From a virus: a DNA stretch of 64,000 nt. Both the position numbers and the translations under genes were made by a program. Positions within the stretch are counted from its first letter, which is position 1; each line of letters opens with the position of its first letter. This document shows, one piece after another, positions 1 to 64,000 of this stretch. Under the pieces are notes generated by a model, which saw nothing but the letters and a program-made list of their open reading frames with translations, made no database searches and had not been told where the DNA came from. The stretch spans positions 1 to 64,000 of IMG/VR virus record IMGVR_UViG_3300031823_000003. The stretch is one strand, 5' to 3'.

Positions 1-138
1 GAGCACAGGCACGAGCACAGGCACGAGCACAGGCACGAGCACAGGCACGAGCACAGGCACGAGCACAGGCACGAGCACAGGCACGAGCACAGGCACGAGC
101 ACAGGCACGAGCACAGGCACGAGCACAGGCACGAGCAC
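1..138. repeat. 12-bp tandem repeat, about 11.5 copies
   Basis: The unit GAGCACAGGCAC is repeated exactly, without a mismatch, from the window edge to base 138. Read in the frame of the downstream polymerase gene it encodes Ser-Thr-Gly-Thr over and over, and there is no stop codon between it and the polymerase. It therefore looks like a coding minisatellite giving a flexible N-terminal tail or linker. The true copy number is unknown, because the repeat reaches the window edge and short-read assemblies often break at such places. Confidence 0.95.
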
Positions 139-2767
139 ACGTCCGTCATTCCGCCGCTACGATCCATTTGCCAATCGGCCATTGCGACCAGTCCCTCCTG
201 TTGGTCCGGTTCCCGCCCGCGTCTATCTGATAGGTGAAAAACCGGGACGTGATGAAGCGCGGCGCGGCGTGCCCTTTGTCGGTAAGTCCGGGCAGATATT
301 GTCAGTATGCCTGTCTGCCGCCAACGTCGAACGCTCCGAATGCCGGATCAATAATCTGGTATCCACGTTTACTGAATATTCCAAACCGACCACCGAAGAG
401 ATCGCCCGCGACCATGATGCGCTGGCCGCTGACATTTTGATGTGTGATCCGGAAGTGATCGGGCTAGTCGGTGCATACGCCGTCGAGCATGTACTTGGCA
501 ACGGTCCCGCTGAGATGGAGCGTGTACACGGGATACCTCAGCATGTAGATGCGCTATTCGGCGGCGAACTGCCCCGCGACGGTGGATGGACGATCATTCC
601 TCTCCTGCATCCCGCCGGGGCTGTGCATGCTCCGGACTCCATGCCACTGATCCTTGATGATGTTCTGCAACTGGGCCGACTCCTCGATCACGAAATCGCG
701 GTGCGCGAACCTGATCCCTATGCCGGAAAAGAGGATTACCGCGACTACCCGTATACAGGCGGCACAGTCATCATCAACAAGCCTGCCGGATGCGACACCG
801 AAGGCAGCCGCGAGCACCCGTGGTGCATGACGGCGAGTACGCGACCGGGAACCGGGAGATTATTCAAGCCCGGATGGAGAGTCAGGTTCAAGGACAAAGT
901 TTACCTTTGGAACGCACTGCATGATTTAGGCGTATTGAGAGAGTTAGGAATTGAACTGGAAGACGGGCAGTATGTTGATCTGATGATCTATAGTTATTTG
1001 CTTTGTGTCGCCCCCCAAGGCTTGAAGCCATCGGCGTATAGAAATTGCGGCATGCACCAGGATGACTATGACGATATAGTCCGCGATGCCCGACTGGATA
1101 AAGCCATGAACTATCTGCTGGCGGCGGCGGACCAAGAGTGGCCGAAAGCCGAACCACAGGTAATCGCTGAACGTGGGACATATCGAGTGTATAAGCCTAG
1201 ATCGGTTAATTTCCGCATCAACAAGATACTCGATGACTGGACCAAGTGGCAGATAGGGGACCGCGAAGAGGAAGTGGATTTACGGAAGCGCTGGCGCGAG
1301 GTAGTAAGCAAGTCTCCGGAAGTAGCGGCACCCGTGATCACGGCAATGGGCGACATGCCGGACGCTACTCTGGATGACGTGCCGTATGCCAAGGCGCAGA
1401 GGTATGCGATCAGGGATAGCGATGCCACACTTCGCATGGCTCCAATATTAGAGCAAAAGATCAAGGATATGGGACTTGAGCAGATCGCCGAAATCGACCA
1501 TGCGATCCTGCCCATGCTGGATTCCATGCAGCAGAACGGGATCAGGCTGGCATACACGCCATTTTGGGACGATATCGAAGCTCAGTGCGAAGCGCAGATG
1601 TCTAGGGCCCAGTTTGAGATATTCAAACTAACTGGTGAAGATGTCAATCCGGCATCGGGGGACCAGGTTGCAGAATTACTTTACGGCAAACTGGGAATGA
1701 CGCCGCCAAAGTATACGGACAGTGGTGAACGCGGATCAGTGAATGCCGTATGCCTTGAATCCCTGTTAGGCCAGCATCCGGTCATCCAGCACATCATGGA
1801 TTTCACCGAAGCCAGCAAGATCAGAGGGACGTATGTGGAACCACTACGGTTACTCTGTACAGTTGGCGACCGTAGAGTGCGGTCCACGATACGATCGACT
1901 CGCACTACGACGGGCAGGCTGGCAATGGCTGATCCGCCGTTGCACCAGATTCCGATTATGACCGATCTGGGGAAGCAACTGCGTGACGGGTTTATTGCCG
2001 AGTCCGGGTGCGTGCTGTATGACATTGACGTTAACCAACTGGAAATGCGTATTATGGCGCACGACTCCCGCGATGAGGAACTGTGCTGGCTGTTCCATGA
2101 AAACCGCGACATTCACGCTGAAACTGCGTGCAGCATATTCTCGGTGCCGATGTCGGCGCTGAGCGTGGGAGCTAACGGTAAGATCAACGACTATCGGAGG
2201 ATTGTGGCCAAGCACGCGGCGTTCGGTATCATCAACGGTATCACCGAACACGGTCTGGTTAATTACATGATACTCAATCGATGTCGGCGACCGGATGGCG
2301 AACCTTGGACGGTGGATGATTGTGTAATCATGCGCGCGGAGTGGTTCAAGAAGTACAAGGGCGTAAAGAGGTTCCATGAGGAGTGTATGGAAGAGACGCG
2401 GCAGACAGGACTAGCGCGCGAGACTATTGGTGGCCGGATCATCTATCTGCCTCAGGTATGGAGTCCGGACAAGCGGGTCAGGGAAAGCGCGGAGAGAATG
2501 AGCTATGTCATGCATACACAGGGCGGCGGACAGTCGCTGATTAAGCGGTGCATGGCGGTGGTGTGGCGGGAAGTGTGCAAGGTGTATATAGAGGTAAAGT
2601 CGTTGTTGCAAATGCACGATGAATTGCTGTTTGAGTTGCCGGATGATGCAGGATTGAAGAAAGATGTTGATGAGACCTGTACCCGGATTATGTGTAATGC
2701 GGTCAAGTTGAGAGTTCCGGTGCTGGCCGATGGCGGGTTCGGGATGTCTTGGGGGACGGCGCACTGA
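2..2767 (+). CDS. UDG-like / 3'-5' exonuclease / family A DNA polymerase fusion (5' partial)
   Basis: This is the replicative DNA polymerase of the phage. The frame is open from base 2, so the gene begins left of the window. A TTG at 182 is the first start-like codon after the repeat, but nothing supports it. After the Ser-Thr-Gly-Thr tail comes a domain like family 4 uracil-DNA glycosylases, with GEKPG at 233, PFVGKSG just after, and LLHPAG around 602. Next is a DnaQ-like exonuclease with motif I DTE at 794-802, a motif II-like LWNALHD and a motif III-like YVDLMIY. The polymerase part shows TGRLA, motif A DVNQLEMR at 2027, motif B RRIVAKHAAFGIING and motif C HDE at 2615-2623. UDG-like domains fused to phage PolA are known. 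Whether this one removes uracil or only binds it cannot be told here. Confidence 0.93.
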   Translation, partial: STGTSTGTSTGTSTGTSTGTSTGTSTGTSTGTSTGTSTGTSTGTSTRPSFRRYDPFANRPLRPVPPVGPVPARVYLIGEKPGRDEARRGVPFVGKSGQILSVCLSAANVERSECRINNLVSTFTEYSKPTTEEIARDHDALAADILMCDPEVIGLVGAYAVEHVLGNGPAEMERVHGIPQHVDALFGGELPRDGGWTIIPLLHPAGAVHAPDSMPLILDDVLQLGRLLDHEIAVREPDPYAGKEDYRDYPYTGGTVIINKPAGCDTEGSREHPWCMTASTRPGTGRLFKPGWRVRFKDKVYLWNALHDLGVLRELGIELEDGQYVDLMIYSYLLCVAPQGLKPSAYRNCGMHQDDYDDIVRDARLDKAMNYLLAAADQEWPKAEPQVIAERGTYRVYKPRSVNFRINKILDDWTKWQIGDREEEVDLRKRWREVVSKSPEVAAPVITAMGDMPDATLDDVPYAKAQRYAIRDSDATLRMAPILEQKIKDMGLEQIAEIDHAILPMLDSMQQNGIRLAYTPFWDDIEAQCEAQMSRAQFEIFKLTGEDVNPASGDQVAELLYGKLGMTPPKYTDSGERGSVNAVCLESLLGQHPVIQHIMDFTEASKIRGTYVEPLRLLCTVGDRRVRSTIRSTRTTTGRLAMADPPLHQIPIMTDLGKQLRDGFIAESGCVLYDIDVNQLEMRIMAHDSRDEELCWLFHENRDIHAETACSIFSVPMSALSVGANGKINDYRRIVAKHAAFGIINGITEHGLVNYMILNRCRRPDGEPWTVDDCVIMRAEWFKKYKGVKRFHEECMEETRQTGLARETIGGRIIYLPQVWSPDKRVRESAERMSYVMHTQGGGQSLIKRCMAVVWREVCKVYIEVKSLLQMHDELLFELPDDAGLKKDVDETCTRIMCNAVKLRVPVLADGGFGMSWGTAH

Positions 2768-2780
2768 TCGACAATTATCT

Positions 2781-3260
2781 ATGTATACCGATGCCTTCCT
2801 CTCCGATGACCGTAAGTACAGATATTGGCTAATCCGCATCTGGGATTACTCGCTGCCCATCATGGGAAATATCGGAGTCAATCCCTCGGTCGCGGATGAG
2901 CGCGATAACGACCCGACGATTCGCAAAGATATCGGATTCGGCGAGCGCCTAGGATTTGGTGGAGTGCTCAAGCTCAATGTCGCCGCGCTAAGGTCTACTG
3001 ATCCGGTGGCGTGCAGGAACGCTTATGCGCCGATAGGGCTGTTTAACGACGCGAGCAATCTTGTAAGCTACTGTGAATTGTTCGAGGTGAGCAAAGTGGC
3101 CGCCGCCTGGGGACGCAATGGCCGCTGGTTTCCCTATGAGACTAAGCGTATAGTGGCGGCGTTACCCGAACTGTGGTGTTGGGGAATGAATAGCGATGGG
3201 ACGCCGCGACACACTTTGATGACGCCGTATGCGACGGAGCTAGTCAGGTACAGAGGGTAA
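2781..3260 (+). CDS. DUF1643 family protein
   Basis: The 159-residue product carries the pattern I associate with DUF1643: an aromatic start (YRYWLIRIW), then MGNIGVNPS, then a DPTIRK segment and a G-rich stretch with LKLNVAALRSTDP. The family is common in phages and mobile elements and has no firm function. I chose the ATG at 2781, 13 bases after the polymerase stop, over an upstream start that would overlap the polymerase. No clear ribosome binding site is visible, so it is probably co-transcribed with the polymerase. Confidence 0.8.
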   Translation: MYTDAFLSDDRKYRYWLIRIWDYSLPIMGNIGVNPSVADERDNDPTIRKDIGFGERLGFGGVLKLNVAALRSTDPVACRNAYAPIGLFNDASNLVSYCELFEVSKVAAAWGRNGRWFPYETKRIVAALPELWCWGMNSDGTPRHTLMTPYATELVRYRG

Positions 3261-3265
3261 GCATA

Positions 3266-3646
3266 ATGGACATCGTTACCGTCGCAATGGGCCGCAAGAA
3301 TTCCGCTGGAGATTGGATCGTCACCGAGCGTGTTGAATCGGTATGCATCCCGACCAGTGTTACTCAGATCGCAATCACTCCCTGTGTGCCGGATGTGCGC
3401 GTATCGTCCGCATCGGGGTACAATCTGACCCACGTACAGAGCGGGTACTTTTTGCTGGGGCCGTTTGCAACCATTGCCGAGGCTCAGAGCGCGGCGGATA
3501 TACTGGCGGATATATTACCGGTCGAGGACTGGAACATTATGGGGCAAATATCGCGGAGCTGGCAGCGGTCGCAGGTGAAAGCGATGTTCGGGAGGCTGAC
3601 ACCTGAGCAGCAGAAGTGGATGCGGGAACGGGGAGCAAAGTTGTAA
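3266..3646 (+). CDS. hypothetical protein
   Basis: A 126-residue protein I do not recognise. It starts 5 bases after the DUF1643 gene and has a good ribosome binding site (GAGGG about 8 nt before the ATG), so it belongs to the same operon. The middle (GYFLLGPFATIAEAQSAADIL) looks like a small alpha/beta domain. The C-terminus is basic and helical. Nothing in it points to catalysis. Confidence 0.7.
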   Translation: MDIVTVAMGRKNSAGDWIVTERVESVCIPTSVTQIAITPCVPDVRVSSASGYNLTHVQSGYFLLGPFATIAEAQSAADILADILPVEDWNIMGQISRSWQRSQVKAMFGRLTPEQQKWMRERGAKL

Positions 3647-3681
3647 TCGCGGGTGATGGGCAATTGGACGTTGGGCTGCCG

Positions 3682-4113
3682 ATGGCGAAATACAGGAACG
3701 GTCAGCACATCCATAAAAAAGGCTATCCGCGTATGTCGGCGGGTCCCCTCCGGCACCAACTCCTACACAGGCTAATTGCAGCAGCGATGATCGGCAGGGA
3801 TTTGAAGAAAGACGAATCCGTTCACCATAAAGACGGCAATCGGCTCAACTGTCACTGGTCTAATTTGATTATCATGGGATTCAAGGATCACGGCTGGGTC
3901 AGCAGTAAGCAAGAGTGGTATATGCGGGAAAAAGACAGGCGCGAGAAATTGCAGTGGGACGAGTACATGGCCGAAAAAGACGCCGAGTTCCGTGATGAAG
4001 TGAGCGCCGCCAAGGCTGAGGGAGTGCCGTGGCAGAATACGCATATCGACGGGGAGATGCAGCAGGAATGGGAGGCACGGATCAATGTCGATGCCAGTGG
4101 CAGTGGAGATTAA
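3682..4113 (+). CDS. HNH endonuclease
   Basis: A 143-residue HNH-type nuclease of the HNH_3 kind. The segment LLHRLIAAAMIGRDL is followed by ESVHHKDGNRLNCHWSNL, which gives the paired histidines, the aspartate-glycine-asparagine turn and the final asparagine of the fold. The C-terminus is charged and helical. Such proteins are usually homing endonucleases or DNA nickases acting in phage replication or packaging. The open frame reaches back to 3616, inside the previous gene. I prefer the ATG at 3682, though its ribosome binding site is weak. Confidence 0.82.
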   Translation: MAKYRNGQHIHKKGYPRMSAGPLRHQLLHRLIAAAMIGRDLKKDESVHHKDGNRLNCHWSNLIIMGFKDHGWVSSKQEWYMREKDRREKLQWDEYMAEKDAEFRDEVSAAKAEGVPWQNTHIDGEMQQEWEARINVDASGSGD

Positions 4114-4333
4114 GGACAGTCATGCGAAGTTGAACTGCGCGGCGGTGATGAGGACAGTACTGGTCGATTCACATAATCGCCTGCGGCAATCGAAAATAAA
4201 TTGCGGAAGCTCCAATGATACGCATGAATACTGGGTTGTAGGGCCGCTGGGCAGGGTGCGAGTGAGATTATGCAAGGTGCATCATACGCCGGATAGTGCG
4301 TCAAGCGCTCCAAGTGATGCTGTCACGCCCTGA
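4085..4333 (+). CDS. hypothetical protein
   Basis: An 82-residue protein of unknown role. Its ATG lies inside the end of the HNH gene and is preceded by a good ribosome binding site (GGGAGG, about 8-9 nt upstream), so it is translationally coupled. The sequence is basic with scattered cysteines (NCAAV, INCGSS, LCKVHH) that could bind zinc, but the spacing matches no family I know. Confidence 0.55.
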   Translation: MSMPVAVEIKDSHAKLNCAAVMRTVLVDSHNRLRQSKINCGSSNDTHEYWVVGPLGRVRVRLCKVHHTPDSASSAPSDAVTP

Positions 4334-4344
4334 TATTTTTTTCC

Positions 4345-4373
4345 TTGACATCGTATACGACTTGCACTACTCT
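4345..4373 (+). promoter_or_regulatory. sigma-70-like promoter with GTATAC operator
   Basis: TTGACA at 4345-4350 is followed after 17 bp by TACTCT. The spacer begins with the perfect 10-bp palindrome TCGTATACGA (4351-4360). A run of seven T lies just upstream, as in an UP element. The block CCTTGACATCGTATAC recurs exactly on the minus strand in front of the ribbon-helix-helix gene near 27.06 kb, so one repressor may bind both. It would drive the AbrB-like gene. Confidence 0.65.
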
Positions 4374-4422
4374 CCTGTCAGTACAGGGATTCACGAATAA
4401 TAGTGAATAGGCACACTTGGCA

Positions 4423-4692
4423 ATGTCATCCTCAGTCACAGATCCGAATGGGCGTACTCGATCGGCGGGCGTAACCGTGGATGCCGTAGATGATGTGTCG
4501 ATCACTGTCACCCGGTCTGTCAAAGTCTGGCGGTCCAGCTACAAGACCAACATGCTGCTGATGTCCATTCCCATTGATGTGGCTGAGCTGACCGGGATCA
4601 AGGACGGAGACATGCTGCTGATTAAGGCGAACGCCGAGGGGCAGATGATGATTGTGAAAGCGGATGCCATAGCGGCGGGGACAGGGGTATAG
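4423..4692 (+). CDS. AbrB/SpoVT-like DNA-binding protein
   Basis: An 89-residue protein. Its C-terminal half matches the swapped-hairpin AbrB/MazE domain: MSIPIDVAELTGIKDGDM follows the usual 'IPxxVxxxxGhxxGD' pattern and is followed by short beta strands (LLIKANAEG, MMIVKAD). The N-terminal 40 residues are polar and probably flexible. It is a transcription regulator in the early block, read from the promoter at 4345. No toxin gene lies next to it, so I read it as a regulator rather than an antitoxin. A TTG six bases upstream (4417) is the alternative start. Confidence 0.75.
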   Translation: MSSSVTDPNGRTRSAGVTVDAVDDVSITVTRSVKVWRSSYKTNMLLMSIPIDVAELTGIKDGDMLLIKANAEGQMMIVKADAIAAGTGV

Positions 4693-4696
4693 GGAC

Positions 4697-5308
4697 ATGA
4701 ATACCGGACAGTCCATAACGTTTCCAGAGTACTCCGGCATCCGGTGTCTCATGATGCCGTACATTCAAGGCGATCCCGATTCTGTTCTCAGAGATTATGC
4801 TCCGTACCGTGACATCCTGGCCGAACTGGTTATCGAACGTGGACGCATCGGATTCCTGACCATTGATGAGTCACCTGTCACCGCCGGGACCCCTCACCGG
4901 GGAGCACGGGCAAAATATGGGCGGGCATTACATACAGAAGTGGGCCGCGACCCGAACCGGATTTACTGCTGGGGCAGCGGAGGCTGGCACAAGCCACCTC
5001 ACCGCGTAACGCTAGACCGCGATACGCAGATACTCCTGGCTAATAATCTTGACGACAGCTGCGCGGTGTGGGACGCCGAGCATGAGAATACCTCACCGGA
5101 TGGCGATATCGGGTATATGGCTGATTTGTATCCGTATAGCAATGCCACGTTTATTAAAAGCGGCGAGGTGCACAAGATTGGTATCTTCACTCCTCATGAG
5201 AGCATGCCAGCTGAGCATGATTTCAACAGGCAGTTCCTGCGTATCGTGTCGTCCGGTGTTCATGGGCGCGAGGAATATTTTACCGAAAACGAACTTGTAC
5301 CATTGTAG
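4697..5308 (+). CDS. hypothetical protein
   Basis: A 203-residue protein I do not recognise. It starts 4 bases after the AbrB-like stop, so the two are co-transcribed. It is acidic, rich in aspartate and aromatic residues, and has no membrane segment or signal peptide. The repeated short strands (RIGFLTI, RIYCWG, HRVTL) suggest a beta-rich globular fold. The spacing of the AGGG element to the ATG is only 2 bases. Confidence 0.65.
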   Translation: MNTGQSITFPEYSGIRCLMMPYIQGDPDSVLRDYAPYRDILAELVIERGRIGFLTIDESPVTAGTPHRGARAKYGRALHTEVGRDPNRIYCWGSGGWHKPPHRVTLDRDTQILLANNLDDSCAVWDAEHENTSPDGDIGYMADLYPYSNATFIKSGEVHKIGIFTPHESMPAEHDFNRQFLRIVSSGVHGREEYFTENELVPL

Positions 5309-5312
5309 TGAT

Positions 5313-5531
5313 ATGACAGCCAAAGAAGCTAAGATCGGCATGCGTGTCCGGGTATCGGAAAATAAGCCAGACGGATCGCCTCATCCGCATGCCGGAAAGA
5401 CTGGGCGTATAGAGCACATTCATTACCTCGTTGGGCCGCAGCCCACAGCGCATGTATTGATCGACAAGGGATTTAGCGAGGCCGGACGGATAGCTGTGGT
5501 ATCGCCGGCAAGTTTGACAAAGGAAGGTTGA
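5313..5531 (+). CDS. small KOW-like beta-barrel protein
   Basis: A 72-residue protein starting at the ATG at 5313. It has the look of a small KOW/SH3-like barrel: GMRVRV, then HAGKTGRIEHI, then a strand TAHVLID and a last strand RIAVVS. Small proteins of this shape are common in phage early regions and often bind RNA or partner proteins. The barrel assignment is by eye only. Confidence 0.6.
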   Translation: MTAKEAKIGMRVRVSENKPDGSPHPHAGKTGRIEHIHYLVGPQPTAHVLIDKGFSEAGRIAVVSPASLTKEG

Positions 5532-5539
5532 ATAATTTT

Positions 5540-5974
5540 ATGAGCCTCAATCGTTCGCAACTCGCAACCCTCGCCAGTGAGATCGAGCAGTCGCTGCCGA
5601 CGCCGGAATGGGATACGGTCCCGGAACTCAAACGGTTCCGCCATGAGATTACAGGCAAGGATGGCAAGAAGGCGAAGCTGTCGTTCGATCAGATGGTCGT
5701 CAAGTATAAGGAATTGGACGCCGAAATAAAGTTCCGCGAGAAGATCAAGGCGGACCTGAAAGACGGCCTCGAAGCCGCCATGCTTATTGCCGATTGTGCC
5801 GAATGTGAGTGCGAAGGCTATCCTGTGCAGAGGATCACCAAGCAGGGGAGCCGGAAGATTAGCGCTGAGAGACTGCTGGGCGCGGGTGTTTCAGCGGATA
5901 CGATTGCACACTGCACCGAGGTCGGGCCGGAGGTCACTTACGTTCAGATCGGCAAGCCAAAGAAAGATCATTAA
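5540..5974 (+). CDS. hypothetical protein, helical
   Basis: A 144-residue protein starting MSLNRSQL. The middle (MVVKYKELDAEIKFREKIKADLKDGLEAAM) is strongly helical. It is followed by a cysteine-containing segment (IADCAECECEGYPVQRI) and a C-terminal part with KISAERLLGAGVS. This layout, a helix then a small domain with 'IsaerLLe.GVs', recurs in phage early proteins of unknown role. A ribosome binding site (AGGAAGG) ends 12 bases before the ATG. A TTG at 5528 overlaps the previous gene. Confidence 0.7.
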   Translation: MSLNRSQLATLASEIEQSLPTPEWDTVPELKRFRHEITGKDGKKAKLSFDQMVVKYKELDAEIKFREKIKADLKDGLEAAMLIADCAECECEGYPVQRITKQGSRKISAERLLGAGVSADTIAHCTEVGPEVTYVQIGKPKKDH

Positions 5975-6018
5975 TACAGGTTTCGGCAGTCTCAAAGCCC
6001 GCTTGGCCCGAGGCTGAT

Positions 6019-6126
6019 ATGGTCAACAGTACCCGAATACCGATTCCTACACTTACTCTCGAAGGAGAGCAGATAGAAGGGATAGGGAACGTTGCATGTG
6101 AGCGCTCACATGTCCAACGCAACTAG
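6019..6126 (+). CDS. possible 35-residue peptide
   Basis: A short frame starting at 6019 with a weak GAGG element 6 nt upstream. The product begins MVNSTRIPIPTLTLEGEQ. Its 3' part overlaps an 18-bp palindrome, so this stretch may be regulatory rather than coding. It is the only frame with a plausible start in the otherwise empty gap 5975-6315. Confidence 0.25.
   Translation: MVNSTRIPIPTLTLEGEQIEGIGNVACERSHVQRN
6095..6112. promoter_or_regulatory. 18-bp perfect palindrome, operator-like
   Basis: CATGTGAGCGCTCACATG is perfectly symmetric. Its core TGTGAGCGCTCACA equals the centre of the ideal symmetric lac operator, so a LacI/GalR-type or similar dimeric repressor could bind. The half-site CATGTGAGCG recurs exactly at 8467-8476, across the start codon of the small HTH gene. 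Confidence 0.5.
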
Positions 6127-6315
6127 GGGCATCGCAGGCATGCGGTGGATCGGGCAGAGAGAAAAAACCGATGGGACTGCCGAATATTAGTTCGCACCGG
6201 GCGGCCACTCATAACGCCAACAGGCATATGCTGTGAGCACGGATTACAGTTCACGGACTGACAGCCGCCCGGTATCACAGTTTTACTTAGGATCGTTGAA
6301 AGGTATCGCGTCTTG

Positions 6316-6549
6316 ATGACTATTTCATCTTCGTCTTCTGCTCGATCGCACCGTATGAAATCCAGTCCCCGCACCTCACGGCCTTTACGCTCCGATGATG
6401 CAGTATCTCAGTACAACACCGATGTCAGTGGCGGGCAGCCAGTGTACAGGTGCGTCGAGAACGGCTGCCGGGAGATACCGATACATACGCATCAGCGGAG
6501 ACCGTATCTGGTGTGGAGCAAGTCTCGGAGCACGGGTAAAGCTGAGTGA
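6316..6549 (+). CDS. possible hypothetical protein
   Basis: A 77-residue frame whose stop overlaps the start region of the next gene. The N-terminus is Ser/Arg-rich and low in information. The C-terminal half (PVYRCVENGCREIPIHTH) could hold a small metal site. No strong ribosome binding site is seen. Two other frames are open over the same bases, so support is weak. Confidence 0.35.
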   Translation: MTISSSSSARSHRMKSSPRTSRPLRSDDAVSQYNTDVSGGQPVYRCVENGCREIPIHTHQRRPYLVWSKSRSTGKAE

Positions 6550-6809
6550 TGATGGAGATCAAAGCATACAAATGCGATGCTTGCGGTAGGGAGCGGCAGC
6601 AAGCGAACCACTGGTTCGTAGCCCGGATCGGCGAGGCATTCCATATCTATCACTGGGAGTTTTTCTACGGCGAGTGTGATGGGGAGGGCAGCAAAGATAC
6701 CAGTATTGATATTAAGCATATCTGCGGACAGGAGTGTCTCGGGAAAATGTTGCAGCCTTTCCTCGACAAGCGTTCGCAGCCGCAAGAGAGTACAATTCAA
6801 GGCCAATAG
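6546..6809 (+). CDS. small zinc-binding protein
   Basis: An 87-residue protein. The first ATGs (6549, 6552) follow a GTG at 6546. It has a CDACGRE knuckle near the N-terminus and an HICGQEC motif 40-50 residues later, a likely treble-clef or zinc-ribbon pair. An aromatic-rich segment (FHIYHWEFFYGEC) lies between them. Zinc-finger proteins like this are common in phage early operons. The exact role is unknown. Confidence 0.65.
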   Translation: MMMEIKAYKCDACGRERQQANHWFVARIGEAFHIYHWEFFYGECDGEGSKDTSIDIKHICGQECLGKMLQPFLDKRSQPQESTIQGQ

Positions 6810-6836
6810 AGATATACATATACAGGAGAACATCCA

Positions 6837-7442
6837 ATGATGCTTACCCGCCGCAAGTTTGCAACCGCTTCTATTGCCACCGCTGTCGGCATGAGCGTGA
6901 GTATCCCCTTTGAATCCGCCTGCACTTTCTCTTCGGTGTTCGCCAATATCGAAAAGTACGTCCCGGTCGGGCTGCAAGCCGTATCAGCGGTATTGTCAAT
7001 ACTTACCGGAAACGGGATTGCCGTGGCGGGAGTGTCCGGGATCATCGCTCTTATCAAAGTGGCATTCGCCGATTTGTCGGCGGCGGTGTCGCAATATCAG
7101 AATGCCCCAGCGGGACAAAAAACAGGATTGCTCGGAGCGATATCCGAAACCATGACCGTGCTCGAAGCCAATATCCAGAAGCTATGGTCGGACCTGTCAA
7201 TCCCCGATGCCAGGCTCAGTTCGCTTATAGAAGGGTTATTGGGGGTGATTACGACTACTCTGTCGGGATTTATGACGCAACTGCCTGCCCCTGTGTCCCC
7301 GGCGGCGCAGACAGCCAAGACGATGAAGATGGGTTTGGCGAAACAGTTGCCGTCGAATCCCGTACAGCGGTCGCCGAAACAGTTCAAGCGTGATTTCAAT
7401 GCGGCGCTGGGAAATTCGTATGCCCAGCACGCGATCAACTAG
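6837..7442 (+). CDS. Tat-signal secreted protein of unknown function
   Basis: A 201-residue protein with a good ribosome binding site (AGGAGA about 9 nt upstream). The N-terminus MMLTRRKFATASIATAVGMS is a textbook twin-arginine signal: TRRKF followed by a weakly hydrophobic stretch. A cysteine near residue 29 (ESAC) could be a lipid anchor, though the preceding residues are not a canonical lipobox. Two hydrophobic helices follow (about residues 45-80), then an amphipathic region and a basic tail. Proteins of this style occur in bacterial genomes as secreted unknowns. It may act at the membrane or in the periplasm, but nothing shows a reaction. Confidence 0.7.
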   Translation: MMLTRRKFATASIATAVGMSVSIPFESACTFSSVFANIEKYVPVGLQAVSAVLSILTGNGIAVAGVSGIIALIKVAFADLSAAVSQYQNAPAGQKTGLLGAISETMTVLEANIQKLWSDLSIPDARLSSLIEGLLGVITTTLSGFMTQLPAPVSPAAQTAKTMKMGLAKQLPSNPVQRSPKQFKRDFNAALGNSYAQHAIN

Positions 7443-7456
7443 GCGGCTCGCGCTCA

Positions 7457-7897
7457 GTGAATGCGTCTAACCGTATCGCGGTCCACTGCCGGTATTGCAA
7501 TCTCAATCAGTACGAAACTGTGTCCCGCAAGTGCCGGAGGTGCGGGAAATGGCTGTACAAGCAGGACGAGGATAAAGACAAGAACAAGGGCGAAGAGACT
7601 TTGCCTGCATCGGACGTATTGGCTACATCAGTAGTATCTCCATGCATACACTACGATTCCTACTCGTTCTGGTTTCCACTCATTATCACCGCTCTGCGCG
7701 AGTTAAACGGTCTGTCACAACGCCAATATGCTCATCAGGTAGGCGTGAGCAGGCAGTACCTGAGCCGGATCGAGCGCGGGCACACCATACCCTATGTAAG
7801 ATTAATGCCGAAGTTTACAGATGGACTAGGTGTGTCGATGCACAGGATGCTGGAACTGTGCGAGGCGTGCATGGCGGCTACGGCTATGACAGGATAA
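7457..7897 (+). CDS. zinc-ribbon plus XRE-type HTH regulator
   Basis: A 146-residue protein starting with GTG. The first 35 residues hold a zinc ribbon (CRYCNLNQ ... CRRCGKWL). A charged linker follows. Residues 75-135 are a Cro/CI-type helix-turn-helix: LRELNGLSQRQYAHQVGVSRQYLSRIERGHTIPYV. It is probably a transcription regulator and is the last gene of the plus-strand early block before the convergent minus-strand gene. The fusion of a zinc ribbon to an XRE domain is uncommon but seen in phages. Confidence 0.8.
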   Translation: MNASNRIAVHCRYCNLNQYETVSRKCRRCGKWLYKQDEDKDKNKGEETLPASDVLATSVVSPCIHYDSYSFWFPLIITALRELNGLSQRQYAHQVGVSRQYLSRIERGHTIPYVRLMPKFTDGLGVSMHRMLELCEACMAATAMTG

Positions 7898-7901
7898 TAG
7901 G

Positions 7902-8252
7902 CTATGGAATGATCACCGGAAACCTCATCGGGTCGGTGATGGACTCGTAAGGCGACTGGTACCTCTGTATAAACGAACACAAGCTGCAAGCAATCACTGC
8001 TACGCTTATCTGTTGTACGTTGTCATAGTCTCGAAATATTGTTATGCAATTCTGCCAGTGACCGCAGCCGCAAACCCATAAACCTGAATTTTCGGCCCAA
8101 ATTTGACCGCTCGTAGGGTAAGCCAAAAACGGCTGGTTAACCTGCTGTTGCGGAAAAACCGTTGTGTTAGGGCCATTTGGCTGACTCCACCGCGTCCCAC
8201 CGAAGTTCTTGATATATAGCGTTCCTTGGGGCGGAAGATTTCCGGCAGGCAT
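7902..8252 (-). CDS. hypothetical protein with paired Cys motifs
   Basis: A 116-residue protein starting MPAGNLPPQG. I chose this ATG because AGAGGA lies 7 nt upstream. The open frame continues to 8303, but there it would enter the pentamer tract. The C-terminal half carries CGCGHWQNC and then ACSLCSFIQRYQSPY, a pattern I have seen in phage proteins of unknown role and a likely zinc site. It points left, like the late genes, but sits alone and converges on the XRE gene 4 bases away. Confidence 0.65.
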   Translation of the reverse strand: MPAGNLPPQGTLYIKNFGGTRWSQPNGPNTTVFPQQQVNQPFLAYPTSGQIWAENSGLWVCGCGHWQNCITIFRDYDNVQQISVAVIACSLCSFIQRYQSPYESITDPMRFPVIIP

Positions 8253-8279
8253 AGTCAATTCCTCTCGCGTGAATGTTAC

Positions 8280-8285
8280 TATACT
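8280..8285 (+). promoter_or_regulatory. -10 element upstream of pentamer tract A
   Basis: TATACT matches the -10 consensus at five of six positions. Transcription would start at about 8291, eight bases before the first G-Y-N-N-N unit. No good -35 hexamer is visible at 16-18 bp. It fits a small RNA running through tract A to the hairpin at 8386. Confidence 0.4.
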
Positions 8286-8298
8286 GTTGTCTGTCTGT

Positions 8299-8384
8299 GC
8301 CATGCTTAGCCGTGTTCAGCTATGTATCCGCTCAGCTCAGCCATGTCATGCCGCGTTGCGCCGAGTCTTGCTGTGGTTTGTATC
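8299..8384 (+). repeat. pentamer tract A, 17 G-Y-N-N-N units
   Basis: Starting at 8299, a G recurs every 5 nt for 17 units, with one 6-nt unit at 8324. The second base is a pyrimidine in 16 of 17 units and the last three bases vary freely. The tract lies in the divergent gap between the minus-strand gene at 7902 and the HTH gene at 8470. It shares units such as GCCGT, GCTGT and GCCGA with tracts B and C. Confidence 0.9.
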
Positions 8385-8385
8385 A

Positions 8386-8432
8386 GGCCGGGAGACTCCA
8401 ATCTTCGATGGTCTTCCGGCCCGCTATTTTTT
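8386..8432 (+). terminator. hairpin and U-tract after tract A
   Basis: GGCCGGGAGAC (8386-8396) pairs with GTCTTCCGGCC (8411-8421) over 11 bp with one G-U, closing a 14-nt loop. After five bases a run of six T follows (8427-8432). This looks like an intrinsic terminator on the plus strand directly after tract A. The T-run also sits just before the -35 of the next promoter. Confidence 0.65.
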
Positions 8433-8434
8433 CC

Positions 8435-8463
8435 TTGACTGATTAACTTAATTAAGTTAATTT
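8435..8463 (+). promoter_or_regulatory. promoter with 20-bp palindromic operator
   Basis: TTGACT (8435-8440) is followed by the perfect palindrome ATTAACTTAATTAAGTTAAT (8442-8461). A weak -10 (TAATTT, 8458-8463) lies 17 bp after the -35 box. The palindrome fills the spacer, so a dimeric repressor bound here would block the promoter. The obvious candidate is the HTH protein encoded just downstream. The start codon is 6 nt after the -10, which suggests a leaderless transcript. Confidence 0.6.
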
Positions 8464-8469
8464 GTTCAT

Positions 8470-8685
8470 GTGAGCGGGCACAAGCATTATACGGAACAGC
8501 ACCTTCGTAGTCTTCTTAAAAAACACCTTCACTTTGGCGATATGCATCAATCCGCGCTGGCTCGGCGCATCGGTGTGTCTCCGGCGTTTTTATCAAAGGC
8601 GCTGGGAGGAGAGCCGTTGACGGGGAAGATTGTGAAATGGCTGGGGTACAGGAGAGTGAAGATCAGAGTTTTTGAAAAGTTGTGA
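8470..8685 (+). CDS. small HTH DNA-binding protein
   Basis: A 71-residue basic protein starting with GTG. The segment HQSALARRIGVSPAFLSKALGG is a Cro/CI-like helix-turn-helix, with LTGKIVKWLGYRRVKIRVFEKL following. This is the usual shape of short phage Cro-like proteins. There is no ribosome binding site, in line with a leaderless mRNA. Upstream lies a 20-bp palindrome, its likely own operator. The stop codon runs straight into pentamer tract B, and tract A lies upstream, so the gene is framed by the repeats. Confidence 0.75.
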   Translation: MSGHKHYTEQHLRSLLKKHLHFGDMHQSALARRIGVSPAFLSKALGGEPLTGKIVKWLGYRRVKIRVFEKL

Positions 8686-8688
8686 TCC

Positions 8689-8823
8689 GTTCCGCCAAGC
8701 CGTGCTGTGGTGTATTCAGTTGCGCTCTGCCTGGTCGAGCCGCGCTAGGTTACGTTGTGCCGGGTCAGGTTAAGTCGTGTTTTGTATCGTTCGGTTTAGT
8801 CGAGCCGAGCTACGTCTCGCTGT
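8689..8823 (+). repeat. pentamer tract B, 27 G-Y-N-N-N units
   Basis: 135 bp made of 27 consecutive 5-nt units without a single indel. The first base is G in 26 of 27 units (A at 8714) and the second is a pyrimidine in 26 of 27 (G at 8709). The last three bases vary. It fills the gap between the HTH stop and the RAMP-like gene. A 16-nt block at 8704-8719 matches one at 9664-9679 in tract C at 14 positions. No long frame runs through it. Confidence 0.93.
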
Positions 8824-8839
8824 CGTGCCAAATTTAAAG

Positions 8840-8845
8840 TAGAAT
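8840..8845 (+). promoter_or_regulatory. -10 element of the RAMP-like gene
   Basis: TAGAAT matches the -10 consensus at five of six positions. The ATG of the next gene begins 6 nt later, so the start site would be at or next to the start codon. No ribosome binding site is present. The region 17 bp upstream is the end of tract B and has no clear -35 box. Confidence 0.5.
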
Positions 8846-8851
8846 CACGCA

Positions 8852-9505
8852 ATGCCAAAAAGTGTACTCGAAAGCGGTAACAAAGACCATCTGTCCAATA
8901 CGAGCAACGGAGCGTCCAGTCAGATAGAAATGACCGAGCCTTATGTCGCGCATATCGACCTACAGGGCGTATGCCCGATCATTTTTCACCGCTGGAACGT
9001 GGAATCAGTCGAGGCCAAGTCCGCGTCAGCCAAAGGATCAAAAGCGAAAAATACGGACGACGTGGAATCGTTTGTCAGCCGCGACGACAAGGGAATCATC
9101 TGTGTTCCGGGAGAATATCTGCGGCAGGCCGTGCTGCATGCCGCCAAGTTCCGCCAAGACCCGAGATCGCCGCGCAAATCATTTTCGGACTTGGCGAAAG
9201 CTGGAATATTTTCTATCGACGAACTGGTGCCAATCACGAGTGCATCCGGCAAGCTAGCAAAGGAATGGGACTATCTGGATCGCCGCCGCATGACGGTACA
9301 GAGAAATTCGATTACCCGGTCGCGTCCGGCATTTCACGCGGGATGGCGGGCACAGTTTCACTTGCAGGTGGTGCTACCGGAATACATCAGCCCTTCGTTT
9401 TTGAATGACCTTATTCAACTCAGTGGGAAAGTTATCGGTTTAGCCGATTCCCGTCCTTCGTATGGGCGATTTCTTGTGGTAGGGTTCAAGACATCGGAAG
9501 TTTAA
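8852..9505 (+). CDS. RAMP-like protein between pentamer tracts
   Basis: A 217-residue protein of unknown function. After a polar N-terminus of about 30 residues comes a strand-loop element (YVAHIDLQGVCPIIFHRW). Then follow a Lys/Ala/Ser-rich loop, a segment CVPGEYLRQAVLHAAKF, a basic strand (RRRMTVQRNSITRSRP) and a closing element GLADSRPSYGRFLVVGF near residues 195-212. I have seen this general pattern, ending 'G.gD.RP.yGrF', in uncharacterised phage proteins. Its strand-helix layout and glycine-rich end loop recall RAMP/Cas7-type RNA-binding folds. That resemblance is by eye and is inference. Tracts B and C flank it directly, so an RNA- or DNA-binding role with 5-nt periodicity is the obvious idea. 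Confidence 0.7.
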   Translation: MPKSVLESGNKDHLSNTSNGASSQIEMTEPYVAHIDLQGVCPIIFHRWNVESVEAKSASAKGSKAKNTDDVESFVSRDDKGIICVPGEYLRQAVLHAAKFRQDPRSPRKSFSDLAKAGIFSIDELVPITSASGKLAKEWDYLDRRRMTVQRNSITRSRPAFHAGWRAQFHLQVVLPEYISPSFLNDLIQLSGKVIGLADSRPSYGRFLVVGFKTSEV

Positions 9506-9518
9506 ACAGGTGAGGCGA

Positions 9519-9728
9519 GCCGGGATTTGCCTTGCCGTGTTGAGTTCCGCCCGGATTCGTTCTGCTTCGCTAAGCTATGTTTAGTTGAGCATAGCCGAGA
9601 TACGCCGGGTTATGCTTGGCTCCGTTTCGATTGGCCTAGATTTACTTAGCTGAGTCGAGTTGTGCTGTGCTGTATTGAGTCCCGCTTTGACGGGCCGTGC
9701 TTGGCTGCGCCGAACTGCGTTGCGCTAT
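9519..9728 (+). repeat. pentamer tract C, 42 G-Y-N-N-N units
   Basis: 210 bp made of 42 units of exactly 5 nt with no indel. The first base is G in 39 units and A in 3. The second is C in 24, T in 12, A in 6 and never G. The remaining three bases vary. It starts 13 bases after the RAMP-like stop and ends across the stop codon of the convergent minus-strand gene, so it fills the whole convergent gap between the two transcription directions. Stop codons occur in all plus frames. Confidence 0.95.
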
Positions 9729-10213
9729 TGACCTGCGGCTCCAGTGGTGCTAACTGCTGGGGCCGTTTGTTCAGCGGGACGGACCGCTGACCAGTCTCCA
9801 AAACAGTAATTGGTGATTGCGTCCGCCGCTATTTTACGGACAAAACTATCAAACGGCTCCCCGGCGGATTCAGCCCAAGTTTGCATCGGCTCGCAGGCTT
9901 CCAAGGGGATTTCTATTTCGACCAGCAGACCGCCGCCCGGACCCTTGCGCGGCCCGGTAGATATACCCTGCGATGCGGCCAATTTTCGGACTTTGGCGAG
10001 CTGGTCCGGGGATAGTCCGGAGATGAACGCGCTGAGATCGGCGGACACAGTAGGATCAGTCTTGGCGATTGAAGCGCCTGATGCCGCTGCCTGCTGACCT
10101 GTGCTCGGCGGATCGGCGAGTGGATTAGTATCTGGTCTGTCGCCCGGTACTATATTCGCAGGCGTACCTGTGCCCGTGCTCGCGCTTGTGTTCGTGCTCG
10201 TGTCCGTACTCAT
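9725..10213 (-). CDS. hypothetical protein with Ser/Thr-rich N-terminus
   Basis: A 162-residue protein starting MSTDTSTNTSASTGTGTP, chosen because AGAGGTG lies just upstream. The N-terminal 20 residues resemble the Ser-Thr-Gly-Thr repeat at the left window edge, and the underlying DNA (GAGCAC/GGGCAC units) is related. Residues 60-95 are helical (LSAFISGLSPDQLAKVRKLAASQGIS). The C-terminal part (LLVEIEIPLEACEPMQTWAESAGEPFDSFVRKIAADAI) looks like a ribbon-helix-helix variant, so a DNA-binding role is possible. It is the last late gene. Confidence 0.65.
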   Translation of the reverse strand: MSTDTSTNTSASTGTGTPANIVPGDRPDTNPLADPPSTGQQAAASGASIAKTDPTVSADLSAFISGLSPDQLAKVRKLAASQGISTGPRKGPGGGLLVEIEIPLEACEPMQTWAESAGEPFDSFVRKIAADAITNYCFGDWSAVRPAEQTAPAVSTTGAAGQ

Positions 10214-10251
10214 AGTCTCACCTCTTCGTAGCTGCGCTCTGAATTGGCGTT

Positions 10252-10740
10252 TCAAATCAGTCCTACTTCCTGCCACACGGCTTGTATGCCGCCGTCCATA
10301 AACAATTGCCGCAGATTGTCGTCTGGCTCGCCTTCCGGCCAAGGCCCGGTGAGCTGAAAATGCGGCGCGTCCGGAAAGGTCCGCCACAATACACCTGAAT
10401 CCAGTCCCAGACTGATACCCTTGGCCTCCATACTTTTCCATACCGGGTGGGATGAATTCCAGTCAGGGAAGTATGGCTTATCGGGTGCGAACTGGGATGG
10501 CACACAATCAACGGCCAAGCCGTAATTGTGATAACTGTATCCGCCTTGAACGTTGGTGACAATGTTACCCGGAGCGGTTCTGCCTTGAGTGTACAGCGTG
10601 TCCTGCTCTGCCCATGTCCGCATACCCTGTACGACGCGGATATACACGTTATCCTGCTCCAGCATGGCGGCGAGAGTGTGAGTTTTAGCGGCTAGTGCCG
10701 GACATACCTGTCGCAATCGGGCTTCGGAGACGGCATCCAT
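10252..10740 (-). CDS. endolysin, M15 family L,D-/D,D-peptidase
   Basis: A 162-residue peptidoglycan peptidase that cuts stem peptides at the end of infection. The zinc site of M15 (VanY/CwlK) enzymes is complete: SYHNYGLAVD gives the SxHxxGxAxD motif and DAPHFQ gives the last histidine. The N-terminal part (VRVVQGMRTWAEQDTLY) matches the family too. There is no signal peptide or cell-wall binding domain, so a holin is needed for release. It is the distal gene of the lysis cluster 10.2-13.2 kb. Confidence 0.9.
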   Translation of the reverse strand: MDAVSEARLRQVCPALAAKTHTLAAMLEQDNVYIRVVQGMRTWAEQDTLYTQGRTAPGNIVTNVQGGYSYHNYGLAVDCVPSQFAPDKPYFPDWNSSHPVWKSMEAKGISLGLDSGVLWRTFPDAPHFQLTGPWPEGEPDDNLRQLFMDGGIQAVWQEVGLI

Positions 10741-10776
10741 AGTTGATAGTCTGTATTCGCGGTTCGCGGCTCGCGT

Positions 10777-11223
10777 CTATGATACACCCGAAGCGCCAGC
10801 AGCCGATGATTCAGCCGATGATTCAGATTCGGTCTTTATCGGCCTCGATTTAGCTGGCCTGTTCTTTGCGCATGTCCTGCATGCTATCCCCTGGCGGCCC
10901 GGTCTGTGGTACGTGTTCTCCGGTGTGTACTCGTGGCCGTGCGGGCAGTGAGTCGGCGGCGCAGGCGGCACATGCTTTCCGATATGGCTGTGTGGCGCTG
11001 CGGACCGCGCTGGCTTTATATCGCCACTATCCACTTGTAGAAACCACAGAGCGGCGGACTGCAATGCATCGGCGAATTCCGTGGGAGTGTGATTATGGCT
11101 GAGCACCGTGATCGTGCTGAGGATGCAGTGCCCGGACGAGGCTTGCTGAGGCGACGGCGTGTAGTGGAAACATTCCAGTATCCCGCTGATAGTAGTAAAG
11201 TAACGCACGTCAGCGATGCTCAT
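10777..11223 (-). CDS. zinc-binding HNH-like protein
   Basis: A 148-residue protein; I take the ATG at 11223. The second half has CPHGHEYTPENTYHRPGRQG followed by IACRTCAKNRP, a small treble-clef pattern frequent in phage genomes and often labelled HNH-like. The first half has no match I know. The catalytic HNH residues are not clear, so binding of nucleic acid without cutting is also possible. It overlaps the upstream coiled-coil gene by 14 bases. Confidence 0.6.
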   Translation of the reverse strand: MSIADVRYFTTISGILECFHYTPSPQQASSGHCILSTITVLSHNHTPTEFADALQSAALWFLQVDSGDIKPARSAAPHSHIGKHVPPAPPTHCPHGHEYTPENTYHRPGRQGIACRTCAKNRPAKSRPIKTESESSAESSAAGASGVS

Positions 11224-11551
11224 TTCTCTGACGGCTGTCAATGATCTCTACCCGGTCCCGTACCTCCTTGATGCTGTCCTGAATCTGGTCCAGCCGCTTG
11301 TTTAGTTCCGTGTCCCGAAGTAAATGCTCGCTGCGCGGCACCAGTTGCGTCTCCAGAGCTTCCACGCGCCGCGTAATCTCTGTGTGCTCGCTCCGCCGCA
11401 CCACGTCCTTGGTTTGGTCTTCGAGATAATTGACACGCGACTGGAGTACAGCGAAACTGGCAATCTGTCCGCCGAGCAGAATTACGACTGTGATGACGGT
11501 AGCCAGATGCCGGTCAACAAAACCGGTGCCGTTTCTACTTCTCATCTTCAC
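11210..11551 (-). CDS. membrane-anchored coiled-coil protein, spanin- or lysis-associated
   Basis: A 113-residue protein with one transmembrane helix (LATVITVVILLGGQIASFAVL, residues ~17-37) followed by a long charged coiled coil to the end. This is the build of an inner-membrane spanin subunit (Rz-like) or of similar phage lysis accessory proteins. It sits in the lysis cluster. A partner outer-membrane lipoprotein is not obvious next to it. Confidence 0.6.
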   Translation of the reverse strand: MKMRSRNGTGFVDRHLATVITVVILLGGQIASFAVLQSRVNYLEDQTKDVVRRSEHTEITRRVEALETQLVPRSEHLLRDTELNKRLDQIQDSIKEVRDRVEIIDSRQRNEHR

Positions 11552-11756
11552 CCGTACCTGTGTATCCTCCGACTGCCACCCAAGTCACGTTGACCGCCTG
11601 TTCGCCATACACAGGTGAAGGAACAGTAGTAACCGGACCTGTGTATCCCTGCGCCGACAGGTCAGATAATGCCTGCGCGTATTCGCTGGGATCGGTCATG
11701 CCTTTGGTTGAGAACGCCGACCACTTATTTGGCGGGCCTCCGGGTTGTGTGCTCAT
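11535..11756 (-). CDS. hypothetical protein
   Basis: A 73-residue protein starting MSTQPGGPPNKW. Its start overlaps the stop of the upstream gene as ATGA, which fixes it. The C-terminal half (PVTTVPSPVYGEQAVNVTWVAVGGYTGTG) looks like beta strands. No function can be assigned. It is translationally coupled inside the lysis cluster. Confidence 0.55.
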   Translation of the reverse strand: MSTQPGGPPNKWSAFSTKGMTDPSEYAQALSDLSAQGYTGPVTTVPSPVYGEQAVNVTWVAVGGYTGTGEDEK

Positions 11757-12409
11757 TGATCTGTCCTCGCATATTTGAAATTGTTGTTCCTGTCCTTGAA
11801 CCAGAATCCGCAGTCGGCGCGCAGAATGCTCTTGCACACGCCGCGCTCCTCCCATACCGCATAGTCGGCGATGTACCCGATTGCCTGGGTCAGTATTCCT
11901 GTCGTATCGACGCCATTATGCTGGTCAGCCGCACAGGGACGAAACGATCCCCCCTGTGGTTCTTCGTCGCTGATGTAGGTAAAATCGCCGTCATTTTGCT
12001 GTTCCAAAATCTTTACGTGGTGTTCGATTACTGTATCGGCTTGGTATCTGAATAACTGAGTTTCAAGCCCCTTTATCCGCTGATGATCCCTGAATGCCAT
12101 CCCTCCCCACAGTGCCCAACTGGCGGCGATTACAGCCAGCAGGAGAGTGCTCCATATACGGGAGTACCCTCTGCGGTCGTCGGCGCGGCTGTCGGGTGGC
12201 TTCCCGGTTAGTTCTCTCAATCTCGCCATCGCCTCTCTAGCCGCCTGAGTCTCCTGTGCCTCGGTCGGGCGGTATCGGATCAATCCCAGCCTTCTCGCAT
12301 AGCTGGTTAATTTTTGCCTCCAGAGCCGCCACGCGGCCAGTGAGAGAAAAAATAAGATAGCAAAGTCCGCCAACCACCCACTTAGTTCCGACATTGAAAC
12401 TCTGAGCAT
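11753..12409 (-). CDS. membrane protein of the lysis cluster
   Basis: A 218-residue protein with AGGAG 8 nt before the ATG. Two hydrophobic helices are visible, LADFAILFFLSLAAWRLW near the N-terminus and a second around residues 85-105 (TLLLAVIAASWALWGGMAF). A soluble C-terminal half with four cysteines follows and may lie in the periplasm with disulfides. It could be a holin partner or antiholin. I do not recognise the family. Confidence 0.55.
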   Translation of the reverse strand: MLRVSMSELSGWLADFAILFFLSLAAWRLWRQKLTSYARRLGLIRYRPTEAQETQAAREAMARLRELTGKPPDSRADDRRGYSRIWSTLLLAVIAASWALWGGMAFRDHQRIKGLETQLFRYQADTVIEHHVKILEQQNDGDFTYISDEEPQGGSFRPCAADQHNGVDTTGILTQAIGYIADYAVWEERGVCKSILRADCGFWFKDRNNNFKYARTDQ

Positions 12410-12421
12410 CCACGGCTCTCC

Positions 12422-12910
12422 TTACTGCGCGGGCGGTGGAACGATTGTCGTGGTAGTCGTCTGTAGCTGCGTGACCTTAGTCGCCTGTTCCACTACTTGA
12501 GACTGAACTACGGCCTTTTGCGGCAATGGAGGCGGCATCTGCGGCCATATATCCCTCAATACTGGTATCTTCACAACACCGAAATCACCCAGCACATCTC
12601 CGCATAATCCCATCATGCAGGTAACCGGAGCGAACTTCACCATCAGTTCGAGAGTGGAAGCGATGCTCTCCCAGCCGAATGCGTGCAGTACCGCCGGGGC
12701 CAGTTGCGGATTAAGCAGCATCTGGAATATTGCGTTCTCGGCTACGAACCGGAATAGCAATGGCCCCCATGCGCGTTTAATGAAGTCGATGTACCCTGTC
12801 GCCACAGGGCGCGGCCCTCGCACCATGAAATGCGCCCGCATGGACATATACGTCAATTCTCCGACAATGAACCAGAGTGTCAGCCAGATGCCGCGAGTCA
12901 TGTCTATCAC
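12422..12910 (-). CDS. putative holin-like membrane protein
   Basis: A 162-residue protein whose start overlaps the previous stop as ATGA. Hydrophobic segments lie at residues 8-25 (IWLTLWFIVGELTYM), around 45-65 and around 80-105. The last 40 residues are a Pro/Gln/Thr-rich tail. The position between a small two-helix protein and the endolysin supports a lysis role, but no motif proves it. Confidence 0.5.
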   Translation of the reverse strand: MIDMTRGIWLTLWFIVGELTYMSMRAHFMVRGPRPVATGYIDFIKRAWGPLLFRFVAENAIFQMLLNPQLAPAVLHAFGWESIASTLELMVKFAPVTCMMGLCGDVLGDFGVVKIPVLRDIWPQMPPPLPQKAVVQSQVVEQATKVTQLQTTTTTIVPPPAQ

Positions 12911-13158
12911 CAGACACCCAATCCAGACCAGTTTAGCAGCATAAGCAGCAGAACGATAAACACGATGATGCCTAGAATCACCATGAGTGGCTGAGGAATT
13001 GCTATTCCCGCTAGGGTGCAGAGCCAGCGCACACCGATAATCAGGATTGCCAGAACGCAGAACAGAATGAGCAGGCCCACGGCGAAGTGGATGAAGTTGA
13101 AGGACATGCCGCGAGTATATTGCAATGTGCCAAATGCTATTGGAATCAGGGTTGCCAT
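12907..13158 (-). CDS. small two-helix membrane protein, holin candidate
   Basis: An 83-residue protein starting MATLIPIAFG. I chose this start because AGGAGG lies 9 nt upstream, one of the best ribosome binding sites in the window. Two strong transmembrane helices (IHFAVGLLILFCVLAILIIG and PLMVILGIIVFIVLLLML) fit a class II-like holin. It is the first gene of the lysis cluster and is coupled to the next one by ATGA. Confidence 0.6.
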   Translation of the reverse strand: MATLIPIAFGTLQYTRGMSFNFIHFAVGLLILFCVLAILIIGVRWLCTLAGIAIPQPLMVILGIIVFIVLLLMLLNWSGLGVW

Positions 13159-13171
13159 TGTATTAGTCCTC

Positions 13172-15091
13172 CTACGATGCTGGTACGTGGCCAACGTTCA
13201 CCGTCAGCGCCTTGCACACCTTGACTCCGGATTTCGCCGTTACCATCACCGCGAGCACGTGTTGACCCTTGAGCGCGGGTGGTATGGCAAACGCAAATGG
13301 ACCACTACCAGTGATTAGTTGACCGCTCGCAGCCCAGTCCATCAGCAGAGTAGAACTGGCGATGCCGCTGGGATCGGAGGCGGCGACTTGGACTGTGCTG
13401 CCGCTATCGGAGGGATCGGAGGCGGCGCTGAACAACACGTTCGGGTAACCCTTCTGGTAGACGGTATCGACTGTCCCGTTCACGTCCGCGCCCGACGACT
13501 GGTACTGCTGGAATGTCTTGGCGGCATTACGCCCGGAATTGTCGTTGTCGTACATGAACCGGGGCACAGTTGTATTCGCCGCGTGGTACATGTTGAAGTC
13601 CGGCGTGTGATTGACCGAGAAAAACTTGGGTTGCCTGCCTATATCCCCCTGCATATATCCGGCGCTTCCGGTCGGCCCGTCGAATATCACGGTGTTGTGA
13701 TGGAACCAGTTCCCGATGCTGATGACGGGCTGCCCCTGCATTGGTGGTGCCGCGTTGTTGCCGCGCGGGGATGCGAACACGATCCATGAATGGTTGACGG
13801 GGCCGTTATCGACTTCGATCACGTTGCAGTAGCAGTTGACTCCACTACTGTTAGCGCTCACAATCTGGTTATTCGGTCCCTGCGTAGTGCCTGCGCCATT
13901 GAAGCGAACAGTGTTGTTTCGCACCGTGAATTCGCCATTGCTGATCTCGATGGCAATCCCGGCTGAGGCTGATCCGCTGCCCGCCAAGTCGGCTTCATAC
14001 TCCACAATATTGTCTTCGATCAGCCCGCCGTAGCTGTTGTCGTCGAGATGAATCCCTTGGCCGTTGTCGTGATGGATATGATTGCCATGGATCACCGGGT
14101 ATGCGGTGTTGCCGAGCTTGATCCCGCCCGCCTGCCAGCCCGGCGCGGCATGAGCGTAATTGTTCAGCGTGATTGTGTTGCCTTGGATCAATAGTCCAGA
14201 GGGAGTGATATTGTTTCCGGCAGGTAGACCGCCACTGATACCGATATCGCCATTGCGGACGATCTGGGAGCTGGTGATCCGCATGCCGAACCCGACGCGG
14301 ATGCCAGCGCTGTGATTGAGCGTGATATAGGAATTGTGGATGATCCAGTTCGCGCCGCAGGCGGGCGTGGCGTTGAGACCGTAATGAGAGTCGATCCCGC
14401 CGCCTTGGCCGAGTTGCGCAGCGAACTCTCTGACGGTGAGGTTCTGGATGGTGACGCCATTTGCGCAATTAGGCTGGAACACGGTGCTGGTCGAGCTTAA
14501 TTCGACGGAGTGACCGGTCGGATTCTGGTGAAAATAGATAACGTGGCGGGCGTAATCAAACCACCATGTTGCGGCGGCCAGTGCAGGCAGGGTAGCGGAG
14601 TTAACATGGCGCAATGGCAGGCCATCAACGAACAGGTCTTCCGGGTAAATGCACCCGGACCAGCCGGAGTCGCAGTCGGCAACCGGAGCTTGGGGGCCGT
14701 TCTGAGGCATGTTCGGGACCGACCAGTTGCCGTGAGCATCGGGTCCGGAACAGGGATGGGACTGGCCGCACAGGGGCACACCGCCGCTGAGCACGGATGG
14801 ACAGGCGGCGGCAAGTGCGTTGCAGGTAGACATGCCGATGAACACCTGGTTGCTTTTGGCGGCGATCGGCGCGGACAGGCGGTTGACGCCGGAGATATGA
14901 AATGTGTCACCGGGCGCAGATAGAGACTCGGCATGCGCCAGTGTCAGACACGGCGCGGCGGCGGAGGTGCAGGCGTTGCTGTCTTTGCCGGAGGAATTGA
15001 TGTAGTAGTCAGTAGCGGGGGCGAGGCACGGCAACAGGACAGCGGCGGTAGTGGCAAACAGGGACAGGCGTAGTCGCATCCGTATACGCAT
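13172..15091 (-). CDS. secreted right-handed beta-helix protein, spike- or depolymerase-like
   Basis: A 639-residue protein. The start could also be the ATG at 15079. The N-terminus (LRLSLFATTAAVLLPCLAPA) is a clear Sec signal peptide. The body begins like DUF1565/pectate-lyase-like proteins (DYYINSSGKDSNACTSAAAPC) and continues with NITPSGLLIQGNTITLNN, VIHGNHIHHDNGQGIHLD and similar rungs, the signature of a right-handed parallel beta-helix. The last 80 residues look like an Ig-type domain. Such folds bind or cleave polysaccharides. A Sec signal is unexpected in a virion protein, so it may act outside the host cell. Confidence 0.8.
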   Translation of the reverse strand: MRIRMRLRLSLFATTAAVLLPCLAPATDYYINSSGKDSNACTSAAAPCLTLAHAESLSAPGDTFHISGVNRLSAPIAAKSNQVFIGMSTCNALAAACPSVLSGGVPLCGQSHPCSGPDAHGNWSVPNMPQNGPQAPVADCDSGWSGCIYPEDLFVDGLPLRHVNSATLPALAAATWWFDYARHVIYFHQNPTGHSVELSSTSTVFQPNCANGVTIQNLTVREFAAQLGQGGGIDSHYGLNATPACGANWIIHNSYITLNHSAGIRVGFGMRITSSQIVRNGDIGISGGLPAGNNITPSGLLIQGNTITLNNYAHAAPGWQAGGIKLGNTAYPVIHGNHIHHDNGQGIHLDDNSYGGLIEDNIVEYEADLAGSGSASAGIAIEISNGEFTVRNNTVRFNGAGTTQGPNNQIVSANSSGVNCYCNVIEVDNGPVNHSWIVFASPRGNNAAPPMQGQPVISIGNWFHHNTVIFDGPTGSAGYMQGDIGRQPKFFSVNHTPDFNMYHAANTTVPRFMYDNDNSGRNAAKTFQQYQSSGADVNGTVDTVYQKGYPNVLFSAASDPSDSGSTVQVAASDPSGIASSTLLMDWAASGQLITGSGPFAFAIPPALKGQHVLAVMVTAKSGVKVCKALTVNVGHVPAS

Positions 15092-15108
15092 ACGCGCATT
15101 GTATACGG
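15080..15108. promoter_or_regulatory. inverted GTATAC repeat over the start of the beta-helix gene
   Basis: CCGTATAC (15080-15087) and GTATACGG (15101-15108) are a perfect 8-bp inverted repeat with 13 bp between. On the minus strand a TTGACC lies just upstream (15111-15116). The GTATAC core is the one seen in the shared operator at 4351 and 27.05 kb, so the same repressor might act here. Confidence 0.4.
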
Positions 15109-15163
15109 CGGGTCAACTACCGTGCCATAAGCCTAAGGATAAACAACGTTTAATCCGGACCGA

Positions 15164-15397
15164 TCATCTTGCTGTGATTGCCACAATAGTGTCAGCAGTG
15201 TGATCTCCCCCAAGCTGCTGAATCTGATTGGCTACTGTAATAGTGTGCTCTAACACACTTGGCTCCGAGTCGGTTCCGTTCAGGATTACAGCGACCACAA
15301 CGTCACCAACCTTGGTTCCGGTTACGCTAATCGGACCGGGTCCGTTGATGCCTGTGACGGTCGCCCGATGAAGAGTCGCTGATACGAAAGTGTTCAT
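15164..15397 (-). CDS. small structural-type protein
   Basis: A 77-residue protein with GGAGAT shortly before its ATG. It is almost all beta: TVTGINGPGPISVTG, VGDVVVAVILN, EHTITVANQIQQLGG, DTIVAITAR. Proteins like this are found near phage fibre genes. It sits alone between two secreted fibre/beta-helix genes, and no signal peptide is present. The role is unknown. Confidence 0.55.
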   Translation of the reverse strand: MNTFVSATLHRATVTGINGPGPISVTGTKVGDVVVAVILNGTDSEPSVLEHTITVANQIQQLGGDHTADTIVAITAR

Positions 15398-15411
15398 TTA
15401 ATTTATCTCCT

Positions 15412-17022
15412 TCATTTGTGGAATCCATAGCAAGTGACGCTGGTGAATCCGCCAGAATTAGTTGTTCCACGGTTGTCTATATTGACGGTTACGGCGGCAG
15501 CTGTTTGGGTACCGCTGTTCGGATAGAGAAACGCCGGCTGTGGGTTGCCTGTCACAGGACTAATTCCAGAACACACCACGTAATAAACGTTGTCCACAAA
15601 CGGGGAGTCCCATGTCACGGTGACTGTGCATGGCGTTCCGAGACTGGACGTACATCCGGCGACATTTTGCACCTGTTGTGTTCCCGATCCCGCGCTCGCC
15701 GTACACCATGAATTCGTACCGTCGGCATGACACTCGGTTGTCGAATTACCTGTAAGCGAGAACGCTGGCTTACCGTTAACGTTTCCGCTGTCCCCGGCAA
15801 TAGTCAGGATATTTGCAGTGTTATCAGTGCGCGTGATCGACCAGTATGCGCCAAGCACACTATGCGGGAGAGTGATCGTGAATGACCCTCCGGCGGCGGT
15901 CGCGTGAATGATGCAGTCGTTGGAGGCGACGGTGTACGTAGTAGTGACCGTGCTATTGATTGGACAGTGCCAGCCGATGAGATTGACAGTATTAGACCCC
16001 CCGCCTATGACTCCGGCGGTGAAGGCGTTTACGTTCGTCCATACATTCGACCCGTTGAGCAGTGGAATCTGGGAAGCAGGTAGAGTAGTGGCCGCAATAT
16101 CGGAATTGGCATTGGACTGCAACAGTATGCCGTTTGACCATGATCCGGTGGCGGTGGCCAGTTTGGTCCCGGCGGACCCCTGGAATCCGGTGGCGAACTG
16201 CGAGCCGTTGAGGCTGAAACTGGGCGCGGACAGGCTGCCGCTGAGAGTAGTAACACCTATAACAGAGAGTGACGTGCCGACTGAGAGTGATGACGCTAGT
16301 GTAGCCGCCCCTGTGATACCGAGAGTGCCTGTGGCTGACAGATTGCCCGTGATGGCGACGTTGCCGTTAAAGTTGGTCCCGTTCAGAGTGCCGGGGATCA
16401 TGTTGGCGACGAGATTACAGAATGCCGGAGTAGTGGATGACCCGGTACAGTTGGCGAATACGTTGTATGGGCCTTGGCTGCCGAAGTCGATCCCGTTGGA
16501 TTGGCGGAACATGGGGAGGCCGGGACCACCGAGCGGGGAGCCGAATACCAGACCGGGGGACTGGGATGCAAAGGTGACGTTGATGAGGCATGCAGTCGAG
16601 CACGACGAACTGGATACGTTGAACACCGTGCTCGGCATGTTCAGGGTGACGGAAGTGACGGTGCCAGCGACAGCCTCCATGAGGTATGAGTAAATTACGC
16701 CGTTGATCGGAGTGACTTGGACGATTACAGGGCCGGGAGTCACCCATAGCGACGTGTTTCCGTATTGGTCTGTAGTGGCTGGATTACCCGTTGATATTGT
16801 CAGCGCCGGATCAAGAAATAGTGACGACAGGGGAGAGCATGGCGTGCCGCTGCCTGTAACCGGGCATACGCGGACAGATGCAAACGCCGCTGGACCTCCG
16901 GTCCCGGTGGGTGGCGCTGGCTGAATGACTTGTAAACTGATCGATCCGCCTTGAGCGTGCGTAAAAACGGGAGCGCCCCAGATCAATGCGATCAGGATAA
17001 GGAGATGAGCTCTTAATCGCAT
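15412..17022 (-). CDS. secreted fibre-like protein
   Basis: A 536-residue protein starting MRLRAHLLILIALIWGAPVF, a clean Sec signal. The start is fixed by GGGAGG just before the ATG; the open frame reaches further up without support. The body is rich in Ser, Thr, Gly and Asn with repeating GNLSATGTLGITGAATLASS-type units, a fibre-like repeat. The end has cysteine pairs. I read it as a host-facing adhesin or tail-fibre-like protein that can be exported through Sec. Confidence 0.7.
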   Translation of the reverse strand: MRLRAHLLILIALIWGAPVFTHAQGGSISLQVIQPAPPTGTGGPAAFASVRVCPVTGSGTPCSPLSSLFLDPALTISTGNPATTDQYGNTSLWVTPGPVIVQVTPINGVIYSYLMEAVAGTVTSVTLNMPSTVFNVSSSSCSTACLINVTFASQSPGLVFGSPLGGPGLPMFRQSNGIDFGSQGPYNVFANCTGSSTTPAFCNLVANMIPGTLNGTNFNGNVAITGNLSATGTLGITGAATLASSLSVGTSLSVIGVTTLSGSLSAPSFSLNGSQFATGFQGSAGTKLATATGSWSNGILLQSNANSDIAATTLPASQIPLLNGSNVWTNVNAFTAGVIGGGSNTVNLIGWHCPINSTVTTTYTVASNDCIIHATAAGGSFTITLPHSVLGAYWSITRTDNTANILTIAGDSGNVNGKPAFSLTGNSTTECHADGTNSWCTASAGSGTQQVQNVAGCTSSLGTPCTVTVTWDSPFVDNVYYVVCSGISPVTGNPQPAFLYPNSGTQTAAAVTVNIDNRGTTNSGGFTSVTCYGFHK

Positions 17023-17110
17023 TGGTCCTCCCTCACCGCGACGCCCCCAAGTTGATAGTGTCGCCATCATCGACACATACCCACGCTCACACTGATATTT
17101 ATATCCGCAT

Positions 17111-17383
17111 TCATGCGCACTTGCCCTTGTGGATCGCGCGGTTGACCGTGCCATCGGGACATTCCCTGAACTCGAACCGCGCATCCGTCCACGGAAGAAA
17201 GTTACCACATTTCGCGCATAAACTATTCTGTTGGCGGCGTTGCTCGGCTAGGGCATCGCGTTGGGCGGCGCGGCCATAGACATTGTGCATGAACCGGGTC
17301 GTGGATGACCTGCCGTCGATGGAGGTACGGCGGGTGGTGCGGGGAGGCTTGGGCCGGATGAAACGTTTGCGGGCAGAACGCAT
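17111..17383 (-). CDS. small basic zinc-binding protein
   Basis: A 90-residue protein with a very basic N-terminus (MRSARKRFIRPKPPRTTRR) and a C-terminal metal site (CAKCGNFLPW ... ECPDG ... KGKC). It could bind nucleic acid. It follows the KTSC gene by 20 bases, so the two form a short operon read from the promoter at 17637. Confidence 0.5.
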   Translation of the reverse strand: MRSARKRFIRPKPPRTTRRTSIDGRSSTTRFMHNVYGRAAQRDALAEQRRQQNSLCAKCGNFLPWTDARFEFRECPDGTVNRAIHKGKCA

Positions 17384-17403
17384 GACAGAGTGATTGTATA
17401 CCG

Positions 17404-17628
17404 TCAGGCAATACGCTCGCCGGGAGACAGTGGAAGGATCGCCGATTTCAAATAGTCGGTCGCCGATAACGCCTGACTGAACCCGTCCGCCGTGTTCTCG
17501 TCGATCCCGGTGTAGCGGTATACGGCGTCCTGATACCGGAATTGTACGAGCAATGTCTGAGTGTCCGGGTCATAGGAGATAGCGACGATATTCCCCGAAG
17601 GCGGTGCGCTGATGATGCGGAGAGCCAT
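17404..17628 (-). CDS. KTSC domain protein
   Basis: A 74-residue protein matching the KTSC domain: NIVAISYDPDTQTLLVQFRY, then YRYTGIDENTADGFSQALSATDYLKSAI. The domain is small, often phage-borne, and found alone or next to lysyl-tRNA synthetase or nucleic-acid-binding partners; its function is not settled. The ATG lies 8 nt after a minus-strand TATAAT, so the mRNA is probably leaderless. Confidence 0.82.
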   Translation of the reverse strand: MALRIISAPPSGNIVAISYDPDTQTLLVQFRYQDAVYRYTGIDENTADGFSQALSATDYLKSAILPLSPGERIA

Positions 17629-17636
17629 GCGGCACG

Positions 17637-17644
17637 ATTATAAT
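17637..17644. promoter_or_regulatory. bidirectional palindromic -10 element
   Basis: ATTATAAT is its own reverse complement, so it holds a perfect TATAAT on each strand. On each side exactly 8 nt separate the -10 from a start codon: 17653 on plus, 17628 on minus. Both transcripts would be leaderless or nearly so. The -35 regions are weak on both sides. Confidence 0.6.
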
Positions 17645-17652
17645 TTCAGTCT

Positions 17653-18402
17653 ATGGATAATGCCATCGACTCGGCGTCAGATGCGTCTGTGACTGTACCC
17701 GCCTCTGCGCCTGCATCCACGCCTGCACCTGTACCTCCATCTAGTCCCGATCCCAGTCCTGTCCCCAACCGCATCCCCGTCACTCCTAACGACCTCGCTA
17801 TCACTCTCCGCACTACGCCCAAAATTGTCCGTTCTCTTATCGGCACTCACATCACCCGCATCGACCACCGCCACGTCGAGATGCCGACACCATCCAAGCT
17901 CAGGTGGCTGCGCTGCATGTTGGGACCGTTGCCGGAACGCCCGCTGATTGCGCTGCGCGACATCGCCGCGCGGACTAAAGTTACAGTCGAGCGCCTGCGT
18001 GATATATGTGCAAATTGCAAGCCCAAGCCGATCCCCATGCACGAAGATAAGGTACTGGGTGCACTGGTGGCCCCGAATCATGCCTGTGAACTCATCCGGC
18101 AGGCGATGGCGACCCGGCAGTCGTTTGACCGGATATCTCTGCTGATGTGGATGTGCGGGCTGGATATGGATGTCGATATCAGGCGCAAGCCGAGACCGTA
18201 TGCGATCGCCATAGAGTACGAGGTACGGAGGCTGAGAAAATTACGCGACCCGGAGCGGACGATTCAGGCGTTACGGTTGTTGAGCCGGTATGTGGATGCG
18301 AAAGTAGTAGCGGAATCGGTGCTTAAAAGCAGGTTCCCGTGGGAGGCGGAAGAGATTGGCAGGCAGTTGGAGAAGATGACCGGGGGAATGGTGGACGAAT
18401 AG
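17653..18402 (+). CDS. hypothetical helical protein, possible regulator
   Basis: A 249-residue plus-strand protein inside the minus-strand late block. The first 40 residues are Ala/Pro/Ser-rich and unstructured. After that it is helical and basic, with segments resembling HTH units (TPNDLAITLRTTPKIVRSLI and DIAARTKVTVERLRDICANC). It has its own promoter at 17637 and is convergent with the gene at 18426. I do not know the family. DNA binding is the likeliest guess. Confidence 0.6.
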   Translation: MDNAIDSASDASVTVPASAPASTPAPVPPSSPDPSPVPNRIPVTPNDLAITLRTTPKIVRSLIGTHITRIDHRHVEMPTPSKLRWLRCMLGPLPERPLIALRDIAARTKVTVERLRDICANCKPKPIPMHEDKVLGALVAPNHACELIRQAMATRQSFDRISLLMWMCGLDMDVDIRRKPRPYAIAIEYEVRRLRKLRDPERTIQALRLLSRYVDAKVVAESVLKSRFPWEAEEIGRQLEKMTGGMVDE

Positions 18403-18425
18403 ACAGGGCGATCAGCGATCGGCGA

Positions 18426-18677
18426 TCAGACTTTCTCCCTGTCCGCTTCGACCTCTGCCAATAATTGAGATGCAAACGTGTGAGCTTGAACCTGCTGTAA
18501 TCGCTCGATCACTTCCTCGCACGGCAGGTCGATCAGGTGTCCGCCGTCTGCCGCTGACTGCCCGGCTGTAAATATCACCGTTTGATCGTCGCTGACCGGG
18601 CGGACTACCGCGACCAGCGAGGACTCGACATATACGCCATTGAAATCCATCCACACTATTCCGGTCTCCAGTTCCAT
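18426..18677 (-). CDS. hypothetical protein
   Basis: An 83-residue protein starting MELETGIVWMDFNGVYVESS. It overlaps the end of the RNA ligase gene by 22 bases and so is coupled to it. An N-terminal beta part (VYVESSLVAVVRPVSDDQTVIFT) is followed by a C-terminal helix. Short proteins of this pattern occur in phages without known role. Confidence 0.55.
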   Translation of the reverse strand: MELETGIVWMDFNGVYVESSLVAVVRPVSDDQTVIFTAGQSAADGGHLIDLPCEEVIERLQQVQAHTFASQLLAEVEADREKV

Positions 18678-19426
18678 ATCGGAGGCCGCAGACTTACTTC
18701 CGGCAGATATTTACCATCTTCTTTGTCGGGACGAACCCACTTGGCCATGAAATCAAATTGCCCCTTTCGCTCCACACGCCAGACAGCACCTTCTACTTGG
18801 TCGATCGCTCCGTGGAAAGACACTTGGGTATCAAGATTCCCCACAGGAAACGGCGGTCCGTCGCTCAGAACATGAGGAGTAACGAATCCAGCCCGGTGAC
18901 ATCGATCAACCACAGCATCCCAGGGGGTACGATCCGGGCCTTTCATCAGATCGAAGATAATGAAGGGTTCACCGGAAAGGTTGTAACGGGTTCCGTGAGC
19001 CTGAGCCATCCATTCTCCAACAGCTCGCTCGCCTTCCTGCAATAGCCCTCTGAATCTTTCTGCGTTTGCGCGCACCCAGTATGCGAATAACTGATGCTGC
19101 TCGAATTTTGAGGACTGAGCCATATACCCCGCTCGTCCCAGCGCAAGTATCTCTCCGGAATGAAGCGCAACTCCGCAATTTGACCCGTCAAGTTTCTCGG
19201 TAACGATTACCCGGTCACGCCTGTCACGAACTTTGATGCAGCATATATCGGCTTGCCCCTCTGGAACATGATGGTCGCCGATGCCGATCCGGCTATTGGG
19301 CAGATGTCCGATACTGCCGTAGTTTTTACGCCCTATCGGCTTAGGCTCTTTGACTGTGCTTGGTAATCCGGTATTTTCCATTGCATCTATTCCGTTGTAG
19401 GAAATTTTTGTTGCTCTTTTTGTCAT
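18656..19426 (-). CDS. RNA ligase (Rnl2-like)
   Basis: A 256-residue ATP-dependent RNA ligase, joining 3'-OH and 5'-phosphate RNA ends through an enzyme-AMP step. Motif I is VTEKLDGSNCGV, with the nucleotidyl lysine in EKLDG. A motif III-like segment is EPFIIFDLM, motif IV is EGAVWRV and motif V is DFMAKWVRP. The length suits a small Rnl2-type core. In phages such enzymes repair tRNAs cut by host defences. I chose the ATG at 19426; an upstream frame to 19456 lacks support. Confidence 0.87.
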   Translation of the reverse strand: MTKRATKISYNGIDAMENTGLPSTVKEPKPIGRKNYGSIGHLPNSRIGIGDHHVPEGQADICCIKVRDRRDRVIVTEKLDGSNCGVALHSGEILALGRAGYMAQSSKFEQHQLFAYWVRANAERFRGLLQEGERAVGEWMAQAHGTRYNLSGEPFIIFDLMKGPDRTPWDAVVDRCHRAGFVTPHVLSDGPPFPVGNLDTQVSFHGAIDQVEGAVWRVERKGQFDFMAKWVRPDKEDGKYLPEVSLRPPIWNWRPE

Positions 19427-19531
19427 TCTCGCTCTAGGAGCATGACTAGAGATCACTCAACCGATGACCATGTATCACCGGAATGAGATTGCGATCCGAG
19501 GCGCGCCCTCAGGGACCGCATTTTCATTAAC

Positions 19532-22267
19532 TCATTTCCCTCGTGCCTTGCTCACACGCCGCGCGGCTTCCTGTAACTGCTGTGACAGTGTCCACTCCGG
19601 GTGTTCAGACTGTACCTGTTTGAGTACGGAGTTGTCGAATGACGCGCCCTGGGTAGTCTGTGTATTCGGCGGCGGCGGCGGCGATGACTTCTCTAATTCC
19701 TGTTTCGCCGCACCACGGGACTCCAGTTTGTTCTTCAGGTCGTCCAATGCCGACTGAATGATCTGTATAGACGCCCGCTGATCCTCCGGGACTTTGTTCT
19801 CAGTATCGGGGGGAGTGGCAGATGCACTGACAGGCTGACGATTTACTCTGCGTGCCATCTCGACATCGGATTCAGCAGCAGGACTGGCAGTGGGAGTGGA
19901 TGATTTACCTGTCGGACTGCCTGTCGCCGCCCGCATCACTTTGCCTATTTGTTCTTTGCTGAGCACAGTCTGAAACGTGCTGAGCGGAGGAATTCTATCT
20001 CCGTGCCGCACTCTCTGCACTAGTCCATCGGCCACAGCCTGTGTTACTGGCGTTCTCTCTTCCGGCACCTTGTCCAATACCTCGTTAATGACCTTGATAT
20101 CCTGCGGCGTAATGCTGCTCAGCCAAGCCTGCCCGAATCGTGAATTGACCAGCGCCATCTCGCCGAATCTTGCCACCGTATAAGGGATTGCGTACCCGAT
20201 GTTGTGACCGATGACAGGACCTAACAGGCTGATGCCGCCGAGCACGGTGTCATATTTGGTCCACGTCAGGGACTTCTCTCTGGCTTCCCTGGCTTTCTCG
20301 GCCTTGGCTTCTCGGAGCTTGGCAACGATATCGTCCACGGTCGGATTCGGCTTGATATTCGGGGGAGCGGGAGGATCGGTGCGCGACAGTTTCTTGGCGC
20401 GCGCGGACTCAATCTCGGATAGATGCGGTTCGACAGGTGCAACGGGCGCAGGCTCGGCAGGCGGCGCAGGCGGGACGAGGCGCGCAGGAGCAGATGGAAC
20501 TCTGACTTTGGAGAGCGCCGACTCAAGTGCATTATAGTTTCTGAGCTTTGCCATCAGAGTCGGTGCGGCACCGTATTTGTTATAACGTGCGAACGTCTCC
20601 ATCAGGCGGTTGCCGAATTTTCCCAGTACTTTCGCCGCGACCACGGGATCATCTACAGCGCGATACAGGCGTGCCAGCGGGCTACCGCCAGTACCCTCGG
20701 CCCGCATATCGTGCCAGTCCTGCATGTACTGCTTCCAATCAGACTTGATCGCGGTGTATTCCTTGCCAACGCCAGCAGCCTCGGCAGTCGCGTTGAGAGA
20801 TTTGTCATAGGCGTCATACAGTGTGAACAGTGCGCGGCGTAGATTGCCTTCGGCGGAGTACGCCTTTTCGCCAATCGCCGAATATTGTGTGCGGGCGTCA
20901 TCGAACGGGATCGACTCTTTGGGCACTGATCGTAACTCGCCTTGCTCCGTCTCTACCTTCTCTCCCTTTTCGGTGATCTCCTTGACGATGTCGTTGAATA
21001 TTTTTAAGTCAGCGGGTACTCCGGCAAGCATGGCGCGAGCAGACTCAACAGCGGCGTAGAGTGGAGGCGCTTGTACGGGAGCATCAACGCCGACCTTTTC
21101 GCGCAGTTCGTTCCAGCGGTTATCAAGTTCGCTACGGACAGCAGTGTGAGTAGACTTGACGTTGTCATCGACTAACTTTGTATACGCCTGCTGTCCGTAC
21201 TCTAATGCTTCCCGGCGAGCAGCGGTGGCAGCAGCTTCCCGTCCAGCTTGCCGCGACTCATATGCTTTTCGCACCCATTCGGCGCGAGCCTGAGCTACTT
21301 TTTCCGCGTGCTGGCCTTGGAGTTCAGCTACTTTCCGGTCGCGGGCGGCTACGTTATCGCCGTGCTCCTGTCTGGCCTTGGTGATCTTTTCGTCAAAGTC
21401 CTCGTTAATGTGCTGGACTTTGGTCTGATAATCCGCGTCCCGGCTGGCAAACTTTTCTGTCTCGCTTACATTGTGCTTGCCTACGTCCTCTACCATTGAC
21501 TTTGCGGTCTGTTCAGCTAGTCGCGGACCAGCTCCGATTGCGCGTTGAGCAGTGACGGTAGCCGCCTCCTTGACTTTAGGTGCCGCCCGCTGAGCGCCCT
21601 CGATCGCACCCGCTGCTCCACCTGCAACCATGCTTGCGCCCAGTAATAGGTCTTGGACGTTTTCAGGCGTAGGGTGAGTGCGGGCCTCTTTGATTTGTCG
21701 TGGGAGAGGCGCCGCCGCCTGTGTGCCGAACACCACCGCCGGTATCGCGGGATCGACTGCGCCTGTCGCGGCGATAGCGGCGTTCTTCTTGTCGGCGAGC
21801 GAGCCTTCGGCACTGACTGCGACGCCACCTGTTTCGCCTAGTAGTGATTTCACCCAGTGCGATGCCCGCGCCATCCAATTGGACGAATCTGCTGCTTTGT
21901 ACTGTTCCCGCTGGGCGTAGGCTTTGAATCCCAGCGACAGCACGTGAGCTTTTTCGGATAGTGGCAGGTCTTCAAAGCGGCGGTTGCCGAGAATAGTCTT
22001 GATCTCGGTCTCAGGCGGTGATCCGGCTGGAGCTTGCTGTTTTTTGAGTTTTCCTCGTGGCTCAAATGTCCGGATGCTGTGAATCAGTTCCGGGTGAGAT
22101 TCGAGAGCGCGGCGGGCGACGATGGCATCCGGGATGGATTGCAGATCGGGGATGCGGCGCTTGATGCCGGATGCGAATTGCGGGATCGTCAGCAGCGCCG
22201 GGGACTGAGCGGGCACTGTTGTTGCTGAGTCCTTGGTTGACTGCGCGGCAGTGGGGTCGTCGGCCAC
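19532..22267 (-). CDS. large internal virion (ejection) protein
   Basis: A 911-residue protein. A central region (about residues 250-420) is a long charged coiled coil with alternating Ala/Lys/Glu/Gln. Near residues 190-230 there is a small-residue stretch (LLLGASMVAGGAAGAIEG) like a membrane-inserting segment. The last 250 residues are Pro/Ala-rich. In gene order it follows two other internal-protein candidates, as gp14-15-16 do in T7-like phages. These proteins leave the capsid with the DNA and line its path into the cell. I see no transglycosylase motif. Confidence 0.7.
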   Translation of the reverse strand: MADDPTAAQSTKDSATTVPAQSPALLTIPQFASGIKRRIPDLQSIPDAIVARRALESHPELIHSIRTFEPRGKLKKQQAPAGSPPETEIKTILGNRRFEDLPLSEKAHVLSLGFKAYAQREQYKAADSSNWMARASHWVKSLLGETGGVAVSAEGSLADKKNAAIAATGAVDPAIPAVVFGTQAAAPLPRQIKEARTHPTPENVQDLLLGASMVAGGAAGAIEGAQRAAPKVKEAATVTAQRAIGAGPRLAEQTAKSMVEDVGKHNVSETEKFASRDADYQTKVQHINEDFDEKITKARQEHGDNVAARDRKVAELQGQHAEKVAQARAEWVRKAYESRQAGREAAATAARREALEYGQQAYTKLVDDNVKSTHTAVRSELDNRWNELREKVGVDAPVQAPPLYAAVESARAMLAGVPADLKIFNDIVKEITEKGEKVETEQGELRSVPKESIPFDDARTQYSAIGEKAYSAEGNLRRALFTLYDAYDKSLNATAEAAGVGKEYTAIKSDWKQYMQDWHDMRAEGTGGSPLARLYRAVDDPVVAAKVLGKFGNRLMETFARYNKYGAAPTLMAKLRNYNALESALSKVRVPSAPARLVPPAPPAEPAPVAPVEPHLSEIESARAKKLSRTDPPAPPNIKPNPTVDDIVAKLREAKAEKAREAREKSLTWTKYDTVLGGISLLGPVIGHNIGYAIPYTVARFGEMALVNSRFGQAWLSSITPQDIKVINEVLDKVPEERTPVTQAVADGLVQRVRHGDRIPPLSTFQTVLSKEQIGKVMRAATGSPTGKSSTPTASPAAESDVEMARRVNRQPVSASATPPDTENKVPEDQRASIQIIQSALDDLKNKLESRGAAKQELEKSSPPPPPNTQTTQGASFDNSVLKQVQSEHPEWTLSQQLQEAARRVSKARGK

Positions 22268-22276
22268 AATGGGATT

Positions 22277-24148
22277 CTACTTCGGCTGCGGTTGTGATTG
22301 CGCCGGCAATAGGAAATATTTGTCGAGCAACTGTTTTTGCTCCGGAGTTTCGGCGGCACCCGGATCGCTGGACGCAGGCGTACCCGTGCTTGTCTTGGCA
22401 AACCGTTTCAGGTCGTTCGGCAGCGGCTGACCGCTCATGTTCTGCTGCCAGTCGGCGGCGATACTCTCTCCGGCTTTGGTGGTCTCGCGCTGCACAATAC
22501 CGAATAAATCTTTACGCTGATCTTCCGGCAGCAGACCTTCGCTGGCAAGCGAATAATAACGCCGTAACTTATCCCATAGGCTACCCGTATGCTGTTCCAG
22601 TTGCAGTTCCTGTTGTGGCAAACGCACGCTTCCGGGATTCATGGCGCGCACAGCGGCCACTACCATAGCCAAGTCTTGTCGGGGAGTGGCTTTGGCTGGA
22701 TCGCTATCGACCTCTTTCATGTAATCTTCCTGCGCGTTGAGCAGGCCGAACAGTGGCTTCATTTTCTGATACGTAGTAGTCGTGGTCTGCTGTGTCTTGG
22801 CTTTGGGCTGAGATAGAGTGTGACCGATTACCCGGTCACCTGATACGCCTGCACCTGCTGCTGTCGGAGTTGATGCGGCTGTGTGTGAAGGCGCGGCAGC
22901 AGCAGTAGTAGTCGATGGCTTTGTCGATCCGGCACTGGGTGTGTTACTAGGTGTACTGATCGTGCCACTCGGATGAACCGCTGGAGTCCCGGTCTTTTGC
23001 GGCGTCGTGGTCCGTTGCAGTTTGACCACGTGAATCTCGCCTGTCTCTTTATCCGTGTAGATGTAGTTTTGCTCACTGACTTTGCCCATTTGTCCGGACG
23101 CTACCCACGACTGGCGTAATTGCTGTAACGACTCCGCGCTCAGTTCCTTTTCGGGGATACCCGCTTCCTTGGCGACCCGCTCAATGTACTCCTGTTCACT
23201 CCCCGGCTTGGCGATCTGCGATGCAGGCGCACGGACCTCTCCGGCGTCAACCCAGTCCGACACTTTGCCGTCGGCGCTTTGATAGCGTTCGTATTTATGG
23301 TTATCAGGGCCGATACGGGTATCGAAAATTTTCTGCTTCTGGCTGTATCCGGACGCTGCTTCGCCGATACGATCGCGCAGTGATTGTACTTTTTGATCGT
23401 GCGCTGTCTTTTGTTCGGGTGTCATCTGGGACGTATCCGCCATTTCCAGATTACGGAGATCGAGTTTGTCCTGAGTCAGTCCCTCAGCGAGTGCCTGGTC
23501 GCCGCGCATCAGTTTGAGTTGTTGCTGGTACGCGGGACTGGTATACATTGCAGCTTCGCCTGTGTAATCGGGACCAATCTTCTGCCGGATCATCACGGCG
23601 GCCTGCAACTTTTGTAATGGGTCGTTCGATGCCCACATGGCCAGCGGATTTTGCTGGTCACCGGATGCAGATGGACCCGCACCTGAGCCACTTGATTTGC
23701 TCTTGGACTTTTTGCCCTTGCCGTCCTGTTGCCCGAATAGATTCTGGTAGAACTGCTGTTGCACTTGCCATGCGGCGTCGGCTGCGGACTTGGCTTCCTG
23801 CACCTCTTTGGAATTGGGATCGGCACCGGATTTCAGCATCCCCAGATAGTTGTTCCGCGCTGTCTGATAGTTGTAGTTGAGACCCTGTGCGAGACGTTGT
23901 TGCTTGTAGGCGCGGACCTGATTCGCGTAGTCTCTGCCCCGGAGAGCACCCTTGAGCAGGGAATCAACGACAGTGGCAACTTTGGTTATACCCGCGCCTC
24001 GCCCACCGATCAGCGATGGAGACTGAGGCTGGGCAGTATCCTGCTGCGGTACAGGCGGAGGAGCGGTGATCTCCGGAATCTGCGGCGGAGGGGGAGCCGT
24101 ATAGGGTGTAGCGCTCGTAGGATCGTAAGCGGCTGGGTTTTGAGCCAT
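22277..24148 (-). CDS. internal virion protein
   Basis: A 623-residue protein. A Pro-rich N-terminus is followed by a helical region (RDYANQVRAYKQQRLAQGLNY), a Lys/Ser-rich linker, more helices, a Thr/Ser/Ala-rich low-complexity stretch near residues 390-440, and a helical end. The composition and the place between the smaller core protein and the 911-residue protein suggest an internal core/ejection protein. No enzymatic motif is visible. Confidence 0.65.
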   Translation of the reverse strand: MAQNPAAYDPTSATPYTAPPPPQIPEITAPPPVPQQDTAQPQSPSLIGGRGAGITKVATVVDSLLKGALRGRDYANQVRAYKQQRLAQGLNYNYQTARNNYLGMLKSGADPNSKEVQEAKSAADAAWQVQQQFYQNLFGQQDGKGKKSKSKSSGSGAGPSASGDQQNPLAMWASNDPLQKLQAAVMIRQKIGPDYTGEAAMYTSPAYQQQLKLMRGDQALAEGLTQDKLDLRNLEMADTSQMTPEQKTAHDQKVQSLRDRIGEAASGYSQKQKIFDTRIGPDNHKYERYQSADGKVSDWVDAGEVRAPASQIAKPGSEQEYIERVAKEAGIPEKELSAESLQQLRQSWVASGQMGKVSEQNYIYTDKETGEIHVVKLQRTTTPQKTGTPAVHPSGTISTPSNTPSAGSTKPSTTTAAAAPSHTAASTPTAAGAGVSGDRVIGHTLSQPKAKTQQTTTTTYQKMKPLFGLLNAQEDYMKEVDSDPAKATPRQDLAMVVAAVRAMNPGSVRLPQQELQLEQHTGSLWDKLRRYYSLASEGLLPEDQRKDLFGIVQRETTKAGESIAADWQQNMSGQPLPNDLKRFAKTSTGTPASSDPGAAETPEQKQLLDKYFLLPAQSQPQPK

Positions 24149-24162
24149 ATTCTAATCCTGAT

Positions 24163-24786
24163 TTAGAACGCAGCTAGCGCATCCAGCAGGCTTGCCCCGC
24201 CCTGCTGGCTGCTTGCGATGGAACCGATGGTGCCGCCTAGACTACCCAGCATACCGAACTGTTGGCCTTTCTCCTGTGCTTGCAGTTGCTGGCTCTGTAT
24301 CTGTAACTGTCCCAAACTAGCTAATCCAGAATTGGCGGTGCCTAGGCCGCTGATTCCTGTCCCCGCTGCACTGATGGACTCGCCGACGCCTTGACCAGCG
24401 AGTTGCCCCAGAGCGTTTGGAGCGGCCAGAGTGGCCCCGGATGCAGCAGAGGCTATCTGCGCGCCACGGTTAATATCGGTGGCCTCAAGTGCAAGATTTT
24501 TCTCGCCGCCTGCCGGACTGTTAGCGAGGATATTAGATTTAGCACCAGCGGTTGCCTGAGCGGTCTGTTGTGCGGCAGGCGCGATTGCCTGCATGATGGC
24601 AGCGGGATCGCCGCTAGCCAGAGCTTGGTATTTATCTTCGGCTATTTGTAGTCCAGGTTCGGTAAGCTGGTACAGTTGTTCGGCGTTCTTGGCCTGCCCC
24701 TGAGCAATGTTAACCAGAGCGGATTGATTGCTCTCCATTTCCTGCTGGACCTGCGGCGTGAGTCCGGCTGGCTGTCCCTTGCCCAT
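24163..24786 (-). CDS. small internal virion protein
   Basis: A 207-residue, Ala/Gln/Gly-rich helical protein. It has coiled-coil parts (LVNIAQGQAKNAEQLYQL and QLQIQSQQLQAQEKGQQ) and glycine-rich possible membrane-active patches near the end (GMLGSLGGTIGSIASSQ). It resembles the T7 gp14 class of core protein that enters the outer membrane during ejection. Its start overlaps the previous gene by 77 bases. Met-17 would shorten the overlap but not remove it. Confidence 0.65.
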   Translation of the reverse strand: MGKGQPAGLTPQVQQEMESNQSALVNIAQGQAKNAEQLYQLTEPGLQIAEDKYQALASGDPAAIMQAIAPAAQQTAQATAGAKSNILANSPAGGEKNLALEATDINRGAQIASAASGATLAAPNALGQLAGQGVGESISAAGTGISGLGTANSGLASLGQLQIQSQQLQAQEKGQQFGMLGSLGGTIGSIASSQQGGASLLDALAAF

Positions 24787-25507
24787 TTGTGATCGAATCT
24801 CCAGCTAGTGCCAGCAGTTTACGCCGGCAGCATAGCTCAAAGTCTGCTCTGGTCAGCGCAGATACCGTACACTCTACCAGACCGCCATCGTGGGTGCGAA
24901 GCAGATCGGGGATATTGCCAACGTCCCTCGCGCCGTACTGCTGCATCCATTTCCCGGCTAAGATATTTGAGGTATAACGCTGGCCTAGGATCGTCCGCAA
25001 TGAGTGTTGGGAGAACAGGTAGGCGAGACCGAGCATACCGAGGATAACGGATTCAGAGGTCCCCCACCAAGGCTTAAAGTAGCAAAAAGCTGCAAAGGCC
25101 GAGTTGGCAGATGGGGATAGGATAATCTCCGTCGGCCAAGCGAATCCGGCGGGAGTAAACTCAGTGAGTGATGTGTGCTTGCATAATAGAATGACCTGAC
25201 GGTTAGCCAGATAAGAGCAGATCGCATCCGCCGACAGATCAGCCATTCCGCAAAAAGTCTCCGGCAGAACTCCGTATGGAGATGATGGACGGGACAACAG
25301 GCATTGTGAATAGAGATAATGAATATAATTTGTGCCGAAAACTGGAACCCGCGTGCGGTCATAGGGAATGACTTGCAGATCGCCGAGTCGGTAGTTGTCC
25401 AGTTTGAGCGCGTCGATGATGGGAGAGTCACTCACTCGGCGCATCCTCATCGTGGCCGTCGGGAAGTTTATCCCAACCGTTTTCCATGCGGACAGCGTGG
25501 TAGTCAA
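24710..25507 (-). CDS. acetyltransferase-like core protein (gp13/DUF2833-like)
   Basis: A 265-residue protein. A beta-rich centre (AFAAFCYFKPWWGTSESVILGML) and a helix/strand end (SNILAGKWMQQYGARDVGNI, then GGLVECTVSALTRADFE) recall GNAT-type folds as in the T7 gp13-like proteins. The acyl-CoA pyrophosphate loop (Q/RxxGxG/A) is not clear, so activity is uncertain. It lies directly after an acyl carrier protein gene and before the internal virion proteins, which makes an acyl-transfer role worth considering. Confidence 0.5.
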   Translation of the reverse strand: MTTTLSAWKTVGINFPTATMRMRRVSDSPIIDALKLDNYRLGDLQVIPYDRTRVPVFGTNYIHYLYSQCLLSRPSSPYGVLPETFCGMADLSADAICSYLANRQVILLCKHTSLTEFTPAGFAWPTEIILSPSANSAFAAFCYFKPWWGTSESVILGMLGLAYLFSQHSLRTILGQRYTSNILAGKWMQQYGARDVGNIPDLLRTHDGGLVECTVSALTRADFELCCRRKLLALAGDSITNGQGTASRTHAAGPAGNGEQSIRSG

Positions 25508-25543
25508 TGCTGCGGGTGTCCTTGCGTCTGATTCTGTGCTGGC

Positions 25544-25822
25544 TCATTGTGCGGCCGTCTCTGCTTCTGCTGCTATCGCTGACTTTTTATCAATCCACGC
25601 CTCGGCGTATCTCACGATCTGGTCCACGGTGACGAGCTTGAACAGGTCATCATCGGGAATTGGACCGATGGATAGTTTTTCATCCAGCGCAAGTGCCAGA
25701 TGTACGAAATCAAGACTGTCCAGTCCGAGATCACCGATCAAAGTGGAATCGAGACTCGGCGATTTCCCTGATTCTTCGGCGACACAGTGCAGGACGATAT
25801 TGACGACCTCATCGTGAGTCAC
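25544..25822 (-). CDS. acyl carrier protein
   Basis: A 92-residue acidic protein starting with GTG, with AGAGG 8 nt upstream. It has the four-helix carrier fold. GDLGLDSLDFVHLALALDEK holds the DSL motif with the serine (residue ~36) that takes 4'-phosphopantetheine, followed by the helix II contact surface and a final helix (VDQIVRYAEAWIDKK). It would need a host phosphopantetheinyl transferase. No ketosynthase or other synthase is nearby; the next gene is acetyltransferase-like. Phage-borne carrier proteins are rare in my knowledge. Confidence 0.85.
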   Translation of the reverse strand: MTHDEVVNIVLHCVAEESGKSPSLDSTLIGDLGLDSLDFVHLALALDEKLSIGPIPDDDLFKLVTVDQIVRYAEAWIDKKSAIAAEAETAAQ

Positions 25823-25827
25823 AGAGA

Positions 25828-26319
25828 TTACCTCTCCAGTAGAGTTTTGATCGTGTCGGCCAGTCCGAGTATGAATAGTGCTATCGACGAATACGCCAGC
25901 GCCAGTGTGGTCGCATATTTCGGAGCGGTGTAATTGGATGAACCAGTGTATTTGGCGTTCGGTGGCGGTGGGGCGTAGTCGAACGGCGGCGGCAAATTCT
26001 TTGGGTACTTGGCATGCAGGTACGCCTCATAGCAGACCGCCGTCCAGACATTGAACAGTAGAGCTTGAATCGCAGCCGCAATCAGCAGGGTAGCGGGTAC
26101 AGGCTGACGATGATAAGCGCAGAGCAGAGCGAGTGCCAGAGCGACGCCGAATATGACGTAATAGAACCTGCGGAATAATGCGTAGGGCGCGAAGAACGAT
26201 CCCCGGTCAGCGCCCCAGTCCATTTCGTAGACGCGGCCACGGAGACCGGCCCAGAATGAACTGCACAGACCGAGAGGGAGCAATATGACCAGAAGTATTA
26301 TGAATAACGTGTCACTCAT
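25828..26319 (-). CDS. membrane protein
   Basis: A 163-residue protein with four hydrophobic segments: LFIILLVILLPLGLCSSFWA, VIFGVALALALLCAY, LLIAAAIQALLFNVW and a last one around residues 135-155. A Pro-rich, Tyr/Asn-containing loop lies between the third and fourth. It is 5 bases upstream of the carrier protein gene, so they share a transcript. The function is unknown. Confidence 0.6.
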   Translation of the reverse strand: MSDTLFIILLVILLPLGLCSSFWAGLRGRVYEMDWGADRGSFFAPYALFRRFYYVIFGVALALALLCAYHRQPVPATLLIAAAIQALLFNVWTAVCYEAYLHAKYPKNLPPPFDYAPPPPNAKYTGSSNYTAPKYATTLALAYSSIALFILGLADTIKTLLER

Positions 26320-26329
26320 GCCTATGCTC

Positions 26330-26608
26330 CTACGCTCTCCCTGCGCCCGGAATAAATTGTCCCGCTCCGGGTACTTGTATCTTCGGCGGGTCCAGTGCCT
26401 GGATCACACCTTCGATATTGATGCATGCCGCCGCCAGTCCCTGCATAGCCGGATGATATACAGGCATATCGAATGACAGGAGCGCATTGCGGTAGGCGAG
26501 GCCGATGGCATCGCGGACCTTGCGCAGTTCGACAGCGAGAGCTTCGGCGCGGGGGCTGGGATCGATAGTGACGGTGACGGTGAGAGATTGTTGCTCGGTG
26601 ACAGGCAT
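26330..26608 (-). CDS. hypothetical protein
   Basis: A 92-residue protein. A short strand region (SLTVTVTIDPSP) is followed by two helices (AEALAVELRKVRDAIGLAYRNAL and MQGLAAACINIEGVIQAL) and a Gly/Pro-rich tail. It lies 8 bases after the ribbon-helix-helix gene and 10 before the membrane protein gene. I see no known family. Confidence 0.55.
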   Translation of the reverse strand: MPVTEQQSLTVTVTIDPSPRAEALAVELRKVRDAIGLAYRNALLSFDMPVYHPAMQGLAAACINIEGVIQALDPPKIQVPGAGQFIPGAGRA

Positions 26609-26616
26609 GCTCGGAA

Positions 26617-27030
26617 TTAACCTTTCTTATAGGCGCGGTTAGCTAAAAATTCTTTCACTGCTGTCTCCAGTGCATCCCCGATCCCGGTGAATTTTTCCCG
26701 GCGCACTACTTTGTACAGTTGTTCCCTGAGACTGGATTCCAGCCGGAATGACACCGTGACTCTGGGAACCGATTCGGGCGTGTATTGGCGGTATTTGCGG
26801 GATGATTTACGAAGAGATCGAGACGGCTTACGAAGAGACTGAGACGACTTCTGCTTACTCCGGGTACGGCGGGGAGAACTGGAAGACTCAGCATGAACAG
26901 TATCAGCGGAGCCAGCCACTCCATCTGCGTCGCCGTCATGCCCCCTCGTATTGTCGTTCTCAGTCTTCCCGCTTGCGCTTTCAGCGCTATCATCACACAC
27001 GCTCACTGAGGCCGCACCCGGTTCCGTCAT
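26617..27030 (-). CDS. ribbon-helix-helix regulator
   Basis: A 137-residue protein. The first 90 residues are disordered, very rich in Ser, Arg, Lys and Asp, with near-repeats (SQSLRKPSRSLRKSSRKYR). The C-terminal 45 residues are a ribbon-helix-helix domain: VPRVTVSFRLESSLREQLYK, then a turn and FTGIGDALETAVKEFLANR. It is probably a repressor. Two GTATACGA sites lie in its own promoter, and the same site lies in the AbrB promoter at 4345, so it may control both. The ATG is 8 nt after the -10, suggesting a leaderless mRNA. Confidence 0.72.
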   Translation of the reverse strand: MTEPGAASVSVCDDSAESASGKTENDNTRGHDGDADGVAGSADTVHAESSSSPRRTRSKQKSSQSLRKPSRSLRKSSRKYRQYTPESVPRVTVSFRLESSLREQLYKVVRREKFTGIGDALETAVKEFLANRAYKKG

Positions 27031-27038
27031 TGCTGGTT

Positions 27039-27067
27039 AACGTATACGAACAGGTATACGATGTCAA
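27039..27067 (-). promoter_or_regulatory. promoter of the RHH gene with two GTATACGA sites
   Basis: On the minus strand TTGACA (27067-27062) is followed after 17 bp by TACGTT (27044-27039). Two direct copies of GTATACGA (plus strand 27042-27049 and 27054-27061) lie 12 bp apart, about one helix turn, as ribbon-helix-helix operators often do. The first 16 bases, CCTTGACATCGTATAC, equal those of the promoter at 4345. Confidence 0.68.
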
Positions 27068-27085
27068 GGCAAATTTGCGAATGGG

Positions 27086-27379
27086 TTACTCAATGGGTAT
27101 GTCGATCTTCGTCCCCTGCCATGCCAGCAGCCGGGCATTGATGGATTTGCGGGTAGAGTGGCGGTTACGCAGAGCGGGGATGATTACGTTCTCCCGCCAT
27201 TTGCCGATGTCGCCACCGAATCGCTGCTGGAGTTCGTCGAGGCTGATGCCGAATGTTTCGGCGACACCTTGGATTACGTGACCGTCATCGTCGGTCTCTT
27301 CGATCGACGCGGTGATGGTGTGATGGCCATTGACGGCGTTGATGTCAGCGGAGTGCGTTACCAGTTGGAGCTTAGGCAT
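27086..27379 (-). CDS. hypothetical protein
   Basis: A 97-residue protein. The N-terminus is beta (LQLVTHSADINAVNGHHTITASI). The centre, VIQGVAETFGISLDELQQRFGG, is a helical segment that could be a small HTH. The end is basic (RHSTRKSINARLLAWQG). It sits between a structural gene and the ribbon-helix-helix gene. No family is recognised. Confidence 0.55.
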   Translation of the reverse strand: MPKLQLVTHSADINAVNGHHTITASIEETDDDGHVIQGVAETFGISLDELQQRFGGDIGKWRENVIIPALRNRHSTRKSINARLLAWQGTKIDIPIE

Positions 27380-27385
27380 GAACAG

Positions 27386-28414
27386 TCACAGTCTCCCGAA
27401 TAGACGAACACCGGCACCAATGTTAACGACAGGTGGAGTACTGCCCGCACCTGAATTTACGGTATCAACCCCATTATTATTTACCACAACTACAGCAATC
27501 AGCGTGCTTCCGTCGAGACTGGGATTGGTTCCGCCAGCAAACGACAGCCGGCTGGTCCATAAATCAGAAGCAAAAGGTCCGGTGCGGAACAGCACACTTT
27601 GTCCTACTCGTCTGCTGTAGTAATACACTCCATTCAAGGATACAACTCCACCTGTAGCCGTGGCATTCGGCCCACTTTGATTAAACGTGAACGTCGGCGT
27701 CGATGTCGGCGCAACTAGTAATTGCTGCCCGTTGAACGATGGATCGGTAGCTCCGGAGATCACCACAGTCTCGCCGGGACCGAGAACATTGATACCGGTA
27801 GTTGATCCCGTGACCACGCCGCCCGCTCTGGTCATGGTGGCAATCCCGTAATTTGTCGGCAGGGTAAGCGAGTCATTGAACGTTGCGTAGGGTTCCTGGT
27901 GGCCGTCCACAAACTGATGAAATCCTGCGGTGATGGTGACAGGCACGAATCCACCGGACGGCGTGCCGGGGATCACAGCGGACGTATTGGACGTAGGAGC
28001 CACACCAATTACGGAATTGAGGAATGTTGAGTATCGTTCCTGCTGTACCCGGTCATTGATACGGCGATAGGACTGGAGCACCTGTTTGCCAAGCGCTTGG
28101 AATTGCGGCGCGAGCGCAGCGGCTCCAAAATTGGAGTTGGCAAATGCCAATGGGACTACATCGCCGTCGGTCTCCGGCATACCTACGTTACGGACCGGCT
28201 TACCTCCGAAGTTTGCGCCGGCTTTGAAATAGGGAGGTTCGCCGCCGTGGCCGAGGATGTAGTTCAGGAGTTGAGCGTGGTTCTGGATGATGTTGTTGAG
28301 CAGAGCCGGGTCTTTAAGATCGTCGGCGGTGAGAGTGATCTGTTGCAGAGGCGCAGGAGGAGACGATGATGGAGCCGATGGGGCAGCAGGAGGAGTGGTG
28401 GGGATGGTTGCCAT
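27386..28414 (-). CDS. tail-associated structural protein
   Basis: A 342-residue protein. A Pro-rich N-terminus is followed by a helix (DPALLNNIIQNHAQLLNYIL) and then GKPVRNVGMPETDGDVVPLAFANSN, which resembles the start of many phage fibre-type proteins. The second half has an Ig-like unit around VISGATDPSFNGQQLLV. A related unit occurs in the proteins at 33085 and 42012. It is probably a minor tail or fibre component. Confidence 0.6.
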   Translation of the reverse strand: MATIPTTPPAAPSAPSSSPPAPLQQITLTADDLKDPALLNNIIQNHAQLLNYILGHGGEPPYFKAGANFGGKPVRNVGMPETDGDVVPLAFANSNFGAAALAPQFQALGKQVLQSYRRINDRVQQERYSTFLNSVIGVAPTSNTSAVIPGTPSGGFVPVTITAGFHQFVDGHQEPYATFNDSLTLPTNYGIATMTRAGGVVTGSTTGINVLGPGETVVISGATDPSFNGQQLLVAPTSTPTFTFNQSGPNATATGGVVSLNGVYYYSRRVGQSVLFRTGPFASDLWTSRLSFAGGTNPSLDGSTLIAVVVVNNNGVDTVNSGAGSTPPVVNIGAGVRLFGRL

Positions 28415-28825
28415 CTATTTCCTCGATTTCGGGCGCGGACGCGGCACCTGACAGATTGGTTCCGGTGCACAGTCCCGCACTCGCTTGTCATGCCCAGCCT
28501 GAATAAAATCATCTTCATCGTCACTCAGCCGCATGACCATCTCCGGCCCGATCTCATGGGACTCGAAGTACTCGTTAAAGTGGACGTTGCAGGCATCCAT
28601 AACCACGCCTTCTGGTGTAAATATCCGGTAGACTACTTTCCACTTGCAGTACTTTTTGACAATGAAGTCCTGCGCGGCGGAATGAGTGCGGGTAGAGATT
28701 TTGTAGCATTGCAATGCGGGAATGGAGATGGGCACAGGTGCAGTCACGGGTTCAGCGCGGGGCAGAGATTTACCGTTCGATCGTTCGGCTACCGTAGCTG
28801 TGGCTGCACTCGCTCCCGCGCTCAT
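28415..28825 (-). CDS. hypothetical protein
   Basis: A 136-residue protein, basic at the C-terminus. The centre (IVKKYCKWKVVYRIFTPEGVV) is a likely beta sheet and is followed by an acidic part (MVMRLSDDEDDFIQ). It lies 2 bases after the nozzle gene, inside the tail cluster. The function is unknown. Confidence 0.55.
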   Translation of the reverse strand: MSAGASAATATVAERSNGKSLPRAEPVTAPVPISIPALQCYKISTRTHSAAQDFIVKKYCKWKVVYRIFTPEGVVMDACNVHFNEYFESHEIGPEMVMRLSDDEDDFIQAGHDKRVRDCAPEPICQVPRPRPKSRK

Positions 28826-28827
28826 AG

Positions 28828-31800
28828 TTAACCCGACACCAGTTCGCTTCTCTGATAACCCTTCGATCCCGGCCCGATAACAGGTTTTTGTTCGACCACA
28901 ATTGGTGCCCAGATTTGCAGGTCGTTGTCCGCCGGATTAGGACTGGTACTTGCCATAATAACCCTGAACAGTCTTAGCTTCATAGCTGGCAAACGTTCCC
29001 GTACCGGGACTTCGATGCGATTGGGATTGGCCGGGAGAGTCAATGTGTAGTATGGCACACTCGATCCATCGGCGAAAAAGCTGACTACTACCGGGAGAGA
29101 TGCCGTGTAGTCGATGTAAATTTGTTTCACCAGCTTGGATTCATCGCTGCCCCACTTGACGAAGTATGAGTCATAAGTGGCGCGCTGTTCGGGTAGGACG
29201 GCAATTTCGATGTCAGCTTGGTAAATGATCGGCGCGGCGGTTACCGATCCTGTGATTACAAGGCTGGTGCGATAGGCTTCCACTCCATCGCCTGAGTTGA
29301 TATCGAACTGGTATTTGGTGCGGATAGTGCCGGTGAGCGTGCCCAGAGTGATCGGGGGTACTGAGCCGTTGTTGTCGTCGAACTGTAATTGGACGGTCAG
29401 GGTTTGATTGTTTGGATTTGCGTCTATCGCTAGGTTCTGGATTTGTTTCTGATTGTTCGGAGCGCCGAAGTCCAGAAATGGAGTCTGGAGATTAAGTGCA
29501 ATTGGTATCTTGACCAGTGCCCCGCCGACCCAGCCGCCGTCATCGTAATCCTTGGTAATATCCTCATAGACGATCGCCCAGCCGGATTGCGATCCCGCTG
29601 TGATTGGGATTGAATAGACGAGTTGATTGGTGTCTTCCTCAGCCAATATAGCGGTTGCCGCAACGTCGTCATTGCGCCAGCGTTTATAGGACTGGCTCCA
29701 GCGTAGCCTGTGCTGGTTGCCATCTATGCCCGTATACACAAATGTAACCGTATTGTTCTTGAACGCCGACACCACATTGCCCAGCAGCGACAGGTTGACC
29801 AGTGGCACCGGAGTCAGCGGATTGTTGCGGTACAGCCACTCGATAATCAGCGACCGATAATCCGCCAGACTTCCCGAAAACGCCCTTATACCGTCGAAAC
29901 TCTGTTCGTACACTTCGTTCTCTGTAATCGACCAGTCGAAACTCGCGGGCGATCCATGCTTCGATCCAGTGCTCTGCATGTATGGCGGCGATCCGGGGAA
30001 TACCTGATAGTGGGACGAAAATGTACGTACAAATATTGTGCCCCGGAAATTGTACACCGCGCTGATGGGGTCACTGGGTCCACCGGGACTGGGAATATAG
30101 TTCTGTGGCGGGCAGTTCTCCGGGTATCCGCGCGGAGTGTAGTAAAGCAGATGGGGATTGTTCGGGTCGCCCGCCAGCCAAGTTTGACCATAACCGGACG
30201 CTGCTAGATTGCATGCCACAGCAGGCTTCGAGAATACCTGTACCTGTTCGCCGATCGCATGCGGCAGGAATATGTAACAGGTGAACGTCCCGGTCCCGCC
30301 TGCCACGACAAATGCCTGCTCCAAGTTTTGTGGGGTGCCGATGACGACGATCTGGCCGACGAGGAATGTAGCGGTTGCGTTAGTGACATTGACAGTGACC
30401 AGCGTAGGAAAGTTTGTGCCAGCGGGAGCAGGAGCAAGCGCGCCTGTCAGTGTAGTCGCAATTGGATTCTGTAACGTGGATGTGACAGGCACGTCATTTT
30501 GTAGATTGAGAATGTTGCCTTGGCTCAGCGCGCTGTCAGGAAGAATGTACTGATAGCTGAATGTTCCTGTGCCCGTGACATTGGGGAATTGATCCGCATA
30601 ATACCAGTTATTGCCATAGAGTCCGCCGCGAGCGTAGACACGGACATGGGTGACACGCGGATTGGGCGAGTACTGGCCGCTTAGATTGATTGCCTGGCGC
30701 AGCGGGACCAGAGTGGACTCGCCCCCCGGATTCGACGGCGTAATCGAAAACATTGCCTCCCAGCACCCATTCGACTCCGTCATCGTAGTGGCGTCGTAAT
30801 ACGTGTACCGGAAATCGTATCCGACCCCGCCGTAGCTTGATGCACCCGCGTTTGTTCCTACACCTGATGCAGTCGGATTACCCTGAATATACAGCCCGTT
30901 AAACGCGATCGTCGTGGACCCCTGCGTGTTGGTGACTACCTGCACCTGCCATCCTGTGATCGCCGACCAGTCATTACCCGGCGTGCCCGCGTTGCCGACC
31001 GGCAGAAAGTCCCCCAGTTGCATGTAGATCACCGACCACGAACCTTGACCAGATGACATCTGCGACGGCTGGATTTGCGGCAGAGTGGGATCGTTGCCGG
31101 GGAGATTAGTAGGCTGACCCAACTGTTGCACGTTGGTGATCCCGGTGGCGAGAGAGAATACCTCATTGACCATCGCGGTGGTCGGATCGTTGGTTTGCGG
31201 GAGAGAGATATTCCCTTGGTAACTGACCGGGACGATTGTTTTCGAGTAGTAGTTTGCCGTATACCCGCTGCCATTGACATCGAATTGCACGCTGATCTGC
31301 TGCACGGCGGCGGGATTGGATACTTTCATCACCAGCACGATAAGGTCAGCGGGATTGTATTTGCCGAAATTGAGCGCGACGGTTTTGCCGACGTTGGTCG
31401 TGGAGTTAGAGGCGAAGGTGAACTGGACCTGCTTGAACACGAATGAGTCTGTCGGCGAATAAGCGTTGTTGAGCGCGACGATATCATAAGTGTTGTTGGC
31501 GCGATTAGTATTGAATTTGAGACGGAGAGCGGCGTCGGCCAGAGTGCCGGAGAGAGCGAGCATACCGTCGGGAGCGGCGGAATAAGAGAGAGTGGCATCG
31601 GTGTACTGGTCGTAGTTGCCCGATAATATGGGCGTGGCAGATGTACCCGCGACAGTGGCAGCGGTAGAGAGCACGCCGGATACGCCGTAGCCGGATGCGG
31701 ACTGGAACGAGTCAATCAGGGATATTTGCGGCGCGTACTGAATAGCGGTAATCGGGACTACCGGAGGAGCGATGCCGATAGAGGTAGGGGAGCCGGTACC

Positions 31801-32247
31801 ATTATCTTTGAGCGGATTGAGCGAGTCATAATGGAAAGTGAAGGGGGTAGCCGACCCAAAACACGTATTCACTAGAACCGAATATCGATTGCCACTAAGC
31901 CCAGAGGCAATTGCAGTATAGGGGCCTTGCGTGTCATTTGCTCTACGCCAAAGCGTACCATTAGAGAGCGCAGCGTACCTATAAGTGCTGCCGTTTAATC
32001 CCCGCATACGAGCCAACACCATAGGAGCCGAAGGTAAAAAATAATTTGTTCCAGATGGAGTACCGTCTGGCGATCTGTTGATAATAGTGCTGCCAAATCT
32101 GCTGCTTAGACCATTTTCCTCTCTCTCTAGAACACTATTCATATTCAAATAACAATGAGGTGGTGTTTGATCTGTGACGTTACGAGCAATAAGGCCAGTG
32201 CTCTTAAAAATCCACGATTTTGATTCGTATTTTGTATCGCTGGCCAT
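28828..32247 (-). CDS. large tail protein, nozzle/stopper type
   Basis: A 1139-residue protein starting MASDTKYESKSWIFKSTG. A GTG at 32280 is an alternative. The N-terminus RNVTDQTPPHCYLNMNSVLEREENG is typical of large podovirus tail proteins that form the nozzle after the adaptor. The rest is beta-rich with many Asn/Gly turns and no enzymatic motif. No tape-measure protein is seen in the window, in line with a short tail. The HNH-AP2 gene is inserted directly upstream, on the other strand. Confidence 0.7.
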   Translation of the reverse strand: MASDTKYESKSWIFKSTGLIARNVTDQTPPHCYLNMNSVLEREENGLSSRFGSTIINRSPDGTPSGTNYFLPSAPMVLARMRGLNGSTYRYAALSNGTLWRRANDTQGPYTAIASGLSGNRYSVLVNTCFGSATPFTFHYDSLNPLKDNGTGSPTSIGIAPPVVPITAIQYAPQISLIDSFQSASGYGVSGVLSTAATVAGTSATPILSGNYDQYTDATLSYSAAPDGMLALSGTLADAALRLKFNTNRANNTYDIVALNNAYSPTDSFVFKQVQFTFASNSTTNVGKTVALNFGKYNPADLIVLVMKVSNPAAVQQISVQFDVNGSGYTANYYSKTIVPVSYQGNISLPQTNDPTTAMVNEVFSLATGITNVQQLGQPTNLPGNDPTLPQIQPSQMSSGQGSWSVIYMQLGDFLPVGNAGTPGNDWSAITGWQVQVVTNTQGSTTIAFNGLYIQGNPTASGVGTNAGASSYGGVGYDFRYTYYDATTMTESNGCWEAMFSITPSNPGGESTLVPLRQAINLSGQYSPNPRVTHVRVYARGGLYGNNWYYADQFPNVTGTGTFSYQYILPDSALSQGNILNLQNDVPVTSTLQNPIATTLTGALAPAPAGTNFPTLVTVNVTNATATFLVGQIVVIGTPQNLEQAFVVAGGTGTFTCYIFLPHAIGEQVQVFSKPAVACNLAASGYGQTWLAGDPNNPHLLYYTPRGYPENCPPQNYIPSPGGPSDPISAVYNFRGTIFVRTFSSHYQVFPGSPPYMQSTGSKHGSPASFDWSITENEVYEQSFDGIRAFSGSLADYRSLIIEWLYRNNPLTPVPLVNLSLLGNVVSAFKNNTVTFVYTGIDGNQHRLRWSQSYKRWRNDDVAATAILAEEDTNQLVYSIPITAGSQSGWAIVYEDITKDYDDGGWVGGALVKIPIALNLQTPFLDFGAPNNQKQIQNLAIDANPNNQTLTVQLQFDDNNGSVPPITLGTLTGTIRTKYQFDINSGDGVEAYRTSLVITGSVTAAPIIYQADIEIAVLPEQRATYDSYFVKWGSDESKLVKQIYIDYTASLPVVVSFFADGSSVPYYTLTLPANPNRIEVPVRERLPAMKLRLFRVIMASTSPNPADNDLQIWAPIVVEQKPVIGPGSKGYQRSELVSG

Positions 32248-32299
32248 GTTAAAATGATTCCAGTGCGGCCTGACCCGCACGTCCTATGGGAGTAGGAAC

Positions 32300-33043
32300 A
32301 TGCGCCTGAGTAAACAGGTTGTCAAGCCGCGATTCGATTCTAGCAACTATCGCACACACAAGGACAAGGATAATAATCGTTACAACGAATGCCCATCCTG
32401 TAAAGGCACAAAGCGAAAGGATGCCGAACTCTGCTGGAACTGCAAAATGTGGAGTCGGCGACCCCCAATAATCTATCGTACATTCGTAGTGAGTGGCGCG
32501 GCTTGTCGCCTTATTCCCCTTACTAGAGGTCAATACGCATTGGTATATAAAATTGACTATGAATGGCTGATGAAAAAGCCGTGGGTGGCCGCTTGGAATC
32601 CATCCACAGAAACATATTACGCAGTAACAGCTAACGATAATCCCGGCAAACCCGGCATAAGAATGAACGTACTCATTGCCGGAAAGGTTGGATATAGAGT
32701 CGTTCATCACCACAACCACGATACGCTGGATAATCGTCGGAGCAACCTTAAACCGTGTACACACTCGCAGAATTCTATGAGTCGTAAAATTCACTCCAAC
32801 AATACCAGTGGGTATAGAGGAGTGTCTTTTGATAAGTCTTCTGGCAAGTGGATGGTTCAAATTGGAACTGCCGGAAAAAGGAACCAAGGACGGTATAAGT
32901 CTGCCATAGAGGCTGCAAGACTGTATGACAAACTTGCGATAAAACTTTATGGGGAATTCGCCATGCTTAATTTTCCTGTTAAGCACACAACCCTCGTAAG
33001 GATAAAAATACTAGCGCGTATGGAACAACGAGTCCAAAACTGA
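32300..33043 (+). CDS. HNH-AP2 homing endonuclease
   Basis: A 247-residue protein on the strand opposite to the tail genes around it. The N-terminus has a zinc knuckle (CPSCKGTKRKDAELCWNC). The centre is an HNH domain: VVHHHNHDTLDNRRSNLKPC. The C-terminus is an AP2-like DNA-binding domain, NTSGYRGVSFDKSSGKWMVQ followed by SAIEAARLYDKLAIK. This order is that of free-standing homing nucleases. Its codon use looks more AT-rich than its neighbours, as expected for a mobile gene. Confidence 0.9.
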   Translation: MRLSKQVVKPRFDSSNYRTHKDKDNNRYNECPSCKGTKRKDAELCWNCKMWSRRPPIIYRTFVVSGAACRLIPLTRGQYALVYKIDYEWLMKKPWVAAWNPSTETYYAVTANDNPGKPGIRMNVLIAGKVGYRVVHHHNHDTLDNRRSNLKPCTHSQNSMSRKIHSNNTSGYRGVSFDKSSGKWMVQIGTAGKRNQGRYKSAIEAARLYDKLAIKLYGEFAMLNFPVKHTTLVRIKILARMEQRVQN

Positions 33044-33084
33044 GGTAGTCGTCCACTGTTATATCACGGTATTATTTTCGTCCT

Positions 33085-34239
33085 CTATTTGCGCCCTGCA
33101 CCCGCTATCTGTTGCTGGGATTGTCCGCCCATGCTGCCTGCCCATCCAGTCCAGCGCCGGGAGATAGCGACACCTCTGTCGTAGCGGGCCTTTGCATACG
33201 CCTGTAACTGTGGACTGCGTTGCTCGCCATCTTTGCTCCATGCGAATTCCAGCGCTTTGTATTTCACGTAGTGCAGCATTGGATCGGGTACCAAGAAACC
33301 ATCTGTCATAGCCAGCACATCGGTATCTCGAATAGAGCACAATATTTCTACAGGGAAATTAGACGACGGCTGGCCATTCAATCCAAAAGTATAAAGTCCA
33401 ACACGGTCCTCGTAAAAGGACGATAAGCGCGTGATGAACCGATCTCGCCAGAAAGGGTCCTGCATCGACAGTTCTTCCTGTGACACTTCGAGCAGCCTCA
33501 GCCACAGTCCCGCATATCCGCCGCCGCTGACACTTTCATTTGCTCCTGATTGCGAATATGTCCAGTGCGTAGAATCGACGATTGCGCCGACTGTGAATGC
33601 GCCATTGAACCCCGGATCAGGAGCTTGCAGTATGGCGAACTTTTCGCCGACAGTCATACCATGAGGGGATATGGACGCAGCGGTCACGGTGCCACCAGAG
33701 CGGGTGAGAGACGCGAGAGCGATATTCTGATAGGACGATGCGATGCGAGCTATGCTGACACTATCGCAGACGAGAGGTTGCAACACCTGCCCAACCTGCA
33801 CTGTCTGAGTGTTGAGCGCGTAGATCATCGGAACGTCCGTCAAAAAGGTATTCTGGGCGCGGGCAATGTACGACAGTATCTCGGACTGTGTGTAAAACTG
33901 ATCCCCTAATGCCGCTTGCGTAGGGAACGTGGCACCGATTAGTTGTACGCCGGATGCATGCGGTACCGAGAACGTGGCGGTGATCGTCGGCGGGACACTG
34001 GCGGCATTGAACGCTGTGACTGTGACGATCTCTTGGGAGAGGCCGATGTCAATGACAAGCTGAGCGCCGACATAAACGGCAGGCACGGGATAGCCCAGAG
34101 TCGGGACTTGAATCGTTGCCGGGCCGGGAGCGGCAACAGCAGAAGAGGTAGTAGTGTAGAGCCACGGTTCCACCAGCGCGAACCCAATCTCCAGCATCAT
34201 CGACCAGACGGTCCGGTAGCCCAAGCCGGGAAAGGCCAT
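33085..34239 (-). CDS. tail adaptor or connector protein
   Basis: A 384-residue protein. It has a beta-rich first half (ATIQVPTLGYPVPAVYVGAQ), an inserted Ig-like unit with APDPGFNGAFTVGAIVD, and a helical C-terminal end (MLHYVKYKALEFAWSKDGE ... AYAKARYDRGVAISRR). The same build, beta part plus a helical end of similar pattern, is seen in the protein at 52680. This suggests two adaptor-like tail proteins. No catalytic motif is seen. Confidence 0.6.
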   Translation of the reverse strand: MAFPGLGYRTVWSMMLEIGFALVEPWLYTTTSSAVAAPGPATIQVPTLGYPVPAVYVGAQLVIDIGLSQEIVTVTAFNAASVPPTITATFSVPHASGVQLIGATFPTQAALGDQFYTQSEILSYIARAQNTFLTDVPMIYALNTQTVQVGQVLQPLVCDSVSIARIASSYQNIALASLTRSGGTVTAASISPHGMTVGEKFAILQAPDPGFNGAFTVGAIVDSTHWTYSQSGANESVSGGGYAGLWLRLLEVSQEELSMQDPFWRDRFITRLSSFYEDRVGLYTFGLNGQPSSNFPVEILCSIRDTDVLAMTDGFLVPDPMLHYVKYKALEFAWSKDGEQRSPQLQAYAKARYDRGVAISRRWTGWAGSMGGQSQQQIAGAGRK

Positions 34240-34251
34240 ACGCTGAGAGTA

Positions 34252-34641
34252 TTACACAGCGGCAGGCACAGGTGCTACAGTTTGCTTCGCCTGCTCCGTG
34301 TCGGCTTCATCATCGTCTTTCCAATCAGCGGGCTGGTTGACTGCAAAGTATCCCGTCGAGCCACACGGGTTGCAGGCGGAATGATGCGGGACATCCCCGC
34401 CACCGAATGCCGCTGCCGATCCCTTATAGATGCCGTCGCCGCCACAGTTCGTGCAGATGGCAACGAATCCCCGGCCAAGGCAGACTGTGCATGCCCGCCC
34501 CAGTGTCATACGCTCGGCGCGCACGGCATCGGCGACAGCGGATGGACGGTTGCCGAGAGCACATTGCGGGCAACGGGAAATTTTGCCGCGATATTTTCGG
34601 AGGTCCAAAGTATTGTCATTGATTTGAAGCACGGTGGTCAC
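34252..34641 (-). CDS. DnaJ-type zinc-finger protein
   Basis: A 129-residue protein with at least three CxxC knuckles: CPQC, CTVCLGRGF and CTNCGGDGIY, and a fourth one, CNPCGSTGYF. The CxxCxGxG pattern is that of the DnaJ central zinc domain, here without a J domain. It may be a small chaperone helper for tail assembly, or simply a zinc-bound scaffold. It overlaps the previous small gene as ATGA. Confidence 0.72.
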   Translation of the reverse strand: MTTVLQINDNTLDLRKYRGKISRCPQCALGNRPSAVADAVRAERMTLGRACTVCLGRGFVAICTNCGGDGIYKGSAAAFGGGDVPHHSACNPCGSTGYFAVNQPADWKDDDEADTEQAKQTVAPVPAAV

Positions 34642-34790
34642 CTCATTTTATCGGACGGATATGCCCGGCTCCATCTCCCGGTCGGGCACTTCACCCACCA
34701 TCCGTCAGCGCGTTCAACATAAACATGCTTATGCTGAAAACATTGACGGCACAGCGGGCATTGATACTCTTCGGTGTGTTCACAAGCCAT
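34638..34790 (-). CDS. 50-residue zinc-ribbon protein
   Basis: A short protein starting MACEHTEEYQCPLCRQCFQH, with four cysteines in the first half and one more later (WVKCPTGRW). The stop overlaps the next start as ATGA, which supports translation. No ribosome binding site is obvious. The frame is open to 34844, but the cysteine-rich part begins at this ATG. Confidence 0.5.
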   Translation of the reverse strand: MACEHTEEYQCPLCRQCFQHKHVYVERADGWWVKCPTGRWSRAYPSDKMR

Positions 34791-35170
34791 AAGTACCAAT
34801 CGAATTGAAATCGAACCTGCGGGCCGTTCCAAGCTGGATGCCATTGCAAGTGGTTCCGTTTCCAGCGGATAGCACCAAGCATACCGAGCGAAGGCGAAGC
34901 TAAGGAATACCGGGGCCGAGACAGTGTGCGTGTCTTAACACGTAGTAACCCCCTCCGCTTCTTTCTCCCGATGATTCGACCCGACCGTCCCTGCTCCAGA
35001 CGGCCAGCACCCTACGGCCCGCATATTCAGCAGAGTCACGATTATGCCACGCTCTTGTCGGCGGCTTTGTACCCGGTTTTCGCTAGGCTACGAGGTTCCT
35101 TGTCCCTCATGGGGATTTGACCCCAATTCGACAGTGTTTCTCGCCGGTTGTTGGTGAGACCGTCGCTCCT
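34791..35170. other. 380-bp gap without a gene
   Basis: No frame with a credible start covers this gap. Two hairpins are visible, GGGG-ATTTGA-CCCC near 35118 and TCTCGCC-GGTTGTT-GGTGAGA near 35142, neither followed by a T-run on the minus strand. The second follows the stop codon of the gene at 35171 and may help end or process its transcript. A tRNA search by eye failed. Confidence 0.4.
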
Positions 35171-36220
35171 CTACCGTTTGACGATTTGATTCGTCCCGGC
35201 CATTATACCGAAGTCACGACTAAAGACGAGATTATCTCGTCTATCCTGTATTTCGCTCATTCTTGCCGCGATCTGATAGAACTCCGCGAGCATCGGCAGA
35301 GCGTTATGTAGCTCGGAAGTCCCCTCTTTTAGCCTGAGTAGAACGCTGGCATACATCTCCAAAGCCTGAAAATAGTTATGCTCGAACGGGACAGTTTCCG
35401 CACCTGTATACGGAAATGGCGCAGCAACCGGATAGGCGACGGCGTTGACCGCTACTTGTTGCGTGGCATTGGCTGCCGGATGCACCACGAATATATTCAG
35501 TCCGATCGGTGCCCAGCGAACAGGGGTGCTCGCTGAGTCGCATTCCCAGTCAGACCCGGACGCAAACTGCTCATAGTCTAAACTGAATAGGCTGACCTTT
35601 CTCAGCGGCGACTGCGGCCCATACACATCGGTCAATGCGAGCATTCCTTTCGGCAGGTATTGCCAGACGCTATTCGGATTGAGATTGAATATCGACTGCA
35701 CGATCATCGTGGGACGACCCACTAACAACATAAGTTCATTGAGCGCTTCAACGATTGCTGTGAAAATTTCCAGTTGCAGATTCCAGAACACGGGCGGGTT
35801 GCTCTCTTCCAGCCGCTGAATAACGTTCTGCGCGAGCACGCTGATCGGCACATTACAACTGGCATTCGCTGGAGTTGCCAGTCCCGACTGCATGATGCCG
35901 TTGGCAAACTGGATGAAATACACAACTGCATTAGGCGCACTCACTAACAGTTGCGTCGGCAGTCCCGATACCGTTGGCGATACCGGGTCAACATGCAACA
36001 CTCCCTGCATACCGCCAGATTGAGATGGACTTGGCAGCACGACCAGATGCCAAGTGGTGCCTGTCACCGCATCGTTAATCAGCATCCCCGGCAGGGCGCT
36101 AAATCCCGCTGCCGGAGATAATCCTGTGGTCGTGACGATGCCATTGTTTGACACCCCGATCAGCCATGTAGTGCCATCAAGAGCTTGCAGATACGTCGGA
36201 TTAGGGATAGGGATGCTCAT
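35171..36220 (-). CDS. tail-associated structural protein
   Basis: A 349-residue protein. The N-terminal 110 residues are beta (TWLIGVSNNGIVTTTGL). The centre is helical (ISVLAQNVIQRLEESNPPVF, EIFTAIVEALNELMLLVGRP). The end is again helical (NYFQALEMYASVLLRLKEG, EFYQIAARMSEIQDRRDN). It lies between the giant spike gene and the adaptor gene and is most likely part of the tail. I do not recognise the family. Confidence 0.55.
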   Translation of the reverse strand: MSIPIPNPTYLQALDGTTWLIGVSNNGIVTTTGLSPAAGFSALPGMLINDAVTGTTWHLVVLPSPSQSGGMQGVLHVDPVSPTVSGLPTQLLVSAPNAVVYFIQFANGIMQSGLATPANASCNVPISVLAQNVIQRLEESNPPVFWNLQLEIFTAIVEALNELMLLVGRPTMIVQSIFNLNPNSVWQYLPKGMLALTDVYGPQSPLRKVSLFSLDYEQFASGSDWECDSASTPVRWAPIGLNIFVVHPAANATQQVAVNAVAYPVAAPFPYTGAETVPFEHNYFQALEMYASVLLRLKEGTSELHNALPMLAEFYQIAARMSEIQDRRDNLVFSRDFGIMAGTNQIVKR

Positions 36221-36232
36221 GCCAGCGTGATT

Positions 36233-39200
36233 CTAGTGATCCGTCCAAGTCTCAATCCATCCGAAATCCGCCTGCGCCGCCACGCTGGCGCTGCCGTTGT
36301 TGGTGATGAACTCTCCGGCGCGCAGAGTCGCTGTAGGCAGAGTCGTAGTGATCGGCGAGCTACATTTCGATACGCCGTCGATGTAGAAGTACCACTTGGA
36401 GTTCGCCGTGTCTTCGCGGATATCAAACACATGCGGCGTGCCCGCTACCACGGCAACGCCGCTATCAACTTGAGTCTGGGTTCCAGTCCCGCCAGCATTG
36501 GTGGTACATAGAAAATCAGTCGAACTAACTGCGCTGGTAGACGAGTAGGTGAAAGCCGCGCAGTGAAACGTCGAGCAGGTATCCGTACCGCCTATATTCG
36601 CGGTAGTTGTGTTCGTGAATCCCAGCCACCAGCGTGTGGTTGCTAGAGTGCCTACCGCCGCATAGGCATTGAACCAGATGTTCACGGCTCCCGGTATGTA
36701 GACGGCTGACCCGTTGACGTTGGATACGTTTCCGTTTGTAACAGTAGTCAGGCAGGCCAGCATCTGACTGGCTGTGGATGTCGGCACAATAGCGCTGGAA
36801 GTCGAGCAAGTGATAGCCAGCGCATCATTGTTCAAGAGAACCGAAGAGGTTGCCGCGCCGCCCGCATATGTCGTCCAGCGATGGTAGCGCAGCGCCTGCG
36901 ATCCCGGCATGTAATACATGCCGTTCAGCGTGCCGTTCTGGGAAATCACGCGGTTATTGGAGACTGTGGCTTCCACTGAGTTGCCAGCGACGCTGGCTGC
37001 CGGGAGCGCGTTCAATGGGCTGTTGGTCAGTGTGTCTGTGAAAGTGTTGACCCCGGAGCCGCCGACCAAGGCAGTGCCCCACTGGCCGGTGACTGAGGGC
37101 GCACCCGTCGCCGTGCTCCATGTCCATTTGAGATCGAACGTATGAGCGATTGTGGTGTTGATCGCTGTAGTACCAGAAACCGCTAGCGACCCGCCATTTA
37201 ACGTAATGGTGGTTGTGTTCGTGGGCAGCAGTTGCACCGGGCAGCCAAACGCATATGTCCCGCTGACGCCCGCCGTGTAAGTGGTCAACTGGCACTGCAC
37301 CGACCAGCTGCCATTGGTGACCGCAGTGCTGGGAACAGAGAACGCTCCCGTGGTGGCGATCTGTGCGCCATCGACGAACGCAGCAATGGTTACTGTGCCC
37401 GTATAAGAGGCTGGCAAAGTATAAATGCCTCCGATGTCTATGTTGAGCGGGGAAGTGGCGACCAAGTTACCGGCGGGGATTGTCTGTGCGCCGCCCAGCA
37501 TGGAAGTTGCAGTCGTACCTGTATTGGTAGTCGCGATAGTGACATTGAACGCGGAAGAACCGATGCCGATTATCGCGCATCCCGAACAGGACGTGACCGT
37601 AAGAGCGCCCATCTTGACGTTGCCGCTGGTGTTACCCTGCGCACCGTTGCCGATGTCGAGAGTCCCGGCGGATTCGCGTGAGATGCCCACGTCATTGACT
37701 CCGCTGCCGTTCGTCCAACCCAGCACTCCGCTGGTCGTGATATTGCTGTCAAACACTGTCCCCGGCCCCGACTGGTCGCCGGCGTAGGTGACATCGAAGT
37801 CCCATTGGGAAGCGGAGTCCAGGAAATAGATATTCCCGGTGATGTTGTTGTTGAATACTTCCGTGCAGTGATGGCCCCCGTTGATCCGGCCTGCGACATG
37901 CATGCGGCCCTGGTTATTGGCGACTGTGTGGTAGAGGCCGATACAGTCCGCGACGGCTGGCCCGACGTTCCATGCCAGGTTGGGCGCTTCCAGATTGCGC
38001 ACGTTCTGCACCGCCATGTACTCGGAACCGGGCTGCTGCGCGGCGTTGCCTTCGATATAGCTGTTGTCGATGTGGATGTTGTTAAGCGTGCTGCCGCGTC
38101 CGGCTGCGCCATTGAGATCAATAAAGCAGCCGTTGCCGCCGACGCATCCCCAGTGGGCGCTACCCGTGGTGGTAATCGGCCATCCGGCGACTGTGGTGAC
38201 ATAGAGCACGGTGGATGTGGGATCGACAGCCAAAGAACTGCAACCCAGATAGGATGGCCCACATATCGTGGCCGCGACGCCATTTACCCAGAATAATTCC
38301 CCGGTGTGAGCGGTATTGAAATTAAAAGTCGAACCGCCGTTGAGCGTAACCTGATTGCAGTTCGTGCCACAGTTGACGGTAGTGACCTTTTCCGTCATCG
38401 TTACGCCGCACATGGTCACACCGTCGAACACGCCCATACAGCCGTCGCCGCCATTCAGGTTGGTAAATACATATCCATCCCCGGAACCGCCCGCTCCTCC
38501 GAACACCGCGTAGTCGATGGAGTTGACCTTGCCGCCGGAATAGGACTTTGAGTTGTCAAGGCGCACGTTGTTGTTGTCTGCGACTGACCCGCTGGTGGCG
38601 TCTTCAAAGGTCCAATTGATTGTATTGGCGATGCCTTGGATATTGACGTTACGGATGTCTGTATTGCCCTCGACGGCGTTGATGCACACGATTCCGCAGG
38701 TGATGACTGACGTGTTGGTGGGCGCGATCTGCAAGCCGCTCATGTTGAATGAGGTTTGCAGGCCGGTGGTGACGGAATTGGTGATGACGGCGGTGCCGGT
38801 GAAGCCGATGGTGGTGGTGATAAGAGTGCCCGAGCTTAGATTTCCTGGCGAGTAACCGACTAGATTTCCGTTTTGCCCGATGGAGAAACAGGCGCCAGCC
38901 GTAGTGTTACATTGAATATTAGCACCATGCAGATACATCGTGACCGACTGCGTTGTAGAACCGATGACCACATTCGTGGCCGTAACAGGCGTAGAAGAGA
39001 GCGGAGCATCAATATGAACGTTGCAGGGCAGCGTGGGAGTAATATTGCATAGTGCCTGCATGGAATCAACCGTGAAGCCGGGGAAGAGAACAGAGTGAAA
39101 CTCCGGAATCTGCGTTTTAAGCCCGCCCACCCCACCGCCGATCGGCTTCCCCTGCGTGAGGGTAGTATTCGTTTCAGGCACAGTGAGCGTCTCACCCGAG

Positions 39201-41950
39201 GCATTGAGTTGCCGCGTCCAGTTGGTGCCGTTCGGAATCGCGTTGAGATAGTCGCTGATCGAGGTGGCGGCGCGAGTATAGTAACCGCCTGCGGCATCTG
39301 CACCGATCGCCGTATCACTTGCATCTCCTGACGCAACTGCCGCCGTAGCCGCTGACTTCGCGGGGTTGGAATCCACCAGCGTAATAATGTCGTTCGGCGG
39401 TGAGGCAAAGGGGCCAAAGTTAATATCACCCTTGGAGTTTAGTGTTTTCCCGGCAGGCTGAAACAGATCAGTCCACTGATTGGCATTGGTTTTACCGAGA
39501 CATGTCATTCTTGCGGGAGAGCGAAAAGGCGCAGTTCCGCCTTGGCTGCAAGTCGGAGCCACGAAAGATATACCCGTAGGCCCCAGCGTAGAAACTGTGC
39601 CTAGGGCAGTTGATCCGAAATCCGCCTGGATCGGAGTGTTTGCGTCGTTAACCAGATTAGCTGGCCAGAACCAAAAAGCGGTCTGAAAGGTAGTCGTGGA
39701 TGGCACCGTATAAGAACTGGCGGAAGCCTGCGTATCGGTAAAACTGCAAATCCCCGCCGTATTACATGACCCGCTGATGCCGGTAGCGATGGCAAAGTTT
39801 CCCGTTCCAAACGGCGGCACAGCAGACGACCCGACTGTCACTAACACATCCCAGGTCAATGTTCCGATGGAGGTATGGGCCAACCCTTCTTGTAGATCAA
39901 TCGAAGGCCACTGGAGAGGAATACTCACAGCGCCACTGGTAGGCTGTGCAAAGCCAATGAACAGCGGTGGATTAGCGCCGTATACCGAACCATGCGGTAC
40001 CACAAAATAATTGCGTTGGGTTGTGGGACTACCGCCACTCGCAAATGTTGGAACCGCGCCGGCAATGGGGAACGTTCCTACTATCTTGGAGCCGAACTGA
40101 CCACCAGCTAGCAGCATACCCATCTGCGCGTTGGTGATGCCATACAGAGGGTTCGTTATACCGCCCTGAGCCTCATAGATATTGCTCATCGTGCCCGATA
40201 CGAACGAGCCGAAATAGCGGATCCCGAATACCGGGTTAGCCTGGCAAACTGTGTTATCGATTGATACACCGTTACCGGCATTGCCGGAGTCATAGCAGTT
40301 GATATTGGTCAACTCGGTGTTGTGAATGTACATGATCCCGGCGTTTCCGGAATCGGTCCGGGAATAAAAGAAAGCTCCTATAGGCCAGTTCGCTGTGGTT
40401 TTAATGACCGCTGTAGAGCGGTTAGTAGCTCCTGTAATCTGAAGCTGCTGATCGTTGTCGTCCACAACGCCATAGCTGAATGCGCCTGTCGCTGCCGAGG
40501 GAAACAACTGGATCAAGTGGAGATTGTCGATGATGACGTGGTCGGAAGCGTCTTCGATCGCGGCGTTTTCTATCCCGGTGAAGCCGAATGTGGTATCGCC
40601 CGCTGAGAATGTACTGCTGCCCAGCGAAACTGTATAACTGGTCGAGCTCGGCGTGGTGAGCACCGTGGCAATGAATTTAGAATCTGTCGTCTGGGAGTGG
40701 ACTTCCACCGCAGCCTGATCGCCGACTACAAAGGGGTGAGTGGTTGCCGTAGTGATTGTGATTGTGCCGCTGCTTGCCGATGCACTGGAAATCTGAGCGC
40801 CGTCTATGTTCAGTGTCGATCCCATCGAGAGATTAAAGAGCTTGTGGTAGCCGATCCCAGTAGGAGGGCTGCCGACGTAGATGCACCGGTCACGGGTGGA
40901 GCAGGCAATGAATGCGCCTGCGCCGTCCAGCACGCCGCCGCGTCCACGCATGTATACAGTGGCATACACGCTGTAGGTTGTGCTGCTCATTAATTTGACG
41001 TAAGGCGAGGCTGAATTGCTGGCATCGTGCGGAGTGTCCGAGGTCCATGCGTCGTTCCACGCTTCCTGGATACCGGAAGATGCGGAGCCGACCGTGTACC
41101 CGGCAGAGTGCGCGTTGACAGTGACGCCTGTGATGGTTCCGCTGCCTACCCCAGCGGTACAAGTGCCGCCTGTGACTACAATCTGTTCCGGGGTGCCGGT
41201 GCCCGCGATCCGCACCGGGTAGACGTAGTTATTGGCGGCGGAATTGGTATCGATGCCAAGCGGACAGGGGGCTAAATGGATCGTAACCGCTCCCGGAACA
41301 GTGAGATTGTCCGAAGGCGATTGCGACCAGTTCCATGACGGCGTGACGTTACGGACGAAATTCTGGTTGTTCATGGTGAACGGGGTGCTCTGACAGGGCG
41401 ACCCCGAACAGGGCTGTATGATGTTTTGCGCGGCAACGGGGATTTTATTGACATCGCCGGTGCCGGCGGTCGCGCACACCCATGCGGAGCCATTCCATTG
41501 AAGGACTTGGGAGGCAGAGCAGGTGGTAATGAGACTGATGGGGACCGTGCCGCTGGTTCCGCCGCCAGTCAGACCTGTGCCGGCGGTGACGCCTGTGATA
41601 GTGCCGCCGCCGCTGGACCCGCCGCCTGTATTGCACACCCATGCGCCGTTGAGATATACGGCGATGACTTGAGAGGAGCCGACGGTGCAGGGATTGGAAC
41701 TAAGAGAGCAATTGGAGCACAGGACGGTGGTGCCGGGCTGGGGAAATGGAGTGGAAGTGATCTGGTCGAAGGTGAGCGGTCCGGTGTAAAGGCCGAGGGT
41801 GAAATCGTTGGGAGCGGTCCACACATTGGGCAGGTCTGTTGCACCGTAAGAATGCTGAACCTGAGTTTGCGCCGCAATCCCGATGAATAAAAATATTGTT
41901 GCCAGCCCCAAACGGACGAACCTGCCCATGCCCGTACTCATGCGTTTCAC
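36233..41950 (-). CDS. giant secreted tail-fibre/spike protein
   Basis: A 1905-residue protein, the largest in the window. The N-terminus (GRFVRLGLATIFLFIGIAAQTQ) is a Sec signal peptide. A fibre-type unit follows (TCSASQVLQWNGSAWVCA), shared with the protein at 48089. Two stretches look like pectate-lyase-type beta-helix rungs, around residues 330-480 and 1000-1300 (for example GLQIAPTNTSVITCGIVCIN). The last 200 residues resemble a lectin-like domain ending in a VFDIREDTANSKWYFYIDG sheet. Paired cysteines are frequent, in line with export to an oxidising place. Likely job: host surface binding or polysaccharide cleavage. Confidence 0.78.
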   Translation of the reverse strand: MKRMSTGMGRFVRLGLATIFLFIGIAAQTQVQHSYGATDLPNVWTAPNDFTLGLYTGPLTFDQITSTPFPQPGTTVLCSNCSLSSNPCTVGSSQVIAVYLNGAWVCNTGGGSSGGGTITGVTAGTGLTGGGTSGTVPISLITTCSASQVLQWNGSAWVCATAGTGDVNKIPVAAQNIIQPCSGSPCQSTPFTMNNQNFVRNVTPSWNWSQSPSDNLTVPGAVTIHLAPCPLGIDTNSAANNYVYPVRIAGTGTPEQIVVTGGTCTAGVGSGTITGVTVNAHSAGYTVGSASSGIQEAWNDAWTSDTPHDASNSASPYVKLMSSTTYSVYATVYMRGRGGVLDGAGAFIACSTRDRCIYVGSPPTGIGYHKLFNLSMGSTLNIDGAQISSASASSGTITITTATTHPFVVGDQAAVEVHSQTTDSKFIATVLTTPSSTSYTVSLGSSTFSAGDTTFGFTGIENAAIEDASDHVIIDNLHLIQLFPSAATGAFSYGVVDDNDQQLQITGATNRSTAVIKTTANWPIGAFFYSRTDSGNAGIMYIHNTELTNINCYDSGNAGNGVSIDNTVCQANPVFGIRYFGSFVSGTMSNIYEAQGGITNPLYGITNAQMGMLLAGGQFGSKIVGTFPIAGAVPTFASGGSPTTQRNYFVVPHGSVYGANPPLFIGFAQPTSGAVSIPLQWPSIDLQEGLAHTSIGTLTWDVLVTVGSSAVPPFGTGNFAIATGISGSCNTAGICSFTDTQASASSYTVPSTTTFQTAFWFWPANLVNDANTPIQADFGSTALGTVSTLGPTGISFVAPTCSQGGTAPFRSPARMTCLGKTNANQWTDLFQPAGKTLNSKGDINFGPFASPPNDIITLVDSNPAKSAATAAVASGDASDTAIGADAAGGYYTRAATSISDYLNAIPNGTNWTRQLNASGETLTVPETNTTLTQGKPIGGGVGGLKTQIPEFHSVLFPGFTVDSMQALCNITPTLPCNVHIDAPLSSTPVTATNVVIGSTTQSVTMYLHGANIQCNTTAGACFSIGQNGNLVGYSPGNLSSGTLITTTIGFTGTAVITNSVTTGLQTSFNMSGLQIAPTNTSVITCGIVCINAVEGNTDIRNVNIQGIANTINWTFEDATSGSVADNNNVRLDNSKSYSGGKVNSIDYAVFGGAGGSGDGYVFTNLNGGDGCMGVFDGVTMCGVTMTEKVTTVNCGTNCNQVTLNGGSTFNFNTAHTGELFWVNGVAATICGPSYLGCSSLAVDPTSTVLYVTTVAGWPITTTGSAHWGCVGGNGCFIDLNGAAGRGSTLNNIHIDNSYIEGNAAQQPGSEYMAVQNVRNLEAPNLAWNVGPAVADCIGLYHTVANNQGRMHVAGRINGGHHCTEVFNNNITGNIYFLDSASQWDFDVTYAGDQSGPGTVFDSNITTSGVLGWTNGSGVNDVGISRESAGTLDIGNGAQGNTSGNVKMGALTVTSCSGCAIIGIGSSAFNVTIATTNTGTTATSMLGGAQTIPAGNLVATSPLNIDIGGIYTLPASYTGTVTIAAFVDGAQIATTGAFSVPSTAVTNGSWSVQCQLTTYTAGVSGTYAFGCPVQLLPTNTTTITLNGGSLAVSGTTAINTTIAHTFDLKWTWSTATGAPSVTGQWGTALVGGSGVNTFTDTLTNSPLNALPAASVAGNSVEATVSNNRVISQNGTLNGMYYMPGSQALRYHRWTTYAGGAATSSVLLNNDALAITCSTSSAIVPTSTASQMLACLTTVTNGNVSNVNGSAVYIPGAVNIWFNAYAAVGTLATTRWWLGFTNTTTANIGGTDTCSTFHCAAFTYSSTSAVSSTDFLCTTNAGGTGTQTQVDSGVAVVAGTPHVFDIREDTANSKWYFYIDGVSKCSSPITTTLPTATLRAGEFITNNGSASVAAQADFGWIETWTDH

Positions 41951-42011
41951 CTCGAACGGTGTCTATTACGAAATTGTACCCGACGAGTCCAGAACTATCA
42001 GTGCCGGGAGT

Positions 42012-44819
42012 TCAGTGCTGTGTCTGTGTGGTTTGCAGGAACGCGGCGTTCAGTGTGGACAGATTGACGCCATAGTCGGTGCCATCGGACGCCGAGTTGT
42101 GATAGACACTGGTGGGAACCAGACCATAATTACCGATGCTGGCGTCATTTGGGTCAAATGCCGCGCCGTTCATCATCCCTATCATGCCGATACACGCTGA
42201 GGTTGCGGTCGATCCGGGGCATACCGTGGCAGCGGGAAATGTCAGGGTGCACGTTGCGGAGCCGCAATTGTTCCCGGCGTTGACGCCGCCGACCTCCATA
42301 TATTTTGCCGAACATCGACCGGGAAACGGGTTGTAGGTCACAGTCGAGTTCGTGGTATCGACTTCATTTTCTGAACATCCTATTGCTGATGCTCCGGATG
42401 CACAGCCCTCGACGTTGCCATCGCCTTGTGCAACCCAGCCAGTCCAGCCTGTGCCGGGAGTAGCTGGGCACGACGGCGCGGAACTGAGGTCGAACGCAAA
42501 TAGGTTGTTCTGCCAAGTTGCGTTTTGCAGGAATTGATTCGCCGGACATGTGCCCATCTGCTCGACAGTGCCGAATCCGGATGCAGACTCGGTTGCACCA
42601 GTTTGCAGCCAAGTGATGTTGCCGCCGGATTGACCCGCGTAATAGAACGTCCCGTTGAGATCAGATGGCGTCATGCCACTGACTTCGACAATGATCTCGG
42701 TAGTGCCAGCGGCGACAGGCCACCCGGTAAGACTGGGAATAGTTGCGGTGACGATGCCACCAGAGCGCGATAATACTGTCGGTGTTTGAGCGTGCGTCGG
42801 GCCGGGGCAGTTAGTACCCGTGTCGCTCCAGATCGTGGTCGCGGTGCCAAAGAACATGCGGCCATTATTCTTGGCTGCGTCCGTAGTCTGCATGACGAGT
42901 GTATTGTGGGTGAATTGTAGGTAAGCGGGGACGCCTTCCATATTTTGCACAACGCAGCCTGTCGCACTGGATGAGCTGGCGGACGGTTGAGAATAGACGA
43001 CGGTCAGTCCATACGGGTTAGTGCCGGAGAGAGCGATAGCGCCACGGGACGTAGAGAGAGTGAAATTGTTACCTGTTCCTGTTGGCGAATTCCAAGTTGA
43101 GTCCGAGCATCCGGTCACGAGCACCGGATCACCGGGGAATATCTGGGTTTCTTGTAGACCCGCACCGCCGTTACCGCATACAAGTGAGACTGTCCCACTG
43201 GTCTGTGTACCGTTGCAAATGAATGCCTGCCCGAACCCAGTGACCTGCATCCCGGACGGAAATGCCACTATGCCGGATGCGTCGTACACGCTGGAGTTGC
43301 CGAGATCGTAAAGGAGATTGTTCGTGATATTGATGCGGCGTGATGCCCCGGCAGTGCCGCCGCCGTTGCCGATGGTGTAGTTGGAGCGGCCAATCATGGA
43401 TAGTCCCGTGAGCGCGTGGCGGCAGAGATTGTTGCGGTAGGTAATGTCGGTGATGGTGGCGGTGTAGTTATCGCATGGACTGGTGTTCGAGCAATTCCGG
43501 GGATTGGCGGTAAAGCACTGCCCTTGCTGCGCGCCGGAAGTGTCCGAGTATTCGACGATATTAGTGTCGTACAGCACACGCTGTGCGGTCTTGAGTTCAG
43601 TGCGGTTCTTGAGATCGAGAGAGGTAGCGCCTGTGTATGCCGTGCCGACCCATGACGGAGGCTGCGTGAAGCGATTGTGCCAGAGATCGAGATCGTAAGC
43701 GTAATAGTTGGAGTCCTGGCTGGATACGCCGCCGACAAAGAACCCGCTGGATGCCCCGGAGATCCATGAATTACCAAGGAAAAATGGTCCGGGAGTCTCG
43801 GCGATGGCGACGGCATGGCCTTCGTTGGCCGCGCGAATGTCGTAGTCGATATAGGTGTCGGTGATCCCGCAGCGGCGGCAGTTGGCCATATGCATGAAGG
43901 TTGAGATTTGGTTAGTGCCGGGGCCGCCACTGTTCGATGAGGTGACGCATGAGCCTGTGCCTGTAGCTGTGGTACACCAGTCCTTGGCATCGCCGTGGCC
44001 GTAGATGCCGACGAACCAGATGTCCGAGGCGGTCTGGGATACGAGAGTGTGCGGCGTGCCGTAGGCGTCTACATCGGTGTTGATGACATTGCCCGCGAGG
44101 GTGACGGTGGTCTTGGGCCGGAACTCAAAGTACATAAAGGCGTAATGTGACGGTCCGATATTGGTGGTTGCGTCCCATGTGCCGGATTGGATCAGTAGTC
44201 CCTGATTACCGGGAGTCCAGTTGCCCTCGAATGTAGGCATGGAGCCAATGTCGTTGGAGCAGCCATTATTACCGGATGACCACCATGTAGAGATGTCGCC
44301 TGATGGCGGCTGACGAGTGGCAGTGGCGTCGGTGATCCCGTGCGAGCAGACGGTCTGGCCGAGAGTGAGCGGAGTGTCGGACTCGAATACGATAAATTTA
44401 GCGGGGGCTGATCCACTGACTATCTTAGTTACCAGTGTCAGATTGACAAACGGTCCTTCTCCCTGAGAGCACGTGTATCCCGGCGTCTGCATGGAGATTA
44501 GCGTTCCGTGCGTCACTTGGATCAGCCACCACTGGTCGGCGGCGGCCACCCAGTCACAGATATCTTGTTGCAGGTTGGCAAATGTTGTGGCCGTGCGCGT
44601 GACATCGAATACGCCGCCGGGAGGAAATATTTCGGCAGGTTCGCCGAGCGATGTGAGCGGGATGAATTGTGGGAGGGCGGCAGTGGTCAAGTTGGCATTG
44701 CTGAGCCGGATGTTATTGCTGATCCGGGTGCCGGGAGTAACGCGCTCTTGAGCGCTCAGCGATACGTGCAGCAAGACGACAACCAGAGCCATCGCTACCG
44801 ACTTGGCCACCATCTTCAT
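42012..44819 (-). CDS. secreted beta-helix protein
   Basis: A 935-residue protein with a Sec signal (MKMVAKSVAMALVVVLLHVS, cleavage after SLSA likely). The body includes many beta-helix-like rungs with Asn ladders (ITDTYIDYDIRAANEG, ITDITYRNNLCRHALTGLSM). An Ig-like unit GGIVTATIPSLTGWPV ... DLNGTFYY near residues 680-760 relates to units in the proteins at 27386 and 33085. Its start overlaps the stop of the phosphoesterase gene as ATGA, so the two are coupled. Probable surface-acting spike or enzyme. Confidence 0.75.
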   Translation of the reverse strand: MKMVAKSVAMALVVVLLHVSLSAQERVTPGTRISNNIRLSNANLTTAALPQFIPLTSLGEPAEIFPPGGVFDVTRTATTFANLQQDICDWVAAADQWWLIQVTHGTLISMQTPGYTCSQGEGPFVNLTLVTKIVSGSAPAKFIVFESDTPLTLGQTVCSHGITDATATRQPPSGDISTWWSSGNNGCSNDIGSMPTFEGNWTPGNQGLLIQSGTWDATTNIGPSHYAFMYFEFRPKTTVTLAGNVINTDVDAYGTPHTLVSQTASDIWFVGIYGHGDAKDWCTTATGTGSCVTSSNSGGPGTNQISTFMHMANCRRCGITDTYIDYDIRAANEGHAVAIAETPGPFFLGNSWISGASSGFFVGGVSSQDSNYYAYDLDLWHNRFTQPPSWVGTAYTGATSLDLKNRTELKTAQRVLYDTNIVEYSDTSGAQQGQCFTANPRNCSNTSPCDNYTATITDITYRNNLCRHALTGLSMIGRSNYTIGNGGGTAGASRRINITNNLLYDLGNSSVYDASGIVAFPSGMQVTGFGQAFICNGTQTSGTVSLVCGNGGAGLQETQIFPGDPVLVTGCSDSTWNSPTGTGNNFTLSTSRGAIALSGTNPYGLTVVYSQPSASSSSATGCVVQNMEGVPAYLQFTHNTLVMQTTDAAKNNGRMFFGTATTIWSDTGTNCPGPTHAQTPTVLSRSGGIVTATIPSLTGWPVAAGTTEIIVEVSGMTPSDLNGTFYYAGQSGGNITWLQTGATESASGFGTVEQMGTCPANQFLQNATWQNNLFAFDLSSAPSCPATPGTGWTGWVAQGDGNVEGCASGASAIGCSENEVDTTNSTVTYNPFPGRCSAKYMEVGGVNAGNNCGSATCTLTFPAATVCPGSTATSACIGMIGMMNGAAFDPNDASIGNYGLVPTSVYHNSASDGTDYGVNLSTLNAAFLQTTQTQH

Positions 44820-46723
44820 CGCATACTCGTTCCCGGCGTGACCCGTGTCCCCGGTGTAAATCTAGTTGCCCCGACTACCGTTCCCGGCGGTGGAATCGGA
44901 GCCTGACTCGTATTCAGCATCCCGTCTGTGTTTGACGCCAGCGTTCCTGTACCCGCGCATAAATCCGAGGCGTTCAGGTCACGGTTGTTGAGACGGCCCA
45001 GATTGAATACCTTCTCAATGCACTTCATGATTGAAGTGAATTCGTAGGGATTGCCGGATGTGGGACCGTGAACGACAGTGTTCTTGGCGAACGGGCCGAT
45101 CGAGAGGATCGGGGAACGCATGCCAAGACTGAGTGCATCCTGAGAGACAGGTGCAACGTGATCCGGCTGCCCGCCGAAATCGTCCCATACGATGAATATT
45201 TGGCTGTGGTAATAGAGATATTTGTTGGCGAACACTGCGGCGAGCTTGGACTGCACCCACCCCTGTCCCGCTTGTAGATCGGCGAGCGGAGTAGCAAATC
45301 CGGTGCTCGCGTGCTCCGTGTTAGCTTCGACATTCGCGGTCAGGAATGCAATCTGTGGGAATGTGCTGCTGGCAGTGTTATCGACACATTGATTGCCTTG
45401 GCTCAGAGTGACACAATCCGAATCCAGACTACATGCCGCATGCGGAGTGTTTACACATTGCCCCGTGAGCGCGGCGGCATCGGTATTGAACACAGCGTCG
45501 GAAACGTTATAGACAGTCGAATAATTGGACCGGAAGAATAATTGTGGCACAAACGTGGACGCCGCGAGCGAGGCATAGTTGCCGTACCATTTCCACGGAT
45601 GCGGTAGTCCGGCGGTCTCGGCGAGTTCCGCGATGGTGGTCACGTTAGGACACGCTGCGCCGGGAGTGTTGCCGATAGAGGCTGAAAGTTTACATGTGCC
45701 CGAACTGCATGCGGTTGCTGAGATACCGTCATTCGTGCATGACCCGCTGACTACCGTGCTTCCGTCGGTGTAGGACGTGCAATTCGCTGATCCCGCACCG
45801 TTGATGTATTTACCAGATTGGCAGAAACATTTGCAGGCGGTTGTGGCACTGGCTGAACATGATCCCGCTGAGTACCCGGTGCCCGCCGCGAGGCCGTCTC
45901 CGGATGGGCCGCAATTTGGGTCGCCGGACGCGCACACGTTATAGAACTTTGTGCCGTTGTAGATTTCGCCTGGCCCTGTGTATGGAGAACTGGGAGGGGT
46001 GCCGGTGCCGCCATTGCCGCATCCCCATCCGATACTGGGATTGTCGCTGGCCTCGTTGCTGGTCGCGGCGATAATCATCAGGTGATTCGGGTAGGTTGGT
46101 CCGGTGAGAGACGAGAAAAACTGATCGTTGATACCGTAAGTATTGGCCAGTGACCAGTAGTAGTTGAGGGCGCTGGAGTCGGCGTAATAGTACGAACTGC
46201 TGAGACAAGGACCATTCGCGCCCGAGCTACAATTTGTACCGCCACTTTGAGTGCAGGCTGCGCCGCCAACTGCACAGGTGCCGCCGGCGTTCCAGCCGTT
46301 CATCGCCCCGGCGTGGATTGCAGTCAGAGAGTTAGCGCGGGAGTGGAGCCATGCCGAGTCCGGGAGATTGCCCTGCTGTCCTTGAGGGTTGGTGACAGTC
46401 ACGAGTTGCTTGTCAATATAGTTCGTGGTGGACTGAACGCCGATCGTGACATTGCTGCATGTGCCGCCGCCTGTGCATGGAGTGTTGTTGCCGACCGTGC
46501 ACGAGATTCCTTGCAGAGCATGGTTGAGGACGCACTGACCGCTGACTCCGGGGAAGGAGCCGAAGTAGTTATCGAAGGTGCGGTTCTCTTGGATGATATA
46601 CACTACATGATTGACGCAGGGAGGGCTGAGAGAGGCATTGTAAGGACAGGACTGCCCAGCGCATACTTCTGCTGAAATCATCAATATAGGAATCAGGGAG
46701 CGCCAAACAGTCCCGCATCTCAT
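44816..46723 (-). CDS. secreted phosphoesterase (phospholipase C / AcpA type)
   Basis: A 635-residue protein with a Sec signal (MRCGTVWRSLIPILMISAEV). The segment HVVYIIQENRTFDNYFGSFP holds the ENRTFDNYFG signature of the phosphoesterase family with phospholipase C and acid phosphatase AcpA, with metal-binding Glu/Asn. Further on, IFIVWDDFGGQPDHVAP gives the second metal site (DDFGG, DHV). A Cys-rich insert (ACSLDSDCVTLSQGNQC) lies between. It likely hydrolyses phosphate esters outside the cytoplasm, perhaps phospholipids. Finding it within a phage structural block is unusual. Confidence 0.85.
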   Translation of the reverse strand: MRCGTVWRSLIPILMISAEVCAGQSCPYNASLSPPCVNHVVYIIQENRTFDNYFGSFPGVSGQCVLNHALQGISCTVGNNTPCTGGGTCSNVTIGVQSTTNYIDKQLVTVTNPQGQQGNLPDSAWLHSRANSLTAIHAGAMNGWNAGGTCAVGGAACTQSGGTNCSSGANGPCLSSSYYYADSSALNYYWSLANTYGINDQFFSSLTGPTYPNHLMIIAATSNEASDNPSIGWGCGNGGTGTPPSSPYTGPGEIYNGTKFYNVCASGDPNCGPSGDGLAAGTGYSAGSCSASATTACKCFCQSGKYINGAGSANCTSYTDGSTVVSGSCTNDGISATACSSGTCKLSASIGNTPGAACPNVTTIAELAETAGLPHPWKWYGNYASLAASTFVPQLFFRSNYSTVYNVSDAVFNTDAAALTGQCVNTPHAACSLDSDCVTLSQGNQCVDNTASSTFPQIAFLTANVEANTEHASTGFATPLADLQAGQGWVQSKLAAVFANKYLYYHSQIFIVWDDFGGQPDHVAPVSQDALSLGMRSPILSIGPFAKNTVVHGPTSGNPYEFTSIMKCIEKVFNLGRLNNRDLNASDLCAGTGTLASNTDGMLNTSQAPIPPPGTVVGATRFTPGTRVTPGTSMR

Positions 46724-46726
46724 TTG

Positions 46727-46993
46727 CTAGATACTGTCCTTGTCACACGGGATTAGATCGACATATACGAACTCCCCCGGTTTCAGCTTATTAAATGCGG
46801 CTGGATTACTAACCGTCATCGTCAAGCTGGCAGATGGCGTCCATTTGGACCATTGTGCGTTGGCCGAACCCTCTTTGTTGCTGTAAACGGCGCTCAACGC
46901 AAGCTCCTGCTGATATGGCTCTCCTTCGTTGCCGTGAACGGTATTGACACTGTTGACCAAGCACTTCAACCGGAGCACAGCTCCCTCACTCAT
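46727..46993 (-). CDS. small phage protein of unknown function
   Basis: An 88-residue beta-rich protein: VLRLKCLVNSVNTV, LALSAVYSN, SASLTMTVSNPAAFNKLKPG, FVYVDLIPCD. I recall this pattern, ending 'NPaAf..fkpG..yyVd..p', from short phage proteins of unknown role. It overlaps the previous gene by 8 bases. Confidence 0.65.
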   Translation of the reverse strand: MSEGAVLRLKCLVNSVNTVHGNEGEPYQQELALSAVYSNKEGSANAQWSKWTPSASLTMTVSNPAAFNKLKPGEFVYVDLIPCDKDSI

Positions 46994-47369
46994 CTACTTT
47001 CTCCTTTCGTACACTCTTCCAAAATTTCCACCACGGACGCCTCTGCACCCTGCTATCATCGCCCGCTTCTTTGTCCGAATCCGGGTAATCATACGTATTC
47101 GGCTGCCCCACGAAGAACACATCCAATATTCGCCCTGTCTGCTCATCTAATCGAGCACATGCCTCAATCGGATCGCACTGCATCTTGCCCGGAATGACTT
47201 TGCCATCTGTATCATGGATCGCGTGACAGAAATTCGCTCGTCCCGGCACGGTTCCGGTAGCACAGTGACGCGCCGCGAGCACAGGCCGATGCGGGCGCAC
47301 ACATCCGCCGGATGTGAGCACGATCGCCATCAACGGGAACAGTAATTTTACTAGTCTCACCGATTTCAT
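46986..47369 (-). CDS. secreted or lipoprotein-like small protein
   Basis: A 127-residue protein. The ATG at 47369 overlaps the upstream stop as ATGA, which fixes the start. The N-terminus MKSVRLVKLLFPLMAIVLTS is a signal peptide and a cysteine follows directly (GGC), so a lipid anchor is possible although the lipobox is not canonical. The rest has six cysteines and a basic end. A spanin-like outer-membrane role could be imagined, but it is far from the lysis genes. Confidence 0.55.
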   Translation of the reverse strand: MKSVRLVKLLFPLMAIVLTSGGCVRPHRPVLAARHCATGTVPGRANFCHAIHDTDGKVIPGKMQCDPIEACARLDEQTGRILDVFFVGQPNTYDYPDSDKEAGDDSRVQRRPWWKFWKSVRKEKVDE

Positions 47370-48085
47370 TGCACCGTAGGTATCGCCGTGCCTGCCGTTG
47401 CCGCAGAGGTCTCTTTGATCGCAATCGCACCCAGTGCAGCATGCCCCGAACTGGCCATCGTCCACGTAGGAGCCGTTCCCGATGTGGTATTCAGGCTCCA
47501 CGCAAAACACATACGGTTCGCACCGCAGGTCTCGATAGTATATGGAGCATTGATCGAGATACTGGTCTGCCCGGTGCTGGACTGGGCGGTCTGAAGGATT
47601 ACGTCGTTTGATCCGGACAGGGTTAATGTCACCCCGGCAGGAGTAGTTGTGTTCGTGGACTGATCGCGGTTGCCGACTACATCCAATACAAACGGCGTGG
47701 CAGTGGATGATAGTTCCAGTACTTCGCAGCGCCATGTGCCTGTCGTAGTGGATGTACGAGTCACCGTGATTGTAGTAACGCCGGAAGTGGAACTGAGATT
47801 GTACGCGCAGCTTGTACTGGACGTAGTACTGTCTGCACCTTCGCAGCCTCCCGGGACCGTGTATGTTCCAGCGCCAGACACGCTGGTGATAAAGTCCGCG
47901 TTGCTGATCGACATGCCGATCAGGATCAGGTGCCCGGTTCCGGTCGAGGCGACTGTGACGTTACAGGTAGCGGACGATACATTGCAGGCGCTGGAGAACA
48001 CGTGCTGCACGAGGGTGAATGTCGCCCATGCAGGAGATGACAATGACAGCAGAATGGAAGCGATTCCGGGTAATAGGCGTTTCAT
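47366..48085 (-). CDS. secreted beta-sandwich protein
   Basis: A 239-residue protein with a Sec signal (MKRLLPGIASILLSLSSPAW, cleavage after AWA). The rest is Ser/Thr-rich beta structure with a few cysteine pairs (SSACNVSSATCNVTV) and repeated strands (GHLILIGMSI, GVTTITVTRT, NDVILQTAQSS). Single-domain sandwich proteins like this serve as adhesins or fibre tips. It lies 3 bases after the fibre gene at 48089. Confidence 0.65.
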   Translation of the reverse strand: MKRLLPGIASILLSLSSPAWATFTLVQHVFSSACNVSSATCNVTVASTGTGHLILIGMSISNADFITSVSGAGTYTVPGGCEGADSTTSSTSCAYNLSSTSGVTTITVTRTSTTTGTWRCEVLELSSTATPFVLDVVGNRDQSTNTTTPAGVTLTLSGSNDVILQTAQSSTGQTSISINAPYTIETCGANRMCFAWSLNTTSGTAPTWTMASSGHAALGAIAIKETSAATAGTAIPTVQ

Positions 48086-48088
48086 CGG

Positions 48089-51000
48089 TTAATTGGCCTG
48101 CACCACGATTAGTCTGGGGAACGTCACCGTGGCTGACACAAATGCCGCTTGCGTAGCGGTATCCGTGGCGCGGCCTACCTGCACGATCATCAGCGCTCCG
48201 GCTACGCATCCCGTCATATCGGTGGAGTTCATCTGCACGTTCGAGTTGGACCAGAACTGGTTGGCTGTGGTATTCAGTGTAATCGTTGACAGGGAGTGCG
48301 AGGCATTGAACGTCACATCGTCGGTTGTGGTGCCGTCACCCTTGGCGCACGATACCTGGATCGCGGGGATAATCGTATGCCCGCTGGTTGTATCTGTGGA
48401 CGCGACCTGAAACCGGATAAACGGGTTGGACGCGGAGTCCCAGTCCTCGGGGATAACCACGGAGAACTGAGCGAAAGTAGAGGACGTGTCCGTGATCGCA
48501 ACGAATCCACTCTTGTTGTTGGTGCCCACCCGGCAGGTGACGGTCCCGCCTGATCCGATCGACCATCCCGCGCCTGCCGTAGTGTTATTGCAGTTGGCAG
48601 CGGGGATTGTTTTGACATCGGGAAAATCTATGTAAGCGTTCGCGCCAGCGGTCGCCGTAGACACGACTACCTTGTTCGCAGTGGTGGTGGTCGAGGCGAA
48701 TACATCCAGAGTGCCAGTAGACGCAGGCAGAGACGCCGTGACGGAGCCGAGCGCGCCAGTGACGGGTTGTAGTGTGACTGTCCCGCTGGTGGCGTTTCCG
48801 AATGCAATTGATCCGGCGGTGCCGCTTGCGCCGAGAGTAGGAGTGGAAGTCCATGATGTGGCTGTCGTGCTGGTAGTATTGGGGATTTGCCCGGTCGCCG
48901 CGCTGGTCGCGTTAGTGCCGCCGCCAGCGATAGGTATTGTAGGCAGATCGGCGGTCCCGATAGTCTGGTATCCGGGTGCCGCCGTGGAGCCTGTATTATT
49001 CCCCCACCACTTGTGCGCTCCGGCGTTCCCCAGAGCGAGGGTTACCGCACTGGTAGAGGCGCTATTTGTAATCAGCGTACCATCCCCGGAGACTGAAACA
49101 ACCGGGCCACCGCCTTGCGGCATAATGGCACCCAAGAGTTGCTTGTAGGAATTCGACGCACCTGTCGCAGACTGCTGCACGAAGAAATCAATAAACAGAG
49201 CATTGGTACAAGTTTGATTGGGGGAACTCACTGCTGTATTGGAATCGGTATATACGCTATCGGCTGCGGCCAGCGATGCGCCGTTCTCAATCGTCAGACC
49301 CGGTGCACCTTTGACGATCAGATTGCAACTTGCTCCGGTTCCAACCGTCGTCGCAATGATTTCATAGTTCCAAGATGCGTTCGTGATCGCTACCGTGTTC
49401 AGTGCGCTGGATTGAATTGCGGCGAGCGGGGTCACCGTACCAGAGCCGCATCCCGATACAGAACATAATTTCGCGGTAATGGTCACCTGCGGCGTACTCG
49501 CCGTGGTTGTGCTAAGAACTCCGGAACCGTGAATAGCAAAGGGCTGCCCCGCACTGTTCAGGTAACTGGCCGCAAGAGACAATTCCATCAGTTGCACATC
49601 GGTAGCCGCAGTAGGATTCGATTGAGTGACAGAGGTTGTATTTGTAACAGCGGCTAAGGCGGAAGTGCCTGCTCCGCCTGATCCACAGGCTGCTCCCGCG
49701 TCTATCGTGTTGCCGTTAGCGTCGAATTTTACGCAATCGTTGGTGGTGGTGGTACCTGTAGATAATTGCAGTTTAGAGCCATTGCCTTGTTCGGATGTGA
49801 CCCCTGAGATAGCGATAAGTCCGGCACCACTCACGGTTACTGGGGATGTTGCGGTCATTGCCCCGCCGCCGGAGCTGGTTACGCAGGTCGCGCAGGCAAT
49901 AACTCCCGCCGCTGAAATCGTCGCAGGAGATGTTGCGGTGAGCGCTCCTCCGTTGGTGGTAGTCGCGCAGGTAGAGCACGCGATAGTCCCGGTGCCAGTG
50001 ATTGTGCCGCCTGTGATCGGGGGGGTGGTGGCAATGCTGGTAACCGATCCAATACTAAAAAATGACCCGCCATTCTGCGAGGCTTGGATCGTGTTTGTAC
50101 CGGAGTTAGGCCAGAGGATGTCAATGCCAGCAGTCGGAGTAGGCGAGGTCGATCCCGCTGTCCAGCAGAGAGCGGTTACAGTGGAAGGGCAGGCAGCACC
50201 CAGTGATCCAGCGGAGCCGATTTGCACTGTGCTGCCAAAAGTTCCGGTGGTACCTACACTCAGGCTGGTACCGACGCTATCGCTACCGCCGTTTATGATA
50301 TTGCCCGTCTGATCCACGGTAAACACATCAACGTTGGTGTTGGCAGAGTTTGATTTCCCCTCAAACAGAAACCCGGTATTGCTCACGGTCGGAATGTACG
50401 CGAATACGACGCTGTCCGTGTTGGTGACTTGGGTGGCATTCAGTTCCCCAAATGGAGTCGCGGCAGTGCCCAATCCGGATGCGCCGGCGGAGGCGACGAG
50501 TAATGGAGTATTGACGGCGACAGACGCTAAATTGGAGAGCGCGGTGTTCGCCCCGCTGCTGGCTGGAGTGGCACAGGCCCACGCTGATCCGTTCCATGCG
50601 AGCACCTGATTGGTAGAGCAACTGGTCAACAGTCCAAGAGTGGTTGTACCTGTCAGACCGCCACCGGAGGTTGCGCCTATCACTGCCGCTGCACATGCGC
50701 CATCGCCGCGCAGGTACGTGCTTACTGAGCAGGTGCCGCTGAATAACGCGATTACGTCAGCACTGGCCGCAATGGATGGCACGCCCGAAGTGGTGGTGTT
50801 TTTGAGTATGCCCGTGCTCAGCCCGGAGAGCAGAGTGCCATTTATCCCTTTGACTGTAAGCACAGCGGAACTGCTCAATGTACCGTCACCGCTCACGGCC
50901 AGGCTTTTAATTGAAGTAGTGGATGCCCAGATCGCAATCTGTCCCGGTGTAATCGTTCCCGATGTTGATACGTTCGCGGTGCTGGTGCCACACGTGGGAC

Positions 51001-51163
51001 AGGAGATCACGCTGCCCGTCACTACAATCGGAGAGGTACCCGTGTAGGTTGTGCCACCGCCTGCACCGCCTCCGCCTCCGGATTGCTGTGCGGATACGTA
51101 CGCACTGCCGAACAGACCCAAGGAAAGCACGGCGACGGCGACAGCGGAGATGATTTTTTTCAT
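48089..51163 (-). CDS. secreted fibre-like protein
   Basis: A 1024-residue protein with a Sec signal (ISAVAVAVLSLGLFGSAYVS, cleavage after VSA). After a Gly-rich linker come CPTC-type cysteine pairs and many fibre repeats such as TGTTTLGLLTSCSTNQVLAW and GGGTNATSAATGQIPNT. The unit NQVLAWNGSAWACA is shared with the giant protein at 36233. The C-terminal 150 residues look like a beta-sandwich head. This resembles tail fibres, but with an export signal. Confidence 0.72.
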   Translation of the reverse strand: MKKIISAVAVAVLSLGLFGSAYVSAQQSGGGGGAGGGTTYTGTSPIVVTGSVISCPTCGTSTANVSTSGTITPGQIAIWASTTSIKSLAVSGDGTLSSSAVLTVKGINGTLLSGLSTGILKNTTTSGVPSIAASADVIALFSGTCSVSTYLRGDGACAAAVIGATSGGGLTGTTTLGLLTSCSTNQVLAWNGSAWACATPASSGANTALSNLASVAVNTPLLVASAGASGLGTAATPFGELNATQVTNTDSVVFAYIPTVSNTGFLFEGKSNSANTNVDVFTVDQTGNIINGGSDSVGTSLSVGTTGTFGSTVQIGSAGSLGAACPSTVTALCWTAGSTSPTPTAGIDILWPNSGTNTIQASQNGGSFFSIGSVTSIATTPPITGGTITGTGTIACSTCATTTNGGALTATSPATISAAGVIACATCVTSSGGGAMTATSPVTVSGAGLIAISGVTSEQGNGSKLQLSTGTTTTNDCVKFDANGNTIDAGAACGSGGAGTSALAAVTNTTSVTQSNPTAATDVQLMELSLAASYLNSAGQPFAIHGSGVLSTTTASTPQVTITAKLCSVSGCGSGTVTPLAAIQSSALNTVAITNASWNYEIIATTVGTGASCNLIVKGAPGLTIENGASLAAADSVYTDSNTAVSSPNQTCTNALFIDFFVQQSATGASNSYKQLLGAIMPQGGGPVVSVSGDGTLITNSASTSAVTLALGNAGAHKWWGNNTGSTAAPGYQTIGTADLPTIPIAGGGTNATSAATGQIPNTTSTTATSWTSTPTLGASGTAGSIAFGNATSGTVTLQPVTGALGSVTASLPASTGTLDVFASTTTTANKVVVSTATAGANAYIDFPDVKTIPAANCNNTTAGAGWSIGSGGTVTCRVGTNNKSGFVAITDTSSTFAQFSVVIPEDWDSASNPFIRFQVASTDTTSGHTIIPAIQVSCAKGDGTTTDDVTFNASHSLSTITLNTTANQFWSNSNVQMNSTDMTGCVAGALMIVQVGRATDTATQAAFVSATVTFPRLIVVQAN

Positions 51164-51174
51164 AAACTGATCGA

Positions 51175-51825
51175 CTAATCGACTACAACACTCACATTCC
51201 AGATATCCGTGCCAGTGCCAAATATAAATATCTCGCTGATATCGAACGGATTTCCCGGCGAGAACATCGCCGACGAATAATATGCTGGTTGCACTCCCGT
51301 TGCGGTATTAGCCAGCTTGAATATCCGGTAGGCAGTGGCGGTCATGCGATAGTCGCAGCCGATGTACAGGAATGTTCCGGTACCGCCGTCCTCGAAGGTA
51401 ACGAGGAAGTTATTGGCTAACTGCTTGGGGAACAGATATGCCCCGGTTCCGAGCGCGCCGACCGGATAGCCGCCGGCAGCACGAGTAACAGGATTAGGAC
51501 CACCTTGTGCCGACATATCAGTCTGTTTGCCAAGCGTGACCGTGTTGCCGCTGACTGACTTGATGAGCACGGTTTCGCCGCTGCCGGATACGTAGGGAGC
51601 AGCGGCCCCGGATGGCACTTGCAGCCATGCGGGTTCGCCGGGGATGAAAATGTTAGCGGCGTCATTTCCCGCTGTTGATGCCGTGCCGAGTGTAAGCACT
51701 ACCGGCGAACCAGCGGGAGCGGAGGCAAACGATCCTGTGGCGGCGGTTACCCACGATCCCAGCATGGGCTGCGGAGTGTTGGTAGTGGCCAGTTTGAATG
51801 TGCTGCCGATCTTGCGGTATGCCAT
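51175..51825 (-). CDS. structural protein
   Basis: A 216-residue beta-rich protein without signal peptide: MAYRKIGSTFKLATTNTPQP, VVLTLGTAST, ETVLIKSVSGNTVTLGKQ, FLVTFEDGGTGTFLYIG. It lies 11 bases downstream of the next small gene in the head-tail cluster. It may be a decoration or minor tail protein. No family is recognised. Confidence 0.55.
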   Translation of the reverse strand: MAYRKIGSTFKLATTNTPQPMLGSWVTAATGSFASAPAGSPVVLTLGTASTAGNDAANIFIPGEPAWLQVPSGAAAPYVSGSGETVLIKSVSGNTVTLGKQTDMSAQGGPNPVTRAAGGYPVGALGTGAYLFPKQLANNFLVTFEDGGTGTFLYIGCDYRMTATAYRIFKLANTATGVQPAYYSSAMFSPGNPFDISEIFIFGTGTDIWNVSVVVD

Positions 51826-51833
51826 AGAAGTGG

Positions 51834-52196
51834 TTACCGGGCCTTTCGACGTTTGCGGGTGGACTTGGGCACGGATGGAGACGCGACTGCCATTCCGTAG
51901 TTCAGGTAGTCGGGCTTGGGATCAGGATGGGTGCGCTCCGATGTGACAGTACAGGTTTTCAGGCGGGTAATGTGCTTCTGCGCATTCTCTAATATCCCGC
52001 AGGACACTTCCCGATATTGGCCTGTGCGCCAGTCCCATTCCCGGTGTGATCGCAGGCTGGCTGGATCGGTGAATGTGTCCAGTGGGATCGCGTTGGTGCG
52101 GACAGGAGGGTAGTGCGCTCCGGCTGATGCTGGTTGATTGCGCTGCGGTACCATGTGAGCGTCGAAGTCGTCGAACCGGGATGGGACTTTAGCCAT
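51834..52196 (-). CDS. hypothetical protein
   Basis: A 120-residue protein rich in Pro, Arg, His and Asp, with a basic end (PSVPKSTRKRRKAR). It has no predicted membrane part. It sits between two structural genes and could be a minor virion protein. Nothing more can be said from sequence. Confidence 0.5.
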   Translation of the reverse strand: MAKVPSRFDDFDAHMVPQRNQPASAGAHYPPVRTNAIPLDTFTDPASLRSHREWDWRTGQYREVSCGILENAQKHITRLKTCTVTSERTHPDPKPDYLNYGMAVASPSVPKSTRKRRKAR

Positions 52197-52210
52197 AGCG
52201 CAATCTCTCC

Positions 52211-52657
52211 TTATGTCGCGTTCGGTCTGTCGATCAGCGTGTCACGCTTCGGGTCGGCGGCGATCCCGGTACTGACTCCCGATGGATTGACGTAGGCAGC
52301 GGGGTCGCGGTTCCACACACGGGCCTTGCCGTGAGTAATGTCACCCGCAAACTTTTCGTGCTGCGGCGGCTTGTTAGCTGTGCCGCCATCGTCATCGAAT
52401 ACCGCCAATGCGTACCCGTAACGCTTCTCAGAGGCGCGCAATTCAGCCAGCGAATGCACCACTGGTTTATGCCCGCGCTCATCCCGGATATGCTCTATTA
52501 CCATGCCGCCCTCGAATACATTGCGCGCGGCGACCAGCGCACGCCGGGATGCGGGATCGTGAGGCTTACAATATTCCGTAAAAGTACCGTCGCGTAGATA
52601 ACTCACTCCCCGTGGATGCACGTTGCGACCGGGCGGACACTTGCAGCACGTAATCAT
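52211..52657 (-). CDS. hypothetical protein with N-terminal Cys cluster
   Basis: A 148-residue protein starting MITCCKCPPGRNVHPRGVSY, with a further cysteine in TEYCKPHD. These could bind zinc. A helical part follows (DPASRRALVAARNVFEGGMV), then YGYALAVFDDDGG. It lies 22 bases after the adaptor gene. The role is unknown. Confidence 0.5.
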   Translation of the reverse strand: MITCCKCPPGRNVHPRGVSYLRDGTFTEYCKPHDPASRRALVAARNVFEGGMVIEHIRDERGHKPVVHSLAELRASEKRYGYALAVFDDDGGTANKPPQHEKFAGDITHGKARVWNRDPAAYVNPSGVSTGIAADPKRDTLIDRPNAT

Positions 52658-52679
52658 GTTAAGATTTTACTATGCGTGT

Positions 52680-53705
52680 CTACCAGTCGGCGGATTGAGC
52701 CGTCATGGCACGCAACGTGTCTCCTCCACCGTAGCTGCCGTCCGGACCGATCAGCGGCATCTGCATCTCCTGAGCCATAACTATATCGCTGCGCCATAAA
52801 TTTTCATCTTCCTGTGCGGCAGTACTGATGCGCGACTCGAACTCTTTCATCTTCTGCTGAGCCAAGGTGACCGCAGTTGCTTCCGAATAATTAGGATTAT
52901 CCTTCGGGCGATACATTAGCGCCTGCGATATTGCATATGAGATCAGCGCGTCTACCCGCGTGAATGGTGGAAAGTTATCAGTGTCATTGACCAGCACCGG
53001 GGGAGTTATGTACCCAGTCCACGGATATGCTGTCTGGACATTCGACGCTGGCCACATCTCAAATTGATAATTCCCACTTGGGTCCGGTGGCATCGTGGCA
53101 ACCAGTCGCGGGAACATGACGATCAGCCGCGATGGGTCATAGTTGTCGATGAACGCCTGCGAATAATTGGTGGCGAGGCGATAATAGAGTTGCAGATTGC
53201 GTACCGAGAAGAAAAATTTCAGGTTGGGGATACTGAAATACATCGAGGTCAGATAGTATCCCGTCGATGTAACCGTCGGGTTCCCCCACGGTAAATCCAG
53301 AGTGAGCACCTGATGCGCCTGGTCGAGCGCAATCACATTGTAGATCGGGGCATAGTATCCGACGCGGAGAGACTGTTGTGTGATCGGTAGTCCGCTCAGA
53401 CTCGGAGTCCAGCCTGTGCCCGTGCCTTGGACGCTGGTACTGCCGTATGTGAGGGTGATCGATCCGGTTGAGTAGAACCCGGAAGTGAGGATTTGCCCGC
53501 GTGTGAGCTGTGAATACCAGAGGCGGCGACCAACGACTTCGCGGAGAGCGTCGTTCAGCCACGACTGCACCATTGCCACGCTGGCGGATGGATTCCACGA
53601 GAGAACTTGGCCGATTGCCTGACCGTAGTTGTACTGCTGAACATAGGGCGCAACGCCGTTAGGAGTGATCTGGCCGGGAATCTGCGGGGGCGGTGTTATC
53701 GGCAT
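52680..53705 (-). CDS. head-tail adaptor-like protein
   Basis: A 341-residue protein. It begins with helices (VAMVQSWLNDALREVVGRRLW), then a beta part with GSITLTYGSTSVQGTGTGWT, and ends with helices (DALISYAISQALMYRPKDN, LAQQKMKEFESRISTAAQ). This helix-sheet-helix plan is that of adaptor proteins that join portal and nozzle in short-tailed phages. The protein at 33085 has a similar end. The place downstream of the capsid genes fits. Confidence 0.65.
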   Translation of the reverse strand: MPITPPPQIPGQITPNGVAPYVQQYNYGQAIGQVLSWNPSASVAMVQSWLNDALREVVGRRLWYSQLTRGQILTSGFYSTGSITLTYGSTSVQGTGTGWTPSLSGLPITQQSLRVGYYAPIYNVIALDQAHQVLTLDLPWGNPTVTSTGYYLTSMYFSIPNLKFFFSVRNLQLYYRLATNYSQAFIDNYDPSRLIVMFPRLVATMPPDPSGNYQFEMWPASNVQTAYPWTGYITPPVLVNDTDNFPPFTRVDALISYAISQALMYRPKDNPNYSEATAVTLAQQKMKEFESRISTAAQEDENLWRSDIVMAQEMQMPLIGPDGSYGGGDTLRAMTAQSADW

Positions 53706-53746
53706 ATCGGCAACTCGGTGTCACCCAATTGTATCCCCAGAGCACA

Positions 53747-53774
53747 AAGGCCAAACCGATTAAAGTTTGGCCTT
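53747..53774 (-). terminator. terminator-like hairpin after the capsid operon
   Basis: AAGGCCAAAC and GTTTGGCCTT form a perfect 10-bp stem around an 8-nt loop, in the 120-bp gap between the genes at 53825 and 52680. On the minus strand the stem's last bases are followed by TGTGC, so there is no long U-tract. It may reduce read-through from capsid to tail genes, or act as an RNA-processing site. Confidence 0.55.
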
Positions 53775-53824
53775 CATAGCGGCAGCCAGCGGAGGAAAAT
53801 CCACTGTGCACCGATCGCCGGGGA

Positions 53825-54226
53825 TTATTGTCCGCGCACAGTCAGCAACCAGATCGCGCCCGCAAAGTTAAATCCAGCGGCGGCTTCGGTGAGTGGTGCA
53901 ATACCCGCAGCAGCCGGGGAATTGAATACCTGAAATTTCAACTGTGAGTACCCCTCGAATCCTGCTCCGGTTGATACCGCGCCCATCTGGGCGAGTGCCA
54001 GTGTCACTTGGGGAACGTAGCCAGCGGCAGTAGAATTCTGTCCGCTTATCCACGCGCACATGATGCCGTTGGTGGAGAGGGAGCGCAGCGCGAGGGCACT
54101 GATGACGTATCCGCCTGTGACGTAGTCGCTGGTGCCGGGGACGATGAGAAAGGTATCTTCCCAGAGGCCGGGACCGAGAACAAGACGGGAACCTTGGACC
54201 GCTGGAATCGGATTAGGCAATGCCAT
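53825..54226 (-). CDS. capsid-associated structural protein
   Basis: A 133-residue beta-rich protein: GSRLVLGPGLWEDTFLIVPG, YVISALALRSLST, YVPQVTLALAQMGAVS, GAIWLLTVRG. No signal peptide or cysteine cluster is present. The place near the major capsid gene suggests a decoration or fibre-base protein. Family unknown. Confidence 0.55.
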   Translation of the reverse strand: MALPNPIPAVQGSRLVLGPGLWEDTFLIVPGTSDYVTGGYVISALALRSLSTNGIMCAWISGQNSTAAGYVPQVTLALAQMGAVSTGAGFEGYSQLKFQVFNSPAAAGIAPLTEAAAGFNFAGAIWLLTVRGQ

Positions 54227-54239
54227 TTAAGTGTCCTCG

Positions 54240-54668
54240 CTAATTTCCGATGATCGTCAGAAACATACTGTACGGGTTATTATGAGTTCCGCCGAAGTAT
54301 GTCGTATCCAAAGTCACCGCATTACTAGCCGTAACGTGAATCGTAGCAGGAGCCAGGCCGTTACCCGAACCACAACTAGCGGCACCCCCAGACTTGGAAT
54401 TAGCCCCGGTATCGTCTGTCCAGTTAAGTTGATAGCTTACCGTCGTTCCGCCAGAACACGGGGTGTTTAATATTTCGGTGTAGATGAAAATTGTGTAATC
54501 TCCATCCACAGAAGGAGTAAACAGCGTATCCCCAGTGACAGATGACGTTGAACTGACTAGGGAAAATTTGGAGTAGCTGAACTGAGTGGTAGCAGCGGCA
54601 TGTAATCCCAGATAACTTAATCCGAGAAGCGCAATCACCAACAGACCAGCAAAGTACCTATTATTCAT
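54240..54668 (-). CDS. small secreted beta-sandwich protein
   Basis: A 142-residue protein with a Sec signal (RYFAGLLVIALLGLSYLGLH, cleavage near HAAA). The mature part looks like a C1q/TNF-like sandwich: FTPSVDGDYTIFIYTEIL, VSYQLNWTDDTG, TIHVTASNAVTLDTTYFG. One cysteine pair may form a disulfide. It is another export-signal protein in the structural block. Confidence 0.6.
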   Translation of the reverse strand: MNNRYFAGLLVIALLGLSYLGLHAAATTQFSYSKFSLVSSTSSVTGDTLFTPSVDGDYTIFIYTEILNTPCSGGTTVSYQLNWTDDTGANSKSGGAASCGSGNGLAPATIHVTASNAVTLDTTYFGGTHNNPYSMFLTIIGN

Positions 54669-54704
54669 AAAAATATTCTATCTCTCACCGCCCAAAGTGG
54701 ATCA

Positions 54705-55343
54705 TCAGAACGGCGACACATACGCCATCACATCGCATAGACCGCCCGACACTGCCGACATTGCCCAACCCAAAACCTTGTTGGTCGGGGCTGTACCGGA
54801 AGCGATATGGTTGACAGCAAAGTTCGTTGCAAGCCCAATGATGGCATCGCCAGCCGCAGTACCAGCCGCCGCCACGCATCCGGGGATGAATCCGAGTAGT
54901 CCGATGAACACATAGCTGCCGTTGCCGCCGCCGTTAAGTACGGTGTTGGTAAACCCGGCTCCAGCACCAGTCGCACCCGTTGATGTATTCGGCAGCAGCC
55001 AGCCAGCGACCATATTGACACCACCGACAGACTCAGTGGATACACCGGAGACCACGGTCAGTGTTTCATCCGTGTAATAGACTGGAGCGGGTCCGCCGAC
55101 GGTCGCGGGGTTTCCGGTGGACAAGTATTTTACGTATTTCACCCACAGGAATGAGCCGTATCCAGCCGCCGACGGCAACCCAATTGATCCCTGCGACGGA
55201 GAAGGCATGCAGTACAGTGATCCCAGAGGGTTCTGCGCGCCGTTGTTCAGCAGACCGGAGTTGAACGGATCACAGGTTGCATACAGACCGTTGCCGATCT
55301 TCAAATTGGAACTGATTACCGGATATTCGTTTGTCAGAGCCAT
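54705..55343 (-). CDS. structural protein, capsid decoration candidate
   Basis: A 212-residue protein. It begins MALTNEYPVISSNLKIGNGL and is rich in Gly, Ala, Ser and Thr. The centre has strands (SFLWVKYVKYLSTG, APVYYTDETLTVVSG) and the last 70 residues are Gly/Ala-rich helical (CVAAAGTAAGDAIIGLATNF). It is the first structural gene after the capsid gene and the inserted nuclease, so a decoration or cement role is a fair guess. Confidence 0.55.
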   Translation of the reverse strand: MALTNEYPVISSNLKIGNGLYATCDPFNSGLLNNGAQNPLGSLYCMPSPSQGSIGLPSAAGYGSFLWVKYVKYLSTGNPATVGGPAPVYYTDETLTVVSGVSTESVGGVNMVAGWLLPNTSTGATGAGAGFTNTVLNGGGNGSYVFIGLLGFIPGCVAAAGTAAGDAIIGLATNFAVNHIASGTAPTNKVLGWAMSAVSGGLCDVMAYVSPF

Positions 55344-55384
55344 TGTCTGTTCTCCGTTGCTACGAAATCGAAATCGCTAAAATC

Positions 55385-56089
55385 CTACGCGGCGATTGGT
55401 CCCGCCAATGTTGCTACAAAATCTTCGTTGCGCTCGTAAATCTTAGGAAGGCTGGGCTGTGCTGCCTCTTTGTCCGCCTCGGGGTTTACAACTAAGTCCC
55501 ACCTGTCTTCATAGGACCTAATCAAGCTGAGTTTGCAATTGCGCTCACGAAAGCCCTTACCGCGCTTCCATATCGTCGTCTCGCAGCAACCCAACTCTTT
55601 TGCTATTTCCGTCTTAAGCATGCCCTTGCCCAACATTTCGTTTATCTTTAGCAAGGTCGGAGCGCTGTCACACTCGCGCATGACAATGGACATATCCCCA
55701 TATGCATCGATCAGTGTAGCTGGCAGTATCCAGAAGCGTCTCTGATCCAGCCCCACAAAGATTACAAAGTCGCACTCGTTGGCGAATGTCCTACGCTTCT
55801 GTATACGCCTGTAACCGATGCCGTATACATTTTGAGCACACGAGAACACATATGATCTGCTTCTCCCCTTATTCGGTGCTGATAAGTGGGCAGACTTAAC
55901 TTGAAGGCGTAGCCCATTCAACAGCATTAAATCCACACCATGATCATCAACGACTGGTCTGTACGGATTGATCCCTTGGCGAAGCAACTCCTCCATGACT
56001 AAGAGAACTCCTCGCTCTCCCGTCTTAATTACTGATCTAACGGTTTGTACTTTCCCTCTATATCTCATAAATGGTTGAAAATTAACCAC
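55385..56089 (-). CDS. PD-(D/E)XK-type homing nuclease with HTH
   Basis: A 234-residue nuclease. GERGVLLVMEELLRQGINPY gives the helix glutamate, DDHGVDLMLLNGLRLQVKSA gives the D...QxK active site of the PD-(D/E)XK fold. A C-terminal helix-turn-helix (MLKTEIAKELGCCETTIWKR) would bind the target. It sits alone, 5 bases after the major capsid gene, a common place for free-standing homing nucleases. Its AT content looks higher than its neighbours. Confidence 0.78.
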   Translation of the reverse strand: MVNFQPFMRYRGKVQTVRSVIKTGERGVLLVMEELLRQGINPYRPVVDDHGVDLMLLNGLRLQVKSAHLSAPNKGRSRSYVFSCAQNVYGIGYRRIQKRRTFANECDFVIFVGLDQRRFWILPATLIDAYGDMSIVMRECDSAPTLLKINEMLGKGMLKTEIAKELGCCETTIWKRGKGFRERNCKLSLIRSYEDRWDLVVNPEADKEAAQPSLPKIYERNEDFVATLAGPIAA

Positions 56090-56094
56090 TTAAG

Positions 56095-57069
56095 TCACTG
56101 AACGTTTTGGAGCACGAATCCCAGCCTGGGAGCGGTTACCACGACGTTCCCGCCGAACACTGTCTGTGCCGCCATATCCAGCGAGTTCGGGAGCTCTTTC
56201 CAGCCTGTAAACCCGAAGTTGAACGCCGGGTCCTCGGATACATAACTGTCAATGAAGTCGGTGTTCATCCCGAAGATCGTATTCGCCGGGCAGTACTGAT
56301 CGACTACTACTGACATTCCGTTGAATTTGAAACTGCGGAATCCTGCGGACTGGAGATCGGGGTCAACTTCATACGTCCGCTGCATGGGCAGCATTTTCGC
56401 CCAGAACGAGTTGTATATCGACTGGGTAGTGGCGATGAAATTGGGTTGATCAGGGCCGAACGTTGCTTGGCCATATGCCACTTGGAGCTGCTGTAGTGAG
56501 AACGGCCAGTTGACGCCGCCATTGTTGAAAAAGTATCCGTTGATGCCCGCAGATGCGCCTGTCCCGACCGATGACCGTGTGATCGAGCCATACGTCGGAT
56601 AATTGGTGCCATCGTCGTAGCCCGCGAGGATGCCGTCGAGCGCGATCAGGGGAGTGACGGTGCCTTGGCCGTCGGCGAAAAATTGTGTGATGAGGGTCTG
56701 CGCCAGCGCCTGCTCGGCGTTGACCACTTTCGGTTCCAGAAAGTTCATCACCGCTGGCCAGCCGCGATTGATAGCGAGATCGGTGCGGCGCACGGTGACG
56801 TTGGCATACGAGAACTTGGGATTGAACAGCATGGCAGTCTGCGTCTGCACGTAGGAGATGTCGAATACGCCGCCGGGAGCAAAGGGTCCGGCCTTCAGAG
56901 GGGCGTACTGGAAGGGGACCTGGATTTGCAGGCCGCCCGGATAAGGTTTGGCCATCGTGCCGCCCTTCCATACCTTGACGAATGTAGGCGACACTTTGAA
57001 ATAACTGTCTAAAAATTCGCTTGAAATGTAGTTGGTCGTGACCGCCTGAAGGTCATTGAAGTTTGCCAT
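56095..57069 (-). CDS. major capsid protein
   Basis: A 324-residue protein with the features of an HK97/P22-like coat protein: an N-terminal arm (MANFNDLQAVTTNYISSEFL), an E-loop-like beta part (LQIQVPFQYAPLKAGPFAPG), a long spine helix (EPKVVNAEQALAQTLITQFF) and a C-terminal beta part ending VTAPRLGFVLQNVQ. It follows a scaffold-type gene and the portal, the standard order. It forms the icosahedral shell. Confidence 0.85.
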   Translation of the reverse strand: MANFNDLQAVTTNYISSEFLDSYFKVSPTFVKVWKGGTMAKPYPGGLQIQVPFQYAPLKAGPFAPGGVFDISYVQTQTAMLFNPKFSYANVTVRRTDLAINRGWPAVMNFLEPKVVNAEQALAQTLITQFFADGQGTVTPLIALDGILAGYDDGTNYPTYGSITRSSVGTGASAGINGYFFNNGGVNWPFSLQQLQVAYGQATFGPDQPNFIATTQSIYNSFWAKMLPMQRTYEVDPDLQSAGFRSFKFNGMSVVVDQYCPANTIFGMNTDFIDSYVSEDPAFNFGFTGWKELPNSLDMAAQTVFGGNVVVTAPRLGFVLQNVQ

Positions 57070-57123
57070 TGACTATCTCCTGTGCTGCGACAGAAATCTT
57101 TTGTCGATCTGCCTGAATCTATG

Positions 57124-57921
57124 TTATTGAACCGTCTGCCGGCTGCGTTCCAGTGCTTCCATCTCCCTCGCCACGCGCATCGCGTTGGACTCGCCGTTGT
57201 CTCCGGCAGCGGTCGCCCGCGCTTTAGCGATTACCTGCTGCGCCGGACTGAGCGATGTGGTTTGGGTCTGCCCCGGTACTGTTCCCGCTGACCGTGCCTG
57301 CTTGAGCGCCTCGGCGACGGCGGCATCGATACGCGCCTTCTCGGCGGCGGCCTGAGCAGTGACACGTTTATCTTTGACGAACACATCGTGCGCTGCGGAC
57401 ATCGACGGGAATTTAACTCCCGCTGTGTTGCTGTCGGCGACGAACTTCTCGAATGCATTACGGTCCAGTGGTTCGTTGAACTCGGCGCGATGGGACTCGC
57501 GGACGGATGCGTAGTCGTCGGCAGACTTGATCGCAAGGGTGAGGAGTTCGGCGCGGTATTCGGGAAGTTTGTCCGTCGTGACAACGTTCTTCAGCTTGGT
57601 TTCGATATCGGTCTTGATACCTTCGAGCTTGGCGAGCACCGCTGCCATACCGTCAGCATTGGACGGAACAGGAGGAGTAACGATAGGAGCGGCGGCTGCT
57701 GCTGCGCTGGGAAGCGCCGGAGTATGCGGCACAGACGCAGGAGGCGTTGTAGTTTCCAGTTCGCCGCCAAAATTGGCCCACACGTCGATCAGTTCCGCGC
57801 CCTTGAGATCGCGCGCGATCAGCTCCGGCTTCGATGCGAACGCGGCCTTCACCTTGGCCTGCGTATCGGGATCAAGCAGTGCCAGTAGGTCTTCGCTAAG
57901 AGTCTTTGCCATACTCATCAT
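57124..57921 (-). CDS. capsid scaffolding protein
   Basis: A 265-residue, Ala/Lys/Glu-rich, largely helical protein directly upstream of the major capsid gene. The centre has coiled-coil stretches (MAAVLAKLEGIKTDIETKLK and AEKARIDAAVAEALKQARSA), and the end is basic and helical. The start could be either ATG near 57921 or 57912 (MAKTLSEDL). The order portal-scaffold-capsid supports the call. Confidence 0.75.
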   Translation of the reverse strand: MMSMAKTLSEDLLALLDPDTQAKVKAAFASKPELIARDLKGAELIDVWANFGGELETTTPPASVPHTPALPSAAAAAAPIVTPPVPSNADGMAAVLAKLEGIKTDIETKLKNVVTTDKLPEYRAELLTLAIKSADDYASVRESHRAEFNEPLDRNAFEKFVADSNTAGVKFPSMSAAHDVFVKDKRVTAQAAAEKARIDAAVAEALKQARSAGTVPGQTQTTSLSPAQQVIAKARATAAGDNGESNAMRVAREMEALERSRQTVQ

Positions 57922-57954
57922 CCTCCGTCAATTCGACCGTCAATCGCTTAATCG

Positions 57955-58362
57955 TTACGCCGGGACTGCCTGTCCCGATGCTGCACCGCCGCCTGCACCC
58001 GCTCCACCGCCCGGAGGTGCGCCCGCACCCGGTCCTGCTTCGGGAGTCGGCCCTCCGCCTGCATCCGCACTGGGCGCTGGCTTGCCGTCGCCACCCGCCT
58101 GCCCCGACTGAATCTCTTTGGTAATTGTTGCCAGTTGCTGGATTTTTTCCTTGCGCTTGGGGTCTTTAGTCAGCTTCTCCCACTTGTCATAGACTTCGAG
58201 GAGAGTAGCGATGATCTTGGTTTCTTCGCCAGTGGTATCACCACCTGCACCCGCTCCACCCGGAGCGCCTGCTGACGCACCTTTGCCTCCACCCTGCATG
58301 GCCATATCCGCCGCCACCGAGTAGAAGCTGGGAGCCTTCGAGGATTTAGAGTCAGCCGCCAT
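57955..58362 (-). CDS. Gly/Ala/Pro-rich low-complexity protein
   Basis: A 135-residue protein. A Gly/Ala-rich N-terminus surrounds a helical core (KIIATLLEVYDKWEKLTKDP, KEKIQQLATITKEIQSG) and the last 45 residues are Gly/Pro/Ala repeats. It lies 33 bases upstream of the scaffold gene. It may be a scaffold partner or a minor head protein. No family can be named. Confidence 0.55.
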   Translation of the reverse strand: MAADSKSSKAPSFYSVAADMAMQGGGKGASAGAPGGAGAGGDTTGEETKIIATLLEVYDKWEKLTKDPKRKEKIQQLATITKEIQSGQAGGDGKPAPSADAGGGPTPEAGPGAGAPPGGGAGAGGGAASGQAVPA

Positions 58363-58368
58363 TGACGA

Positions 58369-58617
58369 TCAGTTTTTCCCCGACCGTGGACCTGCCGTGC
58401 GCCCATCCCATCCTTGCGGATACCCGGACTTCTGATCGACGCTGACAGGACTCGCTGGCCATACGCCGCTATCCTTTTTGCGGTGCCCGAACATGTGCAT
58501 GGTGCCGCCGCCGATCGCTACCTCGCCGGGTGCGCCGCCGAAGGACTCTTCGCGCGATCCCATAGGCGGGTGTTTGGCGACTTCCTTGTTTTTGCCGGAC
58601 GATTTACGCTCTGCCAT
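58369..58617 (-). CDS. hypothetical basic protein
   Basis: An 82-residue protein, Gly/Lys/Ser-rich, with a clear ribosome binding site (CGGAGG 7 nt upstream). It has GGAPGEVAIGGGTMHMFGHR in the middle and few hydrophobic residues, so it is probably disordered. It lies between the 19-residue peptide gene and the Gly/Ala-rich gene. It could be a virion component. Confidence 0.55.
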   Translation of the reverse strand: MAERKSSGKNKEVAKHPPMGSREESFGGAPGEVAIGGGTMHMFGHRKKDSGVWPASPVSVDQKSGYPQGWDGRTAGPRSGKN

Positions 58618-58760
58618 GACGACTGCCTCCGTGATGCCTGCCGATACACTGATATATCGTGTAGCGATGTAACTGTGATTGCGGGACAGAACACAATTTA
58701 TACTGCAACTGCGCTCCGTCCCGCGTATGGATTAGGTTTCGGAGTTAATTGTGTCGGTGA

Positions 58761-58820
58761 TTACCGCTTGCCCCGGCGTCCGCCGTGGCGCTTTTTGCCG
58801 CGCTTTCCTCTACGAGCCAT
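58761..58820 (-). CDS. 19-residue Arg/Lys/Gly basic peptide
   Basis: The frame MARRGKRGKKRHGGRRGKR ends in TAA and is preceded by AAAGGAG 7 nt before the ATG, one of the best ribosome binding sites in the window. Twelve of nineteen residues are basic (counting histidine) and five are glycine. The frame is open upstream to an ATG at 58889 (42 residues), but the strong ribosome site fits the short form. Such a protamine-like peptide could coat DNA or RNA in the head. It lies between the portal and the scaffold genes. Confidence 0.55.
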   Translation of the reverse strand: MARRGKRGKKRHGGRRGKR

Positions 58821-58973
58821 GAGCGTTCTCCTTTCGATGGATTCAGAACGGGTCGCATTGCATTGGCCCGTGGAGAGGATCGCAGGCATAACGTACCGAC
58901 TCTCCTAGAGGAAAATTGACACACACAGGAAAGTTACTGCAACAACCTTGCGGAGAATAGTTTTAGAGCAGAG

Positions 58974-59231
58974 CTAGTCCCAGTCGGGTATTTCTACAGT
59001 CTGGACCGCGAGAGAGTGATAGCAGTCAGACAGGAATTGTATCTTTCCGTCGGTGATGTGCGAGTGGCAATGCGATTTTGGATCGTGCCTGTTACAGTCA
59101 AGAGACGGCGTAAACGTTGGCTTTTCCATTGATCCGTTCCACGACCAGCGCGGGACGGCGACTGCGTGGCCACACTCGCAGCCGGGACAATGGAATACAT
59201 AGTTGGTGTTGCCGCGACCGTCCGGTCCCAT
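58974..59231 (-). CDS. DUF6527 family protein
   Basis: An 85-residue zinc-binding protein of the DUF6527 type. The pattern is FHCPGCECGHAVAVPRWSWN, GSMEKPTFTPSL, then CHSHITDGKIQFLSDCYHSL and AVQTVEIPDW. Family members are very common in phages and prophages and have no known function. Residue order and length match the family well. Confidence 0.85.
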   Translation of the reverse strand: MGPDGRGNTNYVFHCPGCECGHAVAVPRWSWNGSMEKPTFTPSLDCNRHDPKSHCHSHITDGKIQFLSDCYHSLAVQTVEIPDWD

Positions 59232-59269
59232 GTTGTGGAGCTTGACGCCCGTATGCCGTCCCTTATCTA

Positions 59270-59533
59270 TTATCTATGGCGATCAATCAATTGCTGTTCC
59301 AGTTCCGGACCCATAAGACTATGAAGACGATCAATATGATTGTCGTGTAGGGCAATAATCGGAGCGCTATCGGGGTCAACGTCGCGTAATAATTTGCCAT
59401 CATCGTCCCTAGCCCACACGCTGGTTATCGTATTGATGAAAACCACCAAGTCGCCGTCTATTTTATTGTGAAGCCACACTTCACCTTCAGGTACGTTTTT
59501 ACTAAAGCTAAAAATTATACCCATATCATTCAC
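59270..59533 (-). CDS. hypothetical protein
   Basis: An 87-residue acidic protein. Beta strands dominate the first half (GIIFSFSKNVPEGEVWLHNK, LVVFINTITSVWARD). A helix ends it (IDRLHSLMGPELEQQLIDRH). It is 18 bases after the portal gene. Family unknown. Confidence 0.55.
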   Translation of the reverse strand: MNDMGIIFSFSKNVPEGEVWLHNKIDGDLVVFINTITSVWARDDDGKLLRDVDPDSAPIIALHDNHIDRLHSLMGPELEQQLIDRHR

Positions 59534-59551
59534 TCTCCTATTCGCTACCGC

Positions 59552-61429
59552 CTATTTTTTATGCTGTCCTTTGCCTGTGGCGGCGGCATTCAAAGCCCCT
59601 AGAGCCAGTTTTATTTTTGCCTCTTCGATCAACTCTTCCCGATTACGTTTGAAATCAAAGTTGGGATCTAACCTTCTCATCAACTCTTGACTGCTAATAT
59701 CTCCCTGTTTCCGCAGAGCCATTGCAATCGGAATCTTATTCTCGCGCTGAATCGCCAGCGTCGAATCGGGACGGATCACGAATGAGTACCTGCGCACAAA
59801 TTCCTCTGGCTTCATGCCGGAGTCTCTGTTCCATGCCTGCCCATACAATGGCCGATAGTCGCTCATGCTGATGCCGCGTGCGCCGAGTATTGCTACTCTG
59901 TGAGCAACTGAGTAAAACTGCAACATGTCGGCCACGCCCATAGAGCCGACTTCTTCGACAAAACTAGTAAGCGCGCGCGACTGAATCCTAATCGGAAGAG
60001 ACCGCGATGACAGGATCATCTCCAGCGCGTCGCCACCGGGGACCTGTTTCTTGTTCAATGCCTGTCCGATCGCGCTGGCACCGGATGACATGTCCAGTTC
60101 CTTACTGATGAGATCGATGGACTGCATCGCCGGAGCGAATGGAAATTCAGCGCGTTTGGCGAACTCGGGTGCTTTCGGCGCATTGTTGTTGTAGGCGATC
60201 TTTCCGCCAGCCGCTCCCGGATCGAGAGACTCCCAATCTCCTTTGGGAAATGCTCCCTTGGGTCCGATCAGGGTAGGCTCATTGATCGAATACAGACTAT
60301 CCAGTGAGCCTCCCAATATTTTGTTGATGACTTGGTTCATCTGCACCCAGCTACGAACACTGCTGTCTCCCGACATCTTCCAAGGCAGGCGATACGGACG
60401 GTAGACGGGAAATGGTTTGCGGGCGTGCCAGTACGGATTGCACTGATCTTCTAACAGTGCTCCACCGGCGGTGCACATGACTCGGCCACGCGGATATAGT
60501 CGTTCGCCGGGTTCCACGCGATAAGCCCAGTTGACCAGCGGTTCCCCGCTGCTGTCGGACGGGCCGACGGTAACTGTATATGACCTGTCGTTGGTACTAT
60601 CATCATTGAGCCAATATTCTTTTAGCAGCGCAATAGGATATGGATTATCGCTGCCCGCTGATGAGCGCACGCCTAACTTTTTTCGGAGAGTTTGACTCAT
60701 CCCCGCCCACGATGCTGCGCTGATACTAGATGGGCGGTTGAAATTACCGCTGAGCGCGGAACCAAAGTCAGCGTCACATTCGACCCGCTCAGCGGTCTTG
60801 CCAAATCTACGGATCAAATGGTCTTTGGTAACCGCGTGATAATAAATTATGCACTCAGCGTCCTGAGGGTCGCCGCCGCATCCGAGTGTCGCCCACTGCC
60901 ACGGTGCGATAGGAACGAGTTGTACATCACCCATGCCGCCGTTCAGGGATGAGTTCCATTGCAACTTGGCAGGCCCGGTATGCAGGAGTCCATACAGTAC
61001 GCAGTCGTAGGTACGATCCTCGAAGTAGTTTTTTTCAGCCCAATGCACACACAGAGCATTGAGGATATCCTCGAACTCGGAATGCTGGCCTTCGTGGTCG
61101 AAGGATTTGATCTGGAAATCCAGAGCGAGATCAGTAAGCAAGGAGACGGATTCGTAGAAGTGGCGGCGGGCTTTATTCAGGACGGGCTTGTTCCTGGCAA
61201 ACCGGGACTTTTCCGCCCACTGGCGGCCATCGAAGATGAACTCGACGAGACGGAGCGTATCCCTGATTTCCTTTTCGTAATCCGGGTCTTGGGTGGCGGT
61301 CTCAAAAAGTTTATCGGTGAACTCGATGACCTGGCGCTCTAGAAGTAGTGCCTGACCGGGAGAGAGACGCGGCGCGGGAGGAGTCTCGGTGATGACCGGA
61401 GTGGTAGGCGCGATAGTCGTGGCAGCCAC
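59552..61429 (-). CDS. portal protein
   Basis: A 625-residue portal that forms the twelve-fold ring through which DNA enters and leaves the head. The stretch RLVEFIFDGRQWAEKSRFAR, then NKPVLNKARRHFYESVSLLT, is the typical N-terminal wing of podovirus-like portals. Later come a beta part (YTVTVGPSDSSGEPLVNWAY) and the crown-side helices (MDLISKELDMSS-type, residues ~430-450). It stands between the terminase side and the scaffold/capsid genes, as expected. Confidence 0.85.
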   Translation of the reverse strand: MAATTIAPTTPVITETPPAPRLSPGQALLLERQVIEFTDKLFETATQDPDYEKEIRDTLRLVEFIFDGRQWAEKSRFARNKPVLNKARRHFYESVSLLTDLALDFQIKSFDHEGQHSEFEDILNALCVHWAEKNYFEDRTYDCVLYGLLHTGPAKLQWNSSLNGGMGDVQLVPIAPWQWATLGCGGDPQDAECIIYYHAVTKDHLIRRFGKTAERVECDADFGSALSGNFNRPSSISAASWAGMSQTLRKKLGVRSSAGSDNPYPIALLKEYWLNDDSTNDRSYTVTVGPSDSSGEPLVNWAYRVEPGERLYPRGRVMCTAGGALLEDQCNPYWHARKPFPVYRPYRLPWKMSGDSSVRSWVQMNQVINKILGGSLDSLYSINEPTLIGPKGAFPKGDWESLDPGAAGGKIAYNNNAPKAPEFAKRAEFPFAPAMQSIDLISKELDMSSGASAIGQALNKKQVPGGDALEMILSSRSLPIRIQSRALTSFVEEVGSMGVADMLQFYSVAHRVAILGARGISMSDYRPLYGQAWNRDSGMKPEEFVRRYSFVIRPDSTLAIQRENKIPIAMALRKQGDISSQELMRRLDPNFDFKRNREELIEEAKIKLALGALNAAATGKGQHKK

Positions 61430-61470
61430 GATAGAATATTAACAGACAACACAAACAGTTCCGCTATTCG

Positions 61471-61980
61471 CTATTGCTGACCAACTCCAGCGGCGCGGAA
61501 CACGGATTCATATTTCTCGATCTGTGCGCGGAGCTGCCTGTTCTCGGCCTCGGTATTATCTATGGCTTCGAGAGCGGCGACAATCTGAGCACCGTTGTTC
61601 AGACCGCGTTTCTTTAATTTATCAACGTCAGGGCCGCTCATAATGAGCACGCTGCCATCGGCAAGTGAAGACAGCAGTACGTCCGTTGTGGCAATGAGCC
61701 TGCCCCGGTACTTGGTTTCTAGTATTTGTTTTACGCGCGGGTGCAGCCATACGGTCATTTTTACGGATGTGACCGGAGGCTGCTCGTTCAGCGGCATGGG
61801 GATCATTCTTGCGCCCCGCGCCACGGCTTCGGCGACTGACGAATACTGATGCGAAAATGGACATTTACAGATATGCATATCGCGGATGAGCGGCACATTG
61901 GGAGTACCGTTGGCATCACACATCGGGCAGTAAAGCTGGGCTTGGGACTGGTCAATAGGTGGGATTAGGTTAGTCGCCAT
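61471..61980 (-). CDS. zinc-finger and coiled-coil protein
   Basis: A 169-residue protein. Near the N-terminus CPMCDANG ... CKCPFSHQY gives four cysteines for a zinc finger. The middle (TSVKMTVWLHPRVKQILETK) recalls a ribbon-helix-helix or MetJ-like start. The C-terminus is a leucine-rich coiled coil (IDNTEAENRQLRAQIEKYES). It lies directly upstream of the portal gene. The role is unknown; nucleic-acid or protein binding is likely. Confidence 0.6.
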   Translation of the reverse strand: MATNLIPPIDQSQAQLYCPMCDANGTPNVPLIRDMHICKCPFSHQYSSVAEAVARGARMIPMPLNEQPPVTSVKMTVWLHPRVKQILETKYRGRLIATTDVLLSSLADGSVLIMSGPDVDKLKKRGLNNGAQIVAALEAIDNTEAENRQLRAQIEKYESVFRAAGVGQQ

Positions 61981-62368
61981 GATGCGCGGATACCTCCTGT
62001 GTCGATCTCAGCATTGCGTATGCGAACTCGCCGCGATTCAGCTTGAAATTAAGATAACATTTATTGGCTGTGACACTCTCTACGAACGGGATGAATATGT
62101 CCACACCATCATCGGTTGTGACTTCACTCAGGCTGCCCAATATCAAAGCGGCTATTTGTGCCGGTGAACGTTTCAGTAATTTAGCCAGCTTCATTGCAAT
62201 CGTGGACGACAGGTCAGCGTCAACACCAGCGGACTTACCAATGAATACCAGCGGCACACCCTCGTCGTCCGGCAGATCAGCCAAGTGTTCAGGGAACTTG
62301 TGATACATCGCCGCCATCACCGCATAACGGATGCCGGATATAGCGATAGTCAGCGGATCGGTAATCAT
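61970..62368 (-). CDS. protein resembling the ArgRS N-terminal domain
   Basis: A 132-residue protein. The stretch ADLSSTIAMKLAKLLKRSPA followed by QIAALILGSL, then CYLNFKLNRGEFAYAML, matches the order seen in the additional N-terminal domain of arginyl-tRNA synthetase ('GDyssniAmkLAk.lk..P..iA..i', then 'GfiNf.l'). The catalytic domain is absent. In ArgRS this domain binds the tRNA elbow. A stand-alone phage copy could bind tRNA or interfere with the host enzyme. The match is by eye. Confidence 0.5.
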   Translation of the reverse strand: MITDPLTIAISGIRYAVMAAMYHKFPEHLADLPDDEGVPLVFIGKSAGVDADLSSTIAMKLAKLLKRSPAQIAALILGSLSEVTTDDGVDIFIPFVESVTANKCYLNFKLNRGEFAYAMLRSTQEVSAHHGD

Positions 62369-62703
62369 TATTTCCCCTTACCCTTCCGCTTCTGCATCAG
62401 ATCGTTCCACTCGTTTATCTCATCGGCGGACCAGTCGGGCGCTAAGTTTGACCACATGAAAACGCAATCACACCAGATGAACGAGGCATAACCCAAAGCA
62501 GCAATCTCTGGAATAAATTCCATTGTTCTATCATGTGTTTGAAGTGATGCCCAGACACGCTCGTAATCAGGACGAGATAAGGTAATCACCTTGTGCGATT
62601 GACCATTAACGGTGACTATAGATGGTACGCCATCGTTTGGAGGATATACCTTGTAGATAGCTTCATGCAGGAAGCTGACCGTGTCTACGGCTCTCACAGT
62701 CAT
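62368..62703 (-). CDS. hypothetical protein
   Basis: A 111-residue protein whose start overlaps the terminase stop as ATGA, so it is translated after it. A beta part (GVPSIVTVNGQSHKVITLSR) is followed by helices and aromatic residues (SFIWCDCVFMWSNLAPDW) and a basic tail (LMQKRKGKGK). Two cysteines are close together. Function unknown. Confidence 0.55.
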   Translation of the reverse strand: MTVRAVDTVSFLHEAIYKVYPPNDGVPSIVTVNGQSHKVITLSRPDYERVWASLQTHDRTMEFIPEIAALGYASFIWCDCVFMWSNLAPDWSADEINEWNDLMQKRKGKGK

Positions 62704-64000
62704 TCATCCTCCGCGCTATCACCACCCGTGCTCACGAACTCTCCCATCTCTCCCGGTGTCCGCCCGCCGTTCTTCCGGTACATCTCTTGGTATGCGTGCA
62801 CCAGATCAGGGTGCATCTGCTTGGGTTCGACACCATGATCGGCGTACAATTCGTGCTCAGGACCGGAGCCTTTGTCCCAGATAGGCGACCAGACTGTGTT
62901 GGCTCGTGTGACCGGTATCCCGCGCACCGTCCACGGCAGTTTCATTTTATGCTTGAGTTCAAGATCGGCGATAACCTTTTTTCCCGCGTCCTCGGTGGCG
63001 CATTGATCCACTAGCACCCCGTGTATGTTATATATGCCCCAAACTGTAGGCGTACTGGGCATGAGAGTGGCGCGGTCGCCACGGGCGGCCAAGTGTTCTT
63101 CCGCCCAGTTAGCGCCGCCTTTACCAGCCTGATGAGAAGCGGCAATAGCGATACAGGCACTCATTACCATGTCGTCGTTGTTGCTGATACCCTCGGCGCG
63201 TCCTTCCCCCTCGTATCGACCGAAGTCCCGCATTTCTGATATTGTGTGTTTATCCCGAATGACGATCGTGTTGTCGAGTAACGCTTCGGACATCCGGTTA
63301 ATCATGTCTTCGCGGGTGCGGTATGTAGTCATCCAGTGCAGATGTAGAGTTGATTGTCCACTAACCTTATCGAGATGCTTCCATCTATACAAGTTTGGAA
63401 AATCCAGCGGCCCCTTGAGTTCATCGCCGGTGGTCACTCCCGCCTGCTGGTACTCGACTGCGACTTCCGCTGTGTGATACCAGTACCCAAGCGCGGCTAT
63501 CACGCGGGCGAAATGGGACGGGTTGATCTTGCCGTGCCAGTTGGCGACTTGAACCCAAGATTCTTTGCCGAATCCCAAACGGAACACATCACAAGATGAG
63601 AAATCCTTAGCGGTACCTGATGCGGCATCTACGGCTATGTAATATTCGGTAGACGTGTCGAGATCGTCGGGAAATTCCCATATCCATAGGCGGTTGATGT
63701 TATCCGGTTTTTCGAGCAGTTCCTCCGGCAGCGGCGGGTGCAGATGCAATATCGGCATCGCCTCCGGACCTGCGTACTCCAGTTCGCCGATCTGGATAGG
63801 GTCTTTACAATTGGATTTTTCCTGTTCGGCCAGACACATGCGTGGGAACGCGCACAGGCCGGAAGATATAAACGCCTCGCCGGGAGTGGATGGGTATGAC
63901 TCTTGGTATTTGTACAGCCCTTCCATTGAGCGGGCATTGTTGATATAGGCTTTAATCTTACGGCGCTGCCAGTTGAAGAATCCAAGAGGAATGGAAAATT
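62700..64000 (-). CDS. terminase large subunit, nuclease part (5' partial)
   Basis: The frame is open to the right edge, so only the last 432 residues are seen; the ATPase part lies outside. The first visible segment (FNWQRRKIKAYINNARSM) and YPSTPGEAFISSG are typical of the link between ATPase and nuclease. The RNase H-like nuclease shows YIAVDAASGTAKDFSSCDVF with the first catalytic Asp, AEVAVEYQQAGVTTGDEL with the second acid, and NNDDMVMSACIAIAAS with the third. It cuts concatemeric DNA during packaging into the portal. Confidence 0.9.
   Translation of the reverse strand, partial: FSIPLGFFNWQRRKIKAYINNARSMEGLYKYQESYPSTPGEAFISSGLCAFPRMCLAEQEKSNCKDPIQIGELEYAGPEAMPILHLHPPLPEELLEKPDNINRLWIWEFPDDLDTSTEYYIAVDAASGTAKDFSSCDVFRLGFGKESWVQVANWHGKINPSHFARVIAALGYWYHTAEVAVEYQQAGVTTGDELKGPLDFPNLYRWKHLDKVSGQSTLHLHWMTTYRTREDMINRMSEALLDNTIVIRDKHTISEMRDFGRYEGEGRAEGISNNDDMVMSACIAIAASHQAGKGGANWAEEHLAARGDRATLMPSTPTVWGIYNIHGVLVDQCATEDAGKKVIADLELKHKMKLPWTVRGIPVTRANTVWSPIWDKGSGPEHELYADHGVEPKQMHPDLVHAYQEMYRKNGGRTPGEMGEFVSTGGDSAEDE

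Follow-up and report, generated by a model that had tools for sequence, protein, structure and literature searches.

The closest described systems are the VIPR systems, which were presented in a 2026 preprint as an RNA-guided, CRISPR-like weapon that phages turn against rival phages (PMC13142463). Vipr is described there as a phage RAMP protein whose gene is flanked by arrays of YNNGG repeats, in which GGY is fixed and NN hypervariable. The guide RNAs (vrRNAs) are about 100 nt long and carry 9–16 YNNGG repeats and a 3′ tail reported to be invariable; they have been sequenced and were found to co-purify with Vipr (PMC13142463). The NN letters recognise double-stranded DNA, with one base skipped per pair, and the rival phages are repressed. 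The preprint also mentions "a related consensus" and staggered arrays and gives the period of class 1 CRISPR as 6 (PMC13142463). The preprint was the only paper found when the literature from 2025 on was searched for "vrRNA" or "Vipr protein".

The DNA analysed here, called the window, is the first 64 kb (64,000 nucleotides) of an 86,324-base virus record with terminase and portal matches. It holds three degenerate pentamer tracts, A, B and C, all on the plus strand, and a vipr gene with tracts B and C on either side; VIPR loci are likewise minimal and phage-borne, with long intergenic regions around vipr. The preliminary description of tract A had not connected it with the vipr gene; the link between the two comes from the present analysis. 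The features to which the text refers are the following.

8280–8285, plus strand: TATACT, a possible −10 of tract A by its sequence, without a −35 and unflagged in the promoter scan
8300–8385, plus strand: tract A, candidate repeat region of a vrRNA, with 17 pentamers whose phase shifts by one base at 8325
8386–8421, plus strand: 12-bp hairpin that may form the 3′ tail, or a terminator, of the RNA from tract A
8427–8432, plus strand: run of six T, five bases 3′ of the tract A stem
8679–8823, plus strand: tract B, 29 GHY/NN units, upstream of vipr
8852–9505, plus strand: vipr gene coding for P0002 (217 aa, phrog_4652), a predicted RAMP-fold protein and homolog of SUSP1 Vipr
9047–9073, plus strand: site within vipr, over K-N-T-D-D-V-E-S-F, that a guide of another phage (locus L379) is predicted to target, with 9 dinucleotides in a row matching under the skip-1 rule
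9509–9728, plus strand: tract C, 44 GHY/NN units, starting just past the vipr stop

We consider it highly likely that tract A encodes a VIPR guide RNA which would be loaded by Vipr and would target DNA. The arguments for this are the linkage between arrays and gene, the homology to SUSP1 Vipr, the predicted fold, and what the preprint reports on related loci (PMC13142463).

The repeat unit was deduced from the 92 units found by a model scan. The fixed position holds G in 87 of them, and a pyrimidine closes the triplet in 88; between the two stands C in 46 units, T in 35, A in 7 and G in 4, and the remaining two letters are open; because of these counts the unit is written G-H-Y-N-N. The depletion of G in the middle letter (4/92, p 3e-9) was obtained on segments picked with a GYY model, which biases the result in that direction; in a narrower set of 85 core units with the edges dropped, the middle letter is G twice. 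The longest exact YYNNG run is 9 in tract A and 14 in the window, and in 40 simulated 64-kb sequences it never exceeded 6, so tract A lies beyond chance. A pattern of eight units has 9 forward matches in the whole record, all of them within tracts A and B, and no match in the reverse direction or in a reversed control.

The protein P0002 has no family in Pfam or PADLOC. Compared alone with the PDB entry 36pp, "SUSP1 Vipr protein", it gives a borderline E of 0.0031, and the family profile A1, which includes distant members closer to SUSP1 Vipr than P0002 is, gives 5.9e-35. The AlphaFold model, built from 18 sequences, has a mean pLDDT of 85.2 and a pTM of 0.76. When this model was searched with Foldseek the best 50 of 642 matches were all chains of CRISPR effector entries, mostly of types III and VII, with a best E of 2e-6 and TM scores normalised by query of 0.41–0.56; the matches include Csm, Cmr, type VII and type III-E effector structures. 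The model thus predicts a RAMP-type fold for P0002, and by profile and predicted fold the window carries the ancestral RAMP homolog that characterises VIPR.

The linkage between arrays and gene was approached from both sides. A scan of viral contigs with a pattern of fourteen NYNNG units, which used no protein information, gave at least 120 stretches, and among the 120 matches listed there are 96 degenerate arrays, 11 of middle diversity and 13 simple repeats. Homologs of P0002 were found by tblastn in 29 of these 120. When whole records were searched, phrog_4652 was present in 73 of the 96 degenerate-array records among the matches listed (34/48 and 39/48) and in 4 of the 23 listed records with middle-diversity or simple repeats, all four being of middle diversity and none of the 12 simple; it was absent from all 14 control genomes. 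The reverse test was a scan by protein only, which matched 329 relatives. In the best 80 of these, some of which are near-copies, arrays lie beside vipr in 78 at score 14 and in 77 at score 16, and the controls gave 1 of 28 unrelated contigs at score 14 and none at 16, and 2 of 81 simulated sequences at 14. Next to vipr, sense arrays are present in every one of the 78 array-bearing relatives, and 7 of them have reversed arrays too.

Some of the fetched loci deserve a separate remark. Read in gene orientation, the GGY/NN arrays next to vipr run almost without a break for 177 units in L273 and 143 in L270, well beyond the 9–16 repeats per vrRNA of the preprint (PMC13142463), and in L300 a single vipr gene has six reversed arrays on its upstream side and nine sense ones on its downstream side. 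In L319 (gene orientation, reverse complement) GAC/NN arrays are split by the same 33-nt stretch at 1858–1890 and 1996–2028, which is possibly a shared vrRNA tail in distant VIPR. Degenerate pentamer arrays also occur in bacterial contigs from Achromobacter genomes (L139 and L169), with no tblastn match to P0002 in the stretch searched.

What is new in this window is the triplet GHY, whose middle letter avoids G, while the 78 array-bearing relatives keep GGY. The best-fitting array model is GGY in all 78 of these (out of 80) and GYY in the window. In a quick tree the window falls within a group of 86 rows that has support 100. The label is GGY for 77 of these rows and GGY reversed for 2, and 6 are unlabelled (four being copies of labelled rows and two lacking arrays at the cut-off); the window is the only row labelled GYY. 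It is not strictly alone in this respect, because the fragment L321, too short for inclusion in the tree and sharing up to 55% identity with members of the clade across 100 residues, also carries GHY arrays; it is the one further relative near the clade in which such arrays were found. The more distant loci L257, L260, L279 and L280 also lack the middle G when they are read in sense.

At eight positions that are at least 90% conserved among 70 distinct relatives, P0002 has a different residue. At position 200, in the DFRP motif, it has S where 70 of 70 have F, an invariance which is in part due to selection because [GA]DFRP was among the motifs used in the search for the 80 relatives; at position 147 it has M where 69 of 70 have V. 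L321 has Y at 200 and M at 147. A connection of these residues with the GHY scaffold is suggestive only. It is conceivable, if rather unlikely, that this phage has switched the invariant scaffold letter from G to non-G together with changes in Vipr (F200S, V147M), and that its guides and protein thereby became orthogonal to rival VIPRs, a private code in a warfare of Vipr against Vipr.

The rule that one base is skipped per pair was checked with the NN letters of 477 guide arrays from the fetched loci, which were compared to 150 distinct vipr gene sequences. Contigs fetched with the window's own pattern were left out of the comparison, and so was skip 3 because arrays match themselves at that spacing. 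Runs of at least 7 consecutive dinucleotides against vipr genes number 43 for skip 1, compared to 7, 6 and 1 for skips 0, 2 and 4; in control DNA of the same loci the corresponding numbers are 26 for skip 1 and 24, 21 and 23 for the others. At 11 dinucleotides, the longest skip-1 run joins a guide of L430 to vipr of L129. In several vipr genes, that of the window among them, the stretch coding for K-K-T-D-D-V-E-S (K-N-T-D-D-V-E-S-F in the window) is matched by a guide of L379, and the base skipped is the wobble base. The number of independent matches is small because 40 of the 43 runs come from three loci (L430, L379 and L303) and represent about four guide stretches on homologous genes. The sequence comparison thus supports the skip-1 code for a few guides of GGY relatives.

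For the guides of tracts A–C themselves no target was found in exact scans of viral contigs with five windows of 8 dinucleotides. These windows matched 6, 22, 5, 28 and 19 stretches, with a best extension of 10 out of 12 dinucleotides, in L442 for tract B and in L341, L344 and L345, which share one site, for tract C; such an extension is at chance level once 8 have been preselected, and the four were rejected as targets. A scan of the fetched DNA that allowed mismatches and included the window's own record did no better than shuffled guides, and an 11-dinucleotide pattern of tract A found no match in its own record with up to 3 mismatches. When the NN letters of tracts A–C were pooled and read as codon positions, positions 1–2 were the best of six readings, weakly so, with a log-likelihood over background of +4.8 in the antisense and −1.4 in the sense reading.

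Tract A had been described as a free non-coding RNA with its own promoter and terminator. The TATACT is indeed there at 8280–8285, but the promoter rests on this −10, as a −35 is absent and the promoter scan calls no site. The 17 pentamers were also found, as 5 units at 8300–8324 and, after an extra T at 8325, 12 units at 8326–8385, the final one being weak; the model scan extends the tract with weaker units back to 8289. The hairpin, counted as 11 bp in the preliminary description, has 12 pairs including two G-U, 8386–8397 being paired with 8410–8421, and the six T described earlier are present, five bases past the stem. Folded alone the hairpin reaches −22.2 kcal/mol (z −3.9), a value equalled in 1 of 200 shuffles; over the whole 144-nt stretch of tract A the structure is not unusual (z −1.4, with 20 of 200 shuffles equally good). 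A consensus terminator scan leaves the hairpin uncalled. Among related loci, with this window counted in, a hairpin and T run follow 22 of 250 array blocks on the 3′ side and occur in 13 of 250 5′ flanks, or 3 of 250 when those flanks are read antisense. The case for a terminator belonging to tract A is therefore weak, since most related arrays do without one and private terminators are no common trait of these loci; in effect this is the outcome by which the preliminary description itself would have had the terminator refuted. An own promoter and terminator of tract A are thus unproven. The idea that the repeats act as a small non-coding RNA fares better, being strongly supported by the kinship with VIPR.

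It had also been stated that no reading frame is present, and this has to be corrected: the ORFs 8273–8446 (57 aa) and 8209–8442 (77 aa) cross tract A. Nothing gene-like was noticed in either of them. The tract is flanked by a minus-strand ORF, probably 7902–8252, and by a plus-strand HTH gene at 8470–8685. The minus-strand ORF is short, has a probable ATG at 8252 which is preceded by AGAGGAAT, a good ribosome-site-like sequence, and its start faces tract A; it has no match in Pfam, PHROG or PADLOC. A perfect 20-bp palindrome, ATTAACTTAATTAAGTTAAT, lies at 8442–8461 just 5′ of the small HTH gene and is possibly its operator. At the very start of the record (1–139 of the window) there is a perfect tandem array of 11.6 copies of the 12-mer GAGCACAGGCAC. 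A comparison with Rfam gave nothing for the window when gathering scores were applied and nothing for 8200–9850 at an E of 1, so no hammerhead was found in the latter region. DNA relatives of 7400–10500 were not found among phage records. There is also no clear accessory gene common to the relatives, the largest cluster of neighbouring ORFs comprising 6 of 81 loci, and the small HTH gene is a candidate vap only.

Against a vrRNA stand the triplet that is not GGY, the one-base phase break, the scans that found no target for tracts A–C, and the hairpin of tract A, of which no similar copy was found elsewhere in the window, whereas the tail reported in the preprint is invariable. Three other explanations were considered. 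Pentamer microsatellites are common, and among the at least 119 stretches listed from a genome scan only 19 have a unit diversity of 0.5 or more, so one could imagine tract A as a decayed pentamer satellite without function. A decaying satellite would have to account for 92 units which keep G in 87, a pyrimidine third letter in 88 and open NN columns, and for the depletion of G in the middle letter (in segments chosen with the GYY model). Simple repeats are moreover unlinked to phrog_4652 in the records listed, and the gene linkage largely refutes this explanation, to which we attach practically no weight. TRAP binds triplets with 2-nt spacers and needs (G/U)AG. The period of 5 and the triplet with its 2-nt spacer could make the arrays a DNA or RNA operator of a TRAP-like, unguided ring or filament protein, but the triplets differ from those of TRAP, the partner has a predicted RAMP fold, and in some related arrays the NN letters fit vipr genes under the skip rule; we regard such an operator as very improbable.

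A less remote alternative, yet still an improbable one, is that the vrRNAs come from the minus strand, with RRC/NN as their units. Tract A would then be the leader of the minus-strand ORF 7902–8252, with the hairpin near its 5′ end. Complementing GYYNN gives NNRRC, which looks like a GGY made less strict, and reversed arrays do exist in 7 of the 78 array-bearing loci, always alongside sense ones. The antisense reading alters all three columns with respect to GGY, whereas the sense reading alters one, G2 becoming H, and leaves G1 and Y3 in place. None of the 78 relatives is without a sense array, and a T run follows tract A on the plus strand. In L279 the arrays can be read as GTC/NN and are followed by a strong hairpin and T run in sense, which also speaks for sense, even if by their letters alone they could be GAC/NN antisense.

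The sense vrRNA being preferred, the following mechanism is proposed by analogy with the VIPR systems of the preprint, from which transcription, loading and DNA targeting are inferred (PMC13142463). The transcript would consist of 17 G-H-Y/NN pentamers and a 3′ hairpin. Vipr would coat it, probably with one subunit per pentamer, and would hold the G-H-Y triplets so that the NN pairs are presented for base-pairing with rival DNA as NNxNNxNNx, and transcription there would be repressed. The proposal in the preliminary description that the repeats work as RNA is probably right because tract A is very probably a vrRNA, and vrRNAs of the related systems, according to the preprint, were sequenced and co-purified with Vipr (PMC13142463).

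The analysis places an uncultivated phage in the VIPR class by independent lines, namely from pattern to gene, from gene to pattern, by the predicted fold and by a solved relative. On a small scale, the skip-1 code has also been checked independently in a further clade. A naturally occurring switch of a scaffold letter is pointed out along with candidate residues, by which RNA recognition by Vipr becomes directly testable and an orthogonal VIPR tool conceivable. Rival VIPRs direct their guides at vipr genes, and if the private code were true, the guides and Vipr of this phage would be orthogonal to these rivals.

It remains to compare the locus with the known systems. The P0002 model shares its fold with the RAMPs of class 1 CRISPR (Csm and the Cas7 of type VII), and the period is 5 here compared to 6 there. 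No direct repeat of at least 20 bases was found in 7000–10500, and no Cas family matched the five neighbouring proteins P0001–P0005. With the RNA targets of TRAP the tracts share triplets with a two-base spacing and differ in that KAG triplets are absent and the partner has the predicted RAMP fold. The VIPR systems of SUSP1 and of a Pseudomonas fulva prophage (PMC13142463) are alike in having a single phage-borne RAMP, Vipr, and pentamer arrays with a fixed triplet and free NN on both sides of the gene; their RNA region with a structured 3′ end has a candidate counterpart in tract A and its predicted hairpin. They are unlike this locus in that the three tracts here have no common tail, tracts B and C have 29 and 44 units compared to 9–16 repeats per vrRNA, no neighbouring gene is common to the relatives and there is no clear vap. 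The period of 5 and the open NN are those of the YNNGG repeat, and the triplet is GHY here and GGY there. Since the preprint allows for "a related consensus" (PMC13142463), the GHY triplet argues for a variant and not against membership. Tract A very probably encodes a vrRNA, and the VIPR system to which it belongs would be a variant form of a known kind, one letter of the scaffold being altered.

What the first reader, a model, noticed from the sequence alone, without database searches (positions are those of the whole stretch)
8299..9728. Three G-Y-N-N-N pentamer tracts framing an HTH gene and a RAMP-like gene
Tracts A (17 units), B (27) and C (42) show a G every 5 nt in 82 of 86 units and a pyrimidine after it in 78 of 86. 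Tracts B and C contain no indel over 135 and 210 bp. All three share one strand and fill the gaps around two genes. The three other bases vary freely, so this is not a simple tandem repeat. Selection must act on the spacing and on the G-Y step. It resembles no CRISPR, iteron, STRR or retron element I know. A protein that reads RNA or single-stranded DNA in 5-nt steps is the simplest idea; a 5-bp DNA phasing code is another.
Basis: partly seen in the sequence, partly recalled or inferred. Interest (0 to 1): 0.95.

Follow-up and report, generated by a model that had tools for sequence, protein, structure and literature searches.

The report
Phage VIPR guide-RNA locus, variant repeat
The odd five-letter tracts are guide-RNA genes of a recently described phage weapon called VIPR, in which a small CRISPR-like protein carries RNAs that recognise DNA two letters at a time, and this phage uses an altered version of the fixed part of the repeat (GYY instead of GGY).

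Summary
All 80 IMG/VR homologues and 34 of 36 genomic ones carry period-5 tracts next to the gene, on its strand; control stretches have none. Conversely, 80 of 120 loci found by the DNA pattern alone encode a Vipr. This is a VIPR system (PMC13142463, 2026): vrRNAs of GGY/NN repeats guide Vipr to dsDNA, NN pairing with a 1-nt skip. I re-derived that rule, mainly from one guide in the same clade. New here: the scaffold is GYY/NN. The other 57 aligned Viprs keep G at position 2 in 41-100% of units, the window in 4%; a phage with a related DNA polymerase also carries a GYYNN tract. Other VIPRs use GAC, GTC, GYC, GTT, GCA, AGC and CGC triplets. No target of the window's own guides was found. Known kind, new scaffold variant.

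The parts
8299..8384 (+). Tract A: 17 GYYNN units (8299-8328, then one extra base, then 8330-8384); probable vrRNA guide region
8386..8421 (+). Hairpin directly after tract A, followed by a T run at 8427-8432; probable 3' tail/terminator of the vrRNA
   Evidence: RNA fold -22.2 kcal/mol, z -3.64; the simple terminator scan did not list it
8470..8685 (+). 71-aa helix-turn-helix protein between tracts A and B; possible accessory (vap-like) or ordinary phage regulator
   Evidence: Weak HTH_26/HTH_3 and PHROG 296/1468 matches; no relative near vipr in the other loci compared
8689..8823 (+). Tract B: 27 GYYNN units, in the leader of the vipr gene
8852..9505 (+). vipr gene, 217-aa single-domain RAMP protein (phrog_4652)
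   Evidence: PHROG 4652 E 5.9e-12; profile match to PDB 36pp SUSP1 Vipr E 2.8e-23, single sequence E 0.0031; AF2 pLDDT 88.2 and Foldseek hits to Cas7/Csm3
9519..9728 (+). Tract C: 42 GYYNN units downstream of vipr
9735..9766 (+). 14-bp hairpin directly after tract C; probable tail/terminator, next to the end of the convergent gene 9725-10441
   Evidence: RNA fold of 9722-9785 -32.1 kcal/mol, z -3.87

Best explanation
The locus is a phage VIPR system with a variant repeat. The 217-aa protein is a Vipr RAMP; tracts A, B and C are the repeat regions of its guide RNAs (vrRNAs), read from the + strand. By the published mechanism, Vipr binds the repeat RNA; I take it that one subunit covers each 5-nt unit, holds the fixed triplet (here GYY instead of GGY) and exposes the two variable bases. 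The NN pairs together recognise double-stranded DNA in which every third base is skipped; bound DNA is silenced. The likely targets are competing phages or prophages. Shown here: the tracts, the protein family and fold, the tract-gene-strand linkage, the GYY scaffold, and the 1-nt skip in a guide of the same clade. Inferred: transcription, RNA binding, use of positions 4-5 as the code in the GYY version, the targets and the biological role.
For: Protein: profile match to SUSP1 Vipr and Cas7-type fold neighbours. Linkage: 80/80 viral and 34/36 genomic homologues have tracts on the gene strand within 700 nt; 0/80 randomised flanks, 0/80 control stretches 2.3-3 kb away. Reverse test: of 120 loci found only by (GGYNN)x8, 80 encode a Vipr, all 80 within 1.5 kb of a tract, 78 on the same strand. 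Code: across about 1.8 Mb only skip 1 with positions 4-5 is clearly enriched over shuffled guides (score >=17: 32 against 1.7). A guide in L080 matches the antisense of the DFRPTYGRF codons of other phages' vipr genes, with ten consecutive perfect units in L012; over all vipr loci the median best score is 22/28 at skip 1 and 14-15 at skip 0, 2 and 3. Variant: position 2 is G in 4% of window units and 41-100% in 57 others; L357, whose DNA polymerase is 79% identical to the window's, has a clean GYYNN tract. Mechanism: PMC13142463.
Against: No target was found for the window's guides: 8-unit patterns from tracts B and C gave only chance matches in IMG/VR, nothing exceeded chance in the held loci, and a 7-unit pattern from the L357 guide gave only chance matches. 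The skip-1 enrichment rests mostly on one guide (L080) that fits a motif conserved in many vipr genes. The window tracts are longer (27 and 42 unbroken units) than the published 9-16 units and lack an obvious shared 3' tail. No recognised accessory gene. The L357 record has a GYY tract but no Vipr in its 40 kb.
Confidence: 0.9

Rival explanations
1. A VIPR system gone out of use: the GYY tracts are a decayed GGY array whose second G is no longer selected.
For: Position 2 is looser in several relatives (41-70% G); tract A has a 1-nt slip; no target was found.
Against: Position 2 is not random but about 90% pyrimidine, while positions 1 and 3 stay at about 95%; B and C keep phase over 135 and 210 bp; the vipr frame is intact; L357 has 14 GYY units in a row.
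Confidence: 0.1
2. The tracts act only as RNA binding sites for autoregulation or RNP assembly, in the manner of TRAP (11 subunits on triplets about 5 nt apart), with no guide function.
For: Fixed triplet plus two free bases every 5 nt resembles the TRAP binding pattern (own knowledge); tract B lies in the vipr leader.
Against: Published VIPR assays show programmable DNA recognition by such RNAs (PMC13142463); the L080 guide fits vipr genes only under the skip-1 code; the fold neighbours are Cas7-like.
Confidence: 0.05
3. A decayed pentanucleotide microsatellite or a 5-bp DNA phasing element.
For: Head-to-tail 5-bp units.
Against: Column 5 is flat and column 4 nearly so, while three columns are fixed; strand and gene linkage in 80/80 loci; nearly absent on the opposite strand of the flanks (4/80).
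Confidence: 0.02

Closest known systems
VIPR (Viral Interference Programmable Repeat) systems, SUSP1 / P. fulva type II (PMC13142463, bioRxiv 2026.04.26.720920)
   Same: Single small RAMP protein on a phage; intergenic tracts of 5-nt repeats next to it on the same strand; fixed triplet plus variable NN; sequence homology to SUSP1 Vipr
   Different: Triplet GYY instead of GGY; 27- and 42-unit unbroken tracts instead of 9-16 unit vrRNAs with a shared tail; no recognised vap; only weak single-sequence similarity to SUSP1 Vipr (E 0.003). The preprint mentions 'a related consensus' (fig. S17), which could not be read here, so GYY may already be listed
Class 1 CRISPR effectors (Cas7/Csm3, type VII Cas7, Cas7-11)
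   Same: Cas7-type RAMP fold (Foldseek E from 1.2e-6; TM-score up to 0.54 among the hits listed)
   Different: No repeat-spacer array seen; 5-nt steps instead of the 6-nt Cas7 step; a single small protein
TRAP binding sites (Bacillus trp leader)
   Same: Triplets about 5 nt apart read by a protein oligomer (own knowledge)
   Different: Unrelated fold; fixed short site; no guide role (own knowledge)

Membership tests
VIPR | Vipr RAMP protein | tested here: met
   Profile match to PDB 36pp SUSP1 Vipr E 2.8e-23; single sequence E 0.0031; Cas7-like fold
VIPR | Intergenic tracts next to vipr, same strand, 5-nt period | tested here: met
   Window; homologues 80/80 and 34/36
VIPR | Repeat is GGY/NN or a related consensus | tested here: met
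   Met only in the wider sense: G1, Y3 and variable NN kept, but position 2 is Y, so strict GGY is not met
VIPR | Tract transcribed as vrRNA and bound by Vipr | not testable with these tools
   Needs small-RNA sequencing or pull-down
VIPR | Conserved 3' tail after the repeats | tested here: inconclusive
   Strong hairpins follow tracts A and C but share no evident sequence; none after B
VIPR | NN code with 1-nt skip on dsDNA | tested here: inconclusive
   Seen for a clade member's guide (L080); no target found for the window's guides
VIPR | Accessory vap gene | tested here: inconclusive
   A 71-aa HTH gene lies between A and B; no relative of it was found near vipr in the other loci
VIPR | Carried by a virus or provirus | tested here: met
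   Window lies in an 86,324-base IMG/VR virus record, with endolysin and phage DNA polymerase
CRISPR-Cas class 1 | Array of identical repeats and unique spacers | tested here: not met
   No such array among the tandem repeats found in the window; no dedicated CRISPR detector was run
CRISPR-Cas class 1 | Several cas genes including an adaptation module | not tested
   The window proteins scanned, mostly next to the tracts, included no cas match; the whole record was not annotated

The most novel reading that the evidence does not exclude
VIPR systems have recoded the fixed triplet of their guide RNAs. In this phage lineage Vipr reads GYY instead of GGY, with M147 (shared only with the GYC system L221 and one distant Vipr) and other otherwise near-invariant residues changed, so that its guides and those of competing phages are not interchangeable.
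Probability: 0.35. Interest if true: 0.75.

Novelty: new variant of a known kind. Interest (0 to 1): 0.55.

Why it matters
VIPR is a newly described, possibly pre-CRISPR form of RNA-guided DNA recognition. A natural system with another fixed triplet suggests that the scaffold can change, and points to residues that may read it. That bears on how Vipr recognises its RNA, on whether competing phages use non-interchangeable scaffolds, and on engineering orthogonal Vipr tools. The survey here (GGY, GAC, GTC, GYC, GYY, GTT, GCA, AGC, CGC) suggests that the middle base is the most evolvable.

Tried and rejected
Rfam: nothing. Pfam: no family for the 217-aa protein. DNA search of INPHARED: nothing. 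Reading the tracts on the minus strand as RRC-NN: less likely by 5.2 nats from the NN composition of homologues. Decoding NN as the first two codon letters: the composition fits no coding frame better than uniform, and tblastn of the decoded peptides found nothing. Target scans for tracts B and C and for the L357 guide: chance matches only. A shared accessory gene: no cluster includes a window neighbour. A tree of Vipr proteins was started but its display failed and it was not used.

Full report
Observation. A profile for the unit scores 112.6, 83.3 and 30.0 for tracts C, B and A; the best of 40 Markov-1 randomisations of the 64 kb is 19.2. The column table shows a third fixed position: G, Y, Y, then a G/T-biased base, then a flat one. 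The unit is G-Y-Y-N-N.

Gene. The product of 8852-9505 matches phrog_4652 (unknown function) and no Pfam family. A profile of 58 homologues matches PDB 36pp chain D, 'SUSP1 Vipr protein', with E 2.8e-23; the single window sequence matches it with E 0.0031. An AlphaFold2 model (pLDDT 88.2, pTM 0.79) has Cas7-family RAMPs as its best PDB matches: type VII Cas7, Csm3, Cmr, gRAMP.

Linkage. The first three relatives found, in phages DSL-LC04 and Medea1 and in an IMG/VR contig, already had period-5 tracts beside the gene or its partner. Of 80 IMG/VR homologues all have a tract on the gene strand within 700 nt; 4 also have one on the opposite strand; randomised flanks and stretches 2.3-3 kb away have none. 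Of 36 homologues in GTDB genomes 34 have one, and the two others lie at contig ends. In the other direction, (GGYNN)x8 was scanned without reference to any protein: it stopped at 120 loci, 80 of which encode a Vipr at E <= 1e-3, all within 1.5 kb of a tract and 78 on its strand.

What is known. A full-text search led to PMC13142463: VIPR systems, a phage RAMP protein with vrRNAs of 9-16 YNNGG repeats, in which NN pairs with dsDNA with a 1-nt skip, used for repression of competing phages. A second search found no other paper on it. The locus fits this anatomy.

Independent check of the code. With 635 tracts held at that point, targets were sought in about 1.8 Mb of fetched sequence with the tracts masked, at skips 0-3 and five code offsets. 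Only skip 1 with the NN bases exceeds shuffled guides clearly (score >=17: 32 against 1.7). Most of this is one guide in L080 that fits the antisense of the conserved DFRPTYGRF codons of vipr in other phages; a guide in L205 has two further good matches, which by their position lie in vipr genes. For the L080 guide the median best score over vipr loci is 22/28 at skip 1 and 14-15 at the other skips; its own vipr scores 19, the best others 24; by my reading of the codons the skipped base is the wobble base. This agrees with the published rule, in the clade to which the window belongs, but rests on few independent guides.

The variant. In the 57 aligned homologues position 2 is G in 41-100% of units; in the window in 4%. 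Unsupervised fitting over 206 Vipr loci gives GGY or GGC for most, and GAC, GTC, GYC (L221), GTT, GCA, AGC and CGC for some. A relative of the window's phage, L357 (DNA polymerase 79% identical), was found without any tract query and carries a clean GYYNN tract at about 15727-15796, 14 units in a row, though its 40-kb record holds no Vipr. The window Vipr differs from its aligned relatives at near-invariant K67 (N), Y/W76 (S), A111 (F) and V147 (M). In the wider set of about 200 Viprs, M147 recurs only in L221, which has a GYC scaffold, and in one distant Vipr. This is a correlation with n = 2.

Architecture. Tract A is followed by a 36-nt hairpin and a T run, tract C by a 14-bp hairpin, which could be tails or terminators; tract B leads into vipr without one. 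No gene cluster shared by several loci includes a neighbour of the window's vipr.

Limits. No target of the window's guides was found. Transcription and binding cannot be tested here. Fig. S17 of the preprint, which shows the related consensuses, could not be read, so GYY may already be listed there. The 80 viral homologues were the best of 147 and include near-identical contigs.

Noticed in passing
L357:12025-12989 and L358:5812-6776: The DNA polymerase gene of both relatives carries a roughly 950-bp in-frame insertion that the window lacks; it begins with Cys and ends in ...VLN before Cys, like an intein. No Pfam match.
   Followed up: partly
window 182-2767: Family A DNA polymerase with an N-terminal uracil-DNA glycosylase superfamily domain in one reading frame.
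   Followed up: no
window 1-139 and L003 end: The virus record begins in a perfect 12-bp tandem repeat (GAGCACAGGCAC) and ends in another short repeat (GGTTACGGTTCC-like), so the assembly probably breaks at repeats.
   Followed up: partly
L080:4603-4677: A vrRNA-like guide whose NN code fits the conserved 3' end of vipr genes of many other phages: one VIPR apparently aimed at others.
   Followed up: yes
L217, L249, L262, L265, L275, L301 (GAC); L212, L248 (GTC); L286 (GTT); L288 (GCA); L289 (AGC); L306 (CGC): VIPR loci whose fixed triplet is not GGY, by unsupervised fitting.
   Followed up: partly
L022:3444-3938; L155:8059-8933; L107:6301-7010: Very long nearly unbroken tracts (about 99 to 175 units), far longer than a 9-16 unit vrRNA.
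   Followed up: no
L205:784-3386: Tracts on both strands in one VIPR locus.
   Followed up: no

Follow-up and report, generated by a model that had tools for sequence, protein, structure and literature searches.

A phage Cas7-like RAMP gene and its flanking GYY/NN pentamer tracts very probably form a VIPR system with a variant scaffold

A Cas7-like RAMP gene and the tracts of degenerate pentamers that flank it on both sides, on the same strand, very probably constitute a VIPR system of a tailed phage, in a variant form whose scaffold is GYY/NN. The gene, which we call vipr, lies in the first 64,000 nucleotides (hereafter the window) of the IMG/VR virus record IMGVR_UViG_3300031823_000003, which comprises 86,324 bases. 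Judged by a DNA polymerase gene at 182-2767 and by portal and terminase genes near the window end, the locus is carried by a tailed phage. VIPR (Viral Interference Programmable Repeat) is the subject of a 2026 preprint (PMC13142463), the sole relevant paper that we found on VIPR, its SUSP1 protein, and phage pentanucleotide-repeat RAMPs. According to the main text of that source, viruses of bacteria use VIPR against rival viruses; the system consists of a phage RAMP (Vipr) and vrRNAs of alternating GGY/NN, and its DNA code reads two bases and skips one. As described there, Vipr is a RAMP homologue of ~20 kD with an RRM-like core and a glycine-rich loop, the SUSP1 Vipr copurifies with pentamer (YNNGG) vrRNAs, a vrRNA consists of 9-16 repeats and, behind them, a structured 3' tail that does not vary, and an accessory vap gene is typical of VIPR, if not universal. 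The experiments that the main text reports concern two related phage/prophage systems with GGY guides. The preprint distinguishes seven types of VIPR, and the system of Escherichia phage SUSP1 is of type II. Because the scaffold at the window locus is GYY/NN, and not the GGY/NN of that main text, we regard the locus as a new VIPR variant. The features of the locus are collected in Table 1.

Table 1. Features of the candidate VIPR locus (positions in the window)
Feature	Position	Strand	Description
Tract A	8304..8384	+	Candidate vrRNA; 5 + 11 GYY/NN repeats, the two groups offset by a one-base slip; first five placed by eye
Hairpin and U-run right after tract A	8386..8432	+	Candidate vrRNA tail/terminator; -22.2 kcal/mol, z -3.2
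71-aa weakly HTH-like protein between tracts A and B	8470..8685	+	phrog_1468 and phrog_296 at about 1e-4
Tract B	8674..8823	+	About 30 continuous GYY/NN repeats, ending 28 bases ahead of the vipr start codon; first one or two doubtful
vipr gene	8852..9505	+	ORF, 217-aa Cas7-like RAMP (predicted fold); PHROG 4652 in common with SUSP1 Vipr; PDB 36pp
vipr stretch KAKNTDDVESF	9041..9073	+	Fits L029 vrRNA (tract at 3591) at 21/22 read bases
Tract C	9509..9728	+	Unbroken run of about 44 GYY/NN repeats in the gap from vipr to the convergent gene 9725-10441
Strong hairpin right after tract C	9735..9766	+	Candidate tail, also within the 3' end of the convergent gene; z -3.07 for 9716-9800

The preliminary description of this DNA had proposed a Cas7-type RAMP and had named fold comparison and a profile search as checks. 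We found the ORF exactly where it had been placed and of the same length, and it is a real gene, with relatives encoded in 242 viral and 19 cellular stretches; the best 80 of the 242 viral relatives share 48-60% identity with it in the best segment. An AlphaFold2 model of the protein (pLDDT 89.4, pTM 0.81) was Cas7/Csm3-like by Foldseek (E 6e-7). CRISPR effector chains made up the whole of both match lists, 50 chains from Foldseek and 50 entries from VIA, where Z reached 12.1 over 165 residues; identities in the structural alignments were mostly 9-15%. The structure prediction and fold comparison thus bear out the Cas7-type reading, and the predicted fold does possess the RRM-like core on which that reading depended. 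The G-loop of the protein is GLADSRPSYGRF. The Gly/Arg-rich turn DSRPSYGRF that had been pointed out earlier spans residues 199-207. It ranks with the best-conserved segments of the family: D199, R201, P202, G205, and R206 do not vary in 60 aligned sequences. The basic/polar stretch is likewise present, at residues ~53-80. The supposed strand-loop element at the start of the protein is not found in the model, where residues 1-21 form a low-confidence coil that is followed by a short helix and by a first strand at 31-39.

Sequence comparison ties the protein to the published system. Pfam holds no family for it, and it matches PHROG 4652, of unknown function, at 5.9e-12; the SUSP1 protein matches the same PHROG at 1.4e-96. 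Queried alone against PDB sequences, the window protein matches only 36pp, "SUSP1 Vipr protein" (E 0.0031), and the profile search gave the same entry as the only PDB sequence match of a 60-sequence clade profile without SUSP1 (E 6.3e-11). An earlier profile that contained SUSP1 had found 36pp at 9.1e-46, which is circular; because the SUSP1-free profile of 60 proteins still finds it, the homology to Vipr is independent of the SUSP1 sequence. The entry was absent among the fold matches of the model, for which the fold library ends in April 2026. By these profile matches, the 217-aa protein is homologous to SUSP1 Vipr. It probably binds the tracts as RNA and oligomerizes on them. The fold and the Vipr homology support the initial idea of a RAMP of the Cas7 type whose footprint is 5 nt; the logic of that footprint is unlike five paired bases, VIPR reading two of every five RNA bases with a target spacing of three.

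The tracts share a consensus that, counted from the conserved G, reads G-Y-Y-N-N. Across 85 repeats, G occupies position 1 in 81 and a pyrimidine occupies position 3 in 81; at position 2, 73 have C or T, 8 have A, and 4 have G. Positions 4 and 5 vary freely in these repeats, with every one of the 16 NN dinucleotides represented. At position 2, the pyrimidine is positively preferred and does not reflect drift (P about 3e-13 for an assumed background of 48%). Tracts C and B have G-phase scores of 36.5 (at 9509) and 27.5 (at 8674), whereas the best score in 100 Markov simulations of 64 kb had a mean of 9.4 and a maximum of 14; tracts B and C are not due to chance. The third tract (at 8330) scores 11, below the simulated maximum, and was accepted on account of its consensus, hairpin tail, and position, not of its score alone. 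Another weak G-phased run, at 3148, scores 10.5 and falls in the chance range. The guide NN look codon-like: G makes up 43.5% of their first and 14.1% of their second bases, and 34.9% and 20.4% of codon positions 1 and 2 in eight window ORFs.

Tract A, counted as 11 or 16 repeats plus its hairpin, agrees in these features with a published vrRNA. In tracts B and C, the repeats exceed the published number per vrRNA, and no unit boundaries are visible. The pentamer GTATC, which breaks the rule of a pyrimidine at position 3, occurs at the slip in tract A (8324-8328), as its last repeat (8380-8384), and as repeat 23 of tract B; such pentamers could mark unit boundaries. The hairpin behind tract A was not among the results of a consensus terminator scan, and no clear promoter was found at the locus. 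Searches with Rfam gave no hammerhead ribozyme at positions 2500-11000 of the window, where there was one subthreshold snoRNA match (E 0.63), and none in 16 relatives.

To place the locus among its relatives, we assembled 102 loci, namely, the best 80 of the 242 viral relatives and the 19 in cellular genomes, all found with a three-sequence profile, together with L001, L002, and the window. Of the 102 loci, 95 have at least 8 G-phased pentamers no more than 1 kb from the gene. Runs scoring at least 10 occur in 124 of 193 flanking kilobases versus 7 of 155 kilobases that lie 1.8-2.8 kb off; since they cluster beside the gene and are rare ~2 kb off, the vipr gene and the pentamer tract travel together. 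In the pooled relatives (5,815 repeats), position 2 is G in 75% and a pyrimidine in 18%. Its G is largely lost only in the window (5% G) and in one other locus, L087 (17% G in 18 repeats); intermediate values for position 2 are approximate because the register rule may misplace mixed tracts. A tree of 89 unique clade proteins and 4 outgroups puts the window and L087 on different branches, the window as sister of L025 (support 0.946) and L087 with L091 (0.892). The 19 relatives from cellular bins (L092-L110), labeled mostly as Phycisphaerae and also as Stenomitos, Thermomonas, and a Burkholderiales bin, are probably prophages or cobinned phages. More distant Vipr relatives on Azospirillum and Bradyrhizobium plasmids (L007-L010) have GGY/NN tracts directly 3' of the gene; both Bradyrhizobium loci go on with a metallophosphoesterase and an AAA ATPase, and one Azospirillum locus goes on with a methyltransferase and a DEAD/DEAH protein.

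The SUSP1 locus itself, where we placed Vipr at 28474-29061 of NC_028808 by position and tracts, has the published layout, in which one tract precedes the two genes and three follow them. It resembles the window locus in its small phage RAMP, its coding-strand pentamer tracts on both sides, a hairpin after a tract, and PHROG 4652. The two proteins, however, share 21% identity, and that of the window has an N-terminal extension of ~25 residues and a conserved QDPRSPRKS stretch. SUSP1 also differs in its GGY/NN scaffold, in its separate vrRNAs of ~100 nt where the window has long continuous tracts (30 and 44 repeats), and in its vap1, of which the window has no homologue. Closer proteins are those of phage DSL-LC04 (OR003939, annotated as an HTH regulator; 50% identity) and of the IMG/VR phage L025 (53% identity). 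Pentamer tracts adjoin both genes, with G at position 2 in 60% (DSL-LC04) and 73% (L025) of the repeats, in contrast to 5% in the window. Cas7/Csm3 of type III and type VII CRISPR-Cas share the predicted fold and the Gly-rich loop with the window protein, and a filament on guide RNA is likely for it too; they pair with a contiguous spacer, unlike the pentamer scaffold with a noncontiguous code in the window.

None of the neighboring genes recurs beside the relatives, and no recognized vap gene was found at the locus. The 71-aa protein between tracts A and B is a possible accessory gene; it has no Pfam match, is not shared with the relatives, and resembles SUSP1 vap1 over at most 8 residues. 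No Cas protein was found among 10 neighbors and 15 large ORFs compared with PHROGs, which may model Cas poorly. Endolysin-like and HNH-endonuclease-like genes (10252-11241, minus strand) lie close downstream of tract C. Tandem Repeats Finder (TRF) gave three arrays in the window, none near the vipr gene; a perfect array of the 12-mer GAGCACAGGCAC in 11.6 copies occupies positions 1-139, at the record start.

We assessed the 1-nt-skip code across the clade with 268 guides (6,443 NN) from clade loci, compared in 9-NN windows and with skips of 0 to 3 against 830 kb of DNA in which tracts had been masked. Matches at 8 of 9 plus 9 of 9 dinucleotides numbered 9+0 for skip 0, 330+12 for skip 1 (from 36 guides in 167 distinct alignments, many of them among near-identical loci and so nonindependent), 21+0 for skip 2, and 77+40 for skip 3, where the inspected part of the excess traces to homologous tracts missed by masking. 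With the order of NN shuffled within guides, seven trials gave 17-56 + 0. This first, vipr-centered set is biased to vipr-flanking DNA, and a second set gave a smaller lead for skip 1: 49+2 versus 20+0, 25+2, and 20+0 for the other skips. The second set comprised 60 whole stretches (1.11 Mb) from 31 of 40 viral records and 230 unique guides of the 268; its top match, of the L087 guide in sibling G003, is present because an earlier scan had found G003, and some of its matches are of low complexity (PVAPV repeats in G004). The published 1-nt-skip code is independently confirmed computationally across the clade.

In the best target stretches, the reading frame is such that the skipped base falls on the wobble position. 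Their translations include VIPTGGGKTPVI, whose motif resembles that of a helicase, as well as KKTDDVESF and RTRPALKAGW from vipr. Clade guides fit rivals better than self. The L029 guide matches the vipr genes of L106 and of the window at 21 of 22 read bases versus 17 of 22 in its own vipr, the L100 guide matches a rival gene at 23 of 24 versus 19 of 24 in its own, and the L032 guide matches a rival vipr at 23 of 26 versus 20 of 26 in its own. Several vipr genes fit the L029 guide because the KAKNTDDVESF motif is conserved, and by this fit the vipr gene of the window may in turn be targeted by VIPR.

Scans with five 8-NN patterns from the window's own guides against 2.9 million viral contigs yielded no target. 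The patterns matched 19 contigs (tract A), 43 (tract C, repeats 29-36), 6 (C 14-21), 0 (B 20-27), and 3 (C 4-11), with extensions near chance in all five scans. Many of the matches of C repeats 29-36 are DxVVVDPFG motifs, which we take to be methyltransferase-like; the best of the 43 (L154) was rejected, since only 8 of its 16 flanking bases agree, a result near chance. We also discarded 165 skip-1 windows as target evidence, which would be circular because their loci had been fetched by the same pattern. The phage's own genome (86 kb) shows no excess of partial matches to the window guides as a trace of sibling targets, and no NN strings common to the window and other guides were found beyond 13 of 16 bases.

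L087, the other locus with a GYY scaffold, offers a candidate target. It has one vrRNA of 11 GYY repeats directly 3' of vipr, with a stable hairpin and a U-run behind the repeats. The 8-NN pattern of this guide matched eight viral contigs. In one of them (L183), 5 of the 6 read bases beside the pattern agree as well, for a total of 21 of 22; such an extension has a chance probability of about 0.0046 per match and about 0.04 over eight. The match lies antisense to a 95-aa ORF, in whose codons the skipped bases coincide with wobble positions (register set by hand). A 782-aa protein beside this target is 83% identical to one in the phage of L087, and this kinship makes the match convincing. The 782-aa protein has no match in 50,697 phage records, and a portal-like role for it was dropped as a guess that no Pfam family supports. 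The L183 record contains no vipr match, and the L087 orthologue of the target gene fits the guide at 18 of 22 only. Two genes, one of them the gene that the guide fits, overlap in L183 (12998-13001) and are separated in L087 by a vipr-vrRNA cassette of ~0.85 kb (2811-3653) with one vipr, one guide, and no accessory gene. This arrangement suggests that the L087 cassette is an exclusion element that attacks a cassette-free sibling at its own insertion site. The reading rests on this one case, since partial matches in own flanks are not enriched across the clade: at a threshold of at least 17 of 22, own genomes contain 24 skip-1 matches versus 22-26 in three shuffles and 14-21 for other skips. 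The same absence of an excess speaks against a general homing-like rule.

Several other explanations deserve consideration. The tracts could be chance or low-complexity, codon-biased DNA, in keeping with the weak run at 3148 in the chance range. The scores of tracts B and C and the linkage of tracts to the gene refute this idea, and genes of other phages can also be predicted from the NN content of clade guides with a single spacing rule; we give the idea practically no credence. It is slightly less remote, and still very improbable, that an ordinary phage hypothetical protein uses a RAMP fold for another role, such as RNA processing, beside unrelated tracts. The protein does lack a Pfam family, and its binding is a prediction from sequence; against this stand the tracts beside the gene in nearly all loci and their rarity 2 kb off, and the homology to a protein whose binding of such RNAs has been published.

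A somewhat better, though improbable, alternative is a decayed or rewired VIPR derivative whose guides are targetless and whose tracts are used as DNA, in an operator- or iteron-like manner, for autoregulation or replication. The lack of targets for the window's guides, the loss of the second scaffold G, and the way tracts B and C abut the gene would all suit it. Position 2, however, is selected for a pyrimidine and not relaxed, a binding-site repeat would not need all 16 NN dinucleotides, the protein has kept the invariant G-loop residues, and L087, with the same scaffold, has a target in a sibling phage. Under the reading that we prefer, an intact VIPR system with a GYY/NN scaffold, tracts A to C would be transcribed as guide RNAs (vrRNAs). 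The RAMP would coat each guide, every pentamer taking up one subunit, which would grip the constant G-Y-Y and leave the variable NN exposed. The NN pairs would read double-stranded DNA as NN-x-NN-x..., with one base skipped, usually at the codon wobble position. The guide-protein complex would then silence genes of competing phages. For the window locus, we infer transcription, RNA binding, oligomerization, silencing, and a targeted phage.

Considered jointly, the window and L087 allow a broader interpretation, which we advance tentatively and regard as doubtful: scaffold base 2 may have switched twice from G to a selected pyrimidine with the 1-nt-skip code unchanged, scaffold-orthogonal VIPRs may be natural, and some VIPR cassettes may be portable exclusion elements. 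On this same tentative interpretation, two switches with the code kept would mean that Vipr subunits have a swappable base pocket. The window and L087 indicate that the VIPR scaffold base can change, and the RAMP residues that read the scaffold should therefore be identifiable by comparison. Candidates, as deviations from the consensus of the clade, are N67, F74, F111, and S200 in the window protein and, in L087, a W where R158 would stand. A changed scaffold also suggests orthogonal, compact RNA-guided DNA binders. Finally, the self/non-self pattern, in which rival vipr and helicase genes are fitted and own orthologues are mismatched, makes an arms race among VIPR phages testable.
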